The notes beneath the pieces are model-generated. The model searched no databases and was not told the DNA's origin. It worked only from the letters and a program-made list of their open reading frames with translations. A stretch of 64,000 nt of DNA from the NCBI RefSeq assembly GCF_031312535.1, contig NZ_CP133594.1, forward strand, positions 2,027,934 to 2,091,933, written 5' to 3'. A program made the translations under genes and the position numbers. Shown piece by piece: positions 1 to 64,000 of this stretch (positions are counted from its first letter, which is position 1; each line of letters starts with the position of its first letter). Source of the DNA: Methanolobus mangrovi. GTDB lineage: Archaea > Halobacteriota > Methanosarcinia > Methanosarcinales > Methanosarcinaceae.

Positions 1-371
1 TTGTGAATGGTCATCTGGGTGCTTGCATGCACAGGAAGTGTTGGGACCATTTCCCTTGCAAGTGTCAATAGGCCCATATCCTGTACTATGATGGCATCTG
101 TACCCAGCTCATCCAGGGTGTACATAAGTTCCAGAGCCATTTTCATCTCGGTGTCCTTGATAAGTGTGTTCACGGTGACGTAGACTTTCACTCCCCTGAG
201 GTGGGCGAAGTCAAGTGCTTCCCTGAATTCCTCTATGGTGAAATTGCCTGCGTAAGCCCGGGCGCTGAAATCCTTGATTCCAAGATAGACTGCATCGGCA
301 CCGTTCTCTACGGCTGCGATGAGAGATTCCATATTTCCGGCGGGGGCTAAAAGTTCAGGAGTTTTAAGCAT
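1..371 (-). CDS. Peptidase U32 family protein, N-terminal part (runs off the window)
   Basis: The minus strand from the ATG at 371 reads MLKTPELLAPAGNMESL, followed by AVENGADAVYLG. This is the typical start of the U32 peptidase/collagenase-like family (TIM-barrel type). The segment IVQDMGLLTLAREMVPTLPVHASTQ also fits the family. About 123 codons are visible; the rest lies left of the window. Family members act in RNA or cofactor hydroxylation or as putative proteases, and the exact role here cannot be told. I see no strong ribosome-binding site, so the start rests on the family pattern. Confidence 0.85.
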   Translation of the reverse strand, partial: MLKTPELLAPAGNMESLIAAVENGADAVYLGIKDFSARAYAGNFTIEEFREALDFAHLRGVKVYVTVNTLIKDTEMKMALELMYTLDELGTDAIIVQDMGLLTLAREMVPTLPVHASTQMTIH

Positions 372-483
372 GATATTTGCTCAGATGAGGTTAGAATATA
401 TAAAAGCCCCCTTTGATCAATCAATTTTAAATTCAATGCAACATATCTTAAAAATAGGCTATAAAGTAAGCAGGTGATAATAC

Positions 484-1218
484 TTGAACAGGCAGGAATT
501 CAGGAAATTGCTTCTCATAATTTCGTTCTTTATGTTCCCGCTAACTATCTTTTATTTTTCTCCTTATATTATCGTTGAGGCAGCATCAAAGGGGATAGCC
601 TCAGGAAGTATGCTTGTCTTTGCATTACTTTTCCTGTCATCACTTGTTGTCGGCAGACTGTGGTGCGGATGGCTTTGTCCCTCAGGAGGATGTCAGTCAA
701 TATTGATACAGGTCAACGGAAAAGATGCAAAGGGTGGAAGGTATGACCTGATAAAATATCTGATATGGACAGTCTGGATCTTCATTATAGCATTTCTGGC
801 TGCTTCTGCCGGAGGCCTGCATACTGTCAATTTCTTCTACCACACAGAGAACGTGATATCAATTGACAAACCCATGAAGTTCATTGTCTATTATGTGGTG
901 ATAGCTGTGCTGGCAGTTCTTTCAATGGCATTTGGTAAAAGGGCAGGATGCCATTATATTTGCTGGATGGCACCATTCATGGTCATCGGAAGGAAGATAA
1001 GGAACATCCTGAAGTATCCTTCCCTGAGGCTCAAAGCTGATGCCGATAGTTGCATAGACTGTAAGAAGTGCAGCAAAATATGTCCCATGAGCCTTGATGT
1101 CAATGCAATGGTGAGCAACAAAAAAATGGAAAATTCGGAATGCATCCTCTGCGGGGGATGTGTCGATACATGCCCGAAGGATGTGATAAGTTACTCCTTC
1201 AGTTCAGGCGTAGAGTGA
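484..1218 (+). CDS. Membrane polyferredoxin, NapH/NosR-like 4Fe-4S protein
   Basis: A 244-aa protein with a TTG start. It has about four hydrophobic segments (roughly residues 8-30, 42-58, 92-110 and 133-150). The motif WCGWLCPSGGC (Cys61, 65, 70) is typical of NapH/NosR-type membrane iron-sulfur proteins. Two C-terminal ferredoxin motifs, Cys190-193-196-200 and Cys220-223-226-230, should hold two [4Fe-4S] clusters. It probably carries electrons at the membrane, but neither donor nor acceptor is suggested by the neighbours. It converges on the downstream methyltransferase gene with only 3 bp between the stops. TTG is the only reasonable start because Asn-Arg-Gln follows directly. Confidence 0.8.
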   Translation: MNRQEFRKLLLIISFFMFPLTIFYFSPYIIVEAASKGIASGSMLVFALLFLSSLVVGRLWCGWLCPSGGCQSILIQVNGKDAKGGRYDLIKYLIWTVWIFIIAFLAASAGGLHTVNFFYHTENVISIDKPMKFIVYYVVIAVLAVLSMAFGKRAGCHYICWMAPFMVIGRKIRNILKYPSLRLKADADSCIDCKKCSKICPMSLDVNAMVSNKKMENSECILCGGCVDTCPKDVISYSFSSGVE

Positions 1219-1221
1219 ATC

Positions 1222-1929
1222 TCATATCTTGGTGCACAGGTAGGTTGCCATGAATCCGTCCTGATAATAGGATTTTTCTATGATGAAACCTGCTTTTTCA
1301 ATTAATCCTTCCATGACCCAGTCAAATGTTGAGAATTCGTCTTTAATGTGGAGAGTCATTTCATTGACAATCTCATCCCCGGCTTCAGGAGGCATGTTTT
1401 TGAATATCTGTGAGAAATATGAATCGAAATCCTGTATCCCTGATGAAAAGACCACATCCTTCAGGTAAAACTTTCCACCGTCTTTAAGCATCGAGTTGAC
1501 ATTCCTCAGTGCGATAAGTTTCCAGAAATCCGGAAGATGGTGCAATACAAGCTGGGTTACCACTGCATCAAATTCCTTTCCGTTTGGTTCGAATGTCAGG
1601 AATCCTGCGTTTTCAAATCCAATGTTATCCCTGTTCCTTTCCCCTGCTTTCTTCATAGCAAATTCAAGCATTCCCTGTGAGATATCCAGAGCAAGGACTT
1701 TTTTGCAATATCTTGAAAGCTCAATTGAGAATTCACCAGTTCCACATCCGATCTCCAGTACATTGTCTTCCGGTTGAAGGTCAATGAGCTTACGCATGGT
1801 TTCAGCCTCATCGGCTATATCCCGGATAGTTCTCATCTTTCTGTCGTAGTTCCTGACCTCTTCCTCGCTTGCGTAATCAGTTCCTATTTGGATGAATTCA
1901 TCATAATACCATTCAGGTAATTCTTTCAT
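1222..1929 (-). CDS. Class I SAM-dependent methyltransferase
   Basis: A Rossmann-type methyltransferase. Motif I is VLEIGCGTGEFSIEL, the acidic residue is in VLALDIS, and the motif IV region is FDAVVTQLVLHHLPD. The substrate is unknown; the fold resembles UbiE/COQ5-like small-molecule methyltransferases. The open frame extends upstream to a TTG at 1980, but the ATG at 1929 (MKELPEWYYDEF) has a purine-rich stretch before it and fits the usual family start better, giving 235 aa. The neighbours are unrelated, so it is probably monocistronic. The start is moderately sure. Confidence 0.8.
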   Translation of the reverse strand: MKELPEWYYDEFIQIGTDYASEEEVRNYDRKMRTIRDIADEAETMRKLIDLQPEDNVLEIGCGTGEFSIELSRYCKKVLALDISQGMLEFAMKKAGERNRDNIGFENAGFLTFEPNGKEFDAVVTQLVLHHLPDFWKLIALRNVNSMLKDGGKFYLKDVVFSSGIQDFDSYFSQIFKNMPPEAGDEIVNEMTLHIKDEFSTFDWVMEGLIEKAGFIIEKSYYQDGFMATYLCTKI

Positions 1930-2159
1930 AGTGATCACTTCTGTGTTTACAGGCTCAATATGTTTCTCGTTGATAATCAATTATAGCATCGGTTCAAAAG
2001 TTAAATAACAGGTTCTATTCACTTACCATTCACAAGTCCTATGAAAATCATAGTCTGTGAAAAGGCTATGAGCACAGGCGAAGACCGAAGGAAATTTTCA
2101 GAAAAGTCATTCTGATAAGTGAGAATTAAAAAATAGAATGTGAAAATATGGAAAAGAAA

Positions 2160-2465
2160 TTACTTCTTTTCCTTTTTCTTCAATACATAACTTTTGAGGA
2201 TATACAAACTTACTACGATTACAATCAGATTGTAGAATGCCTGGATTATGGGTACATATTCCTGCTTGAACCACGTGTAGATTATGCTATCCACTGTGAA
2301 ATAGAACTTTAACGCAGAAATGGCAATAATGATACCCAGCAGTACGAACAGACCGCCTTTGAAATAGTCCTCTACAGTTGTATCCTTCTTTTCTTTTGTG
2401 TTCACTTTTGGAGGTACTATGATATTTTCATCTTTTGTTTCCTTGGTCTCCTTTTCCTCGTTCAT
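2160..2465 (-). CDS. Small two-helix membrane protein with charged N-terminus
   Basis: A 101-aa protein starting at the ATG at 2465, 7 nt after a strong GGAGGAG site. The first 30 residues are very Lys/Glu/Thr-rich. Two hydrophobic segments follow (about residues 34-52 and 68-88), and the protein ends in a Lys-rich tail (KKKEKK). The start codon overlaps the stop of the upstream surface-lipoprotein gene (ATGA), so the two are translationally coupled and probably work together at the membrane. I do not recognise the family. Confidence 0.7.
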   Translation of the reverse strand: MNEEKETKETKDENIIVPPKVNTKEKKDTTVEDYFKGGLFVLLGIIIAISALKFYFTVDSIIYTWFKQEYVPIIQAFYNLIVIVVSLYILKSYVLKKKEKK

Positions 2466-3424
2466 TGCAATCTCCTCCTTGCTATGTATAGTGCTGAGAT
2501 AAATGATATTGCTGCAAAGATTACTGTAAAGCCGGGGCTTTCTTCCTGGGCAGTTTCTTCTGCATACTCCCATTCATAGTCTTCTTCAACTACAAAATCA
2601 GTGGTATCTATGTCCTTATTCTGTACCTGTTGATCCCGGTCTATTATCTTTTCAGGATTCAGTTGAACGTAATCTTCCCCGGTATTAACTATGGTGTTAC
2701 CATCCCATATACTGACCTCGACAATGTAGTTGTAGTTGTCAGGTACCGTGAGATTGACACTTCTGATAATGGTATCTTCAGGTTCTATCTCACCTGAACT
2801 GATCCACTTCTTGTCTGCAATGAGTCGTGCATCCATTTCCCTGGCTTTGACGAGTATGCGGTAATCCTCTGTGGTTTCTACGCCTTCGTTCTTCAGGTAG
2901 ATGTCATTTTCAATAACAACTCCTTTAGAACTTGCTTCCTTTACTATGAAGTCAATGCCTTCTATCTGCATACCAGTTTCCTGCGTATCAGTTGGCAGAT
3001 TCTCCAGTCCGGATAGCGTCATCCACCTGTCATATTCTATTTCACCTTCATTGACAATGATCGCATTGATACGGTAACTGCCACTTTTTGGAAGGCGTAT
3101 TTTCTGGCTTACTATTTTGGTTTCGTCCTCTTTTATAGGTCCGATATCTTCTTCCTGTTTCAGTTCCAGCAAACCGGTTCGCTCGTTGAATACTTTGAGC
3201 ATAACGGTTGAATTGCCGTTGCTGTCAGCTCCCCTGTTTTCGATGTATGTGGTCACATTGAACCAAGCATAGGTGCTTTTGACACTATCCTTGGATATCT
3301 CCATATCAGATATTGTCAGTCTTGTTTCCTCATCGAACTCACGCAGGCATCCGCTGGATGCTGCGAAAGATATGACAATGAGTAAAATAAGGATGAAACT
3401 GATTTTGTTGTATTTCTTTGTCAT
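2462..3424 (-). CDS. Surface lipoprotein with PGF-CTERM sorting signal
   Basis: A 320-aa exported protein. The N-terminus has a Lys-rich start, a hydrophobic stretch and a lipobox-like FAASSGC. Two long beta-rich domains follow, the second starting near IEGIDFIVKEASSKG. The C-terminus has an acidic spacer, then ESPGF, a hydrophobic helix and RRRLQ, which matches the PGF-CTERM signal processed by archaeosortase A. The start at ATG 3424 is chosen because a strong GAGGGGG site lies just upstream; the open frame begins a few codons earlier at a GTG inside that site. It resembles archaeal DUF7490-type surface proteins (a recognition from memory). It is coupled to the downstream small membrane gene. 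Confidence 0.75.
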   Translation of the reverse strand: MTKKYNKISFILILLIVISFAASSGCLREFDEETRLTISDMEISKDSVKSTYAWFNVTTYIENRGADSNGNSTVMLKVFNERTGLLELKQEEDIGPIKEDETKIVSQKIRLPKSGSYRINAIIVNEGEIEYDRWMTLSGLENLPTDTQETGMQIEGIDFIVKEASSKGVVIENDIYLKNEGVETTEDYRILVKAREMDARLIADKKWISSGEIEPEDTIIRSVNLTVPDNYNYIVEVSIWDGNTIVNTGEDYVQLNPEKIIDRDQQVQNKDIDTTDFVVEEDYEWEYAEETAQEESPGFTVIFAAISFISALYIARRRLQ

Positions 3425-3780
3425 GGATTTCCCCCTCACAATGATATTACAAAAAATACTATTTAAATATTATTGGCGTGCGTGCTAAAAAATAAAATAA
3501 GAAAGAGATTGATTGTTTTGTAGCATATACTATAAAACTATCCATAATAATCTAATTTATTCACAGAAATTTTGATAAAACACAGACATAAGTCTTGATC
3601 ATTTCCTTAATTCAGATTTTTTAATTTAGGTCTGCAAATAATACTTCTGAATATGTAATGATTAGAGGCTAGAATAAGTATTGAAGGGTATTTTAAAATA
3701 TGAAGGCATCCAAAAAAGTTACAAAAAGTTAAATAGGTCCATAATAGTCTCTACCTAGCATAAAGGAGCGCGTAGTAATA
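3425..3780. other. AT-rich intergenic region
   Basis: 356 bp between divergent genes. It holds the minus-strand promoter and GAGGGGG ribosome-binding site of the lipoprotein gene, and on the plus strand the AAAGGAG site before the cation transporter. I see no RNA gene or convincing ORF. Confidence 0.5.
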
Positions 3781-4677
3781 ATGCAGGATGGAGATGCAAG
3801 AAGCAAAACTGCGGTAAAAGTGACCACTAACGGGATGGTCTTTAATATATTCCTTACTATTTTCAAGTTCATTGCAGGTTTCTCAGGCAATAGTGCAGCA
3901 ATGATCGCTGATGCTGTCCATTCATTTTCTGATTTTATTACTGATATCGTGTTAATTCTCGGGCTCAGGGCTGCCGGTAAACCTGCGGATCATAATCATC
4001 ACTATGGTCATGGTAAAATCGAAACACTATGTGCAGCCTTTGTAGGTATCGTTCTTTTTATAATCGGATTAGAAATACTGCAGAGTGGTTTGGGCAAGAT
4101 ACTTTTTGTAGCCGGTGGTGGCAACCTTGAACAACCTGGAGCTGTCGCCTTTATTGCTGCAGTAGTATCTATTCTTACAAAGGAAGCTTTATACCGCTAC
4201 ACACTGAGTGCCGGCAGGTCTATAAAAAGCGATGCAATGATTGCAAATGCATGGCATCATCGTTCAGATGCATTCTCTTCTGTGGGAACAATGATAGGCA
4301 TCGGTGGAGCAATGATCCTTGGAGGACGATGGGTAATTCTCGACCCCGTAGCAGCGGTCATTATGAGTTATTTCATATTCAAAGTCGCATTTGAAATCTC
4401 TTATACAAACATCAATGAACTCACAGAAGCAGCCCCGGATATTGATATTGTTAAAGAGATAAGTCATATTATCGTATCCACTGAAGGTGTCAGGGACTTC
4501 CACAAGCTCAAAACAAGAAAGATAGGTAGTAACATAGCAACTGATGTACATATCCAGGTAGATAAGGATCTGAGTCTCATCGAAGCTCATGACATATGCA
4601 CTGAAGTTGAGAATCGGTTACGTGCAAAGTTCGGAATGGACAGTATACTGTATATCCATTGCGAACCTGATATGTAA
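3781..4677 (+). CDS. Cation diffusion facilitator (CDF) family transporter
   Basis: A 298-aa CDF metal exporter with six membrane segments. Typical metal-site patterns are visible: DAVHSFSDFITD in helix 2, the histidine-rich HNHHYGHGKIE loop, and WHHRSDAFSS in helix 5. The C-terminal cytoplasmic domain (about residues 210-298) ends in the conserved IHCEPDM-like strand. It should export Zn2+, Fe2+, Mn2+ or similar; the metal cannot be assigned from sequence. The start is an ATG 12 nt after AAAGGAG. It seems monocistronic. Confidence 0.9.
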   Translation: MQDGDARSKTAVKVTTNGMVFNIFLTIFKFIAGFSGNSAAMIADAVHSFSDFITDIVLILGLRAAGKPADHNHHYGHGKIETLCAAFVGIVLFIIGLEILQSGLGKILFVAGGGNLEQPGAVAFIAAVVSILTKEALYRYTLSAGRSIKSDAMIANAWHHRSDAFSSVGTMIGIGGAMILGGRWVILDPVAAVIMSYFIFKVAFEISYTNINELTEAAPDIDIVKEISHIIVSTEGVRDFHKLKTRKIGSNIATDVHIQVDKDLSLIEAHDICTEVENRLRAKFGMDSILYIHCEPDM

Positions 4678-4694
4678 TTAATGTATAATCTTTT

Positions 4695-4982
4695 TCAGTC
4701 CGTACAGATGCACGGATTCTGTTTGCATGTAGGACATTTGTCAGGATATTTTTCCAGAAAAGCAGCTTCAAGGTCAATGTCATACAGGTTTGCAAGCGCA
4801 GCTATCCAGGCAAAACAGTCTGCAAGCTCCTCCCTGATGTTGTCCATATCATCCCTACGGATGGCTTCTGCGAGTTCACCAATCTCTTCCACAAGCCAGA
4901 GAGTGGTGGCTGGTGCACCTCTTCTCCTGTCGTTGTGGGCATAGAGATCGTACATCCGTTTCTGGAATTCTGAAATTTCCAT
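4695..4982 (-). CDS. MazG-type nucleotide pyrophosphohydrolase
   Basis: A small (95 aa) all-alpha NTP pyrophosphohydrolase. The metal-binding pattern EEIGELAEAI followed by EELADC is clear. The tail YPDKCPTCKQNPCIC is a Cys-rich end common in archaeal single-domain MazG proteins and may bind metal. The ATG at 4982 is chosen because AGGTGA lies just upstream; the open frame begins three codons earlier at a GTG within that site. It sits 15 bp downstream of hisF, so the two are likely cotranscribed. The pyrophosphohydrolase type suggests nucleotide housekeeping or a HisE-like role, but the latter is only a guess from position. Confidence 0.8.
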   Translation of the reverse strand: MEISEFQKRMYDLYAHNDRRRGAPATTLWLVEEIGELAEAIRRDDMDNIREELADCFAWIAALANLYDIDLEAAFLEKYPDKCPTCKQNPCICTD

Positions 4983-4997
4983 GTCTTTCACCTGTCC

Positions 4998-5819
4998 TTA
5001 GAGTCTTACAGGAATGTTCTTTTTCCTGAGATATTCCTTGGTGTCATTGACAGTGTACTCTCCGAAGTGGAATATGCTTGCTGCAAGTGCTGCATCAGCT
5101 TTTCCTTTTGTAAAGCCTTCGTACATGTGCTCTGGATTGCCTACGCCACCTGATGCGATGATAGGTATCTCCAGTTCATCAGAAAGCTTTCTTGTGATCG
5201 GGATATCGAATCCGTCATAGGTTCCGTCTTTATCCATACTGGTTAGCAGTATCTCCCCGGAACCGAGTTCTTCTACCTTCTTTGCCCACTGAACAGCGTC
5301 TATCCCGGTTGGCTGCCTGCCGCCGTAGATAACAACCTCATACCATGCAGGGGTACCATCTTCAAGTTCAAGGATCGTCTTGTCAGGATGGTCCTTAATA
5401 TTTGTATTCCTCTTGCAGTCAATGGCTGTGACAATGCACTGGGCACCGAATATCTCTGATGCTTCCTTGATGAGGTCCGGATTCTTTATGGCGGCGGTGT
5501 TTATGGATACCTTGTCCGCACCTGCCCTGAGTATCTGGCGTATGTCTTCGATGGAGTTTATTCCCCCGCCAACTGTGAGCGGAATAAATACCTCGTCTGC
5601 GGTCCTTTCGATGACTTTGACCATGGTGCCTCTTCCCTCGTGGGAGGCGGTTATGTCAAGAAAAACAAGCTCGTCTGCACCCTGTTCATTATATCTTTTG
5701 GCAAGTTCCACCGGGTCGCCAGCTTTTCTCAGGTCTACGAATTCTATCCCCTTGACAACGGTTCCGCCTTCCTCATCAAGCGTAACATCAAGACATGGTA
5801 TGATCCTTTTTGTGAGCAT
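4998..5819 (-). CDS. hisF: Imidazole glycerol phosphate synthase cyclase subunit
   Basis: HisF, 273 aa, a TIM barrel that closes the imidazole ring in histidine synthesis using ammonia from HisH. The start [12 protein letters not shown] carries the first catalytic Asp (Asp11); the second is in VTAIDCKR. Phosphate-binding loops VGGGIN and ASGGVG are present. ATG 5819 is preferred over an upstream in-frame GTG because family members start with [11 protein letters not shown]. The mazG gene follows at once. No other his genes are in the window, which is usual in archaea. Confidence 0.95.
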
Positions 5820-5999
5820 GTGTGATATTGTCCCTTTCACTGCTTTTGATTATCTGTATCTGCACGGCTAGCCGGCAGATGGTAATTTAATAAGAAGATA
5901 TCGAGTTTTTATTTAATACTTGTTGTGGGACTTTGCGACTCTGTATTGAAATAGCCAAGTATATATCTAAGCACTATTAACATCCGCTCCGAATACTAC

Positions 6000-6083
6000 A
6001 TGGGACCCACCGAGGAGTACCTGTCACTCTACAGGAAGATCTCGTATGAGATCATGGGCGATATTCTAGGGGAGCCGGTTTGA
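6000..6083 (+). CDS. Possible 27-aa peptide
   Basis: ATG at 6000 opens MGPTEEYLSLYRKISYEIMG and stops after 27 codons at a TGA (6081-6083). A TATA-like box lies about 40 bp upstream, so the transcript could be nearly leaderless. The amphipathic sequence looks like a protein N-terminus rather than noise and may be a remnant of a larger gene. I do not recognise it. Confidence 0.3.
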   Translation: MGPTEEYLSLYRKISYEIMGDILGEPV

Positions 6084-6097
6084 CCTAATATTAAATT

Positions 6098-6286
6098 CTA
6101 TTTAAACTCCAGTTGTGATTTCTGTTTTATTATACTACGAACACTGTACTGTAAAATGATAGGTTTGTTGAACAAAATGTATTTACCCCCTTCGTCTTTT
6201 CTATCATGAATAATACCCATGAAATCTATTGCTTCAAGTATTCTGTGATATTTCAATAGTTGCATGTTTTCTACAAAGTCCAACAA
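6098..6286 (-). CDS. Doubtful small ORF
   Basis: 62 codons from a TTG at 6286 (or an ATG at 6265), ending in TAG. The residue mix is protein-like (LLKYHRILEAIDFMGIIHD) but there is no clear ribosome-binding site and no family I know. It could be a degraded fragment of a winged-helix protein. The putative start overlaps the palindrome at 6283-6300. Confidence 0.25.
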   Translation of the reverse strand: MLDFVENMQLLKYHRILEAIDFMGIIHDRKDEGGKYILFNKPIILQYSVRSIIKQKSQLEFK

Positions 6287-6300
6287 CTATTATTAGTTGT
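6283..6300 (+). promoter_or_regulatory. Palindrome before the carrier gene
   Basis: ACAACTATTATTAGTTGT is a perfect inverted repeat (7-bp arms, 4-bp centre) 27 bp before the ATG of the transporter. It could be an operator or, if transcribed, a small hairpin. Confidence 0.4.
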
Positions 6301-6326
6301 ATAGACCATCATAATTGGGGGACATG

Positions 6327-8570
6327 ATGGCCGAGGACAATAATTTTTCATCCAATGCTCAAGAGCCTACATTGCAGGAACAAATTCATGAACACAAAGT
6401 AACCAAAGGGAAGCTTTTCGGCACCTTTGATGGTGTTTTCACACCCACAATGCTTACCATTCTGGGAGTGATAATGTACTTAAGAGAAGGATGGATAGTG
6501 GGAAATGCAGGTCTTCTGGGTGCCTGGCTTATTATTCTACTTTCATGTGGCATAACATTTCTAACCGGATTATCACTTTCCTCGATCACAACCAATATCC
6601 GTATTGGTGCGGGTGGTGCTTTCTCAATCATTTCCCAGTCATTAGGACTCGAAGTAGGAGGAAGTATTGGTATTCCACTTTATCTGGCACAGGCCCTTGC
6701 CGTCGCCATGTATATATTTGGTTTCCGTACAGGTTGGCAATGGATATTTCCAGATCATCCGGCAATTCTTATAGATCTAGGCACTTTTGCAGCCTTGTTC
6801 ATTATTGCTTATATAAGTGCTACTCTTGCATTCAGAATCCAGTACATAATTATGGCGATAATCGCTGGTTCCCTTATCTCCGTATTCTGGACATTATATT
6901 CTGTTCCGTTACAGCAACCTATTACATGGTGGGGATCATTTCCAGGATCTCCCGAAAATATGTTCACAGGAATTGGTTTCTGGGCACTTTTCGCAGTGTT
7001 CTTCCCGGCAGCAACAGGCATCATGGCTGGAGCCAACATGTCAGGAGAACTGAAAAATCCACGCAAAAGCATCCCCGTGGGTACCATGTCAGCAATCGTA
7101 TTAAGCACGGTAATTTACCTTTTACTGGCTTACTGGCTGATACGGTCTGCAACTCCTGGAGAACTTGTCAGCAATTACACTATAATGATAGACAGGGCAG
7201 CTTGGGGACCTATAGTCGTGGCAGGCCTGCTTGGAGCAACATTTTCCTCGGCACTATCTTCCATCGTTGGTGCACCAAGGATATTGCAAGCTCTTGGAGA
7301 TAGCCGTATACTGCCAAAAAGCAACTGGTTTTCTATAAGAACACAATCAGGAGAACCTAGAAATTCTATAATATTCACAGGCATCATTGTACTTTTTGCA
7401 TTGATGCTTCGGGACCTTAATGCTATTGCTCCCCTTATCACTATGTTCTTCCTGCTCACGTATGCAATGATCAACGTCGTGGTATTCATGGAGCAGAGTT
7501 TGAATCTGGTAAGTTTCAGGCCACTCTTCAGGATACCCCGGGCCGTATCCTTTCTTGGAGCAGGAGGTTGTCTTTTTGTCATGTTCACGGTAAACTCCAC
7601 ATTCAGTCTTGTGGCAGTGGTAATTGTTGTCTCTATACATAGCGTTCTTTTACGCAAACATCTCAAAGCACCTTTTGGAGATGTACGAAGCGGACTTTTT
7701 GTGGCACTGGCCGAATGGGCAGCAAAAAGAGTTAACGAACTTACAGTATCAAGGGAAAGAGCATGGAGAGCAAACATATTGGTTCCTGTAGAAGACCCGC
7801 AGGAACTTAGAGGTATGTTCAATCTGGTGCGAGACATAGCCTATCCAAAAGGATTTATCAAGCTTTTAGGTTTGACAGGCAAAGTTGAAGACAGGGAACT
7901 ATATTCAAGACTACCGGACATCACAAAGTCATTTCAGGATGAAGGAGTTTTCTCATCATGGACTATAATAGATGTCCCTGCTTTTGAAGATAACCTTATT
8001 GCAGGCATGGAAGCTCTGGGTGGAGCTTTTTTCCGTCCGAATATCATACTCCTGACACCTCCATCATCAAAAGACAGAGAAAACGACATTCGAATACTTG
8101 TACAAAAAGCATTGCAGAATCATATAGGAGCCGTGATATATGCGGCTCATCCCAAATCCGGCCTTGGAAGACATAAATCCATCAACCTCTGGATAGATGA
8201 CAAAAGTCCGGACTGGGAGATCAGCATGAACCTTGGGAATATGGACCTTGCGATTCTAATAGCATATAAACTCAAGAGAAAATGGGAGGCTTCAATGAAC
8301 CTGATAAGCGTGGTTGATGATTTTGGACAGAAAAGGAAAGCAGAAGAGTATATTAAGACGCTGGCCGAACTGGCAAGACTTCCAAACGTGAACGCCTATG
8401 CTTTAAAAGGAGATATTGAAAGTGCTGTCCAGGAAGTTCCCCAGGCAGCCCTGAGTATATTCAACCTGACCTCTGAGCCGGATTTTGAATTCATCCGCAG
8501 AATGGTAGAACTGACAGGTTCATCATGCCTCTTTACACTTGATTCAGGAGACGAAAATGCCTTGGCATGA
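6327..8570 (+). CDS. Cation-chloride cotransporter-like APC carrier (SLC12 family)
   Basis: A 747-aa membrane protein. The N-terminal half (about residues 30-440) is an APC/SLC12-type core with roughly 12 helices, starting at GTFDGVFTPTMLTILGVIMYLREGWIVG. The C-terminal half (about 450-747) is a soluble regulatory domain ending in FIRRMVELTGSSCLF. This layout matches the prokaryotic cation-chloride cotransporter known from Methanosarcina acetivorans, so K+/Cl- or related salt transport is likely. Two ATGs are adjacent (6324 and 6327); the second has better spacing to GGGGGA. It is a single gene with its own palindrome upstream. Confidence 0.85.
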   Translation: MAEDNNFSSNAQEPTLQEQIHEHKVTKGKLFGTFDGVFTPTMLTILGVIMYLREGWIVGNAGLLGAWLIILLSCGITFLTGLSLSSITTNIRIGAGGAFSIISQSLGLEVGGSIGIPLYLAQALAVAMYIFGFRTGWQWIFPDHPAILIDLGTFAALFIIAYISATLAFRIQYIIMAIIAGSLISVFWTLYSVPLQQPITWWGSFPGSPENMFTGIGFWALFAVFFPAATGIMAGANMSGELKNPRKSIPVGTMSAIVLSTVIYLLLAYWLIRSATPGELVSNYTIMIDRAAWGPIVVAGLLGATFSSALSSIVGAPRILQALGDSRILPKSNWFSIRTQSGEPRNSIIFTGIIVLFALMLRDLNAIAPLITMFFLLTYAMINVVVFMEQSLNLVSFRPLFRIPRAVSFLGAGGCLFVMFTVNSTFSLVAVVIVVSIHSVLLRKHLKAPFGDVRSGLFVALAEWAAKRVNELTVSRERAWRANILVPVEDPQELRGMFNLVRDIAYPKGFIKLLGLTGKVEDRELYSRLPDITKSFQDEGVFSSWTIIDVPAFEDNLIAGMEALGGAFFRPNIILLTPPSSKDRENDIRILVQKALQNHIGAVIYAAHPKSGLGRHKSINLWIDDKSPDWEISMNLGNMDLAILIAYKLKRKWEASMNLISVVDDFGQKRKAEEYIKTLAELARLPNVNAYALKGDIESAVQEVPQAALSIFNLTSEPDFEFIRRMVELTGSSCLFTLDSGDENALA

Positions 8571-8651
8571 TGGGGATGATCACTTCTAGTAAATCTTCAT
8601 AATTAGAGAGAAGTAAAATAGATACAATTGTACTGTAAAAAAGTTAGGGTG

Positions 8652-8704
8652 AGCCAGCGGTGATAAGTCGCTGGCTGCTAGGGAAGTGATAAACTAATTT
8701 ATCA
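8652..8704 (-). terminator. Two hairpins downstream of mtmB1
   Basis: AGCCAGCG and CGCTGGCT form an 8-bp stem around 8653-8677. A second perfect stem, GTGATAAA-CTAA-TTTATCAC, lies at about 8687-8704 nearer to the gene. They sit between mtmB1 and the plus-strand carrier gene and probably end or stabilise the mtm transcript. A GCCAGCG stem recurs after mtmB3. Confidence 0.6.
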
Positions 8705-8719
8705 CAGGGATTTTTGATT

Positions 8720-10096
8720 TTAGAATGAAAGTCCGAACTCTTCGAGCTTCTTGCGTGCGCCGTCGTAGACCTTCATGTATTCATCAGTTGGTGTTACGGT
8801 AGCTACATCGTAACATTCCTGGAAGGTCTTTCCTGCTGGTGCATTTGCATAGTTGCCCTCATAAGAGCTTACAAGAGCATCAAGGACCTTGTTGACATCC
8901 TCAATAGCCATTCCTGATGTTGCTCTTGCGACTTCTCCCATCATCCTTGCTTCCATACCTGTGGTCTTGTCCTGGACAACACCCTTTGCAGCTGCCACAC
9001 CGGAGAGGATCTCACGGCCGGATGCTGTGTCAGTTATGGACTGAGCGGATGCTTCAAGCAGACACATCTCGGTACATGGACCTGCACATGGATAGTACTG
9101 GTTACCTGAGATTATGTTTGTGAATTCTGAGATGGTTGCACATGTCCATCCTGCGATCATGAGGGTCTCACGAGTGTTGGTTGATCCCCAGCGGATGTGG
9201 ACCGGACCGTCAAGGTGCCAGCTTGCATTGCTCATTACAAATGCATTGATGTGGGTTGCGATATCAACGATAGCAGTTTCTTCTATGCCGCCGGCATAGC
9301 CACCAAAGATAGGCATCTGCTCATCCATGATGATGTCACTGTTACCCTGATAGTGGGCCATTACACAAATTGCGTCAAGGTCGATCTTAAGCTCGTTGAG
9401 CTGGGATACTTCGTGACTGTCACTGCAAACCATGCCACCGACACAGTCTGAAGCGATATTTCCCTGAGCGGACAGGGAAGTCTCTGGTCCCTATATGCCC
9501 ATGCCTGGCCTTCCGGCCATTGCAGCTGCGGTCTTGATCAGCCTTGTTTCGGTCTTGGCTGCAAGAACTTCGTATGGGCTCTTTGGTATTGGTGGTTTGC
9601 CACGGACTGTCATCATGACACCGTTTACGATGGTGTCGACTTCCTTCTCAAGAGCGTAGCTCATGTGAACTGGCATGAACATGTCCTCAGAAATTGGGGA
9701 ACCTGTTGGACCACCCTGGACTATTGGCTTTCTCTTGTCGCCAACACTTCTCTTCTGGACCCTTACAGCGTCTCTGCCGGTTCCGATTGTGAATTCCTTC
9801 TGGACATTGTTGAGAGCGTCCCAGATCTCATCCTCTGTGTATTTTACTACACGGCTTGTGTCGGTACAGAAGATACCACAGTCAAGTAACATCTCGAAAC
9901 CTGCTTTGAACAGGTTTTCCATCATGTCCTTGTCGGTAGGAACGAACTCGTTCTTGAAATCAAGATTATATTTCTGTTTGAGCTCCATTGCCTTCATAGG
10001 GATTGTCATAAGGTCCCAGTCATCCTGAGTAACTTTCTGTCCCTTCTTTGCACGCTCATAAAATTCAAAACAATCAAGTGATCTTGCGAATGTCAT
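8720..10096 (-). CDS. mtmB: Monomethylamine methyltransferase MtmB, copy 1 (pyrrolysine protein)
   Basis: A 458-aa TIM-barrel enzyme that moves the methyl group of monomethylamine to the corrinoid of MtmC. The frame is interrupted by one TAG at 9493-9491, residue 202 in GMGI-Pyl-GPETS, which is the known pyrrolysine position; the reading frame continues to a TAA at 8720. Taking the two halves as separate genes would be wrong. A hairpin lies 11 nt after the TAG. The ATG at 10096 follows AAGGAGG. mtmC1 is 13 bp upstream. The gene is mosaic: its 5' part is identical to mtmB2 and its middle to mtmB3 (see findings). Confidence 0.97.
9460..9479 (-). promoter_or_regulatory. Hairpin downstream of the mtmB1 UAG (PYLIS-like)
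   Basis: TTCCCTG-AGCGGA-CAGGGAA is a perfect 7-bp stem starting 11 nt 3' of the pyrrolysine UAG. It matches the PYLIS-type structure described for mtmB; in archaea such a structure is thought helpful rather than essential. The same hairpin occurs in the other two mtmB copies. Confidence 0.6.
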
Positions 10097-10109
10097 AATA
10101 TGTGCCTCC

Positions 10110-10766
10110 TTATTTCATAATGTCAAGAGCTACACGGGCTGCATCTGCTGCATTCTCTGCTGTTGCGTCTGCTCCGATCTCTGCAATCCATGCATCTGAT
10201 ACTGGTGCTCCACCGAACATGATCTTAACAGAGTCACGAAGACCCTCTTCTGTGAGCATGGACACTGTGTCCTTCTGTCCGAGCATTGAAGTTGTCATGA
10301 GTGCAGAGCCTACAAGCAGGACCTTCTTACCCTTGTGTTTTGCAACTTCTTCAAGTATATTATCATTTGGAACGTCAACGCCCATGTCAATTATCCTGAA
10401 ACCATTTGCTTCAAGCATTGTTGTTACGAGGCGGTGTCCGATATCGTGAATGTCGCCTTCCTGTACGTAAGTGATAGCAAGACCTACACCTTCGTCGTCT
10501 GCTCCCTTTTCTTCTGCAAGTATAGGAACCAAAATTTCCATTGCAGCGTTCATTGCCTTTGCAGACATCATGATCTGCGGAAGGTAGACCTCTGCTGCTT
10601 CAAACTTGTCTCCTATGATCTTCATGCCTACTGAAAGGCCACCGTTGATTATCTCGACAGCAGTCATTCCAGAGTCAAGTGCTTCCTGGGTAGCTGCTGC
10701 ACAGCCGGCAATATTCTGAGTGACGATTGTGTCTCTGAGTTTGTCTAACATTTCCTGGTTTGACAT
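10110..10766 (-). CDS. mtmC: Monomethylamine corrinoid protein MtmC, copy 1
   Basis: A 218-aa corrinoid carrier that takes the methyl group from MtmB and passes it to MtbA. A helical N-terminal cap (residues 1-90) precedes a Rossmann B12-binding domain with EGDIHDIG, where His107 is the lower cobalt ligand. The start at 10766 follows AAGGAGG; the open frame extends further but without support. From 10110 to 10707 the DNA is identical to mtmC2; only the first 20 or so codons differ. Confidence 0.95.
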   Translation of the reverse strand: MSNQEMLDKLRDTIVTQNIAGCAAATQEALDSGMTAVEIINGGLSVGMKIIGDKFEAAEVYLPQIMMSAKAMNAAMEILVPILAEEKGADDEGVGLAITYVQEGDIHDIGHRLVTTMLEANGFRIIDMGVDVPNDNILEEVAKHKGKKVLLVGSALMTTSMLGQKDTVSMLTEEGLRDSVKIMFGGAPVSDAWIAEIGADATAENAADAARVALDIMK

Positions 10767-10991
10767 ATTAAGCCTCCTTATGTGAATAGTAGCTTGAATC
10801 AAGACAATGAGCAACGTTTTACATTTTCAGAGCGTTGCCCTATATCTTGTCGTAAATTATAGGCATACGGTAATCATGTACCGTATCACTACTATTTATA
10901 TTTTGCGTGTAACGCAATATTGGTAATTAAAATAAAATGCTAATAAGTCCCACTGACAGTGGAACCTACCAGACATTACCAAAGAATATAT
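10767..10991 (-). promoter_or_regulatory. mtmC1 promoter and structured leader
   Basis: Reading toward mtmC1: a TATA element within 10889-10906 (AAAATATAAATAGTAG on the minus strand), a perfect palindrome TTGCGT-GTA-ACGCAA at 10903-10917 touching it on the upstream side, then leader hairpins ATACGGTA/TACCGTAT (about 10865-10886) and GCAACG/CGTTGC (about 10813-10840). The palindrome CCACTG-A-CAGTGG at 10950-10962 lies between mtbB and this promoter and may end the mtbB transcript. Confidence 0.6.
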
Positions 10992-12395
10992 TTATCTCAA
11001 CTGCCCTCTGAATTTCTCACAACAGTTGATGTCGATTCCGAGCAATTTCTCGATATTCATCTTTGCTGCAATTCCTTTTGGAGCACCTGCAACTGAAGTG
11101 ATGACCCCGATACCCAGTTCTTCTCTCAATTCTCTCATTACATACTCGTCACTGAGGTCATCTGTGGTTACGTCGAGTTTCTTTGCAACGTAATCCTTTG
11201 CTTCTCCAACTCTCATGCTCTTGGCAAATTCCATCCTTGCAACAAGGTCACCAGCTGCTCTGATTCCGCTCATTCCGGAGGTCATTATGTGGGAGATCGG
11301 CATACCCATCGGGTCGCCGACCCCTACCTATATACCATCCACGCCGGCGATTTCTACCATCGCCTTGCTTGCCCTTGAAACGGCATCAATTGTTGGTGTC
11401 TCGATCATTGGGATACCGCCAACGCCCATACCCATGTTTACATGACATGGAATTGGTGAATCCTTAACAGCCTGCTTGATGAAGGTAACAGCCCTTCCCA
11501 GGTTCCATGCTGCACTCTTGCTGGTGTTGGTATTAACTACAGGTCCGAAAACATTAGCTCCTGCTTTTGCTACAAGTGCTGCCTGCTGGTGTGGCCAGAG
11601 TCCTGCAAGTACAGTACCATCATATTCCATCTCACCGTGCAGACCAAGCATAAGCTCACCGGCCATACCTGCCTCGATATAAATATCAGGATACTGCTTT
11701 CTCAATGCCTCGATTGCATGGAGGGAAGCGAACATGTCACCATCACCTGCAGCACCGATAGTATCAAAGTTCACACCGTCAGCACCTGATGACATCATCC
11801 TCTGCATGATCCAGACAATATCTCTTGTAAGGTGTTTTGCAGCATGCTCCATGGACTCCTGAGCTTCCCTGATCTTGAAAGCCTTCATAAGATCTCCAGG
11901 GTTCTCAAAGGGACCGTCAGGGGTGTAGTAAAGACCCATGTTTGGCATTGCACCGTAGAACAATGGAACAACCATGTTCTGCTGGCAGACTTCCATTGTC
12001 TGCATTTCCTGTGCGATTACAGGTTTTGCAGGTTTGTAACTATAGTCAATGTGTCCGATCTCCATTGTGTCAGCACCAAACGCACGCTCGTGCATCATTG
12101 CACCAACAAGCCTGCTGGATGGAATACCAACACCACTGTTACCCTGGTCACCATCAATTCTGATGGTTCCGATATCGTGGGTTACAGGTACTTCCTTGCC
12201 AAGCTCAACACCAACCATCCTGGAAGGCATGGTAAGGATGTCCACGAGCTGGTCGATCTCATCTTCACTAAGGTTAGGAATGCTACCAAGATCTGCAGCA
12301 TCTGCCATACCGTCTTTCAGGTCAGCAATTATCTGCTCCTTTGTCATGAAGATGCGCTTTCCATCTCCCATTCTCAATTTATATTCTGTTGCCAT
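10992..12395 (-). CDS. mtbB: Dimethylamine methyltransferase MtbB (pyrrolysine protein)
   Basis: A 467-aa enzyme that transfers a methyl group from dimethylamine to MtbC. One in-frame TAG at 11330-11328 gives Pyl356 in VDGI[11 protein letters not shown], and translation continues to a TAA at 10992. The lengths before and after the TAG match known MtbB proteins. A small perfect stem, GGGTC-GGC-GACCC (11311-11323), begins 4 nt after the TAG and may aid decoding. The ATG follows GAGGTGA. mtbC is 14 bp upstream, so mtbC-mtbB form an operon. Confidence 0.96.
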
Positions 12396-12409
12396 AATTT
12401 CACCTCAAT

Positions 12410-13054
12410 TTAAAGCAGAAGTTCTTTAGCTTTTACAACAGCTTCACTGGCATTTTCTGCATAACAGTCAGCACCAATCTTTGCAGCCCAGTTCTCTGTT
12501 GCAGGAGCGCCTCCAACCATTACCTTGACACTGTCTCTCATGCCCTGTTCCTTGAGCATCTCGATAACATCCTTCTGTCCCTGGAGAGTGGTTGTCATAA
12601 GAGCGGAAAGACCTACCATGTCTGCGTTGGTCTCTTTTATCTTGTCGATAAAGTCCTGAAGAGGAACATCTCTACCGATGTCGTGAACCTCAAAACCAGC
12701 TGACTGGAGCATGGTTGAAACAATGGACTTGCCAATATCATGGACGTCACCTTCGACTGTACCATTGACAATTACTCCAAGCTTTTTGCTGACAGAGTCT
12801 GCTGGCATATCTGCCTCAAGGAGCTTGACACCGGCTTCCATTGCGCCTGCTGCCATCATTACGTGTGGAAGGAATAACTTGCCTCTTTCAAAGAGAACAC
12901 CTACTTCGTTCATTCCGGCTGCAAGACCTTTCTCTATGATCTCTGCAGGAGGAATACCTTCACTTCTTGCCTTCTCCACAGCAGCTGTTACAACATCGTT
13001 CTTGCATGTGATTACAGCATCTGAGAGTTCTTTGAACATTTCTTCTTTGCTCAT
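12410..13054 (-). CDS. mtbC: Dimethylamine corrinoid protein MtbC
   Basis: A 214-aa corrinoid protein partner of MtbB. The cap domain is followed by the B12 domain with EGDVHDIG, where His105 is the cobalt ligand, and SALMTTT plus VMVGGAP motifs of the family. The ATG follows GAGGT at a normal distance. Assigned MtbC rather than MttC because it directly precedes mtbB and its sequence (FERGKLFLPHVMMAAGAME) is of the MtbC type. Its likely promoter lies near 13213-13229, giving a leader of over 100 nt. Confidence 0.93.
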   Translation of the reverse strand: MSKEEMFKELSDAVITCKNDVVTAAVEKARSEGIPPAEIIEKGLAAGMNEVGVLFERGKLFLPHVMMAAGAMEAGVKLLEADMPADSVSKKLGVIVNGTVEGDVHDIGKSIVSTMLQSAGFEVHDIGRDVPLQDFIDKIKETNADMVGLSALMTTTLQGQKDVIEMLKEQGMRDSVKVMVGGAPATENWAAKIGADCYAENASEAVVKAKELLL

Positions 13055-13399
13055 TGTTATACCTCGTTGATTTTTGATAATTATACAATTCTGATTTGAT
13101 TCTTATTTTGGAGGGGATATAGCCCGAAAGTAAAATACCATACAATATCGGTAGATATATATGTTGCCTTTAGAGATAGTATTTAAAGGTTACTCATGTC
13201 TTTCAACGGTATCTCGTATTTATATTTTTCCATTATATTGCGCTATTCAACTTTCGGGTATAAGTGTGGAAATAAACATCAAAAGACACAGATCATTCGC
13301 ATGGCCTTTGTTCCAGGAGAGAACACGGCTTTCAAAATCACTGTGTCTTATCTACTCAACTACTCAACTGATTTTCAGATTCTTTTGTTTCGTTCCTCC
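13055..13399 (-). promoter_or_regulatory. mtbC promoter and leader
   Basis: A TATA element AAAAATATAAATACGAG on the minus strand at 13213-13229 resembles those of mtmC1, mttB, hyuA2 and pylT. Two 9-bp inverted arms, CCCGAAAGT (13123-13131) and ACTTTCGGG (13250-13258), flank it at long distance. A second TATA-like stretch (AGTATTTAAAG, near 13177) is nearer to the gene. No ORF of note. Confidence 0.5.
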
Positions 13400-13549
13400 T
13401 TAGAACTGTGAGACAAAAGTCCTTGCCTGCCAGAGTGCAAGTATTGCGACGATCAGGATGACAACCATCCACATAACGTCGGCAGCTGGCAGTGGGGAGT
13501 TAACCCAGTAAGCATTGTAAGCTTCCATTGCAGCTTGTGTCTGAACCAT
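13400..13549 (-). CDS. 49-aa single-helix membrane protein of the mtt operon
   Basis: ATG at 13549 opens a 49-aa protein: an amphipathic start (MVQTQAAMEAYNAYWVNS), then one hydrophobic helix (ADVMWMVVILIVAILALW) and a short tail ending in SQF. It begins 13 bp after the winged-helix-like gene and follows a GGAGTGATC site. It belongs to the mttP operon, so an accessory role with the permease is a reasonable guess. I know no experimental function. Compare the 36-aa membrane peptide at 42388-42498, which also accompanies an amine permease. Confidence 0.7.
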   Translation of the reverse strand: MVQTQAAMEAYNAYWVNSPLPAADVMWMVVILIVAILALWQARTFVSQF

Positions 13550-13561
13550 TTCGATCACTCC

Positions 13562-13858
13562 TTACACATACATTAAACAGGCATCTGCAGCTCTTATTTT
13601 TCCAAAGTCGGTAATCAGGTACTTGTGCAGAAGGAAACCTTTCTTGTAGACTCCATCTTCATCGACCTTGACCTCAACATCCTTCAGCATTCCACCTGAT
13701 GCAAGTTCAATGATATCAAAATTTATGGAATCTCTCTGGAAATTTCCTTTGAGACCATATTCTTTCTGTATCTGCTGAACTATCTCATAGTTCCATTTAC
13801 CTTCACCATTATTGCATAGTTCAAGAATACGGAACTTTATAGGACGGTTAGCTGCCAT
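13562..13858 (-). CDS. Small winged-helix-like protein between mttP and the 49-aa gene
   Basis: A 98-aa protein starting MAANRPIKFRILELCNNGEGKW. The pattern of helices (EIVQQIQKEYGL; INFDIIELASGGMLKDVEVKV) and the strand-like DEDGVYKKGFLLHKYLITDFGK look like a winged-helix DNA-binding domain or effector. The ATG at 13858 is preceded by GAGGTGA, which overlaps the end of mttP, so the genes are coupled. The sequence suggests a local regulator or a permease partner; this is inference. Confidence 0.7.
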   Translation of the reverse strand: MAANRPIKFRILELCNNGEGKWNYEIVQQIQKEYGLKGNFQRDSINFDIIELASGGMLKDVEVKVDEDGVYKKGFLLHKYLITDFGKIRAADACLMYV

Positions 13859-13859
13859 T

Positions 13860-14906
13860 TCAGTCACCTCTCAATGATTCCATCTCACCAGTGTCTTCAG
13901 AGAACATTATAGAACTGCCACCAAGACACAAAGCGCCTCCAAGAAGGATAGTCCATCCAGGAACATCTCCGAAGAAGAGGAAGATGAATATAACAGCAAA
14001 CAAACCGTATAGGTTTCCAATACCCTGACCTCTTCCTACACCAATCAGTGGGAAAGACTTGTACCATGTAACATAACAGAAACCAAATGTGATACCTGCA
14101 AAGATCAGTACAAGAAGTGTCATTGGTTCAAATGCAAGAAGTGCAAACTTATACATTGGGAATCCTACGATAGCAAGCACAGGAACAATAATAACCCACC
14201 AGATGATGTTCTCACCAACAAACCTCAGTGTGAGACCAACATCAGGTTCTGCGATATCAAGACCTTTACCTGCGATAGCACCTTCTATACCCCAGCCGGC
14301 AGCTGCCATAAGTCCACCAAGGTAACCTATCCATGCAACATTGCCACTTCCAAGTTCTGAAAGCACACCGCCACCGAATATGGTGATACCACCGAGAATG
14401 ATGAAACCAATACCAAGGAAAGCACGCTTGGAAATCTTTTCACCATACCATTTAGAAGCAAGTATAGAACCTACTACAGGATACATAAGTGCTGCAACCG
14501 CTGCAAAAGCACCTCCGACAAAACCCATAGCAATGAATGATCCCAATATAGCCATAGGACCACCGAAAATAGATGCAAGGAAGAACCATTTGGAACAAGG
14601 GTGGAATTCTTTCAAGGTCCTCTTCATTTCTCCGAACTTACCAAGAGCACCATTCCACACCATAAGAGCTAGCATAACAGTTAACGCATTGAATGCAGTG
14701 ATAAGCACAGCCACTATGATCAGTGCCATTCCGTCACCGCTTCCGGTGGCTATTTCAGCATACATTTCGTCGAAAGGGTTAAGCACCCATACAACCGTGC
14801 CAGGGATATACCACAGACCCCAAAGCACTGCACAAAACAGGGCCCACATGTAACCGAATTTTACTCGGCGTTTATGCTCCTGTTTTTTTAGTAATTTTAA
14901 ATCCAC
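13860..14906 (-). CDS. mttP: Probable trimethylamine permease MttP
   Basis: A 348-aa protein with about ten hydrophobic helices of the DMT/EamA drug-metabolite type (for example FGYMWALFCAVLWGLWYIPG at the start). It lies directly behind mttC in the same order as the mtt genes of Methanosarcina, where the permease is called MttP. The start is a GTG at 14906 preceded by GGAGGT; the overlapping ATG is out of frame and the upstream extension to 15104 runs through leader hairpins, so it is rejected. Substrate assignment is from context. Confidence 0.85.
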   Translation of the reverse strand: MDLKLLKKQEHKRRVKFGYMWALFCAVLWGLWYIPGTVVWVLNPFDEMYAEIATGSGDGMALIIVAVLITAFNALTVMLALMVWNGALGKFGEMKRTLKEFHPCSKWFFLASIFGGPMAILGSFIAMGFVGGAFAAVAALMYPVVGSILASKWYGEKISKRAFLGIGFIILGGITIFGGGVLSELGSGNVAWIGYLGGLMAAAGWGIEGAIAGKGLDIAEPDVGLTLRFVGENIIWWVIIVPVLAIVGFPMYKFALLAFEPMTLLVLIFAGITFGFCYVTWYKSFPLIGVGRGQGIGNLYGLFAVIFIFLFFGDVPGWTILLGGALCLGGSSIMFSEDTGEMESLRGD

Positions 14907-15168
14907 ATTAATACCTCCAATTTTCAAACCTTCATAAATATAGATGGCGTTTTTTATACCTCCGGAAAAAACCGGAAGTGGGAGATGATATAATAAAGAT
15001 GAGGTAGCACCAGTCCCTGATCCAACCAATGGATAATCATCTTCTTTTGGGATGCACAAAAAACGGGAGAACATATCTCCCAAAGCACCCATTAATAAGT
15101 ACACTTCTGAACACTATTATAGATAGAAGGATGTACCGTAAGATACATCCTCACACCTATACACATAT
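14907..15168 (-). promoter_or_regulatory. mttC-mttP spacer with three hairpins
   Basis: Reading from mttC: stem GGATGTA/TACATCC (15129-15150); stem GGGAGA/TCTCCC (15065-15081) followed on the minus strand by six T's, like an intrinsic terminator; then TCCGG-AAAAAA-CCGGA (14961-14976) next to TATAAAAAA. This could end most mttBC transcripts, let a fraction read into mttP, and give mttP its own weak promoter. Confidence 0.5.
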
Positions 15169-15816
15169 TCAGAAAAGTGCGCTCAGTTTTGCTACTACGT
15201 CAGTTGCGTTCTCTCCGTAGATATCTGCACCGATCTTTGTTGCCCAGTCCTGGGTTACAGGTGCGCCACCGACCATTGTCTTGACAGAGTCGCGAACTCC
15301 TGCTTCTTTGAGCTGTTCTTCGATCTTGATCTGGCTGACCATTGTAGTGGTCATGAGAGCGGATGAACCAACGACATCGGCTTTGTTTGCCTTTACAGCT
15401 TCAACATATGCACTGATAGCTACGTCTCTTCCAAGATCCACTACCTTAAAACCAGCGATCTTGAGCATTGTTGCAACAATGTCCTTACCGATTGAGTGAA
15501 TATCTCCCTCAATAGTTCCGATAACGATTGTTCCCTTGCTAGCTGTTTCTGCACCCTTTGCTTCAAGAGCTGGTGTGAGTACAGCTACTCCTGCGCTCAT
15601 TGCCTCTGATGCTGCAATGACGTGTGGAAGGAATACAGTACCTGCTTCAAACTGGTCACCAACTTCGTTCATACCTGCTGTAAAGCCGTCCTGTATAAGG
15701 TCAACAGGATCGACATCTGCATCAAGACCTTCCTGAGCGATTTCTGCTGCTGCTTCTTCATCAAAATCGAGAATAGCTGCTTTTGCTTTTGCAATAATTT
15801 CTTCTTTTGTTGCCAT
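15169..15816 (-). CDS. mttC: Trimethylamine corrinoid protein MttC
   Basis: A 215-aa corrinoid protein that receives the methyl group from MttB. The cobalt-ligand motif is EGDIHSIG with His107, with Ser in place of the more common Asp. SALMTTTMVSQ and TMVGGAPVTQ follow as in MttC of Methanosarcina. The ATG follows AGGAGGT, and mttB ends 16 bp upstream. Cotranscription mttB-mttC is clear from spacing. Confidence 0.95.
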   Translation of the reverse strand: MATKEEIIAKAKAAILDFDEEAAAEIAQEGLDADVDPVDLIQDGFTAGMNEVGDQFEAGTVFLPHVIAASEAMSAGVAVLTPALEAKGAETASKGTIVIGTIEGDIHSIGKDIVATMLKIAGFKVVDLGRDVAISAYVEAVKANKADVVGSSALMTTTMVSQIKIEEQLKEAGVRDSVKTMVGGAPVTQDWATKIGADIYGENATDVVAKLSALF

Positions 15817-15832
15817 TTTTAAACCTCCTGTT

Positions 15833-17323
15833 TTACATGCTGGCCCTGAATGCTTTGTCAGCCTTCTCTACTACTGCCTGCATATCCTTGAGCAGATCAG
15901 CGTCTATTGGTGTGACTTCGTGGTTCTTCATGATGTCAACGACTTTTTCATGAGCAACCGTTGCGATGTCCTTGGAACCTGCCATTTGCCAGTCTCCGAA
16001 CATGAGTCTGTCAATGATCATTGGGCTGGATGGGAGATCGATGTTCTGTCTTGTTGTTTTGTGTGCAAGGAAGTTGTTTCCAATACCAACCTGGTCAATG
16101 GATTCAACTGCCAATGTCTCCTCGGTTACAGGGATTCCCTGCATTGCCTTCTTTGTCATGGAGATCATATCGTTGTCAAGAACGAGCTGTTCGAGTGAGA
16201 ATGTCATACCGAGCTCAAGCATACCTGCTCCGTACAGGGTGTTTGCACCTGCAAAGGATGGAAGAATTGTTGTCATTGTCTTCTCATGACCAGCCTGGCC
16301 ATCAGGTATCTTGGCATCAGCCTACGAACCAGCAACGAATGTTGGCAGACCGTAGTACTGACCGAGCTTTGCAACAGCTGCACTGATAAGTCCGAGTTCT
16401 GGTGAACCGACTGGTGCTGTTCCTTTCTTGAGGTCGAATGTTGTGGTGGAGCTACCGTACCATACTGGTGCACCTGGCTGGACCAGCTGTGCGAGTACAA
16501 TACCGGAGAGTACCTCTGCGTTGTGGGTAACAAGTGTACCTGCGAGATGTACTGGGGATGATCCTCCTGCCATTGCCATACTGAGTACGTTTACAGGTGT
16601 TCCGAACCTTGCACCCTTTATGATGACCTGACATGCATTGACACTGAGCTCAAGTGGGCTTGTTGGACAAAGCAGTGTTGAGAAAATAGGCTTCTTACGT
16701 GCTTCCTCATCGTCGCCACCATAGTATGCTGTTGCGATCTGCTGGTAGTATTCTACGTTCTCGCCTACAGGGTCGATGTGGTGGAAGTGCTTTGTTGTGT
16801 TCATTAAAGGTGTCAGAGTCTCATGTACGTCCTGTGCACCCTTACCTGCCCAGTCTCTTGCGGAAACTGCAAGTGAATAGTAGTCGATGTTCTCTGCCCA
16901 GTCACAGATCTTTGCTGTGTCTGCGAGGTCCTTCTCTGTTGAGTCGACAGTTGTGTACTTGCCTGGCCCTTCATAGTTACACATCTTGACACCGGTTCCG
17001 AAACAGGTCCAGTGTACCTTTCCTTTGTGCTCCTGTTTGACGTTCTTCTTCTTGTCACGTCCCCAGAGGACGAACTTTGAAGGACAGTCAAGAAGTGCCC
17101 TGTTAACGACATATTCAGGGATCTTTACTACCATTGTCTTTTCATCAACTAAACAGCCACCTTCTTTGAAGATAGCTCTTGCTTCAGCGTCTGAGACCTG
17201 AATACCGGTGTTCATGAAAACATCCATGGTAGCATAGTGAAGAGCTCTAAGATCATCTTCTGAGAAGAGCTCCAGACTTATACCGTCCAATGGACTTCTA
17301 CCTGGGAAAAAGTGTTTTACCAT
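15833..17323 (-). CDS. mttB: Trimethylamine methyltransferase MttB (pyrrolysine protein)
   Basis: A 496-aa enzyme of the MttB/COG5598 superfamily. One in-frame TAG at 16324-16322 gives Pyl334 in FVAGS[11 protein letters not shown], exactly the position known for MttB; reading continues to a TAA at 15833. It is the pyrrolysine-containing subgroup and so a true trimethylamine enzyme rather than an MtgB/MttB-like glycine-betaine enzyme, which lacks the TAG. The start [14 protein letters not shown] is chosen at 17323; the open frame runs 10 codons further but without support. First gene of the mtt operon. Confidence 0.97.
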
Positions 17324-17953
17324 TTTCTTAACCTCCAATATAATTAATTTCAAGAGACCTCATAGAGATCCTTGAGGAAGTGTACATGCATTCCAGCAAT
17401 GTGTTCCTGTATGATAGGTAGAATAAGCTACTATATAAAACTTGCTTGCGGAACTAGTATTTATATTTTGCTATTGCGTTTTTTTTAGAACAAGTATATA
17501 AAGATAACTGTAGACGAAAAAAGAGAACAGATAAAAAAGAAGTTTACTAATACTTATTTTAACTATAATTCAAATAGCCTACAATTCTGAATGAACATAT
17601 TGTGAATTTAGTAGGATATATAGTTTATCATTGCAATTAAACAGTTTTTAGTATATAACTTTTTTGATTGAACGTGTTTCAGTATATAAGTAACACAATA
17701 TATCGAGTGAAAAAATGAAAATACCCAATTGTATCCTTTAATTGTGCCATTTATTCGTAATGCACTTAAAAATAATCCTATATAGCAGTTCCTAATAAGA
17801 GTATAAAATACATTCTAAATAAAAGTATATTCACTCCTTTAGATAGCGTTTTTTTGGTTAACAGCGTGAATAAAATGCCCACAAAATATATATACTTTGT
17901 TTTTGCAACATTCAGACAAATAAAGTCGAAGAAAAAAGAAGGAGTTTACAAAA
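17324..17953. promoter_or_regulatory. Divergent promoter region of mttB and hyuA1
   Basis: 630 bp, strongly AT-rich. The mttB promoter box is at 17454-17471 (GCAAAATATAAATACTAG on the minus strand). On the plus strand, a near-palindromic ACAAAATATATATACTTTGT at about 17881-17900 is the best TATA candidate for hyuA1. More TATA-like runs occur near 17490, 17650 and 17690. No ORF is evident. The size and number of boxes suggest several regulators act here. Confidence 0.55.
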
Positions 17954-19888
17954 ATGAGTTACAGCCTTGGCATAGATGCAGGAGGAACGTACACTGATGC
18001 GGTTCTTCTAAAGGATGATGATAACACCATAATCCAATCCAGTAAAGCATTGACAAGCTATCCGAACCCACTTGACGGAATTAAGCAATCCATCGATAGC
18101 TTGGACCCCATATGCCTTCAAAAAGTAAAAGTTGTATCAGTCTCAACTACACTTTCCACAAACAGCATTCTTGAAGGTACAGGTTCTCCTGTTGCCATGA
18201 TACTTATAGGCAACTATGACATCAAACAAGAACTTCCGACAAGGCATTATTTGCAGATTACCGGAGGGCATGACCATAACGGTATTGAAACCAATGACCT
18301 GGACATCGAATCTATCAAATCTTTTGCTCTGGCCGTCAAGGATAAGGTTTCAGCTTTTGCAATATCCTCATACTTTAGTGTCAGGAACCACGATCATGAG
18401 CTTAGGGCAAAAGAACTCATTCTGGAACTCACAGGCCGTCCCGTAGTCTGCAGCTATGAACTTTCCCAGGACCTCGGAGCCTTTGAAAGAGCTGTTACGG
18501 CATTCCTTAATGCACAACTGATACCTGTAACTGAGAGATTCATGAAAACCGTTGAAGCGGAAATAAAATCAAGGGGAATTGATGCAAAGATATTCATGCT
18601 CAAATGTGACGGCTCGGTCATAGGTATCCAAAGTGCTCTTAAAAAACCTATTGAATCCATTTTTTCAGGACCTGCCGGAAGTCTTGTCGGAGCTTCGTTC
18701 CTCTCAAAAAAAGAGACTTGTGCCGTCATAGATGTTGGAGGAACCAGTACAGACATTTCAGTGATATACAATGGTGTTCCTGAAATGAGCGATTCCGGTG
18801 CCGTTGTAGGCGGGTGGAAAACAAGGGTCAAGGCTATACGTATGGAAACATCAGCTATGGGAGGAGACAGCCATGTATGGGTCAAAGGCAAGGATATAAG
18901 CATAGGCCCCAGAAGGGTTATTCCCTTGTCCAGAGCTGCTGTCCTTTACCCGGATTTTCTTGAACAGCTCACGACAAACCCCATTCCTCCAAAGATACGC
19001 CTGGGAATCAACTATCAGCCAACAAAATTCTACCTGAGAACAGACTATGAGACACTTGAAGCCAGCGATGAGGAAAAAGAGGTGCTTGCTGCCGTAAAAA
19101 TGCACCCCACATCAACAACGGAAATATTCAACCAGATAAAAAAATACCCTTCCAGCAAAGTACTGGACAGCCTTATACAAAAGAGACTTTTGCAGCCTAT
19201 CGGTTTTACACTAACTGATGCCTTGCATGTTCTTGGAGAATACACGGAAAGAGATGTTGAAGCTGCAAATATCGGAGCTGATGTACTTGGTTCACTGGCA
19301 GATATGGATAAATACGAGTTTGCCAGCCATGTCAAGAAAGAATTTGCCAAAAACATGGCATGTGACCTCATATCATTCTTCCTTGAAGGAGTGGATAAGG
19401 AAGAAATTCGTAAAATATTTGACATACAATCACCTGCAAAATTCAAAGTAGAAGTTCCGGTAGTACTGATTGGTGGACCTGTAGCTGCTTTTGTAGAAGA
19501 TCTCCAGGAGATACTGGATGCTGAAATTATCCTTCCTGAGTATTCAAGTGTAGGAAATGCTGCCGGTGCACTGGCTGCCAAGGGAATCAGAAGATTTGAG
19601 GTGCTTATAAGACCCGCCTCAATGGCAGCCCCTGACTGGGAATTCCTTGTGTTTTCAGAACATGGAAAAAGCAATTTCTATGAATATCAGGAAGCACTCG
19701 ACTATGCAGTTACCATGGGAGAAACTACAGTTCTTAGTTACATGAAAGATGCCGGGCTGGATTCAAACCATATAAAAATAGATGTTAAAAAAGAGGAAAT
19801 AATTCCATTGGGATGGAAAACACCAATGGAAACAAAGCTTGTTGTACTCGGTGTTGGGAACAGGAATGTTGACCAGGATTGCTATTAA
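17954..19888 (+). CDS. Hydantoinase/oxoprolinase (HyuA)-family ASKHA ATPase, paralog 1
   Basis: A 644-aa protein of the HyuA/oxoprolinase type. ATP-binding motifs are GIDAGGTYTDAV (residues 6-17) and VIDVGGTSTDIS (about 258-270), followed by METSAMGGDSH (about 297-307). No HyuB partner and no Fe-S cysteine pairs are seen. Relatives hydrolyse N-methylhydantoin or 5-oxoproline, or act in acetone carboxylation, all ATP-dependent; the present substrate is unknown. The ATG follows AAGGAGT. It is divergent from mttB and has two close paralogs (23282 and 25238). The 3' end overlaps the stop of the PAS gene by 4 bp, a tight convergence. Confidence 0.8.
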   Translation: MSYSLGIDAGGTYTDAVLLKDDDNTIIQSSKALTSYPNPLDGIKQSIDSLDPICLQKVKVVSVSTTLSTNSILEGTGSPVAMILIGNYDIKQELPTRHYLQITGGHDHNGIETNDLDIESIKSFALAVKDKVSAFAISSYFSVRNHDHELRAKELILELTGRPVVCSYELSQDLGAFERAVTAFLNAQLIPVTERFMKTVEAEIKSRGIDAKIFMLKCDGSVIGIQSALKKPIESIFSGPAGSLVGASFLSKKETCAVIDVGGTSTDISVIYNGVPEMSDSGAVVGGWKTRVKAIRMETSAMGGDSHVWVKGKDISIGPRRVIPLSRAAVLYPDFLEQLTTNPIPPKIRLGINYQPTKFYLRTDYETLEASDEEKEVLAAVKMHPTSTTEIFNQIKKYPSSKVLDSLIQKRLLQPIGFTLTDALHVLGEYTERDVEAANIGADVLGSLADMDKYEFASHVKKEFAKNMACDLISFFLEGVDKEEIRKIFDIQSPAKFKVEVPVVLIGGPVAAFVEDLQEILDAEIILPEYSSVGNAAGALAAKGIRRFEVLIRPASMAAPDWEFLVFSEHGKSNFYEYQEALDYAVTMGETTVLSYMKDAGLDSNHIKIDVKKEEIIPLGWKTPMETKLVVLGVGNRNVDQDCY

Positions 19889-22479
19889 GCACCTGGTTCT
19901 TTTATAAGCGAAGAAATGGAAATGAGGACATCCTGTCCTCCCCAATCTCCAATTGTAAACTTTGACTTGACCGGCACAAGAATCCCCTCCCTGCTAACAA
20001 GAGGAATCTCGCACGTTGATGATTTACCTGCCATTATCTCATCAAGAGTTGAAAGAACATCATCTTCCCAGTCTTCCGGGTAAAGCATGAGGAAATCTTT
20101 CATTTCAAGCTCTTTTTCAGAATAGTTCAGGCTTCGGACCAGAGATTCATTTATGTGAAGTATCTGCCCCTCAATATCCATTATGAAAACCATCTCATCA
20201 AGGGCATCAAGCAGGGAATTAAGGTTGTTTTTGCTTTTTTGGGCACCTGAATCCTTCTTAATCCGGGATATTATGATACCTACCTGATTTGCAATTGTTT
20301 CGATGAGATTTCTTGAGTTTGCCGGTATCTCCAGTTCGGTGTGGGAACCAAGAATAATAGCTGCAACAAGCGAATCATTGAATTTAACGGGTATGAATGC
20401 CATTGCCTGTAATCCCTCATAATCAAGATTCTCAGTATGCATCATCACATTGATCTCATAGAAATACTTGTAAACCGGATAACCGGTTGTGAAAAGACGC
20501 GACATTAAAGTATTAGAACCAAAATGGGATAACGAAGTCACAAAACTTTCAGAAAGACCCCGATAAGCCGTAGCATCAAAATCACCGGTGACCTGATCGA
20601 CTAAGTATATGATACCGGAATCTATTGATTTGGCTTCTAGCGTGAAATCAAGGAGTTTCTCAAATGTTTGCTCAAGACCTGCAGTCTCCCCCAGTACATT
20701 GTCAAGATCACACTCTATACGCATAAAATTATTAGCCTGCTTGCGTTCAGTTATGTCTACAATAATACCCTGAAGGTAATCCACTATACCGTCTTCATCA
20801 TAGTGAAGCATGGTTCTTTCATCAACCCATCTTACTTCACCTGATTTTGTCAGTATCCTGTATTCCTGACTGAAATCTGAAAATCCTTCTTTTGAAGCTC
20901 TCTCTACCCCTTCCCTTACCCTTTGCAAGTCAGAAGGATGGATAATATCACCGTAGATGATCTTTCCTGAAAGGAAATCATTAACTTTGTACCCGAACTG
21001 CCCGATATTGTCTGATACGAATTCCACAGGCCAGTCCTTTTCAGGCTTCCAGAGGAACACTATTGCAGGACTCGAGCTCATGATGGACTCAAGAACCCTG
21101 CGCATCCTGAGTGCTTCATATAAGACTTCGTTTGTATGCTTATACTGGACAAGCTTCCACATACCTTCCATTAGAAGTGTTAGTTGGCGAACATCTGATT
21201 CGTCGTATTCCAATAGTTTGTTAGCCACTCCTGCCACTGCAACTACCTGATCATTATAGAATACAGGGATGGTTACATGCCGAAGCATTTTTTCTTTTGC
21301 TCCCGGGTAGATATCATCAAGATGTTCAGAATCATAATGAGTATTGACAATTACGGGTTTTCTCTCACGTATTGCTTCGCCCCAAAAACCTGTTGACTTT
21401 ACAGGATGGACAAAGCTTTCCCCATTATGGCGCAAATATTCTCCGAGATCATTAGGCCACTGATAGGTTTCAAGCACATTTTCGTCTTCGTTCAAAATTT
21501 CAAGATAACCTATTTTACTATTGGTGAGTTCGACGGCCTTCTGGATAGCATACTCAGCAATTTCATGCATCGGCAAATCCTGCATCTGATAGAGTTTCAA
21601 AAGAGCCTCAAGGCGCATTTCATTCAGATTGATTAATTCCTCATCTTTTTTGCTCTTTGCAACATCTTCCATTATTCCGATACCGCCCAGCAAAGAGCCG
21701 TCATCATCCATAACCGGAGTGAAATTTGCCTTGATGATCATCCTTCTTCCACTTATGCTGGAAATATATTCGCCTTCATAATAACCGGGATTGCCCAGAA
21801 AAACAACATCTACAGCATTTCTCAGTTTTTCATCATTTAGCGATGAAAGAACACTGAATCCAATTATCTTCTTCACAGGTGCTCCAATAATATCCGAGAA
21901 ACTCTTGTTGCAGTGGGTGATAAGACCGTTTTCATCAAAATAGATGATACCCACCGGGGAACTTTCAAATATTACCCTATATTTTTTTCCGGTTTCCAGA
22001 AGTTCTCTCTCAGTGCTCTCAAGTTCGGTATTATCAATGATTATACCCTGGAAATGAGTTATGTTGCCTTCTTCATCCCTTTTTATAAATGACCTTTCAG
22101 TTACCCAGCGTACTTCACCTGATTTTGTCAGTATTCTATAATTAAGGGAGAAATAGGAAGTGTTCTTTTTTTCAGAATGCTTTTTGACCTCAAAATGTAT
22201 TCTTTCAAAGTCATCCGGATGGACGATGTCTCCGTAAAGTAACTTCCCTGTGAGAAATTCTTCCGGATCATAACCTAATTGAATAACATTTCCGGATACA
22301 GATTCAACAGGCCATTGATCTTCTGCTCTCCACAGGAAAGATATTACAGGACTACTATTATAGACAGCTTCAAGTTTCTTGTCTATTGAATAGGGAGTTG
22401 GAGTGGTCTTCCCGTGAGCTTTATTTTCTTCTGACTTTTTAGCAACTGAAATATTTATCACTCCTTGATTTGCATCCAT
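19885..22479 (-). CDS. PAS/GAF multi-domain sensor without a kinase module
   Basis: An 864-aa soluble protein. Order by eye: PAS (about 38-150), PAS (155-270), GAF (about 285-440), PAS (450-560), GAF (570-720), PAS (740-855). PAS 1 and PAS 3 are clearly alike (both with SGEVRWV and a GDI-HP-D pattern) and resemble a PAS domain in the kinase at 46782. There is no histidine-phosphotransfer or ATPase domain after the last PAS; it stops at LISISSLIKEPGA. Related methanogen sensors (MsmS type) continue into a kinase, so this one is either truncated or works by protein contact. Related PAS/GAF proteins can bind heme. Confidence 0.8.
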   Translation of the reverse strand: MDANQGVINISVAKKSEENKAHGKTTPTPYSIDKKLEAVYNSSPVISFLWRAEDQWPVESVSGNVIQLGYDPEEFLTGKLLYGDIVHPDDFERIHFEVKKHSEKKNTSYFSLNYRILTKSGEVRWVTERSFIKRDEEGNITHFQGIIIDNTELESTERELLETGKKYRVIFESSPVGIIYFDENGLITHCNKSFSDIIGAPVKKIIGFSVLSSLNDEKLRNAVDVVFLGNPGYYEGEYISSISGRRMIIKANFTPVMDDDGSLLGGIGIMEDVAKSKKDEELINLNEMRLEALLKLYQMQDLPMHEIAEYAIQKAVELTNSKIGYLEILNEDENVLETYQWPNDLGEYLRHNGESFVHPVKSTGFWGEAIRERKPVIVNTHYDSEHLDDIYPGAKEKMLRHVTIPVFYNDQVVAVAGVANKLLEYDESDVRQLTLLMEGMWKLVQYKHTNEVLYEALRMRRVLESIMSSSPAIVFLWKPEKDWPVEFVSDNIGQFGYKVNDFLSGKIIYGDIIHPSDLQRVREGVERASKEGFSDFSQEYRILTKSGEVRWVDERTMLHYDEDGIVDYLQGIIVDITERKQANNFMRIECDLDNVLGETAGLEQTFEKLLDFTLEAKSIDSGIIYLVDQVTGDFDATAYRGLSESFVTSLSHFGSNTLMSRLFTTGYPVYKYFYEINVMMHTENLDYEGLQAMAFIPVKFNDSLVAAIILGSHTELEIPANSRNLIETIANQVGIIISRIKKDSGAQKSKNNLNSLLDALDEMVFIMDIEGQILHINESLVRSLNYSEKELEMKDFLMLYPEDWEDDVLSTLDEIMAGKSSTCEIPLVSREGILVPVKSKFTIGDWGGQDVLISISSLIKEPGA

Positions 22480-23057
22480 CTTTTTGATTATACATTCGCT
22501 GGGACAGAATTAACGTCGTATAATGGGTTGGATATAAATGATTATTTGTATTTGGCAGATGAAGCATTTTGCCAATATATAATGTTAACGGTTTTGAGTT
22601 TTAATTAATCATACATATAAGTTGTGACCAAAATAAAAAAATGCAGCGTTTGGCCCTTTTCAGTATAAAAAGAACGACGAATACCACTCTTTTCAAAATA
22701 TAAACAAATAGCCAATTACACAAAATATATATGCAGAAACTATTTTAGCTCATTTTCTGATTTAAAAAATAGGCCTTCAGAATAGAACGACTATTTTTGT
22801 ATTAGATCAGAATATAGCACGATTAATTGAACCTGCATGATTTAACTATATATATCTTTCTTTCAGAGATCATAGCCATTATTGTAAATAATTAAAAGAA
22901 TAAACGATATCAATAAGCACATTAAGCTCATAAACTGATTGTGGTAATAATTTGCTACCATGCAAAAATATAAGTACTAGAAATTGCATAAGGAGTAAAT
23001 GAGATTAATCAAATTGTCTTGATTGTAATTGGGTCTATATCATGACACATAATCTCT

Positions 23058-23129
23058 GTAGAAATTCTACCTCCTTCAATTGCTCCTTCGTTTTACCTCC
23101 ACTAAAACAAATAGGAGCAATGTTTCTAC
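23058..23129 (+). promoter_or_regulatory. Leader hairpin before hyuA2
   Basis: Outer arms GTAGAAA (23058-23064) and TTTCTAC (23123-23129) and inner arms ATTGCTCC (23079-23086) and GGAGCAAT (23114-23121) pair to give a two-part stem of 15 bp. It lies about 75 bp after the likely promoter and just before the 37-aa ORF, a layout typical of leader control. Confidence 0.45.
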
Positions 23130-23157
23130 AATAAATTTGTTTTTTGAGGGTTATAGA

Positions 23158-23271
23158 TGTCTTTATCAAAAACAAGATATGTCGAACTTTTTAGTTTTAG
23201 GGTGACTCATTCCCTGAAGAACGCAAGTACTGTTTTCAAGAAAGATAGCCTGAAGGCAAAAAGCACCTAGG
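23158..23271 (+). CDS. 37-aa leader ORF ending in UAG before hyuA2
   Basis: ATG at 23158 follows GAGGG at 8 nt and opens a basic 37-aa peptide beginning MSLSKTRYVELF. It ends at TAG (23269-23271), and the last two bases of this codon are the first two of the AGGAGGT site of hyuA2. If the UAG were read as pyrrolysine, only three more codons would follow before a TGA that overlaps the hyuA2 ATG (TGATG). It could be a leader peptide; there is no proof it is translated. Confidence 0.4.
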
Positions 23272-23281
23272 AGGTACTTTG

Positions 23282-25237
23282 ATGTACTACAGTCTTGGAA
23301 TAGATGCCGGAGGCACTTATACTGATGCTGTGGTGATACGAGATTCTGATGGAAGCATAATAGATTCCACGAAATCCCTTACAACTTATCCGGACCTTTT
23401 GACAGGTATAAAGAATACCTTGGACGGACTGGACCCTCATTTTCTTAAAAATGTCCGTTATGCTTCAGTTTCAACAACACTTGCAACAAACAGTGTTCTT
23501 GAAAAAACAGGATATCCCGTAGGACTTATTCTTGTCAATGATACGGACATACCAAACAGGGCAAAGATAGAACATTTCACTCTTGTAAATGGAGGGCATA
23601 ACAGTGCCGGAAATGAGATCTGCCCTCTTGACATGGACTCTGTCAGGGATTTTGTTCTCAGGGTCAAAAATAAAGTTTCTGCTTTTGCAATCTCATCATA
23701 CTTCAGCGTACGCAATCCCGAACACGAGTTGAAAATCAAGGAACTGATAACTGAACTTACAGGCCTTCCGGTGGTTTGCGGACATGAACTATCACAGGAC
23801 CTTGGAGCGTATGAAAGGGGAGTTACAGCATACCTTAATGCGCAGTTAATCCCTATAGCCAGCCACTTCATGGAAGCCGTCAGTTCCGAAATAGAAAGAA
23901 GGAATATTGATGCAAAGCTTATGATGCTCAAATGTGACGGCTCCGTTGTTAGCATCAGTGAAGCTTTGAAAAAACCTATCGAATCCGTATTTTCAGGACC
24001 TGCGGCAAGTCTTGTCGGAGCAGCCTACCTTTCAGGAAATGAGGATTGCGCCGTCATAGACGTTGGGGGCACAAGCACAGACGTTTCACTGATACACCGA
24101 GGAATACCGCAGCTCAGCGAATCCGGTGCGATTGTCGGAGGATGGCAGACAAAGGTCAAGGCCATACGCATGGAAACATCTGCAATGGGTGGAGACAGCC
24201 ATGTGTGGGTCAGGAACCATGTAGTCAACATCGGTCCGAGAAGAGTAATCCCACTCTGCCTTGCTGCCATTGAATATCCGGAAATCATTGAGAAGCTTAA
24301 ACAGAATCAGGTAATACTCCGTAACCAGATTGGAGAGAACCTGCAACCCACCAAGTTATTTGTCAGGTCCGGACTGCAGGCTCCGGATATCAGTCCTGCA
24401 GAAGAAGAACTGCTATCAAGAATAGGTGACAGGCCACTAACTGTCAGCGATATATACTGGAACGAGAACAGGCTTCCAAATCCAGGAACACTTGACCTGT
24501 TGATTCAAAAAAGGCTTATCAAAGCAATTGGGTTCACACCCACAGATGCCCTGCACGTACTTGGAGAATATAAAGAGTGGAACAGGGATGCATCCTTACT
24601 GGGAGCCGCTATACTGGCAGCACTTTCCGGGATCGATGAAGATGAACTTTGCATCCGGATAAAAAAGGACGTAGCCAGAAACATGGCACTGAACCTTATA
24701 TCTTTCCTGCTTGAGGGAATCAGCAAAGAAGAAATAGAAAAGGTCCTTATGGGGAAATTCTTTGCAAGGTTCAAGGCAGACCTGCCTGTTGTCCTGCTTG
24801 GAGGACCGGTCAAAGCATATGCAGATGAACTTGCAGGTTTCATAGACGCACATATACTGGTGCCAGATCATTGCAGCGTGGGAAATGCGGTCGGTGCTGT
24901 TGCAGGAAAGGGCACAAAAAAGCTTGAGATACTCATTAAAGCGAACTACACTCAATCCAAATATAATCTGAAAACATCATCTTTTGTTACCTTTTTCCCT
25001 GGAGGAAGGGAAGAGTTCGCATCACACCACGAAGCCCTGGAGTTTGGTGAAGAAATGGGAACTAAACTCATCATGAACTATATGGCCGACTCTGGGATGG
25101 ATACCGATGGAGTTAGTATCGATATGCATCGTAATGATATTGTTACGCATGAAGGAGGAATTCCTGTGGAAACAAAACTCATTTTCTCAGGCATTGGCCA
25201 GGCAAGAAAAACAAGAACAACAGTGGAGATAGATTAA
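23282..25237 (+). CDS. Hydantoinase/oxoprolinase (HyuA)-family ASKHA ATPase, paralog 2
   Basis: 651 aa, very like the proteins at 17954 and 25238. GIDAGGTYTDAV near the N-terminus, VIDVGGTSTDVS near residue 260 and METSAMGGDSH near 300 are conserved. As in its paralogs, the C-terminal part has a LGGPV phosphate-like turn and SVGNAVGAV. Start at ATG 23282, 5 nt after AGGAGGT. The next paralog begins directly after the TAA (TAAATG), so they are one operon. Function unknown; see paralog 1 for alternatives. Confidence 0.8.
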   Translation: MYYSLGIDAGGTYTDAVVIRDSDGSIIDSTKSLTTYPDLLTGIKNTLDGLDPHFLKNVRYASVSTTLATNSVLEKTGYPVGLILVNDTDIPNRAKIEHFTLVNGGHNSAGNEICPLDMDSVRDFVLRVKNKVSAFAISSYFSVRNPEHELKIKELITELTGLPVVCGHELSQDLGAYERGVTAYLNAQLIPIASHFMEAVSSEIERRNIDAKLMMLKCDGSVVSISEALKKPIESVFSGPAASLVGAAYLSGNEDCAVIDVGGTSTDVSLIHRGIPQLSESGAIVGGWQTKVKAIRMETSAMGGDSHVWVRNHVVNIGPRRVIPLCLAAIEYPEIIEKLKQNQVILRNQIGENLQPTKLFVRSGLQAPDISPAEEELLSRIGDRPLTVSDIYWNENRLPNPGTLDLLIQKRLIKAIGFTPTDALHVLGEYKEWNRDASLLGAAILAALSGIDEDELCIRIKKDVARNMALNLISFLLEGISKEEIEKVLMGKFFARFKADLPVVLLGGPVKAYADELAGFIDAHILVPDHCSVGNAVGAVAGKGTKKLEILIKANYTQSKYNLKTSSFVTFFPGGREEFASHHEALEFGEEMGTKLIMNYMADSGMDTDGVSIDMHRNDIVTHEGGIPVETKLIFSGIGQARKTRTTVEID

Positions 25238-27163
25238 ATGCAATACAGTCTGGGAATAGATGCCGGTGGAACTTACACAGATGCGGTGATCGTCAGGAAT
25301 TCAGATAGGAGAGTTATCGACTCGAACAAGGCACTTACCACCTATCCCGACCTGCTGGCAGGTATAGAGAATGCCATAGACGGGCTTGACAGCAAATACC
25401 TGCCTGAAGTAAAACTTGTATCAGTATCTACAACACTTGCCACCAATACCATACTTGAGAAAACAGGGTATCCTGTTGCTCTTATTCTTATAGGGAAACA
25501 CACCCTGCCTGCAAATCCGCCAATCGATGATTTCATTGTAGTGAGAGGCGGACACAATGTTACAGGAACCGAAGATGAGACTCTTGATCTTGAAGCTGTC
25601 AGGGAATATGCCCTGAAAGTAAAAGACAGGGTGTCCGCATTTGCTGTTTCCTCATATTTCAGTATCCGAAACCCTGACCATGAAAAGAAAGTAAAGAACA
25701 TTCTCACTGAACTCACAGGACTGCCAATAGTTTGCGGTCATGAACTATCGCAGGACCTGGGAGCCTACGACAGGGGTGTTACGGCATATCTGAATGCACA
25801 GCTTCTTCCCATAGCAGACCAGTTCATCCATGCTATTCTTACTGATATTGAGAAACGCGGGATCAATGCGAAACTCATGATGCTCAAATGTGATGGCTCA
25901 GTGATAGGTATCCATGAAGCCATGGAAAAACCCATAGAGTCCATATTTTCAGGACCTGCTGCCAGTCTGATGGGAGCTTCCTTCCTCTCTAATAATGATA
26001 CGTGTGCGGTTATCGACGTGGGAGGAACAAGCACCGATGTCTCACTGAATCATAATGGATTGCCCGAACTTGTTGATACCGGAGCAGTAGTTGGCGGCTG
26101 GCACACGAAGGTCAAAGCCATACGCATGGAAACTTCCGCAATGGGCGGGGACAGCCACGTTTGGATCAAGAACCGCGGTGTCAATATCGGACCACGCAGG
26201 GTAATACCTCTCTGTCTTGCTGCTGTAAAATATCCGGGATTCATGGACCAGCTCGCATCCGGAAGAACTCCTTCAAGGGTGCAGCTTGCGGAAAATATTC
26301 AGCCCACGAAATTCTTTGTCAGAACAGGCAAAGAGGCGACAAATCTCAGTTCATTTGAAAAGGAGCTTCTTGAAACAATAGGTATAGAACCTGTTTCCAT
26401 TAATGATATTTTCTGGAAGATTGGAAAGCCGATGTCTGCAGACCATGTAGATGCACTGATACAGAAAAGACTTGTCCAGGCAATAGGATTCACACCTACC
26501 GATGTGCTGCATGTACTTGGAGAATACACAAAATGGAACCGTGAAGCCTCACTTACCGGTGCGAAAATCCTTGCAAGACTGACACCCATGGATGAAAATG
26601 AGCTTTGCTTACATATCAAAAAGGAAGTCGCTATCAACATGGCACTCGACCTTATGAGTTTCATGTTCAAGGGTGTTGAAAAATCTGAGATAGAAAAGAT
26701 AATCCGTGGCGAGTTCTTTTCACAGTTCAAAGTGAATGTCCCGGTAGTACTGCTAGGCGGACCTGTGCATTCCTATGTTGAAGAACTTAACAAACTGATA
26801 GAAGCAAACATCATAGTTCCCGAGCACGCAGATGTGGGAAATGCAGTTGGAGCACTTGTAGGAAAAGGTGTCAAGAGTATAGAGATACACATCAAGTCAT
26901 TCTACAAGAAAACAGAAAGGACCATTCTTGTATTCTCTCCAGTGGAAAGAAGGGAGTTCTCTACTTATTCTGAAGCTTTTGAATATGCAAACGAACTCGG
27001 GAAGAAACTGATACTTGAATATATGGAAGAATCAGATATCAAAGCAGAAGACGTTAGTATCGATATCAAACGAGAGGATATTACAATGATCGAAGAAGGC
27101 GGTGCTCCTATTGAAACAAAACTGATCTTCCTTGGAACGGGAATCTCAGATACCGAAAAATGA
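25238..27163 (+). CDS. Hydantoinase/oxoprolinase (HyuA)-family ASKHA ATPase, paralog 3
   Basis: 641 aa, starting at an ATG that follows the stop of paralog 2 with no gap; GGAG inside the upstream gene serves as ribosome-binding site. The same ATPase motifs are present (GIDAGGTYTDAV, VIDVGGTSTDVS, METSAMGGDSH). A pair of adjacent, not fused, ASKHA proteins suggests a hetero-oligomer with paralog 2. No HyuB-like subunit is found. A terminator hairpin overlaps its stop codon, and tRNA-Pyl follows 188 bp later. Confidence 0.8.
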   Translation: MQYSLGIDAGGTYTDAVIVRNSDRRVIDSNKALTTYPDLLAGIENAIDGLDSKYLPEVKLVSVSTTLATNTILEKTGYPVALILIGKHTLPANPPIDDFIVVRGGHNVTGTEDETLDLEAVREYALKVKDRVSAFAVSSYFSIRNPDHEKKVKNILTELTGLPIVCGHELSQDLGAYDRGVTAYLNAQLLPIADQFIHAILTDIEKRGINAKLMMLKCDGSVIGIHEAMEKPIESIFSGPAASLMGASFLSNNDTCAVIDVGGTSTDVSLNHNGLPELVDTGAVVGGWHTKVKAIRMETSAMGGDSHVWIKNRGVNIGPRRVIPLCLAAVKYPGFMDQLASGRTPSRVQLAENIQPTKFFVRTGKEATNLSSFEKELLETIGIEPVSINDIFWKIGKPMSADHVDALIQKRLVQAIGFTPTDVLHVLGEYTKWNREASLTGAKILARLTPMDENELCLHIKKEVAINMALDLMSFMFKGVEKSEIEKIIRGEFFSQFKVNVPVVLLGGPVHSYVEELNKLIEANIIVPEHADVGNAVGALVGKGVKSIEIHIKSFYKKTERTILVFSPVERREFSTYSEAFEYANELGKKLILEYMEESDIKAEDVSIDIKREDITMIEEGGAPIETKLIFLGTGISDTEK

Positions 27164-27190
27164 AGACATAATTAGTCTTCATTTTCTATT
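27161..27190 (+). terminator. Terminator of hyuA2-hyuA3
   Basis: TGAAGAC-ATAATTA-GTCTTCA followed by TTTTCTATTT: a 7-bp stem beginning at the TGA stop, with a T-rich tail. It separates the hyuA transcript from pylT. Confidence 0.65.
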
Positions 27191-27291
27191 TCGCTGCTTT
27201 CTATTATATCTATATTGTGTTTTCAAAATAAGTCACCTTGGTTAAAAACAGAATCATTAGACATTATTAGAAGAGTATACCATTACCTCTT

Positions 27292-27310
27292 AGAAAAATA
27301 TAAATACTAG
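27292..27310 (+). promoter_or_regulatory. pylT promoter (TATA box)
   Basis: AGAAAAATATAAATACTAG lies 41-59 bp before the mature 5' end of tRNA-Pyl and has the same core as the boxes of mtmC1, mtbC, mttB and hyuA2. Transcription would start at roughly 27325-27330, implying a short trimmed 5' leader. Confidence 0.6.
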
Positions 27311-27350
27311 CAATTCCTACTACAATATAGCATAAGAAGATAATCATCCT

Positions 27351-27422
27351 GGAAATCAGATCAGGTTGATCGAATGGACTCTAAATCCGTTCAGTCGGGT
27401 TAAATTCCCGAGGTTTCCGCCA
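27351..27422 (+). tRNA. pylT: tRNA-Pyl (anticodon CUA)
   Basis: 72 nt including an encoded CCA (27420-27422). The acceptor stem GGAAATC pairs with GGTTTCC with one G-U; the discriminator is G. All special features of tRNA-Pyl are seen: a single base between acceptor and D stems, a tiny D loop (AGGTT, 5 nt) between GATC arms, a 6-bp anticodon stem around CTCTAAA, a 3-nt variable loop (CAG), and a T loop TTAAATT lacking the usual TTC. The anticodon CTA is at 27381-27383. It decodes the UAG codons of mtmB, mtbB and mttB and is charged by PylS (50806). It stands alone, 23 kb from pylS. Confidence 0.95.
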
Positions 27423-27672
27423 TTATCTGTGTTTCATTGTGTGAGAGATTACATAATGACAAAATCTTTTTTGTTTTCTTTTAATCCCTTATCTTAGATG
27501 TTAATATCATTTACTGAATCTTAATTTTAATGCACATGATATTTTATTGAACTTTCTCAGATCCAGTTATCCACAGAAAAAGTGAATGGCAGAAAAAAAT
27601 AAGAACATTCTCCGGGAAAGAGTGCAATTCATTCGAAAAATTCACCCCGGAGAAATAAGCGACTTTTTTGTA
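27423..27672. other. Spacer between pylT and the M18 peptidase gene
   Basis: T-rich runs (CTTTTTTGTTTTCTTTT near 27465) probably end pylT transcription. The 47-nt CTCCGGG element (27609-27655) ends the opposite-strand peptidase gene. Nothing else is seen. Confidence 0.5.
27609..27655 (-). terminator. CTCCGGG terminator element, copy A
   Basis: On the minus strand CTCCGGG and CCCGGAG form a 7-bp stem around a 30-nt loop, followed by a run of T's. It starts 17 nt after the stop of the M18 peptidase gene. Copies B and C follow mtbA1 and mtbA2. Confidence 0.6.
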
Positions 27673-28977
27673 TCATTCCTCTAATTGGAAAAATGTCCTG
27701 AATATCTCGATGGAATCCAGGAAATCCTGTTTACCCATGAGCTCCCTGGTTGAATGCATTGCCAGCATCGGCACTCCCACATCCACCACATGGACAGGTA
27801 CATATTTGCTGAGCAACGGACCCAGGGTCTTTCCTCCCGGTTGATCCGAATGGTTCACAAATTTCTGATATCTCAAACCGGCCCTGTCACAAAGTTGCTG
27901 AAAAGCTGCAATGGTCTCCACTTCCGATGCATAGGAACGGTTGCCACTGATCTTAATGGCAATCCCTTTATTCATTACAGGCTTGTTGGTGATATCATTC
28001 TTTTCACCGTAATTGGGATGTAATCCATGTGCCCCGTCAGCCGAGATCACAAAGGAGTCCATCACTTGACCAGGGAATTGTTGTGCCTTCCCCACCGTTC
28101 CCATACGGATCCTTTCCAGAATAGTGCTCAGCAGCACGGAATCAGCACCTTGCTTGGTCATGGAGCCGATCTCTTCATTATCCATGAATGCCACCATGTT
28201 AACCCCGTCTTTTTGCTTCGATCCTACAAGAGCTTCCATAGCAGCATACACCATGGATAGATCATCGATTCTCGGACAGGAGATGAATTCCTCTTTGGCT
28301 CCCACCAACATACCTTCTTCACTACAATAGACATTCAAGTCCATATCCAGAATATCCTCACGAGCTACCCCTGCTTTCTCCGCAACCAGATCCAACAGGT
28401 AATTGTCCTTGATCTCATCTTCGATCAACTGGGTTAAGAGAGGTTGCATTTCTTTTTGAACCTTGATCTCCACACCTTTGTTGACCTCGTGGTTCATATG
28501 GATGGCCAGATTCGGGATAATAAGTATCGGTCTTTGAAAATCCAGATGAATGACTTTCGGCTTCAGCACCTCATCGGACCTCACAGCTATCCTTCCGGCG
28601 ATGGATAAAGGACGATCAAACCATGTATTCAGAATAGGTCCGCCGTAGCGCTCCACATTCAGTGTTAACATTCCTTCGCTGTTCACCTCAGGACTGGGTT
28701 TGATCCTGAACCCAGGACTATCCGTATGAGCAGCAATTATCTTCACACCTTTTGTCAGATATTGATCGCTTCCGATAGTAAAGCCCACCAACATGGAAGG
28801 ATAGGGTGTCAGATAGTATTTTCCTGATAGATTCAACTTCCATGGCTCATTCATATTCAATTCCATGAAGCCTTCAGCATCCAGACGTTCTCTTATGGTA
28901 TCTACTGTCTGAACTGCTGTTGTCGCATTTTTCATAAATCCGAAAAAATCACTGATATGATTCCTGAAATTATCCAT
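27673..28977 (-). CDS. M18-family aminopeptidase
   Basis: A 434-aa zinc aminopeptidase of the M18 (aspartyl aminopeptidase) family. Metal ligands are in AAHTDSPG, SCPRIDDLS, DNEEIGS and AMHSTRE; GADSVLLSTILERI and HPNYGEKN also fit. M18 enzymes are mostly bacterial and eukaryotic, so transfer from a bacterium (for example a Firmicute) is likely but not tested. It sits between mtbA1 and pylT in the middle of the methylamine region, and it shares its terminator element with the mtbA genes. The ATG has only a weak ribosome-binding site. No link to methylamine use is known. Confidence 0.85.
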   Translation of the reverse strand: MDNFRNHISDFFGFMKNATTAVQTVDTIRERLDAEGFMELNMNEPWKLNLSGKYYLTPYPSMLVGFTIGSDQYLTKGVKIIAAHTDSPGFRIKPSPEVNSEGMLTLNVERYGGPILNTWFDRPLSIAGRIAVRSDEVLKPKVIHLDFQRPILIIPNLAIHMNHEVNKGVEIKVQKEMQPLLTQLIEDEIKDNYLLDLVAEKAGVAREDILDMDLNVYCSEEGMLVGAKEEFISCPRIDDLSMVYAAMEALVGSKQKDGVNMVAFMDNEEIGSMTKQGADSVLLSTILERIRMGTVGKAQQFPGQVMDSFVISADGAHGLHPNYGEKNDITNKPVMNKGIAIKISGNRSYASEVETIAAFQQLCDRAGLRYQKFVNHSDQPGGKTLGPLLSKYVPVHVVDVGVPMLAMHSTRELMGKQDFLDSIEIFRTFFQLEE

Positions 28978-29082
28978 ACTATCACACTATGACAAGATAC
29001 TTTTCTTCTATAGTCAGTACAATGGTAGATAGTAGAACCTTTGGATACTTAATAATATAACCTTATCAAAAAAATGAAAAGT

Positions 29083-29134
29083 TTCTCCGGGAGAAGGAGG
29101 GATAATTCATCAGAGGGATTCGGCCCGGAGAAAT
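29083..29134 (-). terminator. CTCCGGG terminator element, copy B
   Basis: CTCCGGG/CCCGGAG stem with a 36-nt loop and the minus-strand tail CTTTTCATTTTTTT. It starts 19 nt after the mtbA1 stop. Confidence 0.65.
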
Positions 29135-29153
29135 GTTAAAATGGTCTGACTTT

Positions 29154-30173
29154 TTAGTATTTGTGACTCTTTGCCACTTCTATCATTGCCTGAAGGTTCA
29201 TGGTAGCTGTCTTGCTGACAGTACCGCATCCCGGTGCAAGCAGACCTACGCCTGCATCGATGACTTTCTGCGACTGCTCCCTAATCTTTTCGGGTGTCTG
29301 GTTCCAGAGCATGTTCACAGGGTCAAGGTTACCGACAATGACAGCCTTTTCAACGTTAGCCACAGCAGCTGCTGCATCAACATTCTGATCTACACTAATG
29401 GCATCAACACCACATGATTCCATAAGTGCAAGACCCTGGGTTGTGTCACCACATATGTGCAATACTACAGGTACGTTGACCTCGTGCATGGCATCTATTA
29501 TCTTTTTGTGGAAAGGAACGACGAACTTTTCGTAGAATTCAGCACCTATCAACTGGTAACTTGCCGTTGGGTCGATAATGACCATGGTATCAGCACCGTT
29601 CTCCACCATTTTCTGTGCATAGGCAATACTGAACTCGGTAGTGAATTCCATGAGTGCAAATGCAAATGCTTCGTCTGTGAAAATGGCCATGAACCACTCG
29701 TCACCGTTGATATGCTGTGCAAGCGAGAATGGCCCGATCATGCTTCCCATTATCGGAAGTTCATCACCGTACTTATCTGCCAGTATTCTGGTAGCATCAC
29801 AGACAACACTTATCCTGCCTTCACTAAGATCGTAACCTTTGAGTTTTTCGATGTCTTCTACTGTTTTTACAACATGACCGACAACAGATGGTTGCTGCTC
29901 CATTGTACCATCTTTTATGTCACATCCGAAGAACTCAGCTTCTGCAGTTATATCGAAAGGTACACGTACAGCCTCGAATCCGACTACGGTGTGACCTGCT
30001 TCGGCAAGTATTGCCATCTTTTCTGCATCACTGTTAGCCTCTGGCCAGAAGGCGCCACAGGCTTCCATCTGCTCCACAGTGCCTGTCTGGGTAACACAAA
30101 CCGCAGGCATTCTGTCAACAGACTGACCGGTAAGTGCACGGGATAATCTTTCTTTTGGGGTATATTCTGTCAT
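29154..30173 (-). CDS. mtbA: Methylcobamide:coenzyme M methyltransferase MtbA, copy 1
   Basis: A 339-aa zinc enzyme (uroporphyrinogen decarboxylase fold) that moves the methyl group from methylated MtmC, MtbC or MttC to coenzyme M. The zinc site is His239, Cys241 ([10 protein letters not shown]) and Cys316 (APGCG). The start at 30173 follows AGGAG; the open frame extends to 30221 without support. It follows mtmB2 by 96 bp with a hairpin (TGACTGG/CCAGTCA, about 30195-30219) between, so it may be read from the mtmC2 promoter. The protein is close to mtbA2 at 38838. Confidence 0.95.
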
Positions 30174-30269
30174 GATCTGGGCTCCTGAAGAAGAGATGAC
30201 TGGCGCATGCACACCAGTCACCTCGGAGGGGGGCGGAGGCTATATTCTGTCTTATAGATACAAAATGTC

Positions 30270-31646
30270 TTAGAAGGAAAGACCAAGCTCTTCGAGCTTC
30301 CTGCGTGCATCTGAGTAGACCTTCATGTACTCATCAGTTGGTGTTACGGTAGCAATGTCGTAACATTCCTGGAAGGTCTTTCCTGCTGGTGCGTTCGCAT
30401 AGTTGTTCTCATATAGCTTGACAAGGTCATCAAGCACCTGGTTGACCGTCTCGATCTCCATGCCTGCTGTTGCCCTTGCGACTTCTCCCATCATTCTTGC
30501 TTCCATACCTGTGGTCTTGTCCTGGACAACACCCTTTGCAGCTGCCACACCGGAGAGGATCTCACGGCCGGATGCTGTGTCAGTTATGGACTGAGCGGAT
30601 GCTTCAAGCAGACACATCTCGGTACATGGACCTGCACATGGATAGTACTGGTTACCGGAAAGCATGTCAGTGAATTCTGAGATTGTTGCACATGCCCATC
30701 CTGCGATCATGAGGGTTTCCCTGGTGTTGGTTGATCCCCAGCGGATGTGAACTGGTCCGTCAAGGTGCCAGCTTGCATTGCTCATTACAAATGCATTGAT
30801 GTGAGTTGCGATATCTACAATTGTGGTTTCTTCTACGCCACCGGCATATCCACCAAAGATAGGCATCTGTTCATCCATGATGATGTCACTGTTACCCTGA
30901 TAGTGGGCCATTACACAAATTGCGTCAAGGTCGATCTTAAGCTCGTTGAGCTGGGATACTTCGTGACTGTCACTGCAAACCATGCCACCGACACAGTCTG
31001 AAGCGATATTTCCCTGAGCGGACAGGGAAGTCTCTGGTCCCTATATGCCCATGCCTGGCCTTCCGGCCATTGCAGCTGCGGTCTTGATCAGCCTTGTTTC
31101 GGTCTTGGCTGCAAGAACTTCGTATGGGCTCTTTGGTATTGGTGGTTTGCCACGGACTGTCATCATGACACCGTTTACGATGGTGTCGACTTCCTTCTCA
31201 AGAGCGTAGCTCATGTGAACTGGCATGAACATGTCCTCAGAAATTGGGGAACCTGTTGGACCACCCTGGACTATTGGCTTTCTCTTGTCGCCAACACTTC
31301 TCTTCTGGACCCTTACAGCGTCTCTGCCGGTTCCGATTGTGAATTCCTTCTGGACATTGTTGAGAGCGTCCCAGATCTCATCCTCTGTGTATTTTACTAC
31401 ACGGCTTGTGTCGGTACAGAAGATACCACAGTCAAGTAACATCTCGAAACCTGCTTTGAACAGGTTTTCCATCATGTCCTTGTCGGTAGGAACGAACTCG
31501 TTCTTGAAATCAAGATTATATTTCTGTTTGAGCTCCATTGCCTTCATAGGGATTGTCATAAGGTCCCAGTCATCCTGAGTAACTTTCTGTCCCTTCTTTG
31601 CACGCTCATAAAATTCAAAACAATCAAGTGATCTTGCGAATGTCAT
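30270..31646 (-). CDS. mtmB: Monomethylamine methyltransferase MtmB, copy 2 (pyrrolysine protein)
   Basis: 458 aa with Pyl202 encoded by the TAG at 31043-31041. The active-site context GMGI-Pyl-GPETS is identical to copy 1. From 30871 to its start the DNA is identical to copy 1, while the 3' part differs at scattered sites, for example ELYENNYANAPAGKTF-like changes near the C-terminus. A PYLIS-like hairpin lies at 31010-31029. The operon order is mtmC2-mtmB2-mtbA1. Confidence 0.97.
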
Positions 31647-31659
31647 AATATGTGCCTCC

Positions 31660-32316
31660 TTATTTCATAATGTCAAGAGCTACACGGGCTGCATCTGCTG
31701 CATTCTCTGCTGTTGCGTCTGCTCCGATCTCTGCAATCCATGCATCTGATACTGGTGCTCCACCGAACATGATCTTAACAGAGTCACGAAGACCCTCTTC
31801 TGTGAGCATGGACACTGTGTCCTTCTGTCCGAGCATTGAAGTTGTCATGAGTGCAGAGCCTACAAGCAGGACCTTCTTACCCTTGTGTTTTGCAACTTCT
31901 TCAAGTATATTATCATTTGGAACGTCAACGCCCATGTCAATTATCCTGAAACCATTTGCTTCAAGCATTGTTGTTACGAGGCGGTGTCCGATATCGTGAA
32001 TGTCGCCTTCCTGTACGTAAGTGATAGCAAGACCTACACCTTCGTCGTCTGCTCCCTTTTCTTCTGCAAGTATAGGAACCAAAATTTCCATTGCAGCGTT
32101 CATTGCCTTTGCAGACATCATGATCTGCGGAAGGTAGACCTCTGCTGCTTCAAACTTGTCTCCTATGATCTTCATGCCTACTGAAAGGCCACCGTTGATT
32201 ATCTCGACAGCAGTCATTCCAGAGTCAAGTGCTTCCTGGGTAGCTGCTGCACAGCCGTTGATGTTCTGTGTAACGATTGTGTCTCTGAGTGTGTCTAACA
32301 TTTCCTGATTTGACAT
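31660..32316 (-). CDS. mtmC: Monomethylamine corrinoid protein MtmC, copy 2
   Basis: 218 aa, differing from MtmC1 only in the first 20 residues or so (MSNQEMLDTLRDTIVTQNINGC here). The cobalt ligand is His107 in EGDIHDIG. The ATG at 32316 is preceded by GGAGGC. A stem of GTCCCT/AGGGAC and TCAAG/CTTGA (32335-32369) lies just before the ribosome-binding site, and the leader is different from that of copy 1, so the two are regulated separately despite the identical coding parts. Confidence 0.95.
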   Translation of the reverse strand: MSNQEMLDTLRDTIVTQNINGCAAATQEALDSGMTAVEIINGGLSVGMKIIGDKFEAAEVYLPQIMMSAKAMNAAMEILVPILAEEKGADDEGVGLAITYVQEGDIHDIGHRLVTTMLEANGFRIIDMGVDVPNDNILEEVAKHKGKKVLLVGSALMTTSMLGQKDTVSMLTEEGLRDSVKIMFGGAPVSDAWIAEIGADATAENAADAARVALDIMK

Positions 32317-32334
32317 TTTTTTGCCTCCGTAATC

Positions 32335-32369
32335 GTCCCTTCGTTTTTCAAGTCTGCTCCTTGAGGGAC
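32335..32369 (-). promoter_or_regulatory. mtmC2 leader hairpin
   Basis: GTCCCT and AGGGAC with inner TCAAG and CTTGA form a hairpin directly upstream of the GGAGGC site. A TATA-like TGATATATAATG (about 32388-32399) is the likely promoter, leaving a short leader that is mostly this hairpin. Confidence 0.5.
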
Positions 32370-32562
32370 AGTTCACAATATGGAAAGACATTATATATCA
32401 TAAACTCAGCAAAATGTATCCGCCTCAGTTGAATTCGTACCCTTGAAGAAAATGTTATGTTATGGTCTGATGATTATAACGGCGTTGTAATGATACAATA
32501 TTATCGTAACTTTTACAGGCGAGTATTTAAAGTTCAAAGAGCCTCAAGTAAGACCAGTTCAA

Positions 32563-34605
32563 ATGATACTGGAGAATACGTCACTTAAATTCAAACTGAT
32601 ACTGTACATAGTGGTCGGGACTATAATAGTACTTGCAGCAAGTACAGCCATGACCATCTCCACTGTTACCAATCAGGAAGAACAGCTTGCCTACGAACAG
32701 GCAATCCAGATAGCCGGTAAACACGCCAACAACTTCAATGGCGATATGGAAAAATATCTAGCCATTGCAGAGACAAATGCCGCTACAGTTGGAAGTTTTG
32801 ATTCCCTGAGCAGGGATGAGGCAAATGCCATGCTTCGGGAAACCCTGATAACGCATCCTCAGCTTGTGGGAGTTTACGTAGGTTATGAACCGGACGCTTT
32901 TGACGGACAGGACAGTCTTTATGCGAACACATCAGGCCACGATGCTACAGGACGTTTCATTCCTTACTGGAACACAATGGAAGGAACCGTCAAGCTCTAC
33001 CCCCTGATCAACTACGAGGACCTTAGTTATTACCAGGGTCCAAAAGATACAAAAGAGAACATCATCACTGAGCCTTACTTCTATGAAAAGCTCTTCATTG
33101 TGAGCTATGTTGCCCCGATAATGAAAGATGATGAATTTGTTGGAATATCCGGAGTAGATGTTTCACTCAACTATCTTGATGAAGATATCGGCGATGTGCA
33201 GGCATTCGAGACAGGATACGCTTTTGTTGTGGACAGGGAAGGAGTGCTTGTAACATACCCATATAACAAGGACTGGATCGGCAAGAAGACACTCTATGAC
33301 CTGGGAATAGATGATTATTCACTGATAGCCGATGATATATACAATGGAAACAGTGGGCATCTCGAAACAGTGGATTCCAATACCGGTGAAGATGTGGTCA
33401 TGTTCTACGAACCGGTTGAAGCAGGTGGCTTCTCTTTTATACTTGTGGTCCCACGGGATGAGATATTTGCAGGTGTGCAAAACCTCACTCACAAACTGAT
33501 GATGATATCATTTGTAGCTATTATTTTCATGGGAGGGTTCTCCTATCTCATAGCACTCTCATTTACGAACACGATCAAAGAAATCGTCTACGATTTCAAG
33601 AAGATATCAAAGGATGCGGTAATGGGCAGGCTCTATTCCAGAGCAAAAACGGATGTTGAGGAAGACTTCAAGGAAATACCCATAGGCTTGAACGAGATCC
33701 TTGATGCAGTGATCAACCCGATCCACGATACTATTAACCTCACAACCTCCCTTTCGCATGGAAAACTTTCAGAAAGGTCAAAGATGGAAGCTAAGGGAGA
33801 GTTCAAGCAGCTTTCAGACACACTGGACAATTTCGCAGAATCCCTAGATACCATGATAGAGGACTCCAATAGGGTACTTACTGCATTCCAGCATAATGAT
33901 TTCTCACAGAAGATAGAGGTTCATGGTGAAGGTGACTTTGGTATTCTTACAGAAGGTATCGAAGAAACAAGAATCACTCTTGCCCAGATCATGGATGAAC
34001 GCAAGAAACTGGAAGAGGTACGTAAGAAGGAGATACACCATCGTATCAAGAACAATCTTCAGGTCATTTCAAGCTTGCTTGACCTTGAATCTGAGAAGTT
34101 CAATGATGATACGGTTATCGAAGCCTTCAGGGAGAGCCAGAACCGAGTGATCTCAATGGCACTTGTACACGAAGAGCTCTACAAGTCACAGGATATGGAA
34201 AGTATCGACTTCTCAGATTACCTGATGAAACTTGTTAACGAGTTATCCTATTCATATATGATAGAAAAAGAGAATATCAAAGTAAAACTTGACCTTGATA
34301 TTGTTTTCATTGATATGGACACTGCGATCCCATTGGGAATGATAGTCAACGAACTTGTTTCCAACTCACTGAAACATGCATTCAAACCCGGAGAGGAAGG
34401 GAAGATATTCGTTGATCTTGACCTTACAGATGGAAAGCTGACGTTGACAGTAGGTGATACCGGTGTGGGATTCCCTGAAGATATCGACTTCACTGCAACA
34501 GATTCACTTGGGTTACAACTTGTAACGACATTGGCATCCCAGATAAACGGTATTATAGAACTCGACAGAAGCGAGGGTACTAAATTCAGGATCAGACTCA
34601 ATTAA
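32563..34605 (+). CDS. dCache sensor histidine kinase, copy 1
   Basis: A 680-aa membrane kinase. One helix at about 12-32, an extracellular dCache ligand domain (about 36-300, with YVGYEPDAFDG and RFIPYWNT), a second helix (about 306-330), a HAMP-like linker, then a HisKA_2-type domain with EIHHRIKNNLQV (phospho-His near residue 491) and an HATPase (NELVSNSLKHAF, GDTGVGF, SLGLQLV). It probably senses a small outside molecule, plausibly a methylamine, and phosphorylates the regulator that follows. TATA-like GTATTTAAAG lies only 40 bp before the ATG. Paralog of the kinase at 46782. Confidence 0.88.
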   Translation: MILENTSLKFKLILYIVVGTIIVLAASTAMTISTVTNQEEQLAYEQAIQIAGKHANNFNGDMEKYLAIAETNAATVGSFDSLSRDEANAMLRETLITHPQLVGVYVGYEPDAFDGQDSLYANTSGHDATGRFIPYWNTMEGTVKLYPLINYEDLSYYQGPKDTKENIITEPYFYEKLFIVSYVAPIMKDDEFVGISGVDVSLNYLDEDIGDVQAFETGYAFVVDREGVLVTYPYNKDWIGKKTLYDLGIDDYSLIADDIYNGNSGHLETVDSNTGEDVVMFYEPVEAGGFSFILVVPRDEIFAGVQNLTHKLMMISFVAIIFMGGFSYLIALSFTNTIKEIVYDFKKISKDAVMGRLYSRAKTDVEEDFKEIPIGLNEILDAVINPIHDTINLTTSLSHGKLSERSKMEAKGEFKQLSDTLDNFAESLDTMIEDSNRVLTAFQHNDFSQKIEVHGEGDFGILTEGIEETRITLAQIMDERKKLEEVRKKEIHHRIKNNLQVISSLLDLESEKFNDDTVIEAFRESQNRVISMALVHEELYKSQDMESIDFSDYLMKLVNELSYSYMIEKENIKVKLDLDIVFIDMDTAIPLGMIVNELVSNSLKHAFKPGEEGKIFVDLDLTDGKLTLTVGDTGVGFPEDIDFTATDSLGLQLVTTLASQINGIIELDRSEGTKFRIRLN

Positions 34606-34645
34606 TTTAACAACTATTATGACAGGTCATTGACAGGCGATAAGG

Positions 34646-35053
34646 ATGGAAGAGGCAAAGGATATTAAGATATTAGTAGTAGAAGATGAAAGCATAATTG
34701 CTTTGAACATAAAGAAGAAGCTCAAGAGTTTTGGGTACACGGTCCCGGCACTGGCCACGACCGGAGAGGAAGCTATCAAGATGGCAGAGATAACTTTCCC
34801 GGACCTTATTCTCATGGATGTAAGACTGAAAGGAGATATGGATGGGATACAGACCGCTGAAGAGATCCGCAAGCATTTTGATATTCCGATAATATTCCTC
34901 ACAGCATACTCTGATGACAAGGTACTTGAAAGGGCAAAGAAGACAGAGCCTTACGGTTATATTGTGAAGCCTTTCAAGGCAAATGACCTGAAAAGCAATA
35001 TCGAGATAGCACTTTACAGGTTCGGGATGAACAAGCCGGTAAGTGATGAATGA
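34646..35053 (+). CDS. Stand-alone response regulator receiver, copy 1
   Basis: A 135-aa CheY-like receiver without an output domain. VVEDESIIA holds the acidic pocket, Asp58 in LILMDVRLKGD is the phosphorylation site, FLTAYSDD holds the Thr, and YIVKPF the Lys. It follows the kinase by 40 bp and must pass the signal on by protein contact, perhaps to the Msr regulator downstream. Close to the regulator at 49642. Confidence 0.9.
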   Translation: MEEAKDIKILVVEDESIIALNIKKKLKSFGYTVPALATTGEEAIKMAEITFPDLILMDVRLKGDMDGIQTAEEIRKHFDIPIIFLTAYSDDKVLERAKKTEPYGYIVKPFKANDLKSNIEIALYRFGMNKPVSDE

Positions 35054-35128
35054 ATACCTGTTTATATTACATAAGCAATCCATTATTATATAAGATGTCT
35101 ATGTGAAAAATGCAAACGGTTGGTCTAA

Positions 35129-35914
35129 ATGAAAAGTTCCCTGATAGATGTCATCCTCAATTCTGAAAAACGAAAGAATGTCCTTTTACTTCTTATTGAA
35201 GGACAGAAGAGTCGTGAGGAGATAAAAACAAGTCTCAATGTGACTTCCACTGCCCTTATCCCCCAGATAAAGATACTCAAGGAGCATGGGCTTGTCATAC
35301 AGAACGGAGACTACTATATCCTGACCAATATGGGAGAGGTGCTTGTTGAGAACATGCTCCCATTGTTGAATGTAGTGGAAGTTTTCGAGGAGAACAATGA
35401 TTACTGGCAGAACCGCAACCTTAACGGAATACCAAAGTCACTGTTGAAAAGATTCGGTGAGCTTGGTAATTGTCTTATTATAGAACCTGACCTGAATTAC
35501 CTGTTTGAATTCCCCAAGGAATTCACTGAGAACATAGCCAAATCCGAATACATTATGGCTTTTAATGCCTACTTCCATCCTGAATACCCTGCTATGTACT
35601 CCAGACTGGCTGAAAAGGGAATTGATATCTCACTTATTTTCACAGATTCTGTCTATGAGAGAATGCAACAGGATTTTGCAGATGATATTGAGAAGTTCAA
35701 CAGCTTTGATACCACAGAACTGAGAGTATCAAGTGAAATGACCGGATTGGCAACCCTTGTAAGCACAGACCGTTTTCTTTTCCTGTGTTTCTTCAACAAT
35801 CAGGGACAGTACGATCACACGATACTCATGAGCTTTGACAGCAATGCTCTGCAATGGAGCAGGGAACTGTTCGATTACTATAAAGAGAGATCAGAAGTAG
35901 TCGACAAGAGCTGA
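35129..35914 (+). CDS. Msr-type methanogenesis regulator, copy 1
   Basis: A 261-aa transcription factor: winged helix (about 1-80, with LNVTSTALIPQIKILKEHGL as recognition part) followed by the FilR1/DUF1724 domain (about 110-240). This is the layout of the Msr family that controls methyltransferase genes in Methanosarcina. It lies in one direction behind the kinase and receiver genes and presumably controls the neighbouring mtm/mtb genes. A decayed copy of its 3' half is at 37876-38125. Confidence 0.88.
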   Translation: MKSSLIDVILNSEKRKNVLLLLIEGQKSREEIKTSLNVTSTALIPQIKILKEHGLVIQNGDYYILTNMGEVLVENMLPLLNVVEVFEENNDYWQNRNLNGIPKSLLKRFGELGNCLIIEPDLNYLFEFPKEFTENIAKSEYIMAFNAYFHPEYPAMYSRLAEKGIDISLIFTDSVYERMQQDFADDIEKFNSFDTTELRVSSEMTGLATLVSTDRFLFLCFFNNQGQYDHTILMSFDSNALQWSRELFDYYKERSEVVDKS

Positions 35915-36031
35915 TACTTATCCTGCGAACGATCTAATCAAGATCATCCTCATATTTTTTAGCATCAAAAAAAACAAAGGGAATCCTGATACCAAAATAT
36001 CAGGACTCGGTGTTACTCATCATATTTTATT

Positions 36032-37573
36032 TTAGTCTTCTAAAGGAACCGGTTCAGGCTCAAATATACCATGTTCCCTGCGTTCTGCATGCATAGCAGG
36101 CACTCTGTTCCTGGCCTCCCTCTGTGAGTAGAACCATAGAGGAATAAAGAGACAGAGCATGAAGAAACCGACACCTGTTGTTGCCCATCCGAGTTCAAGA
36201 CTGTTGAGATAGACGATACCTATCAGGAAGAATGGTGTGTTCAGGATAGTGGTTGCAAGAGCCACTTTTTTCCATCCTCTTGGAGCCTTGAAAGGTCTTT
36301 CAAGTTTTGAGAATTCCGGATCATTCCTGACTTTCACATAGGTGTAAAGACTTATACCGTTAGCACAGATGTAACCAATTGCAGAAGCAGCAAGAATTGC
36401 TGTCGGAGTTCCAAGAAGAATAAGGAACATGTTGAAAAGAGCATCAACGATCATTGCGTTCATTGGGTGTCCGTGGGAGTTAAGCTTGCTCAAGAATGAT
36501 GGCAGGTTACCTTCAACTGACATTGAATATATAGAACGTGCAGATGAAAGGAAAGCTGTCTGGATAATCAGAAGCATTGCACCTATCAGCATCACTATTG
36601 AAATGGAAGCACCTATCGGACCAAGTGACATATTTGCCAATGGAAGCATCGGGGAGATAGGCTCTGCAAGAACTCCGTCAACTCCAAGAGCACCGATAAC
36701 AGATGTCTGTACCAGCACATAGAGGACAAGGCAAATAGCTCCACAGACCAGCAGGGCTTTTGGAACATCGCTGCTTGGCTTCTTATATTCAGGACCATAG
36801 ATCGCGGCGGTCTCCCATGCAGCAGCACTCCATTCAGCCATTGCAAGAAGTCCGAGAAGAATTAGTATGTGTTCCCAGTCCCAGCTCCAGTCTGTTGGGA
36901 ACCATGAACTTGTGATATTGACCATCTGGAAATCGCCTGTGAAGAATGGGGCGATGGTGATGACCAGAAGTGGGATTAAAGAGATTGCAGCTAAAATAAA
37001 TCCGGCTGCTGCACCGTTCTTGAGTCCCTTTGAATTGATGATCGCAAGGGAACCAAAAATGAAACCTCCTACAACAAGTGCTAGAAGTGTCGAGTTGATA
37101 CCGGCAAGTGAAGGCACCATTCCCTGAATATAGCTTGAAATCAGTATGGCATAGATGGCAAGGACAGGACTCCATCCGAACCAGTAACTCCATGCACTGA
37201 AACCGCCTATGAACTTACCAAATTTGAATTTTCCTTTGTTGTTCTTGTCTTTATCAGAACCGAAGACGGTCTGTGTATAACCAGGAAGGCCTGAGGCTTT
37301 CGGGAATACTGTTGCCAATTCTCCGAATGCGAAGTTCTGTAAGAATCCAAGAAGAACCGTAGCTCCCCAGATAACTATTGCAAAAGACCAGACATAGCTT
37401 GTCAGATATCCTATGGAAGGCAGGATCAATAAAGGAACGCCTAATGCTATTGCGAGTCCCTGCTTCCAGTCGATCGTCCTTTCAAGTTCCTGTGGATCAC
37501 ATATTACTTTACTGCACTGGGCACCATGCTCCCAGTCAATACCAGGTTGTGTACCATCTTTTTTATTGCTCAT
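36032..37573 (-). CDS. APC-family amine/amino acid permease
   Basis: A 513-aa permease with about 12 helices. The N-terminal IDWKQGLAIALGVPLLILPSIG matches APC proteins. Between methylamine genes, import of monomethylamine (MtmP-like) or another amine is likely; substrate is inferred. It ends in an acidic tail (FEPEPVPLED). The ATG at 37573 has only a weak site upstream. It is alone, on the opposite strand to the Msr module. Confidence 0.8.
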   Translation of the reverse strand: MSNKKDGTQPGIDWEHGAQCSKVICDPQELERTIDWKQGLAIALGVPLLILPSIGYLTSYVWSFAIVIWGATVLLGFLQNFAFGELATVFPKASGLPGYTQTVFGSDKDKNNKGKFKFGKFIGGFSAWSYWFGWSPVLAIYAILISSYIQGMVPSLAGINSTLLALVVGGFIFGSLAIINSKGLKNGAAAGFILAAISLIPLLVITIAPFFTGDFQMVNITSSWFPTDWSWDWEHILILLGLLAMAEWSAAAWETAAIYGPEYKKPSSDVPKALLVCGAICLVLYVLVQTSVIGALGVDGVLAEPISPMLPLANMSLGPIGASISIVMLIGAMLLIIQTAFLSSARSIYSMSVEGNLPSFLSKLNSHGHPMNAMIVDALFNMFLILLGTPTAILAASAIGYICANGISLYTYVKVRNDPEFSKLERPFKAPRGWKKVALATTILNTPFFLIGIVYLNSLELGWATTGVGFFMLCLFIPLWFYSQREARNRVPAMHAERREHGIFEPEPVPLED

Positions 37574-37792
37574 TCTACCAACTCATAATTTTTAAAACAA
37601 TAGAGATAGCATGGATTAACGATAGATATATAAGTTGCCTTCAAGTATACTATTTAAGTTTTTCGAACAACGGCTTCTGGTTGCCTCTATTTAAAGTTAT
37701 CTGTGTACTAATATAGTCCATTTAAAAGTGTAAAAAAGAGCCGTATATTAATCAACAGGCATGATCCTTTGCATATGTAAGATTGAAATCAG

Positions 37793-37877
37793 TTGTCAAC
37801 TCCATAAGTACGAGGCTAAATACTCATCTGTGAAAATAGCCATCAACCAATCATCACCGTTGATATGCTGAGCAAGG
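37793..37877 (-). pseudogene. mtbA fragment
   Basis: About 85 bp closely match mtbA2 39323-39408 (the code for INGDDWF and GLALMEF), with several changes and no frame. It is joined directly to an msr fragment of opposite orientation. Confidence 0.85.
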
Positions 37878-38125
37878 AAATCGCTATCTCACTTATCTTA
37901 ACCGATTCCGTCTATGAGAATAGAACAGGATTTTGCAGAGGATCTAGAGAAGTTCAATGACTTTGACACCATAGAACTAAGGATCTCAAGTGAGATGACA
38001 GGCTTTGCAACCCTTGTGAGTAGAGACAGTACAATCGTAAAATACTCATGAGCTTTGGCAGCAATGTAGCAGGGAACTCTTCGATTACTATAAAAAATGG
38101 ATTAAAAGTGGTCGATAAAAGCTGA
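37876..38125 (+). pseudogene. msr regulator fragment (3' half, decayed)
   Basis: It matches 35620-35914 of the intact Msr gene, from the ISLIFTDSVYERM code to the stop, with a deletion around 38025 and frameshifts. Same strand as the intact gene, but 2 kb downstream. A non-functional remnant. Confidence 0.88.
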
Positions 38126-38208
38126 TACTTTTTTAGTAGAAGTTTAGTGTAAGAAAAAAAGTTGTAATCAGCAGACCTGTTTTTCTGCAACAAAATAGTG
38201 GAATCTAC

Positions 38209-38256
38209 CTCTAATTGTAGGGATGAACTTATCCATCCCTATCACTTCAATTAGAG
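38209..38256 (-). repeat. Long imperfect hairpin
   Basis: CTCTAATTG (38209-38217) and TAGGGATG (38218-38225) pair with CATCCCTA (38234-38241) and CAATTAGAG (38248-38256): 17 bp with one 6-nt bulge. It follows the 39-aa ORF by 28 nt. It lacks a T-run, so it may be an RNA structure or a remnant of a small mobile element. Confidence 0.55.
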
Positions 38257-38283
38257 TTTTAAATGGTTACGAAAAAATAACTT

Positions 38284-38403
38284 TTATTCTGTACAGGATA
38301 CATGTGCTTTATTTGGAGTTTTTACGTCTCTCAATCTGACTCCATGCAATACAGGTGGTAATGGTGATGCAGTAAATACTCGGTCTTCTAATTTTTCAGA
38401 CAT
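38284..38403 (-). CDS. 39-aa small ORF
   Basis: The ATG at 38403 has a good site (AAAAGGAG) and a TATA-rich region (about 38470-38490) upstream. The product begins MSEKLEDRVFTASPLPPVLHG and ends in VSCTE. Nothing similar is known to me. The good start signals argue for a real gene. Confidence 0.5.
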   Translation of the reverse strand: MSEKLEDRVFTASPLPPVLHGVRLRDVKTPNKAHVSCTE

Positions 38404-38771
38404 AACTATGTTCTCCTTTTAGTTTTGATTGTTTTTCATCCGGCTATATAGTAACCGGCATCTTTGTACTGACTTTATATTATTTATAATTTTGCATATA
38501 TTGCATACTGATCCTGTTAAGTTAAGATGGCAGATTGGTGAAATCCAGTATAGAAGAACAAATAATTTTCAATTTACCCAAGAAAGAAATCATAAATAGA
38601 ATATCAGCTGCCCCAAAGTAAGAAGAAAGACAGAAGACCAAGCTCCACAGAATTGGTTTTAAAGTAATAATTTAGAAGGATTGATATTCAGAATTACAAC
38701 ATCATTACCAGAATATTACTGCATCATGATTCTCAGGCTGGTTGATGCTCTAACTTTATAATAAAAAAGAG
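38404..38771. other. Spacer without clear genes
   Basis: AT-rich, with the promoter of the 39-aa ORF on the left. I see no ORF, tRNA or strong hairpin up to the terminator element at 38772. Confidence 0.4.
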
Positions 38772-38818
38772 TCTCCGGGAAAGGGACTACTCATTGAAAG
38801 GATTCGACCCGGAGAAAT
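38772..38818 (-). terminator. CTCCGGG terminator element, copy C
   Basis: CTCCGGG/CCCGGAG stem with a 30-nt loop and the minus-strand tail CTCTTTTTTATTA. It starts 19 nt after the mtbA2 stop and is closely related to copies A and B. Confidence 0.65.
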
Positions 38819-38837
38819 GAATGATTTTTTGATTGTT

Positions 38838-39857
38838 TCAGTATTTGTGGTTCTTTGCCATCTTTACCATTGCCTGAAGGTTCTCGGTAGGAGTCTTGCT
38901 AACAATACCACATCCAGGTGCCAGCAAACCAATTCCTGCATCCAGTACCTTCTGTGACTCTTCCCTGATATCCTCAGGTGTCCTGTTCCAGAGCATATTA
39001 ACAGGATCAAGATTACCCACGATCACAGCTTTGTCAACCTTACTCACAGCTGTTGCAACATCTACATTCTGATCGACACTAATGCCATCCACACCGGATG
39101 ATTCCATGAGTGCAAGACCCTGGGTGGTATCACCACAGATGTGCAGAACAGTGGTTACATTGAGCTCACGCATGGCATCACAGATCCTCTTGTGATAAGG
39201 TACCACGAATTTCTGGTAGAACTCAGCACCAATTAGCTGGGCACTTGCCGTTGGGTCGATGATGACCATTGTATCAGCACCGTTCTCCACCATTTTCTTT
39301 GCGTATGCAATATTGAACCCGGTTGTGAACTCCATTAGTGCAAGGCCAAATGCCTCGTCTGTGAAAATAGCCATGAACCAATCATCACCGTTGATATGCT
39401 GAGCAAGGGAAAAAGGACCGATCATGCTTCCCATAATAGGAAGTTTGTCACCGTACTTGGCTGCAAGGATCTTTATAGCGTCACAAACAACACCGATCCT
39501 ACCGTGGTCAAGGCTATAACCTTCGAGTTTTGAGATGTCCTCAACGGTCTTTACAACATGACCGACAACGGATGGCTGCTGCTCCTGAGTACCGGCTTTG
39601 ATCTCACATCCGAAGAACTCAGCTTCCGCAGTTATATCGAAAGGCACACGGACAGCTTCAAATCCAACGACTGTATGTCCAGCTTCTGCAAGTGCTGCCA
39701 TTTTTTCAGCATCATCATTGGCTTCTGGCCAAAAAGCACCACAGGCTTCCATCTGCTCTACTGTTCCTGTCTGGGTGACTGAGACAGCAGGCATCCTGTC
39801 AACTGCTTGACCGGTTAATGCACGTGCTAACCTTTCTTTTGGGGTATATTCTGTCAT
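38838..39857 (-). CDS. mtbA: Methylcobamide:coenzyme M methyltransferase MtbA, copy 2
   Basis: 339 aa with the same zinc site as copy 1 ([10 protein letters not shown] and APGCG). It differs from MtbA1 at scattered surface positions, so it is an older paralog rather than a converted copy. It is the last gene of a permease/SOR-like operon that starts behind mtmB3. The ATG at 39857 follows a CAGGAG site. Confidence 0.95.
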
Positions 39858-39895
39858 AAATTAAAACTCCTGAAAATAAAAGTTGAGCCTCAGAA

Positions 39896-40378
39896 CTATA
39901 ATTCTGGTCCCCACCTACACTTTTTTCCAGGTTTTGAAATTGCAGAAGTTATTTCAATTCCCGCTGAACCCTCCCATAGGCCATGTACGTTGCAGCTTTC
40001 AACAGCTCTTAATATCACAATGGCTGATCGGGTACCACAAGTACCACATACACCAAATCCATGAATTCTGCAGTTCATTATCTCACGTGCAGAGATCATA
40101 TCCTCAGTTCCAACCACTGTAAAAACTGCTTCAGCTTTTCCGTCTGTTGGTTTTAATTCCTTTTTCCCGACAAAATCACCATTTATGTGTAATTCTACCC
40201 ATTGGATGTAATGATCCTCTTCCATCACATGAGCAATATCCCCAATCGTAACTTTTACCTCAAAAGGCTCACCTGCTGTTACCTCCACAGGAGCTTCAAT
40301 GACAGGAACATGTTTTTTTTCCATGTCAGTAAGGTTTTGATTATCCTTTGCTCGTTGAACATTGATATCTGATATCAT
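39896..40378 (-). CDS. Superoxide-reductase-like (class II SORL) protein with doubled Cys-His loop
   Basis: 160 aa of the neelaredoxin/desulfoferrodoxin fold. Expected Fe ligands: His23 (EKKHVPVIE), His50, His56 (EEDHYIQWVEL), Cys129 and His132 (CNVHGLWEG). An extra piece before the last strand, NCRIHGFGVCGTCG (Cys103, His106, Cys111, Cys114), repeats the Cys-x-x-His-Gly pattern and adds a C-x2-C pair. It may reduce superoxide or carry electrons for oxygen-sensitive corrinoid proteins; both are guesses. Start ATG 40378 after GGTGA; the frame opens 6 codons earlier. It stops in TAG, one sense codon before a TGA. Confidence 0.75.
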   Translation of the reverse strand: MISDINVQRAKDNQNLTDMEKKHVPVIEAPVEVTAGEPFEVKVTIGDIAHVMEEDHYIQWVELHINGDFVGKKELKPTDGKAEAVFTVVGTEDMISAREIMNCRIHGFGVCGTCGTRSAIVILRAVESCNVHGLWEGSAGIEITSAISKPGKKCRWGPEL

Positions 40379-40435
40379 AAATTTCACCTGATACATTATA
40401 TTTTTTCAAATAGGCATCTCAGTCTAAAAAGGTAA

Positions 40436-40457
40436 ATGTCAGTGTTCCCACTGACAT
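40436..40457 (-). promoter_or_regulatory. Perfect GNRA hairpin after a UAG stop
   Basis: ATGTCAGTG-GGAA-CACTGACAT on the minus strand: 9 perfect pairs with a GGAA (GNRA) loop. It begins 6 nt after the TAG of the 81-aa gene and ends 57 nt before the SORL start. Confidence 0.65.
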
Positions 40458-40463
40458 GCTTCT

Positions 40464-40709
40464 CTAAAACTTATAGTGGCTTACCGAGTGGTATAACATA
40501 ATTACAAAGAATGCAATTATAACTGCCAGTAAGCTGAAAAAGCCTACCGGATCCCACAAGAATTGAATGGCACCGGTTTCTGTCCATCCGACAAGCACTG
40601 AACCTTGTATTTGTGTGGGTACCACCAGGCAGATGAAGGCAAGTATGAATATGAATATAATATCAAATGCCTCCATCATCCAGCTTTGTTTCTTCGTATC
40701 TTCATTCAT
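40464..40709 (-). CDS. 81-aa membrane protein of the permease operon, ending in UAG
   Basis: Two hydrophobic helices (about 14-33 and 52-72) and a C-terminus SVSHYKF. The stop is TAG at 40464-40466, 6 nt before a GNRA hairpin. If the UAG were read as pyrrolysine the protein would gain 15 residues and end at the TGA at 40419-40421. The ATG follows GAGGT. Probably a permease partner with the 87-aa protein; function unknown. Confidence 0.75.
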   Translation of the reverse strand: MNEDTKKQSWMMEAFDIIFIFILAFICLVVPTQIQGSVLVGWTETGAIQFLWDPVGFFSLLAVIIAFFVIMLYHSVSHYKF

Positions 40710-40719
40710 ATTAGCAACC

Positions 40720-40983
40720 TCAATCGTAGTATTTGAAATCGAACATATGTTGCTTAATTGAGTGGCGTACCTGCCAGTAACCTATGATCTCAATTCCCAC
40801 TACCAATCCAAAGAACAGGACATAGATTCCTATAATTGAAGAGGAAACTGCAGGACCTGCCAGGGACAATACGTTATAGACCACATAACCCTCTATAATG
40901 ATCAGCAATGCTATCGCACCTGCTATCAAATATGTGTCCTTTGCGAATGCCCCCTTATATTTTGCTTCGTTAATTCCATCCAT
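40720..40983 (-). CDS. 87-aa membrane protein of the permease operon
   Basis: Two hydrophobic helices (about 18-38 and 48-68), then a basic, aromatic tail (HSIKQHMFDFKYYD). Good AAGGAGTG site. It starts 5 bp after the permease stop and is followed by the 81-aa gene after 10 bp. These small proteins are likely subunits or helpers of the APC permease. Unknown family. Confidence 0.75.
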   Translation of the reverse strand: MDGINEAKYKGAFAKDTYLIAGAIALLIIIEGYVVYNVLSLAGPAVSSSIIGIYVLFFGLVVGIEIIGYWQVRHSIKQHMFDFKYYD

Positions 40984-40988
40984 TCATA

Positions 40989-42383
40989 TCACTCCTTTTC
41001 AATATGATGACTTGGGTTTGGCCATCCCATTTCCCTTTTCCAATCGAAGTCTTTCTGATGCTTCTTGTGCCTGTTGTGGAAATAGAAGTATGCGATCAGA
41101 TAGAAGACCAGGGCAAAGATAAGATTGTATCTATATCCCCAGAATAGCGTGGACATGATAGTGATAGCTATTGCCATTGCAAAGTAAGATATCCATGGTT
41201 GTAGCGGGCTCACGAATGGTCGCACCTTGTTAATGTGTGTTGGGAACATTTTTCTGAAACGTATCAGAGAGAATGGTATCAAAACATAGCAAAGCAACCC
41301 GGATACAATAGAGAAGGTAATGACCTGATCCAGATAACCACTGAATGCAAAAGCTATTGCAATAGGCATTGTGAAAATAACTGCCTTATAGGGTGTCTGA
41401 TACCTTGGGTGCACTGAAGCGAACCAATTGGACACAAAATGATCTCTTGAAAGAGCAAACCATGACCTTGAGGAGTCACAAACACATCCATTTGCACTGG
41501 AAAGGCATGTCAGCAATGTTCCAAGTCCCAAAAGAGCAATCAGGAAATACACGCCACTGGTCTGCGCAGCTTCAAACAGCGGATAAACTGAAACTCCAAG
41601 ACCTTCTGCAGGTATATTGGAAGGAAGCAGACTTGCACATATGAAGAGCGTCATTGCTGCTCCGACAAGAAGTGTGATCATTCCTGCCTGTTGTCCAAGA
41701 GGTACTGCCCTTGAAGGATGTTTACACTCCTCAGCACACATGGCTGCTCCTTCTATTCCCAGGAAGAACCACGGACCAAACTGCAAAGCTGCAAACAGAC
41801 CTATCATTCCATTTGGCATTGCTCCATGGAAAAGGTTCTCCGGATGAAGCTCAAATACACCACCGAATGTTCCTGAGAAGAAGAACAATATAATTGCAAG
41901 GAAAGCGATAGCAGTCATAAAGAAGTTAAGCGTTAATGCAGCTACGACACCTCTGTAATTAATGAACGTAAGTGTTGCTATTACCAATAATGTTACAGGG
42001 AATACCTGCAATTCAGGGAATATCTCTTGTGCTATAAAGGCAACAACAATAGCATCTGCAGCTTCCAGGGCTATGTATTCCATATATACTGCAAGACCTA
42101 CACTTGCTGCTGCACCTGGTCCAACGAACAAACGTGCCCAGTCATAAGGACCCCCTGCCAATTTTGTCGCGGATCCCAGTTCACTTGCACACAAAGAGAT
42201 GATCACGTACATTGTTCCTGCAACAAGCATTGCAAGCAGTGCACCCAGAATTCCTCCCTTTGCCACAGTGAAATTCCACCCCATGAACTCGCCTACAAGA
42301 ACTATCCCCACTCCCAATGCCCATACGTGATAGGGCCTGAGGGTCTTGACGAGTCCTGGCGATTCTGTCACTTCATCAGTCAA
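40989..42383 (-). CDS. APC-family permease (ethanolamine/amine type)
   Basis: A 464-aa permease of about 12 helices. The start is a TTG following AGAGGTGAT, 4 bp after the stop of the 36-aa gene. The sequence LRPYHVWALGVGIVLVGEFM and ADAIVVAFIAQEIF is like ethanolamine-type APC transporters, which carry small amines. In an operon with mtbA and behind mtmCB, methylamine uptake is the natural guess. It differs clearly from the permeases at 13860 and 36032. Confidence 0.82.
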   Translation of the reverse strand: MTDEVTESPGLVKTLRPYHVWALGVGIVLVGEFMGWNFTVAKGGILGALLAMLVAGTMYVIISLCASELGSATKLAGGPYDWARLFVGPGAAASVGLAVYMEYIALEAADAIVVAFIAQEIFPELQVFPVTLLVIATLTFINYRGVVAALTLNFFMTAIAFLAIILFFFSGTFGGVFELHPENLFHGAMPNGMIGLFAALQFGPWFFLGIEGAAMCAEECKHPSRAVPLGQQAGMITLLVGAAMTLFICASLLPSNIPAEGLGVSVYPLFEAAQTSGVYFLIALLGLGTLLTCLSSANGCVCDSSRSWFALSRDHFVSNWFASVHPRYQTPYKAVIFTMPIAIAFAFSGYLDQVITFSIVSGLLCYVLIPFSLIRFRKMFPTHINKVRPFVSPLQPWISYFAMAIAITIMSTLFWGYRYNLIFALVFYLIAYFYFHNRHKKHQKDFDWKREMGWPNPSHHIEKE

Positions 42384-42387
42384 ATCA

Positions 42388-42498
42388 TCACCTCTTTAAT
42401 TTTTTGGATGTTTTGCTTGCATCAAGCAAGACCCATCCGATCAACGCAAAGGCCAGCAAATATATTATCCCGTTAATGATCGTCCAATATGCATCCAT
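42388..42498 (-). CDS. 36-aa single-helix membrane peptide before the permease
   Basis: The ATG at 42498 follows a strong AGGAGGT and gives MDAYWTIINGIIYLLAFALI and a basic tail ending KKLKR. One membrane helix. The stop TGA is 4 bp before the permease start. Its length and position recall the 49-aa peptide of the mttP operon, and tiny helical partners of transporters are known in other systems. Function inferred only. Confidence 0.7.
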   Translation of the reverse strand: MDAYWTIINGIIYLLAFALIGWVLLDASKTSKKLKR

Positions 42499-42552
42499 TG
42501 GAAAACCTCCTTTCTTACACATAATTATTCTTAGTTAGTTCAATAAAAAATG

Positions 42553-42574
42553 CCAGCGATACTCTTCGCTGGCG
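42553..42574 (-). terminator. Hairpin after mtmB3
   Basis: GCCAGCG-ATACTCTT-CGCTGGC: 7-bp stem between mtmB3 and the 36-aa gene, like the one after mtmB1. On the minus strand a short T-rich stretch (ATTTTTTATTG) follows. It may cause partial termination before the permease operon. Confidence 0.65.
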
Positions 42575-42593
42575 AACTCTTCCAAATAATGGA

Positions 42594-43970
42594 TTAGAAA
42601 ACCAATCCAAGTTCTTCCAGTTTCTTACGTGCGCCGTCGTAGACCTTCATGTACTCATCAGTTGGCGTTACGGTAGCAATATCATAACATTCCTGGAAGG
42701 TCTTACCTTCTGGTGCTTTTGCATAGTTGCCTTCATAAGAGCTTACAAGAGCATCAAGGACCTTGTTGACCTCGGAAATGTCCATTCCTGCTGTTGCCCT
42801 TGCGACTTCTCCCATCATTCTTGCTTCCATACCTGTGGTCTTGTCCTGGACAACACCCTTTGCAGCTGCCACACCGGAGAGGATCTCACGGCCAGATGCT
42901 GTGTCAGTTATGGACTGAGCAGATGCTTCAAGCAGACACATCTCGGTACATGGACCTGCACATGGATAGTACTGGTTACCTGAGATTATGTTTGTGAATT
43001 CTGAGATGGTTGCACATGTCCATCCTGCGATCATGAGGGTCTCACGAGTGTTGGTTGATCCCCAGCGGATGTGGACCGGACCGTCAAGGTGCCAGCTTGC
43101 ATTGCTCATTACAAATGCATTGATGTGGGTTGCGATATCAACGATAGCAGTTTCTTCTATGCCGCCGGCATAGCCACCAAAGATAGGCATCTGCTCATCC
43201 ATGATGATGTCACTGTTACCCTGATAGTGGGCCATTACACAAATTGCGTCAAGGTCGATCTTAAGCTCGTTGAGCTGTGATACTTCGTGACTGTCACTGC
43301 AAACCATGCCACCGGCACAGTCAGCAGAGATATTTCCCTGAGCGGACAGGGAAGTCTCTGGTCCCTATATGCCCATGCCTGGCCTTCCGGCCATTGCAGC
43401 TGCGGTCTTGATCAGCCTTGTTTCGGTCTTGGCTGCAAGAACTTCGTATGGGCTCTTTGGTATTGGTGGTTTGCCACGGACTGTCATCATGACACCGTTG
43501 ACAATTGTATCGACCTCTTTCTCAAGAGCGTAGCTCATGTGAACTGGCATGAACATGTCCTCAGAAATTGGGGAACCTGTTGGACCACCCTGAACTATTG
43601 GCTTTCTCTTGTCGCCAACACTTCTCTTCTGGACCCTTACAGCGTCTCTGCCGGTTCCGATTGTGAATTCCTTCTGGACGTTGTTGATTGCGTCCCAGAT
43701 CTCATCTTCTGTGTATTTTACTACACGGCTTGTGTCGGTACAGAAGATACCACAGTCAAGTAACATCTCGAAACCTGCTTTGAACAGGTTTTCCATCATG
43801 TCCTTGTCAGTAGGAACGAACTCGTTCTTGAAATCAAGGTTATATTTCTGTTTGAGCTCCATTGCCTTCATAGGGATTGTCATAAGGTCCCAGTCATCCT
43901 GGGTAACTTTCTGTCCCTTCTTTGCACGCTCGTAGAATTCATAGCAATCTAATGATCTTGAAAATGTCAT
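42594..43970 (-). CDS. mtmB: Monomethylamine methyltransferase MtmB, copy 3 (pyrrolysine protein)
   Basis: 458 aa with Pyl202 at the TAG 43367-43365. The N-terminus MTFSRSLDCYEFYERA differs slightly from copies 1 and 2, and the spacer before the UAG has ADCAG rather than SDCVG downstream of it. The region 42921-43277 is identical to mtmB1. A PYLIS-like hairpin lies at 43334-43353. mtmC3 is 13 bp upstream. Confidence 0.97.
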
Positions 43971-43983
43971 TTTATATACCCCC

Positions 43984-44634
43984 TTATTTCATGAGTCCTA
44001 ATGCTACACGTGCTGCATCTGCTGCATTCTCTGCTGTTGCGTCTGCTCCGATCTCTGCTATCCATCCATCTGAAACAGGTGCACCACCGAACATGATCTT
44101 TACAGAATCTCTGAGGTTTTCTTCTACAAGAGCTTCCACTGTGTCTTTCTGACCCAGCATGGATGTGGTCATGAGTGCGGATCCCACAAGGATTACTTTG
44201 TTACCCTGAAGCTTTTTGACTTCAGCTAATATGGTATCATTTGGTACATCAACACCAAGATCCACTATCTTGAAACCATTTGCACCAAGCATGGTTGAAA
44301 CTAAACGGTGACCAATGTCGTGGATGTCACCTTCCTGTACAAAAGTGATAGCTGTTCCAACGCCTTCTCCGGTCTTTTCATCTGCAAGTATAGGGGTAAG
44401 AATCTCCATTGCAGCATTCATAGCCTTTGCAGACATCATGATCTGTGGAAGATAGATCTCTGCTGCTTCAAACTTATCTCCTATGATCTTCATACCTACC
44501 GAAAGGCCGCCTTCTATCGCTTCAACAGCACTGATACCTGCATCCACAGCTTCCTGGGTGGCTGCAGCACAGCCGTTGATATCCTGCAAAACTATAGCAT
44601 CTCTGAGTTTATCTAAAATTTCTTGTTTTCCCAT
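43984..44634 (-). CDS. mtmC: Monomethylamine corrinoid protein MtmC, copy 3
   Basis: A 216-aa corrinoid protein with EGDIHDIG and the His ligand near residue 105. It is the most divergent of the three MtmC copies and lacks two residues in the acidic linker (DEKTGEGVG against EEKGADDEGVG). The start at 44634 follows AAGGTG; the long upstream extension is rejected. The promoter is a GCTATATATTG box at about 44777-44792. Confidence 0.95.
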   Translation of the reverse strand: MGKQEILDKLRDAIVLQDINGCAAATQEAVDAGISAVEAIEGGLSVGMKIIGDKFEAAEIYLPQIMMSAKAMNAAMEILTPILADEKTGEGVGTAITFVQEGDIHDIGHRLVSTMLGANGFKIVDLGVDVPNDTILAEVKKLQGNKVILVGSALMTTSMLGQKDTVEALVEENLRDSVKIMFGGAPVSDGWIAEIGADATAENAADAARVALGLMK

Positions 44635-45114
44635 TAAAATACACCTTGTATGCTTTACTACATAGTCTGAGATAGTTGATTTTACAGCATTGCAACTACC
44701 CGGTGCAATTTTTGTAAACAACTATCGGTGAAAGCTATCCGATTGGATAACTACTGCATATAATGGAAATATCTGACAATATATAGCATGATGCGTACCT
44801 ATATTTCAACAATTATGATACACGGAACCCTAATTATTACTTCAAAAAGAGTATGATAATTTCAGTTTCTGACTGATTTCTAAAAAGGCTTGATGATTTG
44901 CATATGTTATGTTAATTGTCACGTAGCTTGTGAATTGTAAACACCAATATGAATTTACATATAAATTAAATTAATATAATGTTAGATCAAAACGTTATTA
45001 GTAGTGCAAAAAAGCACTTGTATTAATGAATGAAATCTTTGACCAACGGGTTTAAGGTAACTGACAATCAAATGTCCCCGAATATAGGAATATTACAGCA
45101 GAAGTGGGAATAGT
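44635..45114. promoter_or_regulatory. Divergent promoters of mtmC3 and the msr2 gene
   Basis: The mtmC3 box on the minus strand reads ATCATGCTATATATTG (44777-44792) and has the same 14-nt core as a box before pylS (50202-50217). An ATTGCA/TGCAAT stem (44691-44711) lies in the mtmC3 leader. On the plus strand, several AT runs lie before 45115, but no certain box. No ORF. Confidence 0.5.
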
Positions 45115-45918
45115 ATGATTATGAAAACGTCACTGATAAACACTGTTTGGTTTTCTGAAAAAAGGAAGAATTTGTTATTACTATTAAATGAAGGGGAACG
45201 GGACATAGAACAAATAAAAAAATCACTCAATGTCACAACACGGTCAATAATGCCCCAGATAAAGACATTGAAGAATGAAAACCTTATAAAACAGGAACGA
45301 GATGATTTCTGTTTGACTGTCATAGGAAAAATAATTGTAAAAAACATGCTACCATTTCTTGAAACATCAAGGATCGTCGAAGAGAACAAAGACTTCTGGA
45401 CAAGCAGGAATTTTGATGCAATACCTGCCCACCTTTTCAGTAGAATAAGAGACCTTGGACATTATTTCTTGATCGAACCTGACATTAACCACATGTTTGA
45501 ACTCCCCAGAGAATTTGTGGATAATATTCCTAAATCGAAAACTATCACTACTTTTGTTTCATACCTTCATCCGGAATTCATATCTCTTTATTTGAAAGCA
45601 TCTGAATCCGGAGCTGACATATCACTTTTCCTATCAGAACCGGCTTTGGAAAAGATAAGAAAAGAGTACCTTAAGCAATTCAATGAACTAATTGAAATGG
45701 AAAACACAACCATTTTCCTTTGCAAAGAGAAACCTAAAATACCAATGATAACTGTGACCGATTGGTTTTGTTATATTTGCCTTTTCAATGATGAGGAAAG
45801 GTATGATCACAGGGATATCATCAGTTTTGATGACAGTTCTTTAAAGTGGTGTCATGATTTATTTGACTATTATAGAAATAATTCAAAAAAGCTCTATCAA
45901 ATAAAAGAGGTTGAATAA
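45115..45918 (+). CDS. Msr-type methanogenesis regulator, copy 2
   Basis: 267 aa, winged helix (about 1-85) plus FilR1/DUF1724 domain (about 110-250). Its start KTSLINTVWFSEKRKNLLLLL is of the same pattern as copy 1 (SSLIDVILNSEKRKNVLLLL). It is followed after 26 bp by another Msr gene. ATG at 45115 or three codons later (45121) are both possible. Probably controls mtmC3 or the permease operon; inferred. Confidence 0.85.
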   Translation: MIMKTSLINTVWFSEKRKNLLLLLNEGERDIEQIKKSLNVTTRSIMPQIKTLKNENLIKQERDDFCLTVIGKIIVKNMLPFLETSRIVEENKDFWTSRNFDAIPAHLFSRIRDLGHYFLIEPDINHMFELPREFVDNIPKSKTITTFVSYLHPEFISLYLKASESGADISLFLSEPALEKIRKEYLKQFNELIEMENTTIFLCKEKPKIPMITVTDWFCYICLFNDEERYDHRDIISFDDSSLKWCHDLFDYYRNNSKKLYQIKEVE

Positions 45919-45944
45919 GTGATAGATTTTCAGGTGTGTATATA

Positions 45945-46736
45945 ATGGAATCATCGCTAACTGAAACAATCTGGTTCTCTGAAAAAAGAAGAAAAATACT
46001 GTTGTTATTGCTGGACGGTCCGAAGGACCCTGAGGAATTGAAGAAAGCGTTTGGTGTTGCCTGGCGTTCATTGATACTTCCTCTAAAGGAACTCAAGGAA
46101 GAACAACTGCTTCATAACTCTGAAGGAATATATGAGCTGTCAGATATTGGAAAACTTATAGCAGAGAGTGTAAAACCATTAGATGGTATTTTAAACCTCT
46201 TTGCAAAGGATACGGATTATTGGGTTAAAAGGGACTTGAATTCAATACCACAATATCTGCTGGACAGAATGGGGGAAATAGAGAACTGCATAATTGCAGA
46301 ACCAGAATTGAACGACATGTTTGAACCTTCCGCAGAATTTACGACATCTCTTCTGAAATCAAAACATGTACATTCTGTTTTTTCGATCTACCATCCATTT
46401 TATCCACCACTTTACAGTGGACTTGCAGAAAACGGAACTAAAATATCAATTGTCCTAACTGAGTCTGTATTTGAAAGAATGAAAAAGGACAGACAGGAAG
46501 AGCTGGAAAAACTACAACAGTCTCAAAATATTGAATTGTTCCTTTACAAAAAAGAATTACTTCCTCCATCAATCATAGTTACGGATAACTTGTTCTCTGG
46601 CATTTTTTTCAGTACCCATGGAAGATACGACCACCGGGATATAATGAGTTTTTCCCGGAGTTCTCTAAACTGGGGAGAAGAACTGTTCGGATATTACCAA
46701 AAAATGGCAAATGAAATCTCAACATTTGAAGGCTGA
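45945..46736 (+). CDS. Msr-type methanogenesis regulator, copy 3
   Basis: 263 aa from the ATG at 45945 (AGGTG upstream; the frame opens three codons earlier at a GTG). Winged helix with FGVAWRSLILPLKELKEEQL as recognition part, then the FilR1 domain. Two adjacent Msr genes suggest a pair of regulators, as known for MsrD/MsrE-type pairs in Methanosarcina that act together. A GTG-started kinase follows after 45 bp. Confidence 0.85.
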   Translation: MESSLTETIWFSEKRRKILLLLLDGPKDPEELKKAFGVAWRSLILPLKELKEEQLLHNSEGIYELSDIGKLIAESVKPLDGILNLFAKDTDYWVKRDLNSIPQYLLDRMGEIENCIIAEPELNDMFEPSAEFTTSLLKSKHVHSVFSIYHPFYPPLYSGLAENGTKISIVLTESVFERMKKDRQEELEKLQQSQNIELFLYKKELLPPSIIVTDNLFSGIFFSTHGRYDHRDIMSFSRSSLNWGEELFGYYQKMANEISTFEG

Positions 46737-46781
46737 TATAATTTGCTACATATTAATGGATACATATGAGAAGGTGTGTGA

Positions 46782-49640
46782 GTGAAACAGAATGAAATGC
46801 CAATAAAAGCTAAATTGATCATATACATAGTAGTTAGCGTTTTTTTGGTACTTATTGTTTCAACTGCCGTCAGTATCACAACCGTGACAGCACAACAAAA
46901 AGAACTGGCATACCTTCAATCCGTGGAAATGGCAAGGGACTATGCAAATCAGTTCGATGGAGATATGAAGGCAAATATGGCTATTGCACAGACCATTGCC
47001 AAAACAATGGAAATGTATACGACTGCTGACAGGGAAGAAGTAAATAATATTCTCAAAAATGTTCTTGAAACATATCCTTCTCTTACAGGAGTTTATGTAG
47101 GATACGAACCAAATGCCTTCGATGGAAAGGACAATGAATATATCAATTCTCCAGACCATGATTCCACCGGGAGGTTCGTACCTTACTGGAATACTATCCA
47201 GGGAGAAATAGGAATTGAACCCCTGGTAAACTATGACACCCAGGATTACTATCAGCTTCCTAAAATAACACATGAAGATATTGTTACAGAACCTTATTTT
47301 TATCAGGGTATCTTCATGGTAAGCTACGATGTACCTATCCTTAAAGATGATGAATTCATAGGTGTTGCAGGTGTTGATGTATCTCTTGATTATATTGATG
47401 ATGTGGTAAGTGAGATAAAAGCCTTTGACACAGGCTACGCATTTGTTACAGGAAATACCGGTATTCTGGTATCTCATCCTGAATACAAAGAGGGAATAGG
47501 CACTCATACTCTTTACGATTTTGACATTCCTGAAATATCATCTGCAGCAGAGGATATCAAAAATGGAAAGGGAGGAAGTGTTGAAACTATCGATCCTGTG
47601 ACAGGCGAAGAAGTAATAATGTTCTACGAACCTGTAAGGACAGGTAACTATTCTTTTGTGCTTGTGGTCCCAAAAGAAGAGATGTTTGCCGGGGTCACCA
47701 AGCTTAGAAACAGTCTGGTCATTATATCTATTATTTCAATATGTTTTATGGGCCTTGTCTCTTATCTGATAGCAACATCGATAACTTCTCCTATTGATGA
47801 AATAGTCAAGAACTTTAGAAATATTGCTCAGGATGCAGTTGACGGTAAATTGGATACAAGAGCAAAAACAAATGTAGAGAAAGACTTCAAAGAAATTCCA
47901 ATCGGACTTAATATGATCCTGGACGCTGTGATAGCACCGATACGGGAATCTATCAGAGTTACAAATGCCCTTGCAAAAGGAGAACTTGGAGCACGTACCG
48001 AACTGGAACTAAAAGGAGAATTCAAGCAGCTTGGAGATACATTGGATAATTTTGCAGATTCACTGAACAATATTATTGCAGATTCCAACAGTGTACTTAC
48101 TGCTATACAGAACAATGATTTTTCCCGCAATGTTCAGATTCATGGCGAAGGTGATTTCAATATCCTCACTTACGGAATTGAAGAAACAAGAAACTCGTTA
48201 GATCTGGCTATTCACGAGCAAAAAAAAGCTGAGAAGGCTCTGAGAGATTCTGAAAGAAAATTCAGGACTTTGTTTGAAAGTCCAAATGATGCAATATATC
48301 TTACTGATATGCAAGGAAATATCCTGGAAGTAAATGAGGTCGCATGTTCAAGAATGGGATATTCCCACGATGAATTCCTTTCTCTGACACACATGGATAT
48401 TGATGCTTCCAACCGTGGAAAGGATTTTCTTAAAGTTCTAAAAGAGCTATGTAAGATCAAAAGCAACCTATTGGAAACAGTCCACATGAGAAAAGATGGT
48501 ACTATCTTTCCAGTAGAATTGAGTAGCCGGATGATAAAGTTTGATGGGTATAAAGCAGTTATTACCATTGCAAGAGATATCAGTAAAAGAAAACAGACGG
48601 AAAAAGAACTCAAAAAATATGCTGATGAACTTAAGCATTCTAATGAGCTTAAAGAAGAAATGGAGAGCATAATCAATAACAGTCCCGTTATAGTCTTCAA
48701 ATGGAAGACAGAAACTGACTGGCCAGTGGAATTCGTTTCAGACAATATCACAAAACTTGGCTACACTGTAGAAGATTTCACATCGAACACTATCAAGTAT
48801 GCTGACATCATACACCCGGATGATAGTGAAAGAACACATTTGCATATCTCCAATTATTATATGAAAAAGGATGCTCAACTGAACTACGAATATAGAATAT
48901 ACACCAAATCAGGCGATGTAAGATGGGTAGATGAAAGAACGTTCATAAGACGTGATAATTACGGCAGGATCACATTGCAGGGAATCATTCTGGATGTAAC
49001 TGAACGTAAAAAGGTAGAAGAAGCACTTTTTCAGGCAGAGAACATACGCAAGAAAGAAATACATCACCGTGTTAAGAACAATTTACAGGTAATATCAAGC
49101 CTACTCTATCTTGCATCTGATAATTTCGAGGAGCAGGACGTAATAGAGGCCTTTATGGATAGTCGCAACCGTGTACGTTCAATGGCTCTGATACATGAAG
49201 AATTGTACCAATCCAAGGATATGACAAGTATTGATTTTTCTGATTACACGGAGAAATTGATGAATTATCTATCCAGATCATGCGGAAGTGAAAAGAAAGA
49301 TATTAAGCTTGTTTCAAAAATCGAGGATGTTTATCTGAATGTTGATACAGCTGTTCCACTTGGTATGATAATCAATGAACTTGTTTCAAACTCACTAAAA
49401 CATGCTTTCCCTGGAATGAAAGAAGGGGAAATAAGTGTGGAACTCAAAGTTCTGAAAAATGATTTTTTATTGAAAATAAAAGATAATGGAATTGGTATCT
49501 CCCCTGATATAGATTACAGAAATACTGAATCTCTAGGTTTACAGCTTGTGACCACGCTGGTTGACCAGATCGATGGTACCATTGAACTGAACTCAATTCA
49601 CGGAACAGAATTTATCATTAATTTTGCAGAGAGGAAATAA
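46782..49640 (+). CDS. dCache-PAS-PAS sensor histidine kinase, copy 2
   Basis: A 952-aa kinase starting at a GTG after AAGGTG. Helix (about 13-33), extracellular dCache (about 36-300, YVGYEPNAFDG, RFVPYWNT), second helix (about 305-330), HAMP-like linker, two PAS domains (about 490-605 and 625-745), HisKA_2 with EIHHRVKNNLQV (phospho-His near residue 762) and HATPase (NELVSNSLKHAF, DNGIGI). The dCache and kinase parts match copy 1; the PAS pair is extra and PAS 2 resembles PAS 1 and 3 of the protein at 19885. It probably senses an outside ligand plus redox state. Confidence 0.88.
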   Translation: MKQNEMPIKAKLIIYIVVSVFLVLIVSTAVSITTVTAQQKELAYLQSVEMARDYANQFDGDMKANMAIAQTIAKTMEMYTTADREEVNNILKNVLETYPSLTGVYVGYEPNAFDGKDNEYINSPDHDSTGRFVPYWNTIQGEIGIEPLVNYDTQDYYQLPKITHEDIVTEPYFYQGIFMVSYDVPILKDDEFIGVAGVDVSLDYIDDVVSEIKAFDTGYAFVTGNTGILVSHPEYKEGIGTHTLYDFDIPEISSAAEDIKNGKGGSVETIDPVTGEEVIMFYEPVRTGNYSFVLVVPKEEMFAGVTKLRNSLVIISIISICFMGLVSYLIATSITSPIDEIVKNFRNIAQDAVDGKLDTRAKTNVEKDFKEIPIGLNMILDAVIAPIRESIRVTNALAKGELGARTELELKGEFKQLGDTLDNFADSLNNIIADSNSVLTAIQNNDFSRNVQIHGEGDFNILTYGIEETRNSLDLAIHEQKKAEKALRDSERKFRTLFESPNDAIYLTDMQGNILEVNEVACSRMGYSHDEFLSLTHMDIDASNRGKDFLKVLKELCKIKSNLLETVHMRKDGTIFPVELSSRMIKFDGYKAVITIARDISKRKQTEKELKKYADELKHSNELKEEMESIINNSPVIVFKWKTETDWPVEFVSDNITKLGYTVEDFTSNTIKYADIIHPDDSERTHLHISNYYMKKDAQLNYEYRIYTKSGDVRWVDERTFIRRDNYGRITLQGIILDVTERKKVEEALFQAENIRKKEIHHRVKNNLQVISSLLYLASDNFEEQDVIEAFMDSRNRVRSMALIHEELYQSKDMTSIDFSDYTEKLMNYLSRSCGSEKKDIKLVSKIEDVYLNVDTAVPLGMIINELVSNSLKHAFPGMKEGEISVELKVLKNDFLLKIKDNGIGISPDIDYRNTESLGLQLVTTLVDQIDGTIELNSIHGTEFIINFAERK

Positions 49641-49641
49641 A

Positions 49642-50052
49642 ATGGAAGAAATAGAGATTAGTAGTGCAAAGATACTAGTTGTTGAGGATGAAAATATTGT
49701 TGCTCTGGAGCTTAAGAAAAGATTGAAAAAACTCGGATATCAGATTCCCAGTGTTGCATCATCCGGGATAGAAGCAATTAACAAAGCTGAAGGGTTTCTT
49801 CCGGATCTTGTGATAATGGACATCAGACTAAAAGGAGATATGGATGGAATTCAAGCAGCTCAGACGATTCGGGAAAGGTTCAATATACCAATAATATATC
49901 TTACTGCTCATTCAGACGATGAAACACTTAAAAGAGCTAAACAGACAGAACCTTATGGATATATTTTAAAGCCCTTTGAAGAAGACGACCTGCGAACAGC
50001 AATTGAAATAGCACTATATAAGTATCAGATGGAAAATCACCATGATAAATAG
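49642..50052 (+). CDS. Stand-alone response regulator receiver, copy 2
   Basis: 136 aa, a receiver only. VVEDENIVA, Asp60 in LVIMDIRLKGD, YLTAHSDD and YILKPF are the key sites. It starts 1 bp after the kinase stop, so the two are coupled. It ends in TAG, with a TAA four codons later as backup. Partner of the kinase at 46782. Confidence 0.9.
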   Translation: MEEIEISSAKILVVEDENIVALELKKRLKKLGYQIPSVASSGIEAINKAEGFLPDLVIMDIRLKGDMDGIQAAQTIRERFNIPIIYLTAHSDDETLKRAKQTEPYGYILKPFEEDDLRTAIEIALYKYQMENHHDK

Positions 50053-50154
50053 AAAATGCTGGAATAAACAGGAATATTTTGACTTTTTATTTCAGAATAC
50101 GGTAAGTTTTCTTTGAAGTACTTTATCTTCATGTTCGTTTAGAGATAACTAATT

Positions 50155-50278
50155 CTCATACCTCATGACAATTCACATGTCATGCAAATAATAACACCAA
50201 ATCATGCTATATATTATTCTGTTCTACTGGAAAGTATCCCTTAATAAAGGGTCTATATCCATAGGCAGGGATACGGGT
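50155..50278 (+). repeat. pyl leader repeat, copy 1
   Basis: Order: CATGACA-ATTCACA-TGTCATG palindrome, TATA box (ATCATGCTATATATTA, 50202-50217), then the arms GTATCCC (50234-50240) and GGGATAC (50268-50274). A second possible stem (50265-50290) uses the same bases. Confidence 0.6.
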
Positions 50279-50290
50279 CGGTATTCCTGC
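50265..50290 (+). promoter_or_regulatory. Alternative hairpin in repeat copy 1
   Basis: GCAGGGATAC-GGGTCG-GTATTCCTGC: 10 bp including one G-U pair. It competes with the upstream GTATCCC arm, so only one of the two stems can form. Confidence 0.5.
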
Positions 50291-50379
50291 ACTTCCCCAA
50301 AAATCAGTACCTTTGCTGAGATGTATGATTATTTACTTAAAACAAGTAATTTTTATGAAAGTATAGGTATTACAAAATT

Positions 50380-50504
50380 ATCATACCCCATGATAATTCA
50401 CATGTCATGTCAATAATATCATCAAATTATACTATATATTACTCTGTTTTACTGGAAGGTATCTCTTTAATAATGAATCTACATCCATAAGCAGAGATAA
50501 GGGT
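50380..50504 (+). repeat. pyl leader repeat, copy 2
   Basis: The same order as copy 1: CATGATA-ATTCACA-TGTCATG, a TATA box (ACTATATATTA, about 50431-50441), and arms TATCTCT and AGAGATA near 50460 and 50493. The arm pair has changed on both sides relative to copy 1 so that pairing is kept. Confidence 0.6.
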
Positions 50505-50649
50505 AAGTGTCATAAACTTATTAAAAATATAACTGTTGTTGCGGAAAGTATATATGCTAGCACTGTCACTTGCAAACACAAACTATAAGTACTGCAGTTT
50601 ATGGATAATATATATATATGTCGATTACTAACATAGAACCTGTCTTTAG

Positions 50650-52131
<1,482 letters not shown>

Positions 52132-52140
52132 GGCAGTAAC

Positions 52141-53232
52141 ATGATAAAGAATATCGATTACTGGGACCTCGACAGGTTTGCACAGGATATAGTAAGTGGA
52201 AAGCAGCTCACAGATGAAAATCTCAGGGAACTGCTGTCCCTGACGGAAGAAGAAGATATCCAGAAATTGCACTATGTAGCAAGAAAAGTGAGAGACCATT
52301 TCTTTGGAAACAAAGTATTTCTCTACAGCTTCGTTTACTTCTCAACATACTGCAAGAACAACTGTGCTTTCTGTTATTACAACAGATGCAACGATATACA
52401 GCGATACCGCCTTGATATGGAGGAGATACGCAATATCTGCAGGGCACTGAAGAATGAGAGTATTCACATGGTTGACCTGACCATGGGAGAAGACCCCTAT
52501 TTCCACAATGATCCGGAAAAATTCGTTGATATTGTGAGAACAGTAAAAGAGGAAATGGGATTACCCATAATGATCTCTCCCGGTGTCATGGATGACAGAA
52601 CTCTCAGCAAGCTCCGTGAAAATGGAGCTGACTTCCTAGCTCTGTACCAGGAAACCCATGACCGCGAACTCTACCAGAAACTGAGGGTGGGACAGTCATT
52701 TGAAGAAAGGATGCATGCAAGGCAGTTCGCCAAAAAGATCGGATACTGCGTGGAAGACGGAATACTCACAGGTGTGGGAAATAACATTGACTCCACCATA
52801 AAGTCCCTGCGAGGTATGCAGAAGAACAAACCGGACATGGTTCGTGTTATGACTTTTGTTCCACAGGATGGGACCCCCCTTGAGGAAGTAAGCCAGGAAT
52901 CCAGTCTCTCAGAACTGAAGATAATATCAATACTAAGACTGATGTTCCCGGACAGGCTCATACCGGCATCTCTTGACCTTGAAGGAATTGATGGCATGGT
53001 CCACCGCCTTAATGCAGGTGCAAACGTTGTCACATCGATAATACCATCCGATTCCTCACTGGAAGGTGTGGTCAATTATGACAGGGAGCTTGAAGAAAGG
53101 GACAGGGACCCAAAAAGTGTTGTCAAGCGTCTCAGGACCATGGGTATGGAACCTGCAAGCCAGGCTGATTTCAACAGGATAATAGGAAAATCCACCGGAA
53201 AGCCTGCTGAAGTACCGGTGGTGGCAATATGA
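52141..53232 (+). CDS. pylB: 3-Methylornithine synthase PylB (radical SAM)
   Basis: A 363-aa radical SAM mutase that turns lysine into 3-methylornithine, the first step of pyrrolysine synthesis. The iron-sulfur motif is Cys71-x3-Cys75-x2-Cys78 (CKNNCAFC). The ATG follows GAGG, 9 bp after pylS. Its last codons overlap pylC (ATGA). Confidence 0.96.
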   Translation: MIKNIDYWDLDRFAQDIVSGKQLTDENLRELLSLTEEEDIQKLHYVARKVRDHFFGNKVFLYSFVYFSTYCKNNCAFCYYNRCNDIQRYRLDMEEIRNICRALKNESIHMVDLTMGEDPYFHNDPEKFVDIVRTVKEEMGLPIMISPGVMDDRTLSKLRENGADFLALYQETHDRELYQKLRVGQSFEERMHARQFAKKIGYCVEDGILTGVGNNIDSTIKSLRGMQKNKPDMVRVMTFVPQDGTPLEEVSQESSLSELKIISILRLMFPDRLIPASLDLEGIDGMVHRLNAGANVVTSIIPSDSSLEGVVNYDRELEERDRDPKSVVKRLRTMGMEPASQADFNRIIGKSTGKPAEVPVVAI

Positions 53233-54332
53233 AGACCATCTGCATCATCGGAGGGAAGTTACAGGGTTTTGAGGTTACCTATCTGGCACATAAGGCAGGC
53301 ATGAATGTTGTGCTTGTGGACCGCAGGGCAAAACCCCTTATACGCAACGTTGTGGACAGTTTTCACTGTTTTGACATAACTGAGGAACCCGAAAAACTGA
53401 GGGAACTCTCAGAAAACGTAGATGCCATCATTCCGGTAAATGAAAACCTGAGAACCATAGAGTTCCTCAGGAGTATGAAGAATGAGCTGGCATGCCCCAT
53501 ACTCTTCGATTTTGATGCTTATTATGTAAGCATGGATAAGAAGCGTTCAAAGGATTATTTCAAATCCATTGGCATACCAACTCCTGCAGATAAACCTGTG
53601 AAACCACCTTATTTTGTAAAGCCTCCTTGTGAAAGCAGCAGCATTGGAACATCTATAATATATGATGACAGGGAACTGGAAGGGCTTGACCCATCCATGC
53701 TCATCGAGGAATATGTTGAGGGTGATGTTGTTTCCCTTGAAGTTATCGGGGATGGCAGGAATTTTGCAGTTGTCAAGGAAACAAAGATACACATTGATGG
53801 AACCTACGACTGCCACATGGTGACTCCCATTGATAACTACCCTGAATTCAGGAAGATAAGTCATGAGCTTGCAAAGAACCTCAACCTCCGGGGAATAATG
53901 GATGTAGAGGCAATAGACAGCCCCCAGGGTCTGAAGGTGCTGGAAATAGATGCAAGATTCCCAAGCCAGACACCTACGGCTGTTTACCATTCCACAGGAA
54001 TCAACCTTGTGGAATTGCTCATGCAGGCATTTTCAGAAGAAGTGCAGGAGATGGAGATAGCTGCGCAGAAGAACTACTGTATCTATGAACATATGCTTCT
54101 TGAGAATGGGAACCTGAAACCTGTTGGTGAGCATGTGCTCTCGCAGGGTGACGAATACGTACAGTTCCACGCTTCTGAGAATCTTGAGATATTCGAGTCA
54201 AGGGGCAAGAACATGAACAGTGTTTTCACTCTCATAAGCCGGGGAGCCGACAGGGAAGAGACTGAAAAAGTGAGACAAAACGGAATGGAAATGATAACGG
54301 AACATTTCCAGAACAATCCACAGGAGGTATAA
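53229..54332 (+). CDS. pylC: 3-Methylornithine-lysine ligase PylC
   Basis: A 367-aa ATP-grasp ligase that joins 3-methylornithine to lysine. The N-terminal nucleotide-type fold begins ICIIGGKLQGFEVTYLA, followed by the ATP-grasp part (PYFVKPPCESSSIGTS, MLIEEYVEGDVVSLEV, LEIDARFPSQTP). It overlaps pylB by 4 bp, so the genes are coupled. Confidence 0.96.
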   Translation: MKTICIIGGKLQGFEVTYLAHKAGMNVVLVDRRAKPLIRNVVDSFHCFDITEEPEKLRELSENVDAIIPVNENLRTIEFLRSMKNELACPILFDFDAYYVSMDKKRSKDYFKSIGIPTPADKPVKPPYFVKPPCESSSIGTSIIYDDRELEGLDPSMLIEEYVEGDVVSLEVIGDGRNFAVVKETKIHIDGTYDCHMVTPIDNYPEFRKISHELAKNLNLRGIMDVEAIDSPQGLKVLEIDARFPSQTPTAVYHSTGINLVELLMQAFSEEVQEMEIAAQKNYCIYEHMLLENGNLKPVGEHVLSQGDEYVQFHASENLEIFESRGKNMNSVFTLISRGADREETEKVRQNGMEMITEHFQNNPQEV

Positions 54333-54333
54333 A

Positions 54334-55122
54334 ATGGCACTTTTGACACCAGAAGACCTGGAAAACCTTTCCATGCAGCTTGAAGAAAATGATGAGATCG
54401 CCAGAAGGGTCACAGGTCTTGACATAAGGGGAATATGCGAAGCACTTTACGGAACAAAGCCCGGTTCTGAAAAAGTAGGTATCATCCCCATCACTGCAGG
54501 AAACGGGGTCATCGGCAATTTCACATCATCCCTTCTGTTCATAGCTCAGTACTTCGGTTTTGAAGGATTCATAACAGAGCATCCGGATGTTACAGGTTAC
54601 TATGAAGCCGTGTCCCAGGGAGCTGATATAATAATGATGGCAGATGACCATATTTTTACTGCGCACAACCTGAGGAACGAGAAGATAGTTAGCAACCATG
54701 TGGCTACGGGAGTTATATACGCAGACATTGCTTCAAGATTCAGGGAAGCCAGTTCAAAGGATATACTTGTCATCGGGCTTGGCAGGGTCGGTTATGCAGG
54801 AGCATGCCACCTTGTGAACAAGGGTTTCAATGTCTATGCCTGCGACCCCAACAAGGAATTCCTTCAGAAAGCAGTGGACGAACTGAATATAAAGCCTTAC
54901 TGTAGCGACGACAGGAAGAAGTTTTCCATGGTATTCGAGGCCACACCCAATGCAGATACAATATCAGAAGGTATGATAGAGGAGAGATGTCTTGTCTCAA
55001 CTCCAGGAATACCATGCGGGCTGCCTCCTGAAGTGGGAAAGAAGTATCGTGTTGACCTTGTGATGGAGCCTCTTGTAATAGGAGTTGCTTCAATGCTGTA
55101 TTCTGTGATCCAGAACCAATAA
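54334..55122 (+). CDS. pylD: Pyrrolysine synthase PylD
   Basis: A 262-aa NAD-dependent dehydrogenase that oxidises the lysine-methylornithine dipeptide, leading to ring closure to pyrrolysine. The NAD fold has ILVIGLGRVGYAGA (about 148-161). It starts 1 bp after the pylC stop and follows AGGAGGT. Confidence 0.96.
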   Translation: MALLTPEDLENLSMQLEENDEIARRVTGLDIRGICEALYGTKPGSEKVGIIPITAGNGVIGNFTSSLLFIAQYFGFEGFITEHPDVTGYYEAVSQGADIIMMADDHIFTAHNLRNEKIVSNHVATGVIYADIASRFREASSKDILVIGLGRVGYAGACHLVNKGFNVYACDPNKEFLQKAVDELNIKPYCSDDRKKFSMVFEATPNADTISEGMIEERCLVSTPGIPCGLPPEVGKKYRVDLVMEPLVIGVASMLYSVIQNQ

Positions 55123-55148
55123 GTGAGAACTAACGGAGTGTAGAGAAC

Positions 55149-56786
55149 ATGTATGTGATATCCCTTGACCTTGGAACAAGTGGTTTCAGGTCACAACTTA
55201 TCGATCTTGATAAGAAAGAGACTGTAAAGACCGTAATTACAATGGGTCATCCGCTTCCCGGTGGAAATGTCATGGACCACCTTGATTTTGCCATGAGTAC
55301 CGGAACGGATGTTGCTCACAGGCTGATCATTGAAACTGTAAAGGAAATACTTGAAAAGTTCGATGTTGAACCTGAAAAGATAGAGCGTATAGCAGTCTGC
55401 GGAAATCCCATACAACTCTCACTTTTCCAGAATATGGAGATAAGGGACCTTGCATATGCAGGTGAGAACAAACAGGCAGCTCTTGGAGTGAAGGATATCA
55501 AGAGGGATGCCAGGATATTCCCTGCAAATGAGATCTTCAAAGGCATCTTTGAAATGAATAACTGTGAGATCATCGTTCCTCCGGCTATCAAACACGAGAT
55601 AGGGGCCGATGCTCTTGCCATGATGCTGGAAACGGATTTCATTCACCAGACAGAACCATGTCTTGTTACTGATTACGGGACAAATGCCGAAATGGCACTG
55701 AAGATCGGCGACAGGATAATGACCGCAAGTGCGGCCGCTGGTCCTGCTATCGAAGGACAGGGAATTGCATGCGGAATGCTGGCAGGTCCAGGGGCTATAA
55801 GTGATGTGAACAGTGAAGGGGACTGGTGGCGGCTCACTGTACTTGACGATACAATGACTCCCATAAAGGGACCTCTCGTTGATCCGATCACAGGGGATTG
55901 CATTGAAGGCTGCATTGTAAGACCCAAGGGAATCACCGGTACAGGTGTGATCTCGACAATAGCACTTGCACTGAAAGAGGGACTCATAAAAAAGCTACCA
56001 CAGCTGCCTAATGGCGAACTCATACTTGGGGATAGTATCGTTATCACCAACAAGGATGTAGAAGAGGTTGGCAAGGCCATCGGAGCCATAAGGGCAGCAC
56101 ACATGACCCTTATGGTCGAAGCAGGAATGAAATATGAGGATCTGCGTTATTCATACATGTCAGGGGCAACAGGAACCTATGTTGACGCTGATAAGGCCAG
56201 GCATATCGGTTCTGTTCCCGGTTTCTCCCAGGGTATTGTCCAGTTCGGTAATACTTCCATAGGTCTTGCAAGGAAGATAGCAATCGACAGGTCAAAACTA
56301 GATGAGGTTATCGCTGTTGCAAATAAGATACAGGCAGACCATCTTATGATGGCTACCAGTGAAACTTTCAAGGATATCTATGTCTGCGAACTTTCGACCT
56401 GGCAACATGGAATGCCCACTGAAATGTATAAGCAGATGCTGGAAATGTATGGAATTCCCGTATTCCCACAGGACCTGGAAAAAGTGGAGATCGAAAAAAG
56501 GGTTTCCAGGGATATAGACGATGTCGGAACCCTTGGTCTTGATATTGTGGCAAATATCGGAATAACCCTTGAAGCGCCGGTGGAAAAATGTATTCTTTGC
56601 CACAAGTGTGAAGAGGAATGCCCCGAGGATGCAGTTGTTATCATTGAAAAGGACGGACAGAGATTTGCCAATATTGACAGCCAGCACTGCCTGGGTACAA
56701 GCTGCAGGCGTTGCGTGACTATTTGTCCTGAGCAGACCATGAACCACAGTATTTTGAAGATACAGGAAAAAGGACAGAAAAACTGA
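55149..56786 (+). CDS. ramA: Corrinoid reductive activase RamA
   Basis: A 545-aa protein that reduces inactive Co(II) corrinoid in MtmC, MtbC and MttC with ATP. The ASKHA-type core starts VISLDLGTSGFRSQ; AGENKQAALGVKD and DYGTNAEMAL are family signs. The C-terminus has two [4Fe-4S] motifs: CILCHKCEEECP (about 479-490) and CLGTSCRRCVTICP (about 513-526). It is the last gene of the pyl operon, 26 bp after pylD, so activation and pyrrolysine supply share one transcript. Confidence 0.95.
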   Translation: MYVISLDLGTSGFRSQLIDLDKKETVKTVITMGHPLPGGNVMDHLDFAMSTGTDVAHRLIIETVKEILEKFDVEPEKIERIAVCGNPIQLSLFQNMEIRDLAYAGENKQAALGVKDIKRDARIFPANEIFKGIFEMNNCEIIVPPAIKHEIGADALAMMLETDFIHQTEPCLVTDYGTNAEMALKIGDRIMTASAAAGPAIEGQGIACGMLAGPGAISDVNSEGDWWRLTVLDDTMTPIKGPLVDPITGDCIEGCIVRPKGITGTGVISTIALALKEGLIKKLPQLPNGELILGDSIVITNKDVEEVGKAIGAIRAAHMTLMVEAGMKYEDLRYSYMSGATGTYVDADKARHIGSVPGFSQGIVQFGNTSIGLARKIAIDRSKLDEVIAVANKIQADHLMMATSETFKDIYVCELSTWQHGMPTEMYKQMLEMYGIPVFPQDLEKVEIEKRVSRDIDDVGTLGLDIVANIGITLEAPVEKCILCHKCEEECPEDAVVIIEKDGQRFANIDSQHCLGTSCRRCVTICPEQTMNHSILKIQEKGQKN

Positions 56787-56859
56787 GAGTTTACTGTTCT
56801 CCTACTTTATTTTTTGATTTCCAAAACTTCCAGACCTGGTTCCACTGGAAATTAACGAC

Positions 56860-58434
56860 TTATTCATCAAATTTCAAAATGGTTGTTTTGAGAGTTGCCA
56901 GATCCACAACCGGAACCTGTGCAGGGGTTGGAATGACATTCACCCTTTTCTGGAACTCGGTCTGGTCCTGCCATGTACCGGAATTTATCAGCAGGACATT
57001 CTTGTACCATTCAACACCCACTGTATGCACATGACCACAGTGGAGAATGTCAGGCACATTTCCAATTACAAAATAATCTTTCTTTTCGGGTGCAATGGAA
57101 ACGCGGCTTCCGTAGATGGGTGATAGATGCCTGAATTTCATCATTTCCACCATTGCCTTTGTAGGATCGCCATATGAAACACCTGGAACAGATGCAACCA
57201 GATCGTCAATTGAGCGACCATGGTAAAGAAGTACCTTTACGCCATCCAGATCCACAATTGAAGGATTTCCTACGAATGTCACATTATCAGAAAAATCAGC
57301 TCTTATTATTTCGGGCAATTTTGGCTGGGGTTCAGCCTGACGGACAGCATCGTGGTTTCCAGGAGAAATAATGATATGAATATGGCTGGGTACCCTTGAA
57401 AAATATTCAGCTGCTTTTTTGTACTGGTCATAGACATCCAGAATTGAAAGTTCATGTTCCTGTCCAGGATATATGCCAACGCCATCAACAAGGTCACCTG
57501 CAACAAGGAGATAACGCACTTCCTTTGCAATGGCTGCCAGTGCTTCATTGTCAGTGTCACCATTCAAAAAGTCAAGGAATCTCTCCCACGGCTCTTCAAG
57601 GAAAGTTGAACTTCCAATGTGTATGTCGGATGTAAGGACTGCTTTCCCGACGGTTCCGCTTCTCTTAATAGTTGTATTGGGGAGATCAGGAAGGATTAGC
57701 TTCTGAACTATCATGAGTTTACCATCGTTTGTGAGCTTGCCTGTAAAACCGACAACCTCATCCAGCACCAGATGACTGGCCTGCTCATAGAGTTCTTTGT
57801 CTGCCATACGTATAAGAACTGAAAATGAGCCTGTGGGATCTTCAACTTCCAGTATTTTGTGACCATTACTTGTGCTCTTTATCTCAGATATCATACCAAT
57901 TACAGATACCTCGCCAGCTTCTTTGCTACTCCTTAAATTTGATCTTTTACCTGTCTTCAGACTCTCTATAGGACGGGCATTTATTCTGCCACGGATTATA
58001 TCACTAATCCTGCTGTATCTGTTTCTGAAGAACTGGACAAATTCCATGTATTCACCGACACAAGTCGAATTATCCGTGATATCAGAAATTATGGAGACAG
58101 GATTGTCAGAATAGCAAACGTTGCTCACAGCATTCGAGGAACTGCTTGATGGCTGGTAAGAAGAGGCATAATTATTATTGATATTCAGGGTCTCATTTTG
58201 TGGATTCAATTCTAAAGATGAACTGAAACTTTCTTCTTCCACTGGAAGAAGGCCACTAAACCCTTCAAGGTCAATATGCTCAACATCAATTACAAGGACG
58301 GAAAGATCGATATTCTCAAGTATGTATGCCACGAGTTCCTTCGGGGAACAATGGGTGCAAATAAGGTCCACTGCTTCAGGACTTATCTGATAGCCTTCTT
58401 CAATAAAGGCAGTTAGAACATCAATTTCATTCAT
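56860..58434 (-). CDS. polB: DNA polymerase D small subunit (DP1)
   Basis: A 524-aa archaeal PolD exonuclease subunit. An N-terminal helical domain and a Ser/Asn-rich linker (about 75-110) precede an OB fold (about 175-250) and a calcineurin-like nuclease with SDIHIGS (269-275), GDLVDG (about 312), GNHD (about 363) and GHVH (about 472). It partners with the large subunit DP2, not in this window. It sits close to cdc6 and the origin. The symbol polB follows archaeal usage for the small subunit. Confidence 0.93.
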   Translation of the reverse strand: MNEIDVLTAFIEEGYQISPEAVDLICTHCSPKELVAYILENIDLSVLVIDVEHIDLEGFSGLLPVEEESFSSSLELNPQNETLNINNNYASSYQPSSSSSNAVSNVCYSDNPVSIISDITDNSTCVGEYMEFVQFFRNRYSRISDIIRGRINARPIESLKTGKRSNLRSSKEAGEVSVIGMISEIKSTSNGHKILEVEDPTGSFSVLIRMADKELYEQASHLVLDEVVGFTGKLTNDGKLMIVQKLILPDLPNTTIKRSGTVGKAVLTSDIHIGSSTFLEEPWERFLDFLNGDTDNEALAAIAKEVRYLLVAGDLVDGVGIYPGQEHELSILDVYDQYKKAAEYFSRVPSHIHIIISPGNHDAVRQAEPQPKLPEIIRADFSDNVTFVGNPSIVDLDGVKVLLYHGRSIDDLVASVPGVSYGDPTKAMVEMMKFRHLSPIYGSRVSIAPEKKDYFVIGNVPDILHCGHVHTVGVEWYKNVLLINSGTWQDQTEFQKRVNVIPTPAQVPVVDLATLKTTILKFDE

Positions 58435-58577
58435 AATAATAGCAGGTTGAAATGTAGATCATATTACAATAAAATAACTTACAAAACGATTTTAAACCAC
58501 AAACACTTTATTTTCTGCAAATATATTCCTTAACTCATAAATACATTCTTTCACTTGGCCAGACATAGGTAAGAACA

Positions 58578-59138
58578 ATGAACTTAAAAGACGCTTTTCA
58601 TACTTTCAGAGAAAGTGATAATTTCTTTGTTTCACTTGCTAGGGACATTCTAACGGTCCTGTTAGCCGTACTGATATTTGCATCTTTTTCTCAACTGGTC
58701 TTTGGGATGTGGACTCCCATGGTAGCCGTAGAATCAGGTAGCATGGAACCTCACATGAATATTGGGGATATTATTTTTATCCAGAATATTGATCGGACAC
58801 ACGTTATCACATATGAAGACGGCACGGATAATTACACATCCTTTGATTATTACGGAGATGTAGTATTATACAAGCCATATGGGCAGGAAGGCGTGACTCC
58901 TATAATTCACAGAGCAATGTATTACGTTGAAGAGGGAGAGCCGATGTGGGAAGGAGGACCTGCTGCACCATATGCCGGATATATTACAAAAGGTGACAAC
59001 AAAGTAACGAACAAATACTATGACCAACAGGGACAGGTAAGTTACCAGATGCCTGTTAAAGAAGAATGGATCATAGGCATCGCACGTTACAAAATCCCAT
59101 ATCTGGGCTATCTCAGATTGATGCTTCCAAGCTTCTAA
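58578..59138 (+). CDS. Signal peptidase I (archaeal type)
   Basis: 186 aa with one N-terminal membrane helix (about 24-42) and the catalytic Ser55 in ESGSMEPHM; the His base is probably in TPIIHRAM. The Ser-His type without Lys is typical of archaeal/eukaryotic S26B enzymes. It cleaves signal peptides at the outer face. Convergent with cdc6, with stops 6 bp apart. Confidence 0.9.
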   Translation: MNLKDAFHTFRESDNFFVSLARDILTVLLAVLIFASFSQLVFGMWTPMVAVESGSMEPHMNIGDIIFIQNIDRTHVITYEDGTDNYTSFDYYGDVVLYKPYGQEGVTPIIHRAMYYVEEGEPMWEGGPAAPYAGYITKGDNKVTNKYYDQQGQVSYQMPVKEEWIIGIARYKIPYLGYLRLMLPSF

Positions 59139-59144
59139 AATCAA

Positions 59145-60380
59145 TTACAGATGTAATTGGGTTGTGAGAACAGGCTTGAACAATTCAAGTGGTTTGAGCC
59201 TGTAGTCCTCAAACAATACTTTTTTTGTGCTATTTATAGGGACACTTAATACTATTTCCTTTGTCCTTCCATACCTGCCTTTACTTACGACAACAGCATT
59301 CACTATTCCAAGCATATCCAGTTCTGACATGAGATCTGTTACCCTGCGTTGTGTAAGGATGTCCATGTCCACCTGTAAGCATAACTGCCGATAGACGTTG
59401 TAGACTTCACCGGTTGTAACATTCTTGTAACCATTATTTCTCAGCAACATTACACTGTAAAGCGCAAGTTTTGACTGGGTTGGAAGGGTACGTACAACTT
59501 CAACTACACGATCGACTTCGATCTTTTCCTGAGCGCTTTTTACATGTTGTTCTTCAACACGAGATAGGTTCTCCCGTTCTGCAATTTCTCCTGCAACTCT
59601 TAACAGATCAAGAGCACGTCTGGCATCTCCATGTTCCTGAGCTGCGAAGGCAGCGCAAAGGGGAATGACCATTTCATCCAGGGCATCAGGCTTGTAAGCG
59701 ATAAGAGCTCTTTCATTGAGGATATCACTTATCTGTTCAGCATCATAAGGAGGAAAAATGATTTCTTCTTCTCCAAGAGAGCTTTTTACTCTCGGATCAA
59801 GGAATTCAGTAAATTTAAGGTCGTTTGAAACGCCGATCATACTGACTTTCGAATTTTTAAGATCGGTATTTATCCTTGAAAGATTATAGAGAACATCATC
59901 ACCTTTCTTGATCAATTTATCAATTTCATCCAGAATTATGATAACAACCTGTTTTTCAGTGTCGATTGTTTCCTTGAATTTGAAGAAGACCTGATCTGTG
60001 GGCCAACCGGTCATCGGGACATCTTCTCCGAACTGGCGAGTGAGGTTTGCAAGAAGTCTGTATTGGGTGTCGATAACTTCGCAGTTCAGGTAGACAACTT
60101 TACATGATATCCCAAGTGATTCACCTTTTCTTTCAAGTTCGATTCCAACATTTCTTGTCACTGCAGTTTTACCAGTCCCGGTTTTTCCGTAAATAAGGAT
60201 GTTTGAAGGTGTATCTCCTCTAAGAGCTGAAACAAGAATTGACGCAAGACTGTTGATCTGGTCATCACGGTGAACAAGAGAATCAGGAGTGTAGGAATGT
60301 CTTAAAACCTCTTTGTTTTTAAAAATAGGTTCATTCTCCAGTAATTCCTGGAAAAGACCATCTAATGATTTACTTTGCAT
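59145..60380 (-). CDS. cdc6: Orc1/Cdc6 replication initiator
   Basis: A 411-aa AAA+ initiator. The start MQSKSLDGLFQELLENEPIF is typical of the Methanosarcinales Orc1/Cdc6-1 type. Walker A is GKTGTGKT (65-72) and Walker B is VIIILDEIDK. A C-terminal winged helix (about 310-400) binds origin DNA. ORB-like repeats lie directly upstream (60517-60867), as is usual. Confidence 0.94.
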   Translation of the reverse strand: MQSKSLDGLFQELLENEPIFKNKEVLRHSYTPDSLVHRDDQINSLASILVSALRGDTPSNILIYGKTGTGKTAVTRNVGIELERKGESLGISCKVVYLNCEVIDTQYRLLANLTRQFGEDVPMTGWPTDQVFFKFKETIDTEKQVVIIILDEIDKLIKKGDDVLYNLSRINTDLKNSKVSMIGVSNDLKFTEFLDPRVKSSLGEEEIIFPPYDAEQISDILNERALIAYKPDALDEMVIPLCAAFAAQEHGDARRALDLLRVAGEIAERENLSRVEEQHVKSAQEKIEVDRVVEVVRTLPTQSKLALYSVMLLRNNGYKNVTTGEVYNVYRQLCLQVDMDILTQRRVTDLMSELDMLGIVNAVVVSKGRYGRTKEIVLSVPINSTKKVLFEDYRLKPLELFKPVLTTQLHL

Positions 60381-60516
60381 TTACTGTTTCACCCGATCCT
60401 GTCAAATTAAAAGATAATTGTAATGTGATAAGAATGATAAGAATAATGAGATGAGATTAACTCTCTCATTGCAAACGCTACATTGGAAGTTGAGGTTATT
60501 AATGTTTATGGTTTAG

Positions 60517-60537
60517 ACCCCTTCACTTCAACTGGAA
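60517..60537 (-). repeat. ORB-like element 1
   Basis: ACCCCTTCACTTCAACTGGA with one more A; matches the archaeal origin recognition box in the CCCCTT and CAACTGGAA parts. Confidence 0.75.
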
Positions 60538-60642
60538 CTTGATATAAAAAAGATATGAAGTAAAAAAATCAGTATCTACAAAAACATTCTGAAAGTATTA
60601 AAAATGAATGCATATAAGCAATTTAGTTTCGCATGGAGATTA

Positions 60643-60663
60643 ACCCCTTTGTTTCAACTGGAA
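60643..60663 (-). repeat. ORB-like element 2
   Basis: ACCCCTTTGTTTCAACTGGA and one A; the best match to the ORB consensus of the four. Confidence 0.8.
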
Positions 60664-60681
60664 AGTTTATAAAGAACAGTA

Positions 60682-60702
60682 ACCCTATGATTTCAACTGG
60701 AA
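60682..60702 (-). repeat. ORB-like element 3
   Basis: ACCCTATGATTTCAACTGGA and one A; the G-run side is weaker. Confidence 0.7.
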
Positions 60703-60846
60703 TAGAACAAAAAAGATGTGAACTATCTTTTTAATAGTTTTAAAAAAAGATGGCAGTGCTAGTATCAATTTAATTCTATATATAATTTTCTTTGTGATAA
60801 GTGAAAATTTGGGAAAATTTCAGTTTTATCACTTTCTTTATCTATT

Positions 60847-60867
60847 TTCCAGTTGAAACAATGGGGT
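60847..60867 (+). repeat. ORB-like element 4 (inverted)
   Basis: TTCCAGTTGAAACAATGGGG and one T, in opposite orientation to elements 1-3, on the far side of the AT-rich stretch. Confidence 0.78.
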
Positions 60868-61022
60868 AGCTCTTATGTCGGAATTTTTGACAAATGTGCA
60901 TCATCAAAAAGTACCAAAATTTCATCTTTTTTTCATTTTTTAGAATGCATTTCAAATAATCTCTTCTTTTGAAAAACCGGAACAAAATTGATTTAAATAT
61001 CCTGCATCATTCATGGTTTCAA

Positions 61023-62168
61023 ATGAATGAAAAAGGCTTGGGAAGAAAAGAAATAATCTCTATTCTAGATCAGTCCAAATCCCAGGATTTCAAATATAAT
61101 AGAGTTTTAAGTTCCATGTGTACGTATCCTCATGAAATAGCTGTTCAGGCTCATATGCAATTCATAGAGTCAAACATGGGTGATTTTGGTCTCTTTAAAG
61201 GTACTTATAATCTGGAGAAAGAAGTCCTTAGCATGTTAAGTAATCTGTTACATCATCCTGATGCAGTTGGCTACACCACTACAGGTGGAACTGAATCCAA
61301 TATCCAGGCAATACGTTCCATGCGAAATGTTTTCCTTCAACGGTCAAAGTGTGAAAAACCCAATCTTGTTGTTCCGGATTCAGCTCATTTTTCTTTTGAC
61401 AAAGTATCCGATATTCTGGATGTTGAACTCAGAAAAGCCAGCCTTGACGATAATCTAAGAGTTTCAATTGATTCTGTCTTATCTCTTATAGATGAGAATA
61501 CAATAGGTCTTGTTGGTATAGCTGGCTCAACAGAATTTGGTCAGGTCGATCCAATAAAAAAACTTTCCGAGATAGCCCGGGAAAAAAAAATTTTCCTTCA
61601 TATTGATGCTGCTTTTGGAGGATTTGTCCTTCCATTTCTTGATGAATCATGTGAATTTGACTTCATGTTGCCTGGTGTAACGTCAATAGCTATTGACCCA
61701 CATAAAATGGGTCTGAGCACAATACCATCCGGTGTTCTTCTTTTCAGAAGCCCTGATTATCTGGAAAGTCTCAGAGCAGATACACCTTATCTGACAGTTT
61801 CAACCCAATACACTCTTACAGGGACCAGAAGCGGAGCTGCAGTTGCAGCAACCTATGCGGTCATGAAGTTCATGGGAAAAGAGGGTTACAGAAAAACAGT
61901 TTCACAATGTATGGAATTAACACGTTATCTTCTGTCCAGACTTACAGAGATCAATATACATCCATTGGTAGAACCTGTAATGAATGTAGTTGCACTGGAA
62001 GTTCCAGAACCGGATCTGATTAGAAGCAGGCTTGCAAAAGAATACAACTGGCAGGTTTCGATAACCCAGAATCCTCATGGTTTGCGTCTTGTAATAATGC
62101 CTCATGTAACTATTGAGATGATAGATTCTTTTGTGCAGGATCTGAAACAGGTTCTTCAGACAATTTAG
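61023..62168 (+). CDS. mfnA: L-tyrosine/L-aspartate decarboxylase MfnA
   Basis: A 381-aa PLP enzyme. It makes tyramine for methanofuran and, by aspartate decarboxylation, beta-alanine for coenzyme A. The PLP lysine is in [14 protein letters not shown] holds the cofactor Asp. The ATG at 61023 ([12 protein letters not shown]) fits other MfnA starts; the frame opens at a TTG at 60969 with no support. It ends in TAG with a TGA ten codons later. A TTTGATTTT/AAAATCAAA stem follows. Confidence 0.9.
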
Positions 62169-62191
62169 GCACTTGACTTTTTTAAAATCCA

Positions 62192-62216
62192 TATTTGATT
62201 TTTTCCCAAAATCAAA
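62192..62216 (+). terminator. mfnA terminator stem
   Basis: TTTGATTTT and AAAATCAAA pair around TCCC, about 25 nt after the mfnA TAG. It is AT-rich and could work in either direction. Confidence 0.4.
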
Positions 62217-62445
62217 TAAAACAAAGCAACAGAAAAAGAAAAGTGAGGGGATAAGGCTTGATGGCACCTAGCCTTGAAGCGTGTAAGGCGTGTGTTCATC
62301 TAGCCTGTCTTAATCTAAAATAGACTTTTTTTACATATACTCTTAAGCCAAGCGGGGTGAAAGTATTCTATACGTATCATTCTATGGATTTAACTTTGAA
62401 CAAAAATGAGATAAAGATAAATATGAATGCATCCAACATGTTCTC
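62217..62445 (+). other. Spacer, possible small RNA
   Basis: AAGGCT/AGCCTT (about 62253-62275) forms a hairpin, and GTCT/AGAC before TTTTTTT (about 62309-62334) looks like a terminator. Together they could delimit a transcript of about 90 nt. There is no clear promoter or known RNA match. The right end holds the promoter of the protease gene. Confidence 0.25.
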
Positions 62446-63537
62446 ATGAATACTTCATTGAAGATTGGAAGCATCATGGGAATACCTATTAAGCTCCATA
62501 TTACTTTTTTACTGATACTTCCCGTTTTTGCTCTTGTGTTTGCTACAAATCCGCAACCATATGGTTTTGCGGATGTCGGGTCGGCTACTGAAAGTTATGC
62601 CCTGTCGCTTTTAACAACGATACTGTTATTTGCCTGTATCCTGCTCCATGAATTGGGTCATTCTTACATAGCTAAGAGTTATGGCGTTGAGATCAAGGAC
62701 ATAACCCTGTTGCTATTCGGCGGAGTGTCTTCCATGGAAGAGATTCCAAGGGATCCATCCCAGGAATTCAAGATGGCGTTTGCCGGACCTCTGGTTAGCC
62801 TTATCATAGGTTTTAGTCTTCTTGCATTGCACCTGGTGGCAATTTCATTCATTCCATCATACAGTAATACTTCAATTTACCTGATGGTGGGAATTCTGGC
62901 TTCTATTAATATAGTACTGGCAGTTTTCAATTTGATCCCGGCCTTTCCAATGGATGGAGGAAGACTTCTTCGTGCCTGGTACGCAAAAAGAATGAGCTAT
63001 GTAAAAGCCACTCATTATGCCGCTTACTTTGGTAAGATGTTCGCTTTTATTATGGGTATCATCGGATTACTATGGAATCCATGGCTTATTATGATTGCAT
63101 TTTTTGTTTATATCGGTGCATCCGAAGAGGATAAATCAACAACTGTTACCGTAAGCCTTGAAAAATATAAAGTTTCAGAAGTAATGTCAAAAGAAGTGAT
63201 TTCCGTTACTCCTGAAATGACAGTTGAGGATCTCTCACATTTCATGTTCGAGAATAAACATCTGGGATATCCTGTTATCAAGGGCAATTCTTTAAAAGGG
63301 ATTGTGACCTTTACAGACATACGTAATGTTCTTCCGCATGAGCGCTATGCAACCCTTGTATCCGATGTCATGACAAAGGATGTTATCTCATTACCTTCAA
63401 ATTCAAATGCTGCGGAAGCATTCAAAATAATGACTGTCAATAATATAGGGCGTGTTCTGGTAACAGATAATGACACTGTAAAAGGTATCCTTTCCAGGAC
63501 AGATCTCATGCGATTATTGATGTTAGCGAATGAGTAG
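62446..63537 (+). CDS. Site-2 protease-like metalloprotease with CBS domains
   Basis: A 363-aa membrane protease (M50). Zinc motif HELGH (about residue 68) and the third ligand in FPMDGGRLLRAW; about six helices up to residue 225. Two CBS domains (about 245-360) follow and may bind nucleotides. It could process membrane proteins or regulators. It ends in TAG, followed in frame by TTC TAG TAG TCT TAA. Its last codons overlap the start of the next gene. Confidence 0.88.
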   Translation: MNTSLKIGSIMGIPIKLHITFLLILPVFALVFATNPQPYGFADVGSATESYALSLLTTILLFACILLHELGHSYIAKSYGVEIKDITLLLFGGVSSMEEIPRDPSQEFKMAFAGPLVSLIIGFSLLALHLVAISFIPSYSNTSIYLMVGILASINIVLAVFNLIPAFPMDGGRLLRAWYAKRMSYVKATHYAAYFGKMFAFIMGIIGLLWNPWLIMIAFFVYIGASEEDKSTTVTVSLEKYKVSEVMSKEVISVTPEMTVEDLSHFMFENKHLGYPVIKGNSLKGIVTFTDIRNVLPHERYATLVSDVMTKDVISLPSNSNAAEAFKIMTVNNIGRVLVTDNDTVKGILSRTDLMRLLMLANE

Positions 63538-64000
63538 TTCTAGTAGTCTTAAAAGAGGATCTACATTGAAACATGATAATTTGAGTGATTCACAGGAGAA
63601 CATTTCCGTTTACGATTACAACACCACAGGTGGTAATCTTTATTCGGAAGAAAATCCTGGGAATTCATCATTTTCAAACTCGGGACCAACTGAGATTGAA
63701 GTGATAAAAGAGTTTATAGAACCTGAGAAACCATCTTTAGGTTCCGGTTCTGAAGATACTGAAAAACCTAGCGAGATAATACTTGTAGGGACAGCTCACG
63801 TATCCGAAAAGAGTGTCAGAGAAGTAAATGCAGCTATTGAAAGGGAAAAACCGGACATAGTTGCTGTTGAACTTTGCAGGCCCAGATACGAGGCCATAAA
63901 AGGTAATGTCAAGAACGCTGACATACCTGTAAAGGAGCTTCTTAAGGAAGGAAAGGTCTATTTCTATCTTGTTCACATGCTGCTGGCACATATCCAGAAA
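63530..64000 (+). CDS. TraB/PrgY family protein, N-terminal part (runs off the window)
   Basis: ATG at 63530 overlaps the end of the protease gene; a TTG at 63566 after AGAGGAT is an alternative start. A Ser/Asn/Glu-rich region of about 80 residues precedes EIILVGTAHVSEKSVREV and PDIVAVELCRPRYEAI, the start of the TraB fold. The Gly-Thr-Ala-His motif is the sign of the family (possible metalloprotease). About 157 codons are visible. Overlap with the protease gene implies a shared transcript. Confidence 0.85.
   Translation, partial: MSSSSSLKRGSTLKHDNLSDSQENISVYDYNTTGGNLYSEENPGNSSFSNSGPTEIEVIKEFIEPEKPSLGSGSEDTEKPSEIILVGTAHVSEKSVREVNAAIEREKPDIVAVELCRPRYEAIKGNVKNADIPVKELLKEGKVYFYLVHMLLAHIQK

Follow-up and report, generated by a model that had tools for sequence, protein, structure and literature searches.

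The methylamine gene cluster of Methanolobus mangrovi raises the question of why three ATPases that resemble the hydantoinase subunit HyuA are encoded between the trimethylamine methyltransferase gene mttB and the gene for tRNA-Pyl. All three are contained in a window of 64,000 nucleotides, the whole stretch of DNA that was analysed here.

HyuA-type ATPases between mttB and tRNA-Pyl

The genes in question and the relevant neighbours in the window are:

mtbB, 10992..12395, − strand: dimethylamine methyltransferase, amber-split (TIGR02368)
mtbC, 12410..13054, − strand: dimethylamine corrinoid protein (NF041607)
mttC, 15169..15816, − strand: trimethylamine corrinoid protein, a likely client; PF02607 match (G000:C1:2043510)
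mttB, 15833..17353, − strand: trimethylamine methyltransferase, two same-frame ORFs split by a TAG, with amber (Pyl) readthrough; divergent neighbour of hyuA1
hyuA1, 17954..19888, + strand: HyuA-type ASKHA ATPase, 644 aa, mttB-linked clade, divergent from mttB (Pfam Hydant_A_N and Hydantoinase_A, tree)
PAS/GAF sensor protein, 19885..22479, − strand: between hyuA1 and hyuA2 (Pfam PAS/GAF)
hyuA2, 23282..25237, + strand: HyuA-type ASKHA ATPase, 651 aa, first member of a tandem pair (Pfam, tree)
hyuA3, 25238..27163, + strand: HyuA-type ASKHA ATPase, 641 aa, second member of the tandem pair (Pfam, tree)
tRNA-Pyl (pylT), 27351..27422, + strand: downstream of hyuA3 (ARAGORN)
mtbA, 29154..30221, − strand: methylcobamide:CoM methyltransferase (NF041608)
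ramA, 55149..56786, + strand: Fe-S reductive activase of corrinoid proteins, behind pylSBCD (TIGR04270; RACo_C_ter and Fer4)

As the first-pass annotation had it, the three HyuA-like genes between mttB and tRNA-Pyl are genuine: all three open reading frames are intact, and their products match Pfam Hydant_A_N and Hydantoinase_A with 101–114 bits, far above the cut-offs of 22.9 and 25.2. The hyuA1 and hyuA2 products are 54% and 60% identical to that of hyuA3, respectively. The hyuA2 start at ATG 23282 is preceded by GGAGGT, with a TTG at 23279 as an alternative possibility, and its stop codon abuts the start of hyuA3 (TAAATG). mttB is located 600 bp upstream of hyuA1 in divergent orientation, and the tree clade of hyuA1 includes orthologs next to mttBC in genomes G186 and G187. 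Homologs of the PAS/GAF sensor protein adjoin mttB-hyuA loci in these two genomes and in G001 and G144. A DUF1638 remnant was sought in the gap at 22480–23280 and was not found there.

An intact ATP site without a HyuB partner

The ASKHA fold and its phosphate-1 and -2 motifs are common to the family and to the group formed by HyuA, 5-oxoprolinase A, N-methylhydantoinase A and acetophenone carboxylase subunits (PF05378, PF01968). Both ATP motifs (DAGGTYTD and DVGGTSTD) and the METSAMGGDSH stretch, to which the first-pass annotation had drawn attention, are present in all three window proteins. In the wider family, GGD alone is invariant in this stretch, S is nearly invariant and H307 is variable. 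Across 66 sequences from two phyla, the phosphate-1, phosphate-2 and adenosine motifs are conserved and ten residues (D8, G10, G11, D15, D260, G262, T264, D267, G507 and P509) are invariant; the ATP site of the family is intact. Three structures in the PDB (6yra, 7hk5 and 5l9w) match the window proteins over approximately residues 2–322; the AlphaFold model of the three proteins was of too low confidence for use (pLDDT 44).

The second half of the family proteins is unlike HyuA. The PF01968 match covers only positions 1–145 of 291, the first half of the profile, and Pfam detects no Hydant_A_C in the window proteins, unlike in the classical HyuAB fusion of the same genome, a 1216-aa gene outside of the window that accounts for the HyuA and HyuB found by the searches in this genome. 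The family furthermore differs from the HyuA group in being multi-copy and methyltransferase-linked, and carries GGDS where the genome's classical HyuA has GGGS. No HyuB-like sequence was detected by tblastn anywhere in the window, and none in 114 loci (the window, four loci of the genome's own other paralogs, 49 of other Methanosarcinaceae and 60 of Thermoplasmatota), whereas the positive control was found. The absence of a nearby HyuB, noted in the first-pass annotation, extends to all of these loci, and a HyuB partner for the family is rejected.

These observations bear on the notion that the proteins are metabolic enzymes, ATP-dependent hydrolases or kinases whose substrate is a small, methylated lactam or cyclic amide and which free a methylated compound for the methyltransferases, as HyuA does with HyuB. 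Consistent with this notion, the homology to HyuA is real and extends to 5-oxoprolinase, N-methylhydantoinase and the caprolactamase alpha subunit, and bacterial homologs are found near betaine transporters in some plasmids. However, HyuB is absent from all 114 loci, the match to the Hydantoinase_A profile covers only its first half, and the 4–9 paralogs distributed across methanol, methylsulfide and amine systems would need equally many cyclic substrates. We consider such an enzyme unlikely, and the hydantoinase annotation of these proteins is probably wrong.

RamA and RACo (PF14574) are likewise ASKHA ATPases encoded in corrinoid methyltransferase clusters, and the family shares operons or clusters with RamA. 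It could, then, be a second reductive activase that, like RamA, uses ATP to reduce Co(II) to Co(I), but with electrons from a separate Fe-S protein. Nevertheless, hyuA1–3 contain no CxxC or Fe-S motif, in agreement with the first-pass annotation, whereas RamA at 55149 has ferredoxin domains. Similarly, the family proteins have no RACo_C_ter match in Pfam, and no profile similarity to RamA was detected (hhalign probability 0.2%). The family occurs in addition to RamA, and the presence of RamA-type genes in the same clusters indicates that the activase job is already taken, which leaves a second activase with the same slim prospects as a metabolic enzyme.

Other ASKHA ATPases associated with B12 enzymes are the accessory protein GlmL/MutL (PF13941) and the reactivases EutA/DdrA. 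The hyuA3 product matches PF13941 weakly (32.2 bits, cut-off 27), and weak similarity above the cut-off is found in hyuA2, hyuA3 and one Thermoplasmatota member. The PF13941 matches are confined to stretches of approximately 50–65 residues (25–36 bits) and do not span the whole length of the profile. These are different families, and the functional likeness to them is an analogy only.

Distribution and linkage to corrinoid methyltransferase systems

The family is present in 103 of 112 Methanosarcinaceae genomes; in the other Halobacteriota sampled it was not found, one doubtful case apart. MtaB is missing from eight of the nine Methanosarcinaceae genomes without the family, and in two g4 genomes with a single remaining copy, this copy is found beside mttBC. 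The family is missing from three sampled genomes with MtaB (G169, G563 and G717) and from G557, which has MtmB, indicating that it is not strictly required. Some family carriers show neither MtaB nor MtmB. A general tie to MCR is rejected, as the family is absent in the MCR-bearing genomes G029, G182, G183 (g4), G190 and G232 (f7).

M. mangrovi has seven paralogs, three in the window and four elsewhere. Of the latter, one lies beside mtaCB (methanol), one is in a methylsulfide-type operon together with chaperonin-like and RamA genes, one is behind mcrBDCGA, and one is alone. Over eight complete Methanosarcinaceae genomes, a corrinoid-protein gene lies within 5 kb of 16 of 37 loci against 1.9 expected, an approximately eight-fold enrichment (tail 1e-11) in a count of orthologous loci that are not independent. 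Furthermore, the copy number tracks the number of corrinoid proteins (Spearman 0.95, n = 10; partial r 0.85 given genome size).

A separate branch of the family, 31–38% identical, is found in another phylum, in Methanomassiliicoccales, beside mttB, corrinoid proteins and RamA. Among 60 Thermoplasmatota genes, 39 have a corrinoid protein and 40 a methyltransferase within 5 kb, and 18 are without methyltransferase linkage; the co-occurrence of the family with MtaB is 22/8/2/211 (Fisher 1e-22). In the tree, the Methanosarcinaceae copies form one clade with the Thermoplasmatota copies outside; the expansions in the two groups are separate, and both occupy mtt- and mts-type loci. Proximity without a functional link might be suspected from the approximately one half of Methanosarcinaceae loci without methyltransferase linkage and the dependence among orthologous loci. 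Such hitch-hiking is very improbable in view of the enrichment, the repetition of the pattern in two phyla that expanded the family separately, the coincidence of family absence with MtaB absence, and the scaling with corrinoid proteins.

The role suggested earlier therefore stands in one part and falls in another. The handling of corrinoid proteins or methylated substrates is supported: the distribution of the family follows that of methylotrophic methanogens across two phyla, with methyltransferase linkage far above chance, and homologs are not mostly found in genomes that lack methyltransferases. A role in methylamine or pyrrolysine metabolism as such is not, since paralogs occur equally at mtaCB and methylsulfide-type systems, which need no pyrrolysine. 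The linkage to tRNA-Pyl is genuine but local: among the loci tested, it is seen at hyuA3 orthologs of g1 (the genus of the window) and of g25, presumably Methanomethylovorans, and not in Methanosarcina or the remaining ones; a pyrrolysine-specific link is rejected.

Recurrent neighbours of a maturation type are RamA, a CobW GTPase, a divergent chaperonin and DUF1638. FilR1-type regulators and PAS/GAF proteins are also frequent beside family genes, as would suit a sensory or regulatory protein: an ASKHA switch responding to methyl-donor or corrinoid status, with the neighbouring FilR1/Msr regulators or PAS/GAF kinases as its targets. However, Pfam finds no DNA-binding or signalling domain in the window proteins, many loci have no nearby regulator, and most of the genes that recur beside the family in Thermoplasmatota encode enzymes, making a regulatory function quite unlikely.

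A putative role in cobamide loading and repair

The association of the family with corrinoid methyltransferases is strong. As the genes adjoin B12-type methyl-transfer enzymes in methanogens of two distant phyla, their products probably assist those enzymes by loading or repairing them. From this context, and by analogy, we infer as a best guess that the multi-copy family of HyuA-derived ASKHA ATPases to which hyuA1–3 belong provides corrinoid maturation and repair factors for the methyltransferase systems of methylotrophic methanogens, a tentative reading to which we give somewhat less than an even chance. Purified MttB, MttC and RamA are sufficient in vitro to methylate MttC (PMC9842639), indicating that the role of the family lies outside of catalysis and favoring an ATP-driven loading, opening or repair factor alongside RamA. 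An acetogen corrinoid protein produced in E. coli was cobalamin-free, and its loading was carried out in 3.5 M betaine (PMC8604678), which leaves room for a loading factor. Approximately one paralog or pair would serve each corrinoid methyltransferase system. ATP would drive the opening and closing of the two lobes of the family protein, whose target would be the corrinoid protein or its methyltransferase. Cobamide would thereby be loaded, or damaged cobamide expelled, and RamA could then reduce the corrinoid protein. The family would thus provide maturation and repair beside RamA, and not replace it.

Family copies are found behind mcr in two genera. MCR holds nickel F430, and the client may therefore be broader or different. 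A wider formulation, which we regard as doubtful, is that of a system-specific ATPase, not recognised before, for loading and repairing the tetrapyrrole cofactors (cobamide, perhaps F430) of the enzymes that transfer methyl groups in methylotrophic methanogens; bacterial relatives would serve betaine demethylases. If true, methylotrophy would gain a maturation step that has so far been missing.

In purified form, the pathway runs on the substrate methyltransferase, the corrinoid protein, the CoM methyltransferase and RamA. To our knowledge, it is not established how the corrinoid proteins of methylotrophic methanogens acquire cobamide, and we know of no candidate for further cellular needs beyond the purified pathway. 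The family is large and unstudied; as a conserved ATPase, multiplied per substrate system and shared by two phyla, it offers a direct candidate, and one that is genetically testable in Methanosarcina.

Hydantoinase-annotated genes in or beside corrinoid methyltransferase clusters, likened here to the family by description and not by sequence, appear in published gene lists with no role proposed. They include MA4395/MA4396 of M. acetivorans (PMC11619418) and “HydA” in the glycine betaine clusters of acetogens and strain DCMF; in strain DCMF, the protein reaches higher abundance on glycine betaine (PMC9768040).

HyuA-type genes of the window and their paralogs

The three HyuA-type ASKHA ATPase genes of the window (G000:C1:2027934-2091933, in a single-contig genome of 2.62 Mb) are intact, each with a plausible start:

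17954..19888, +: hyuA1, 644 aa, 54% identical to hyuA3
23282..25237, +: hyuA2, 651 aa, 60% identical to hyuA3
25238..27163, +: hyuA3, 641 aa

hyuA1 and mttB form a divergent pair, an opposite-strand PAS/GAF sensor gene separates hyuA1 from hyuA2, and the hyuA2 stop abuts the hyuA3 start (TAAATG). The methylamine genes of the window are mttB, mttC, mtbB, mtbC, mtbA and three amber-split mtmB copies; pylSBCD and ramA lie further along, at least 23 kb off. Each mtmB-like copy (8720-10096, 30270-31646, 42594-43970) has an in-frame stop at the Pyl position.

The genome encodes seven members of this family of HyuA-derived ATPases without a HyuB partner, the six others being 48-61% identical to hyuA3, as well as a distant classical HyuAB fusion (31% identity, 85 bits). 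Four members lie outside the window:

(i) flanked by mtaCB and an mtaA-type gene; genes for a RamA homolog and a CobW GTPase lie upstream
(ii) downstream of mcrBDCGA, from which a radical SAM/SPASM gene separates it
(iii) after a gene for a fused corrinoid-UROD methyltransferase of the MtsD/F/H type and followed, in turn, by genes for a chaperonin-like protein, a UROD methyltransferase and RamA
(iv) in the vicinity of genes for an acyl-CoA synthetase and Sir2, with no methyltransferase there

Across 66 sequences from both phyla that carry the family, Methanosarcinaceae and Thermoplasmatota members alike, D8, G10, G11, D15, D260, G262, T264, D267, G507 and P509 are invariant. The family has GGDS where the classical fusion has GGGS, a feature shared with bacterial homologs and with subfamily B of Methanosarcina; the last residue of the METSAMGGDSH stretch singled out by the first-pass annotation, H307, varies in Thermoplasmatota. 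The PF01968 match is limited to the first half of the profile, a Pfam search found no Hydant_A_C domain in family proteins, and the hyuA1, hyuA2 and hyuA3 proteins contain no CxxC. PF13941 (MutL) scores above cut-off in hyuA2, hyuA3 and one Thermoplasmatota member, over short stretches only. In Thermoplasmatota, a shorter HyuA subfamily of about 570 aa has an mtaC-type corrinoid gene on one side and ramA on the other (L169:7284-8945, L171:6831-8492); in Methanosarcina it adjoins a histone-deacetylase-domain gene (L065, L073).

Distribution and linkage in Methanosarcinaceae

In a class-wide search the family was found in 103/112 Methanosarcinaceae genomes (E < 1e-100), other families holding more distant HyuA proteins only, with the exception of G069, a genome from another family of the same order (80% complete, 3% contaminated), whose 75%-identical copy (G069:C55:3758-5677, L045) may represent contamination or transfer. 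Among 393 Halobacteriota genomes, matches of that strength are confined to Methanosarcinaceae. Eight of the nine Methanosarcinaceae genomes without the family also lack MtaB, and the ninth, G169, has it. MtaB is missing from all seven genomes tested of one genus, which we guess to be ANME-3; the two of these that retain one family copy have it beside mttBC.

Across eleven genera the same contexts recur, namely mttB, mtaCB and the mts operon with its chaperonin and RamA genes, joined in the window's genus and genus g25 by mcr. The tree, with SH-aLRT support only, resolves mts, tandem-pair, mttB, mta and mcr clades, the mcr clade grouping with a second mta-linked copy. The mcr-trailing member (L010:8678-10726, L053, L056) is preceded by an intervening radical SAM gene in the window's genus. 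In eight complete genomes, a PF02607 corrinoid-protein gene lies no more than 5 kb from 16/37 loci, against 1.9 expected; the exact tail of 1e-11 overstates the linkage because the loci are partly orthologous. Copy number of the family rises with the number of corrinoid proteins (Spearman 0.95, n=10), also when genome size is controlled for (partial r 0.85).

Thermoplasmatota and bacterial homologs

A search with a tRNA-Pyl pattern retrieved 22 stretches, mostly in records titled Methanomassiliicoccales, Methanomethylophilaceae or Thermoplasmata. Homologs are present in 15/17 genomes tested, with 1-5 matches per genome (best scores 268-395 bits, 32-37% identity), as against 85 bits for the classical HyuA encoded in the window's genome. 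Matches at E < 1e-90 occur in 30/243 Thermoplasmatota genomes and, after a gap, the remainder start only at 1e-35. MtaB is encoded by 24 Thermoplasmatota genomes, 22 of which also carry the family (Fisher p 1e-22, kinship ignored); among the eight carriers without MtaB, MtmB is found in two and MCR in seven. Neighbouring genes encode corrinoid-plus-UROD methyltransferases, mttB/mttC/mtbC/mtbB, MtaA and RamA, and, as raw counts, 39/60 family genes have a corrinoid-protein gene, and 40/60 a methyltransferase gene, at a distance of 5 kb or less. In the tree the Methanosarcinaceae copies group as a single clade (99) that excludes the Thermoplasmatota copies, which make up two groups, indicating that the expansions were separate, though the neighbourhoods are alike. 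Such separate expansions with alike neighbourhoods in two phyla are the strongest argument for function.

A plasmid search yielded full-length bacterial homologs (33-35% identity), and a Mesorhizobium query gave 21 plasmid records at E < 1e-60. Both Mesorhizobium loci read (L188, L191) have an MttB-family gene and betaine transporter genes within a few kb, and an Azoarcus homolog has an MttB-family gene about 7 kb off; the homologs on these plasmids (L187, L188, L191) are of the GGDS type. No MttB-family gene occurs within 9 kb of the homolog in Sinorhizobium, Rhodobacter or Aliiroseovarius, and a link to such systems is a lead only.

A putative role in corrinoid protein maturation

In vitro, given ATP and Ti(III), a mixture of MttB, MttC and RamA methylates MttC from trimethylamine (PMC9842639), indicating that the ATPase is unnecessary for catalysis or for reducing the loaded protein. 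An acetogen corrinoid protein from E. coli came without cobalamin and was loaded in 3.5 M betaine (PMC8604678). Together with the RamA, CobW, chaperonin-like and DUF1638 neighbours, these observations favour maturation or repair: the family ATPase would mature or repair the corrinoid protein. This mechanism, drawn from the neighbourhood, is put forward tentatively, at somewhat less than even confidence. Predicted hydantoinases MA4395/MA4396 lie downstream of mtaCB2 (PMC11619418), and the strain DCMF glycine betaine cluster includes a hydantoinase that is more abundant on glycine betaine (PMC9768040); the passages found in these papers propose no role for either. The novelty of the corrinoid-linked family is provisional, subscription journals having been mostly outside the literature search.

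Several genes of maturation type recur near family members. A divergent Cpn60/thermosome-like gene, which may encode a chaperonin dedicated to the mts methyltransferase, follows hyuA in the mts operon of eight genomes (L012:10686-12320, L059, L063, L069, L077, L086, L092, L097). DUF1638-type (PF07796) genes are found close to family members in six Methanosarcinaceae genomes (L055:11064-11933, L067, L074, L078, L084, L094); a Ruegeria DUF1638 protein has a predicted role in cobalamin recharging (PMC12478193). CobW-type GTPases recur near those hyuA genes that lie in methyltransferase loci, in both phyla (L009:3857-4990, L127, L131, L146-L150, L157, L166, L174, L178, L179, L184).
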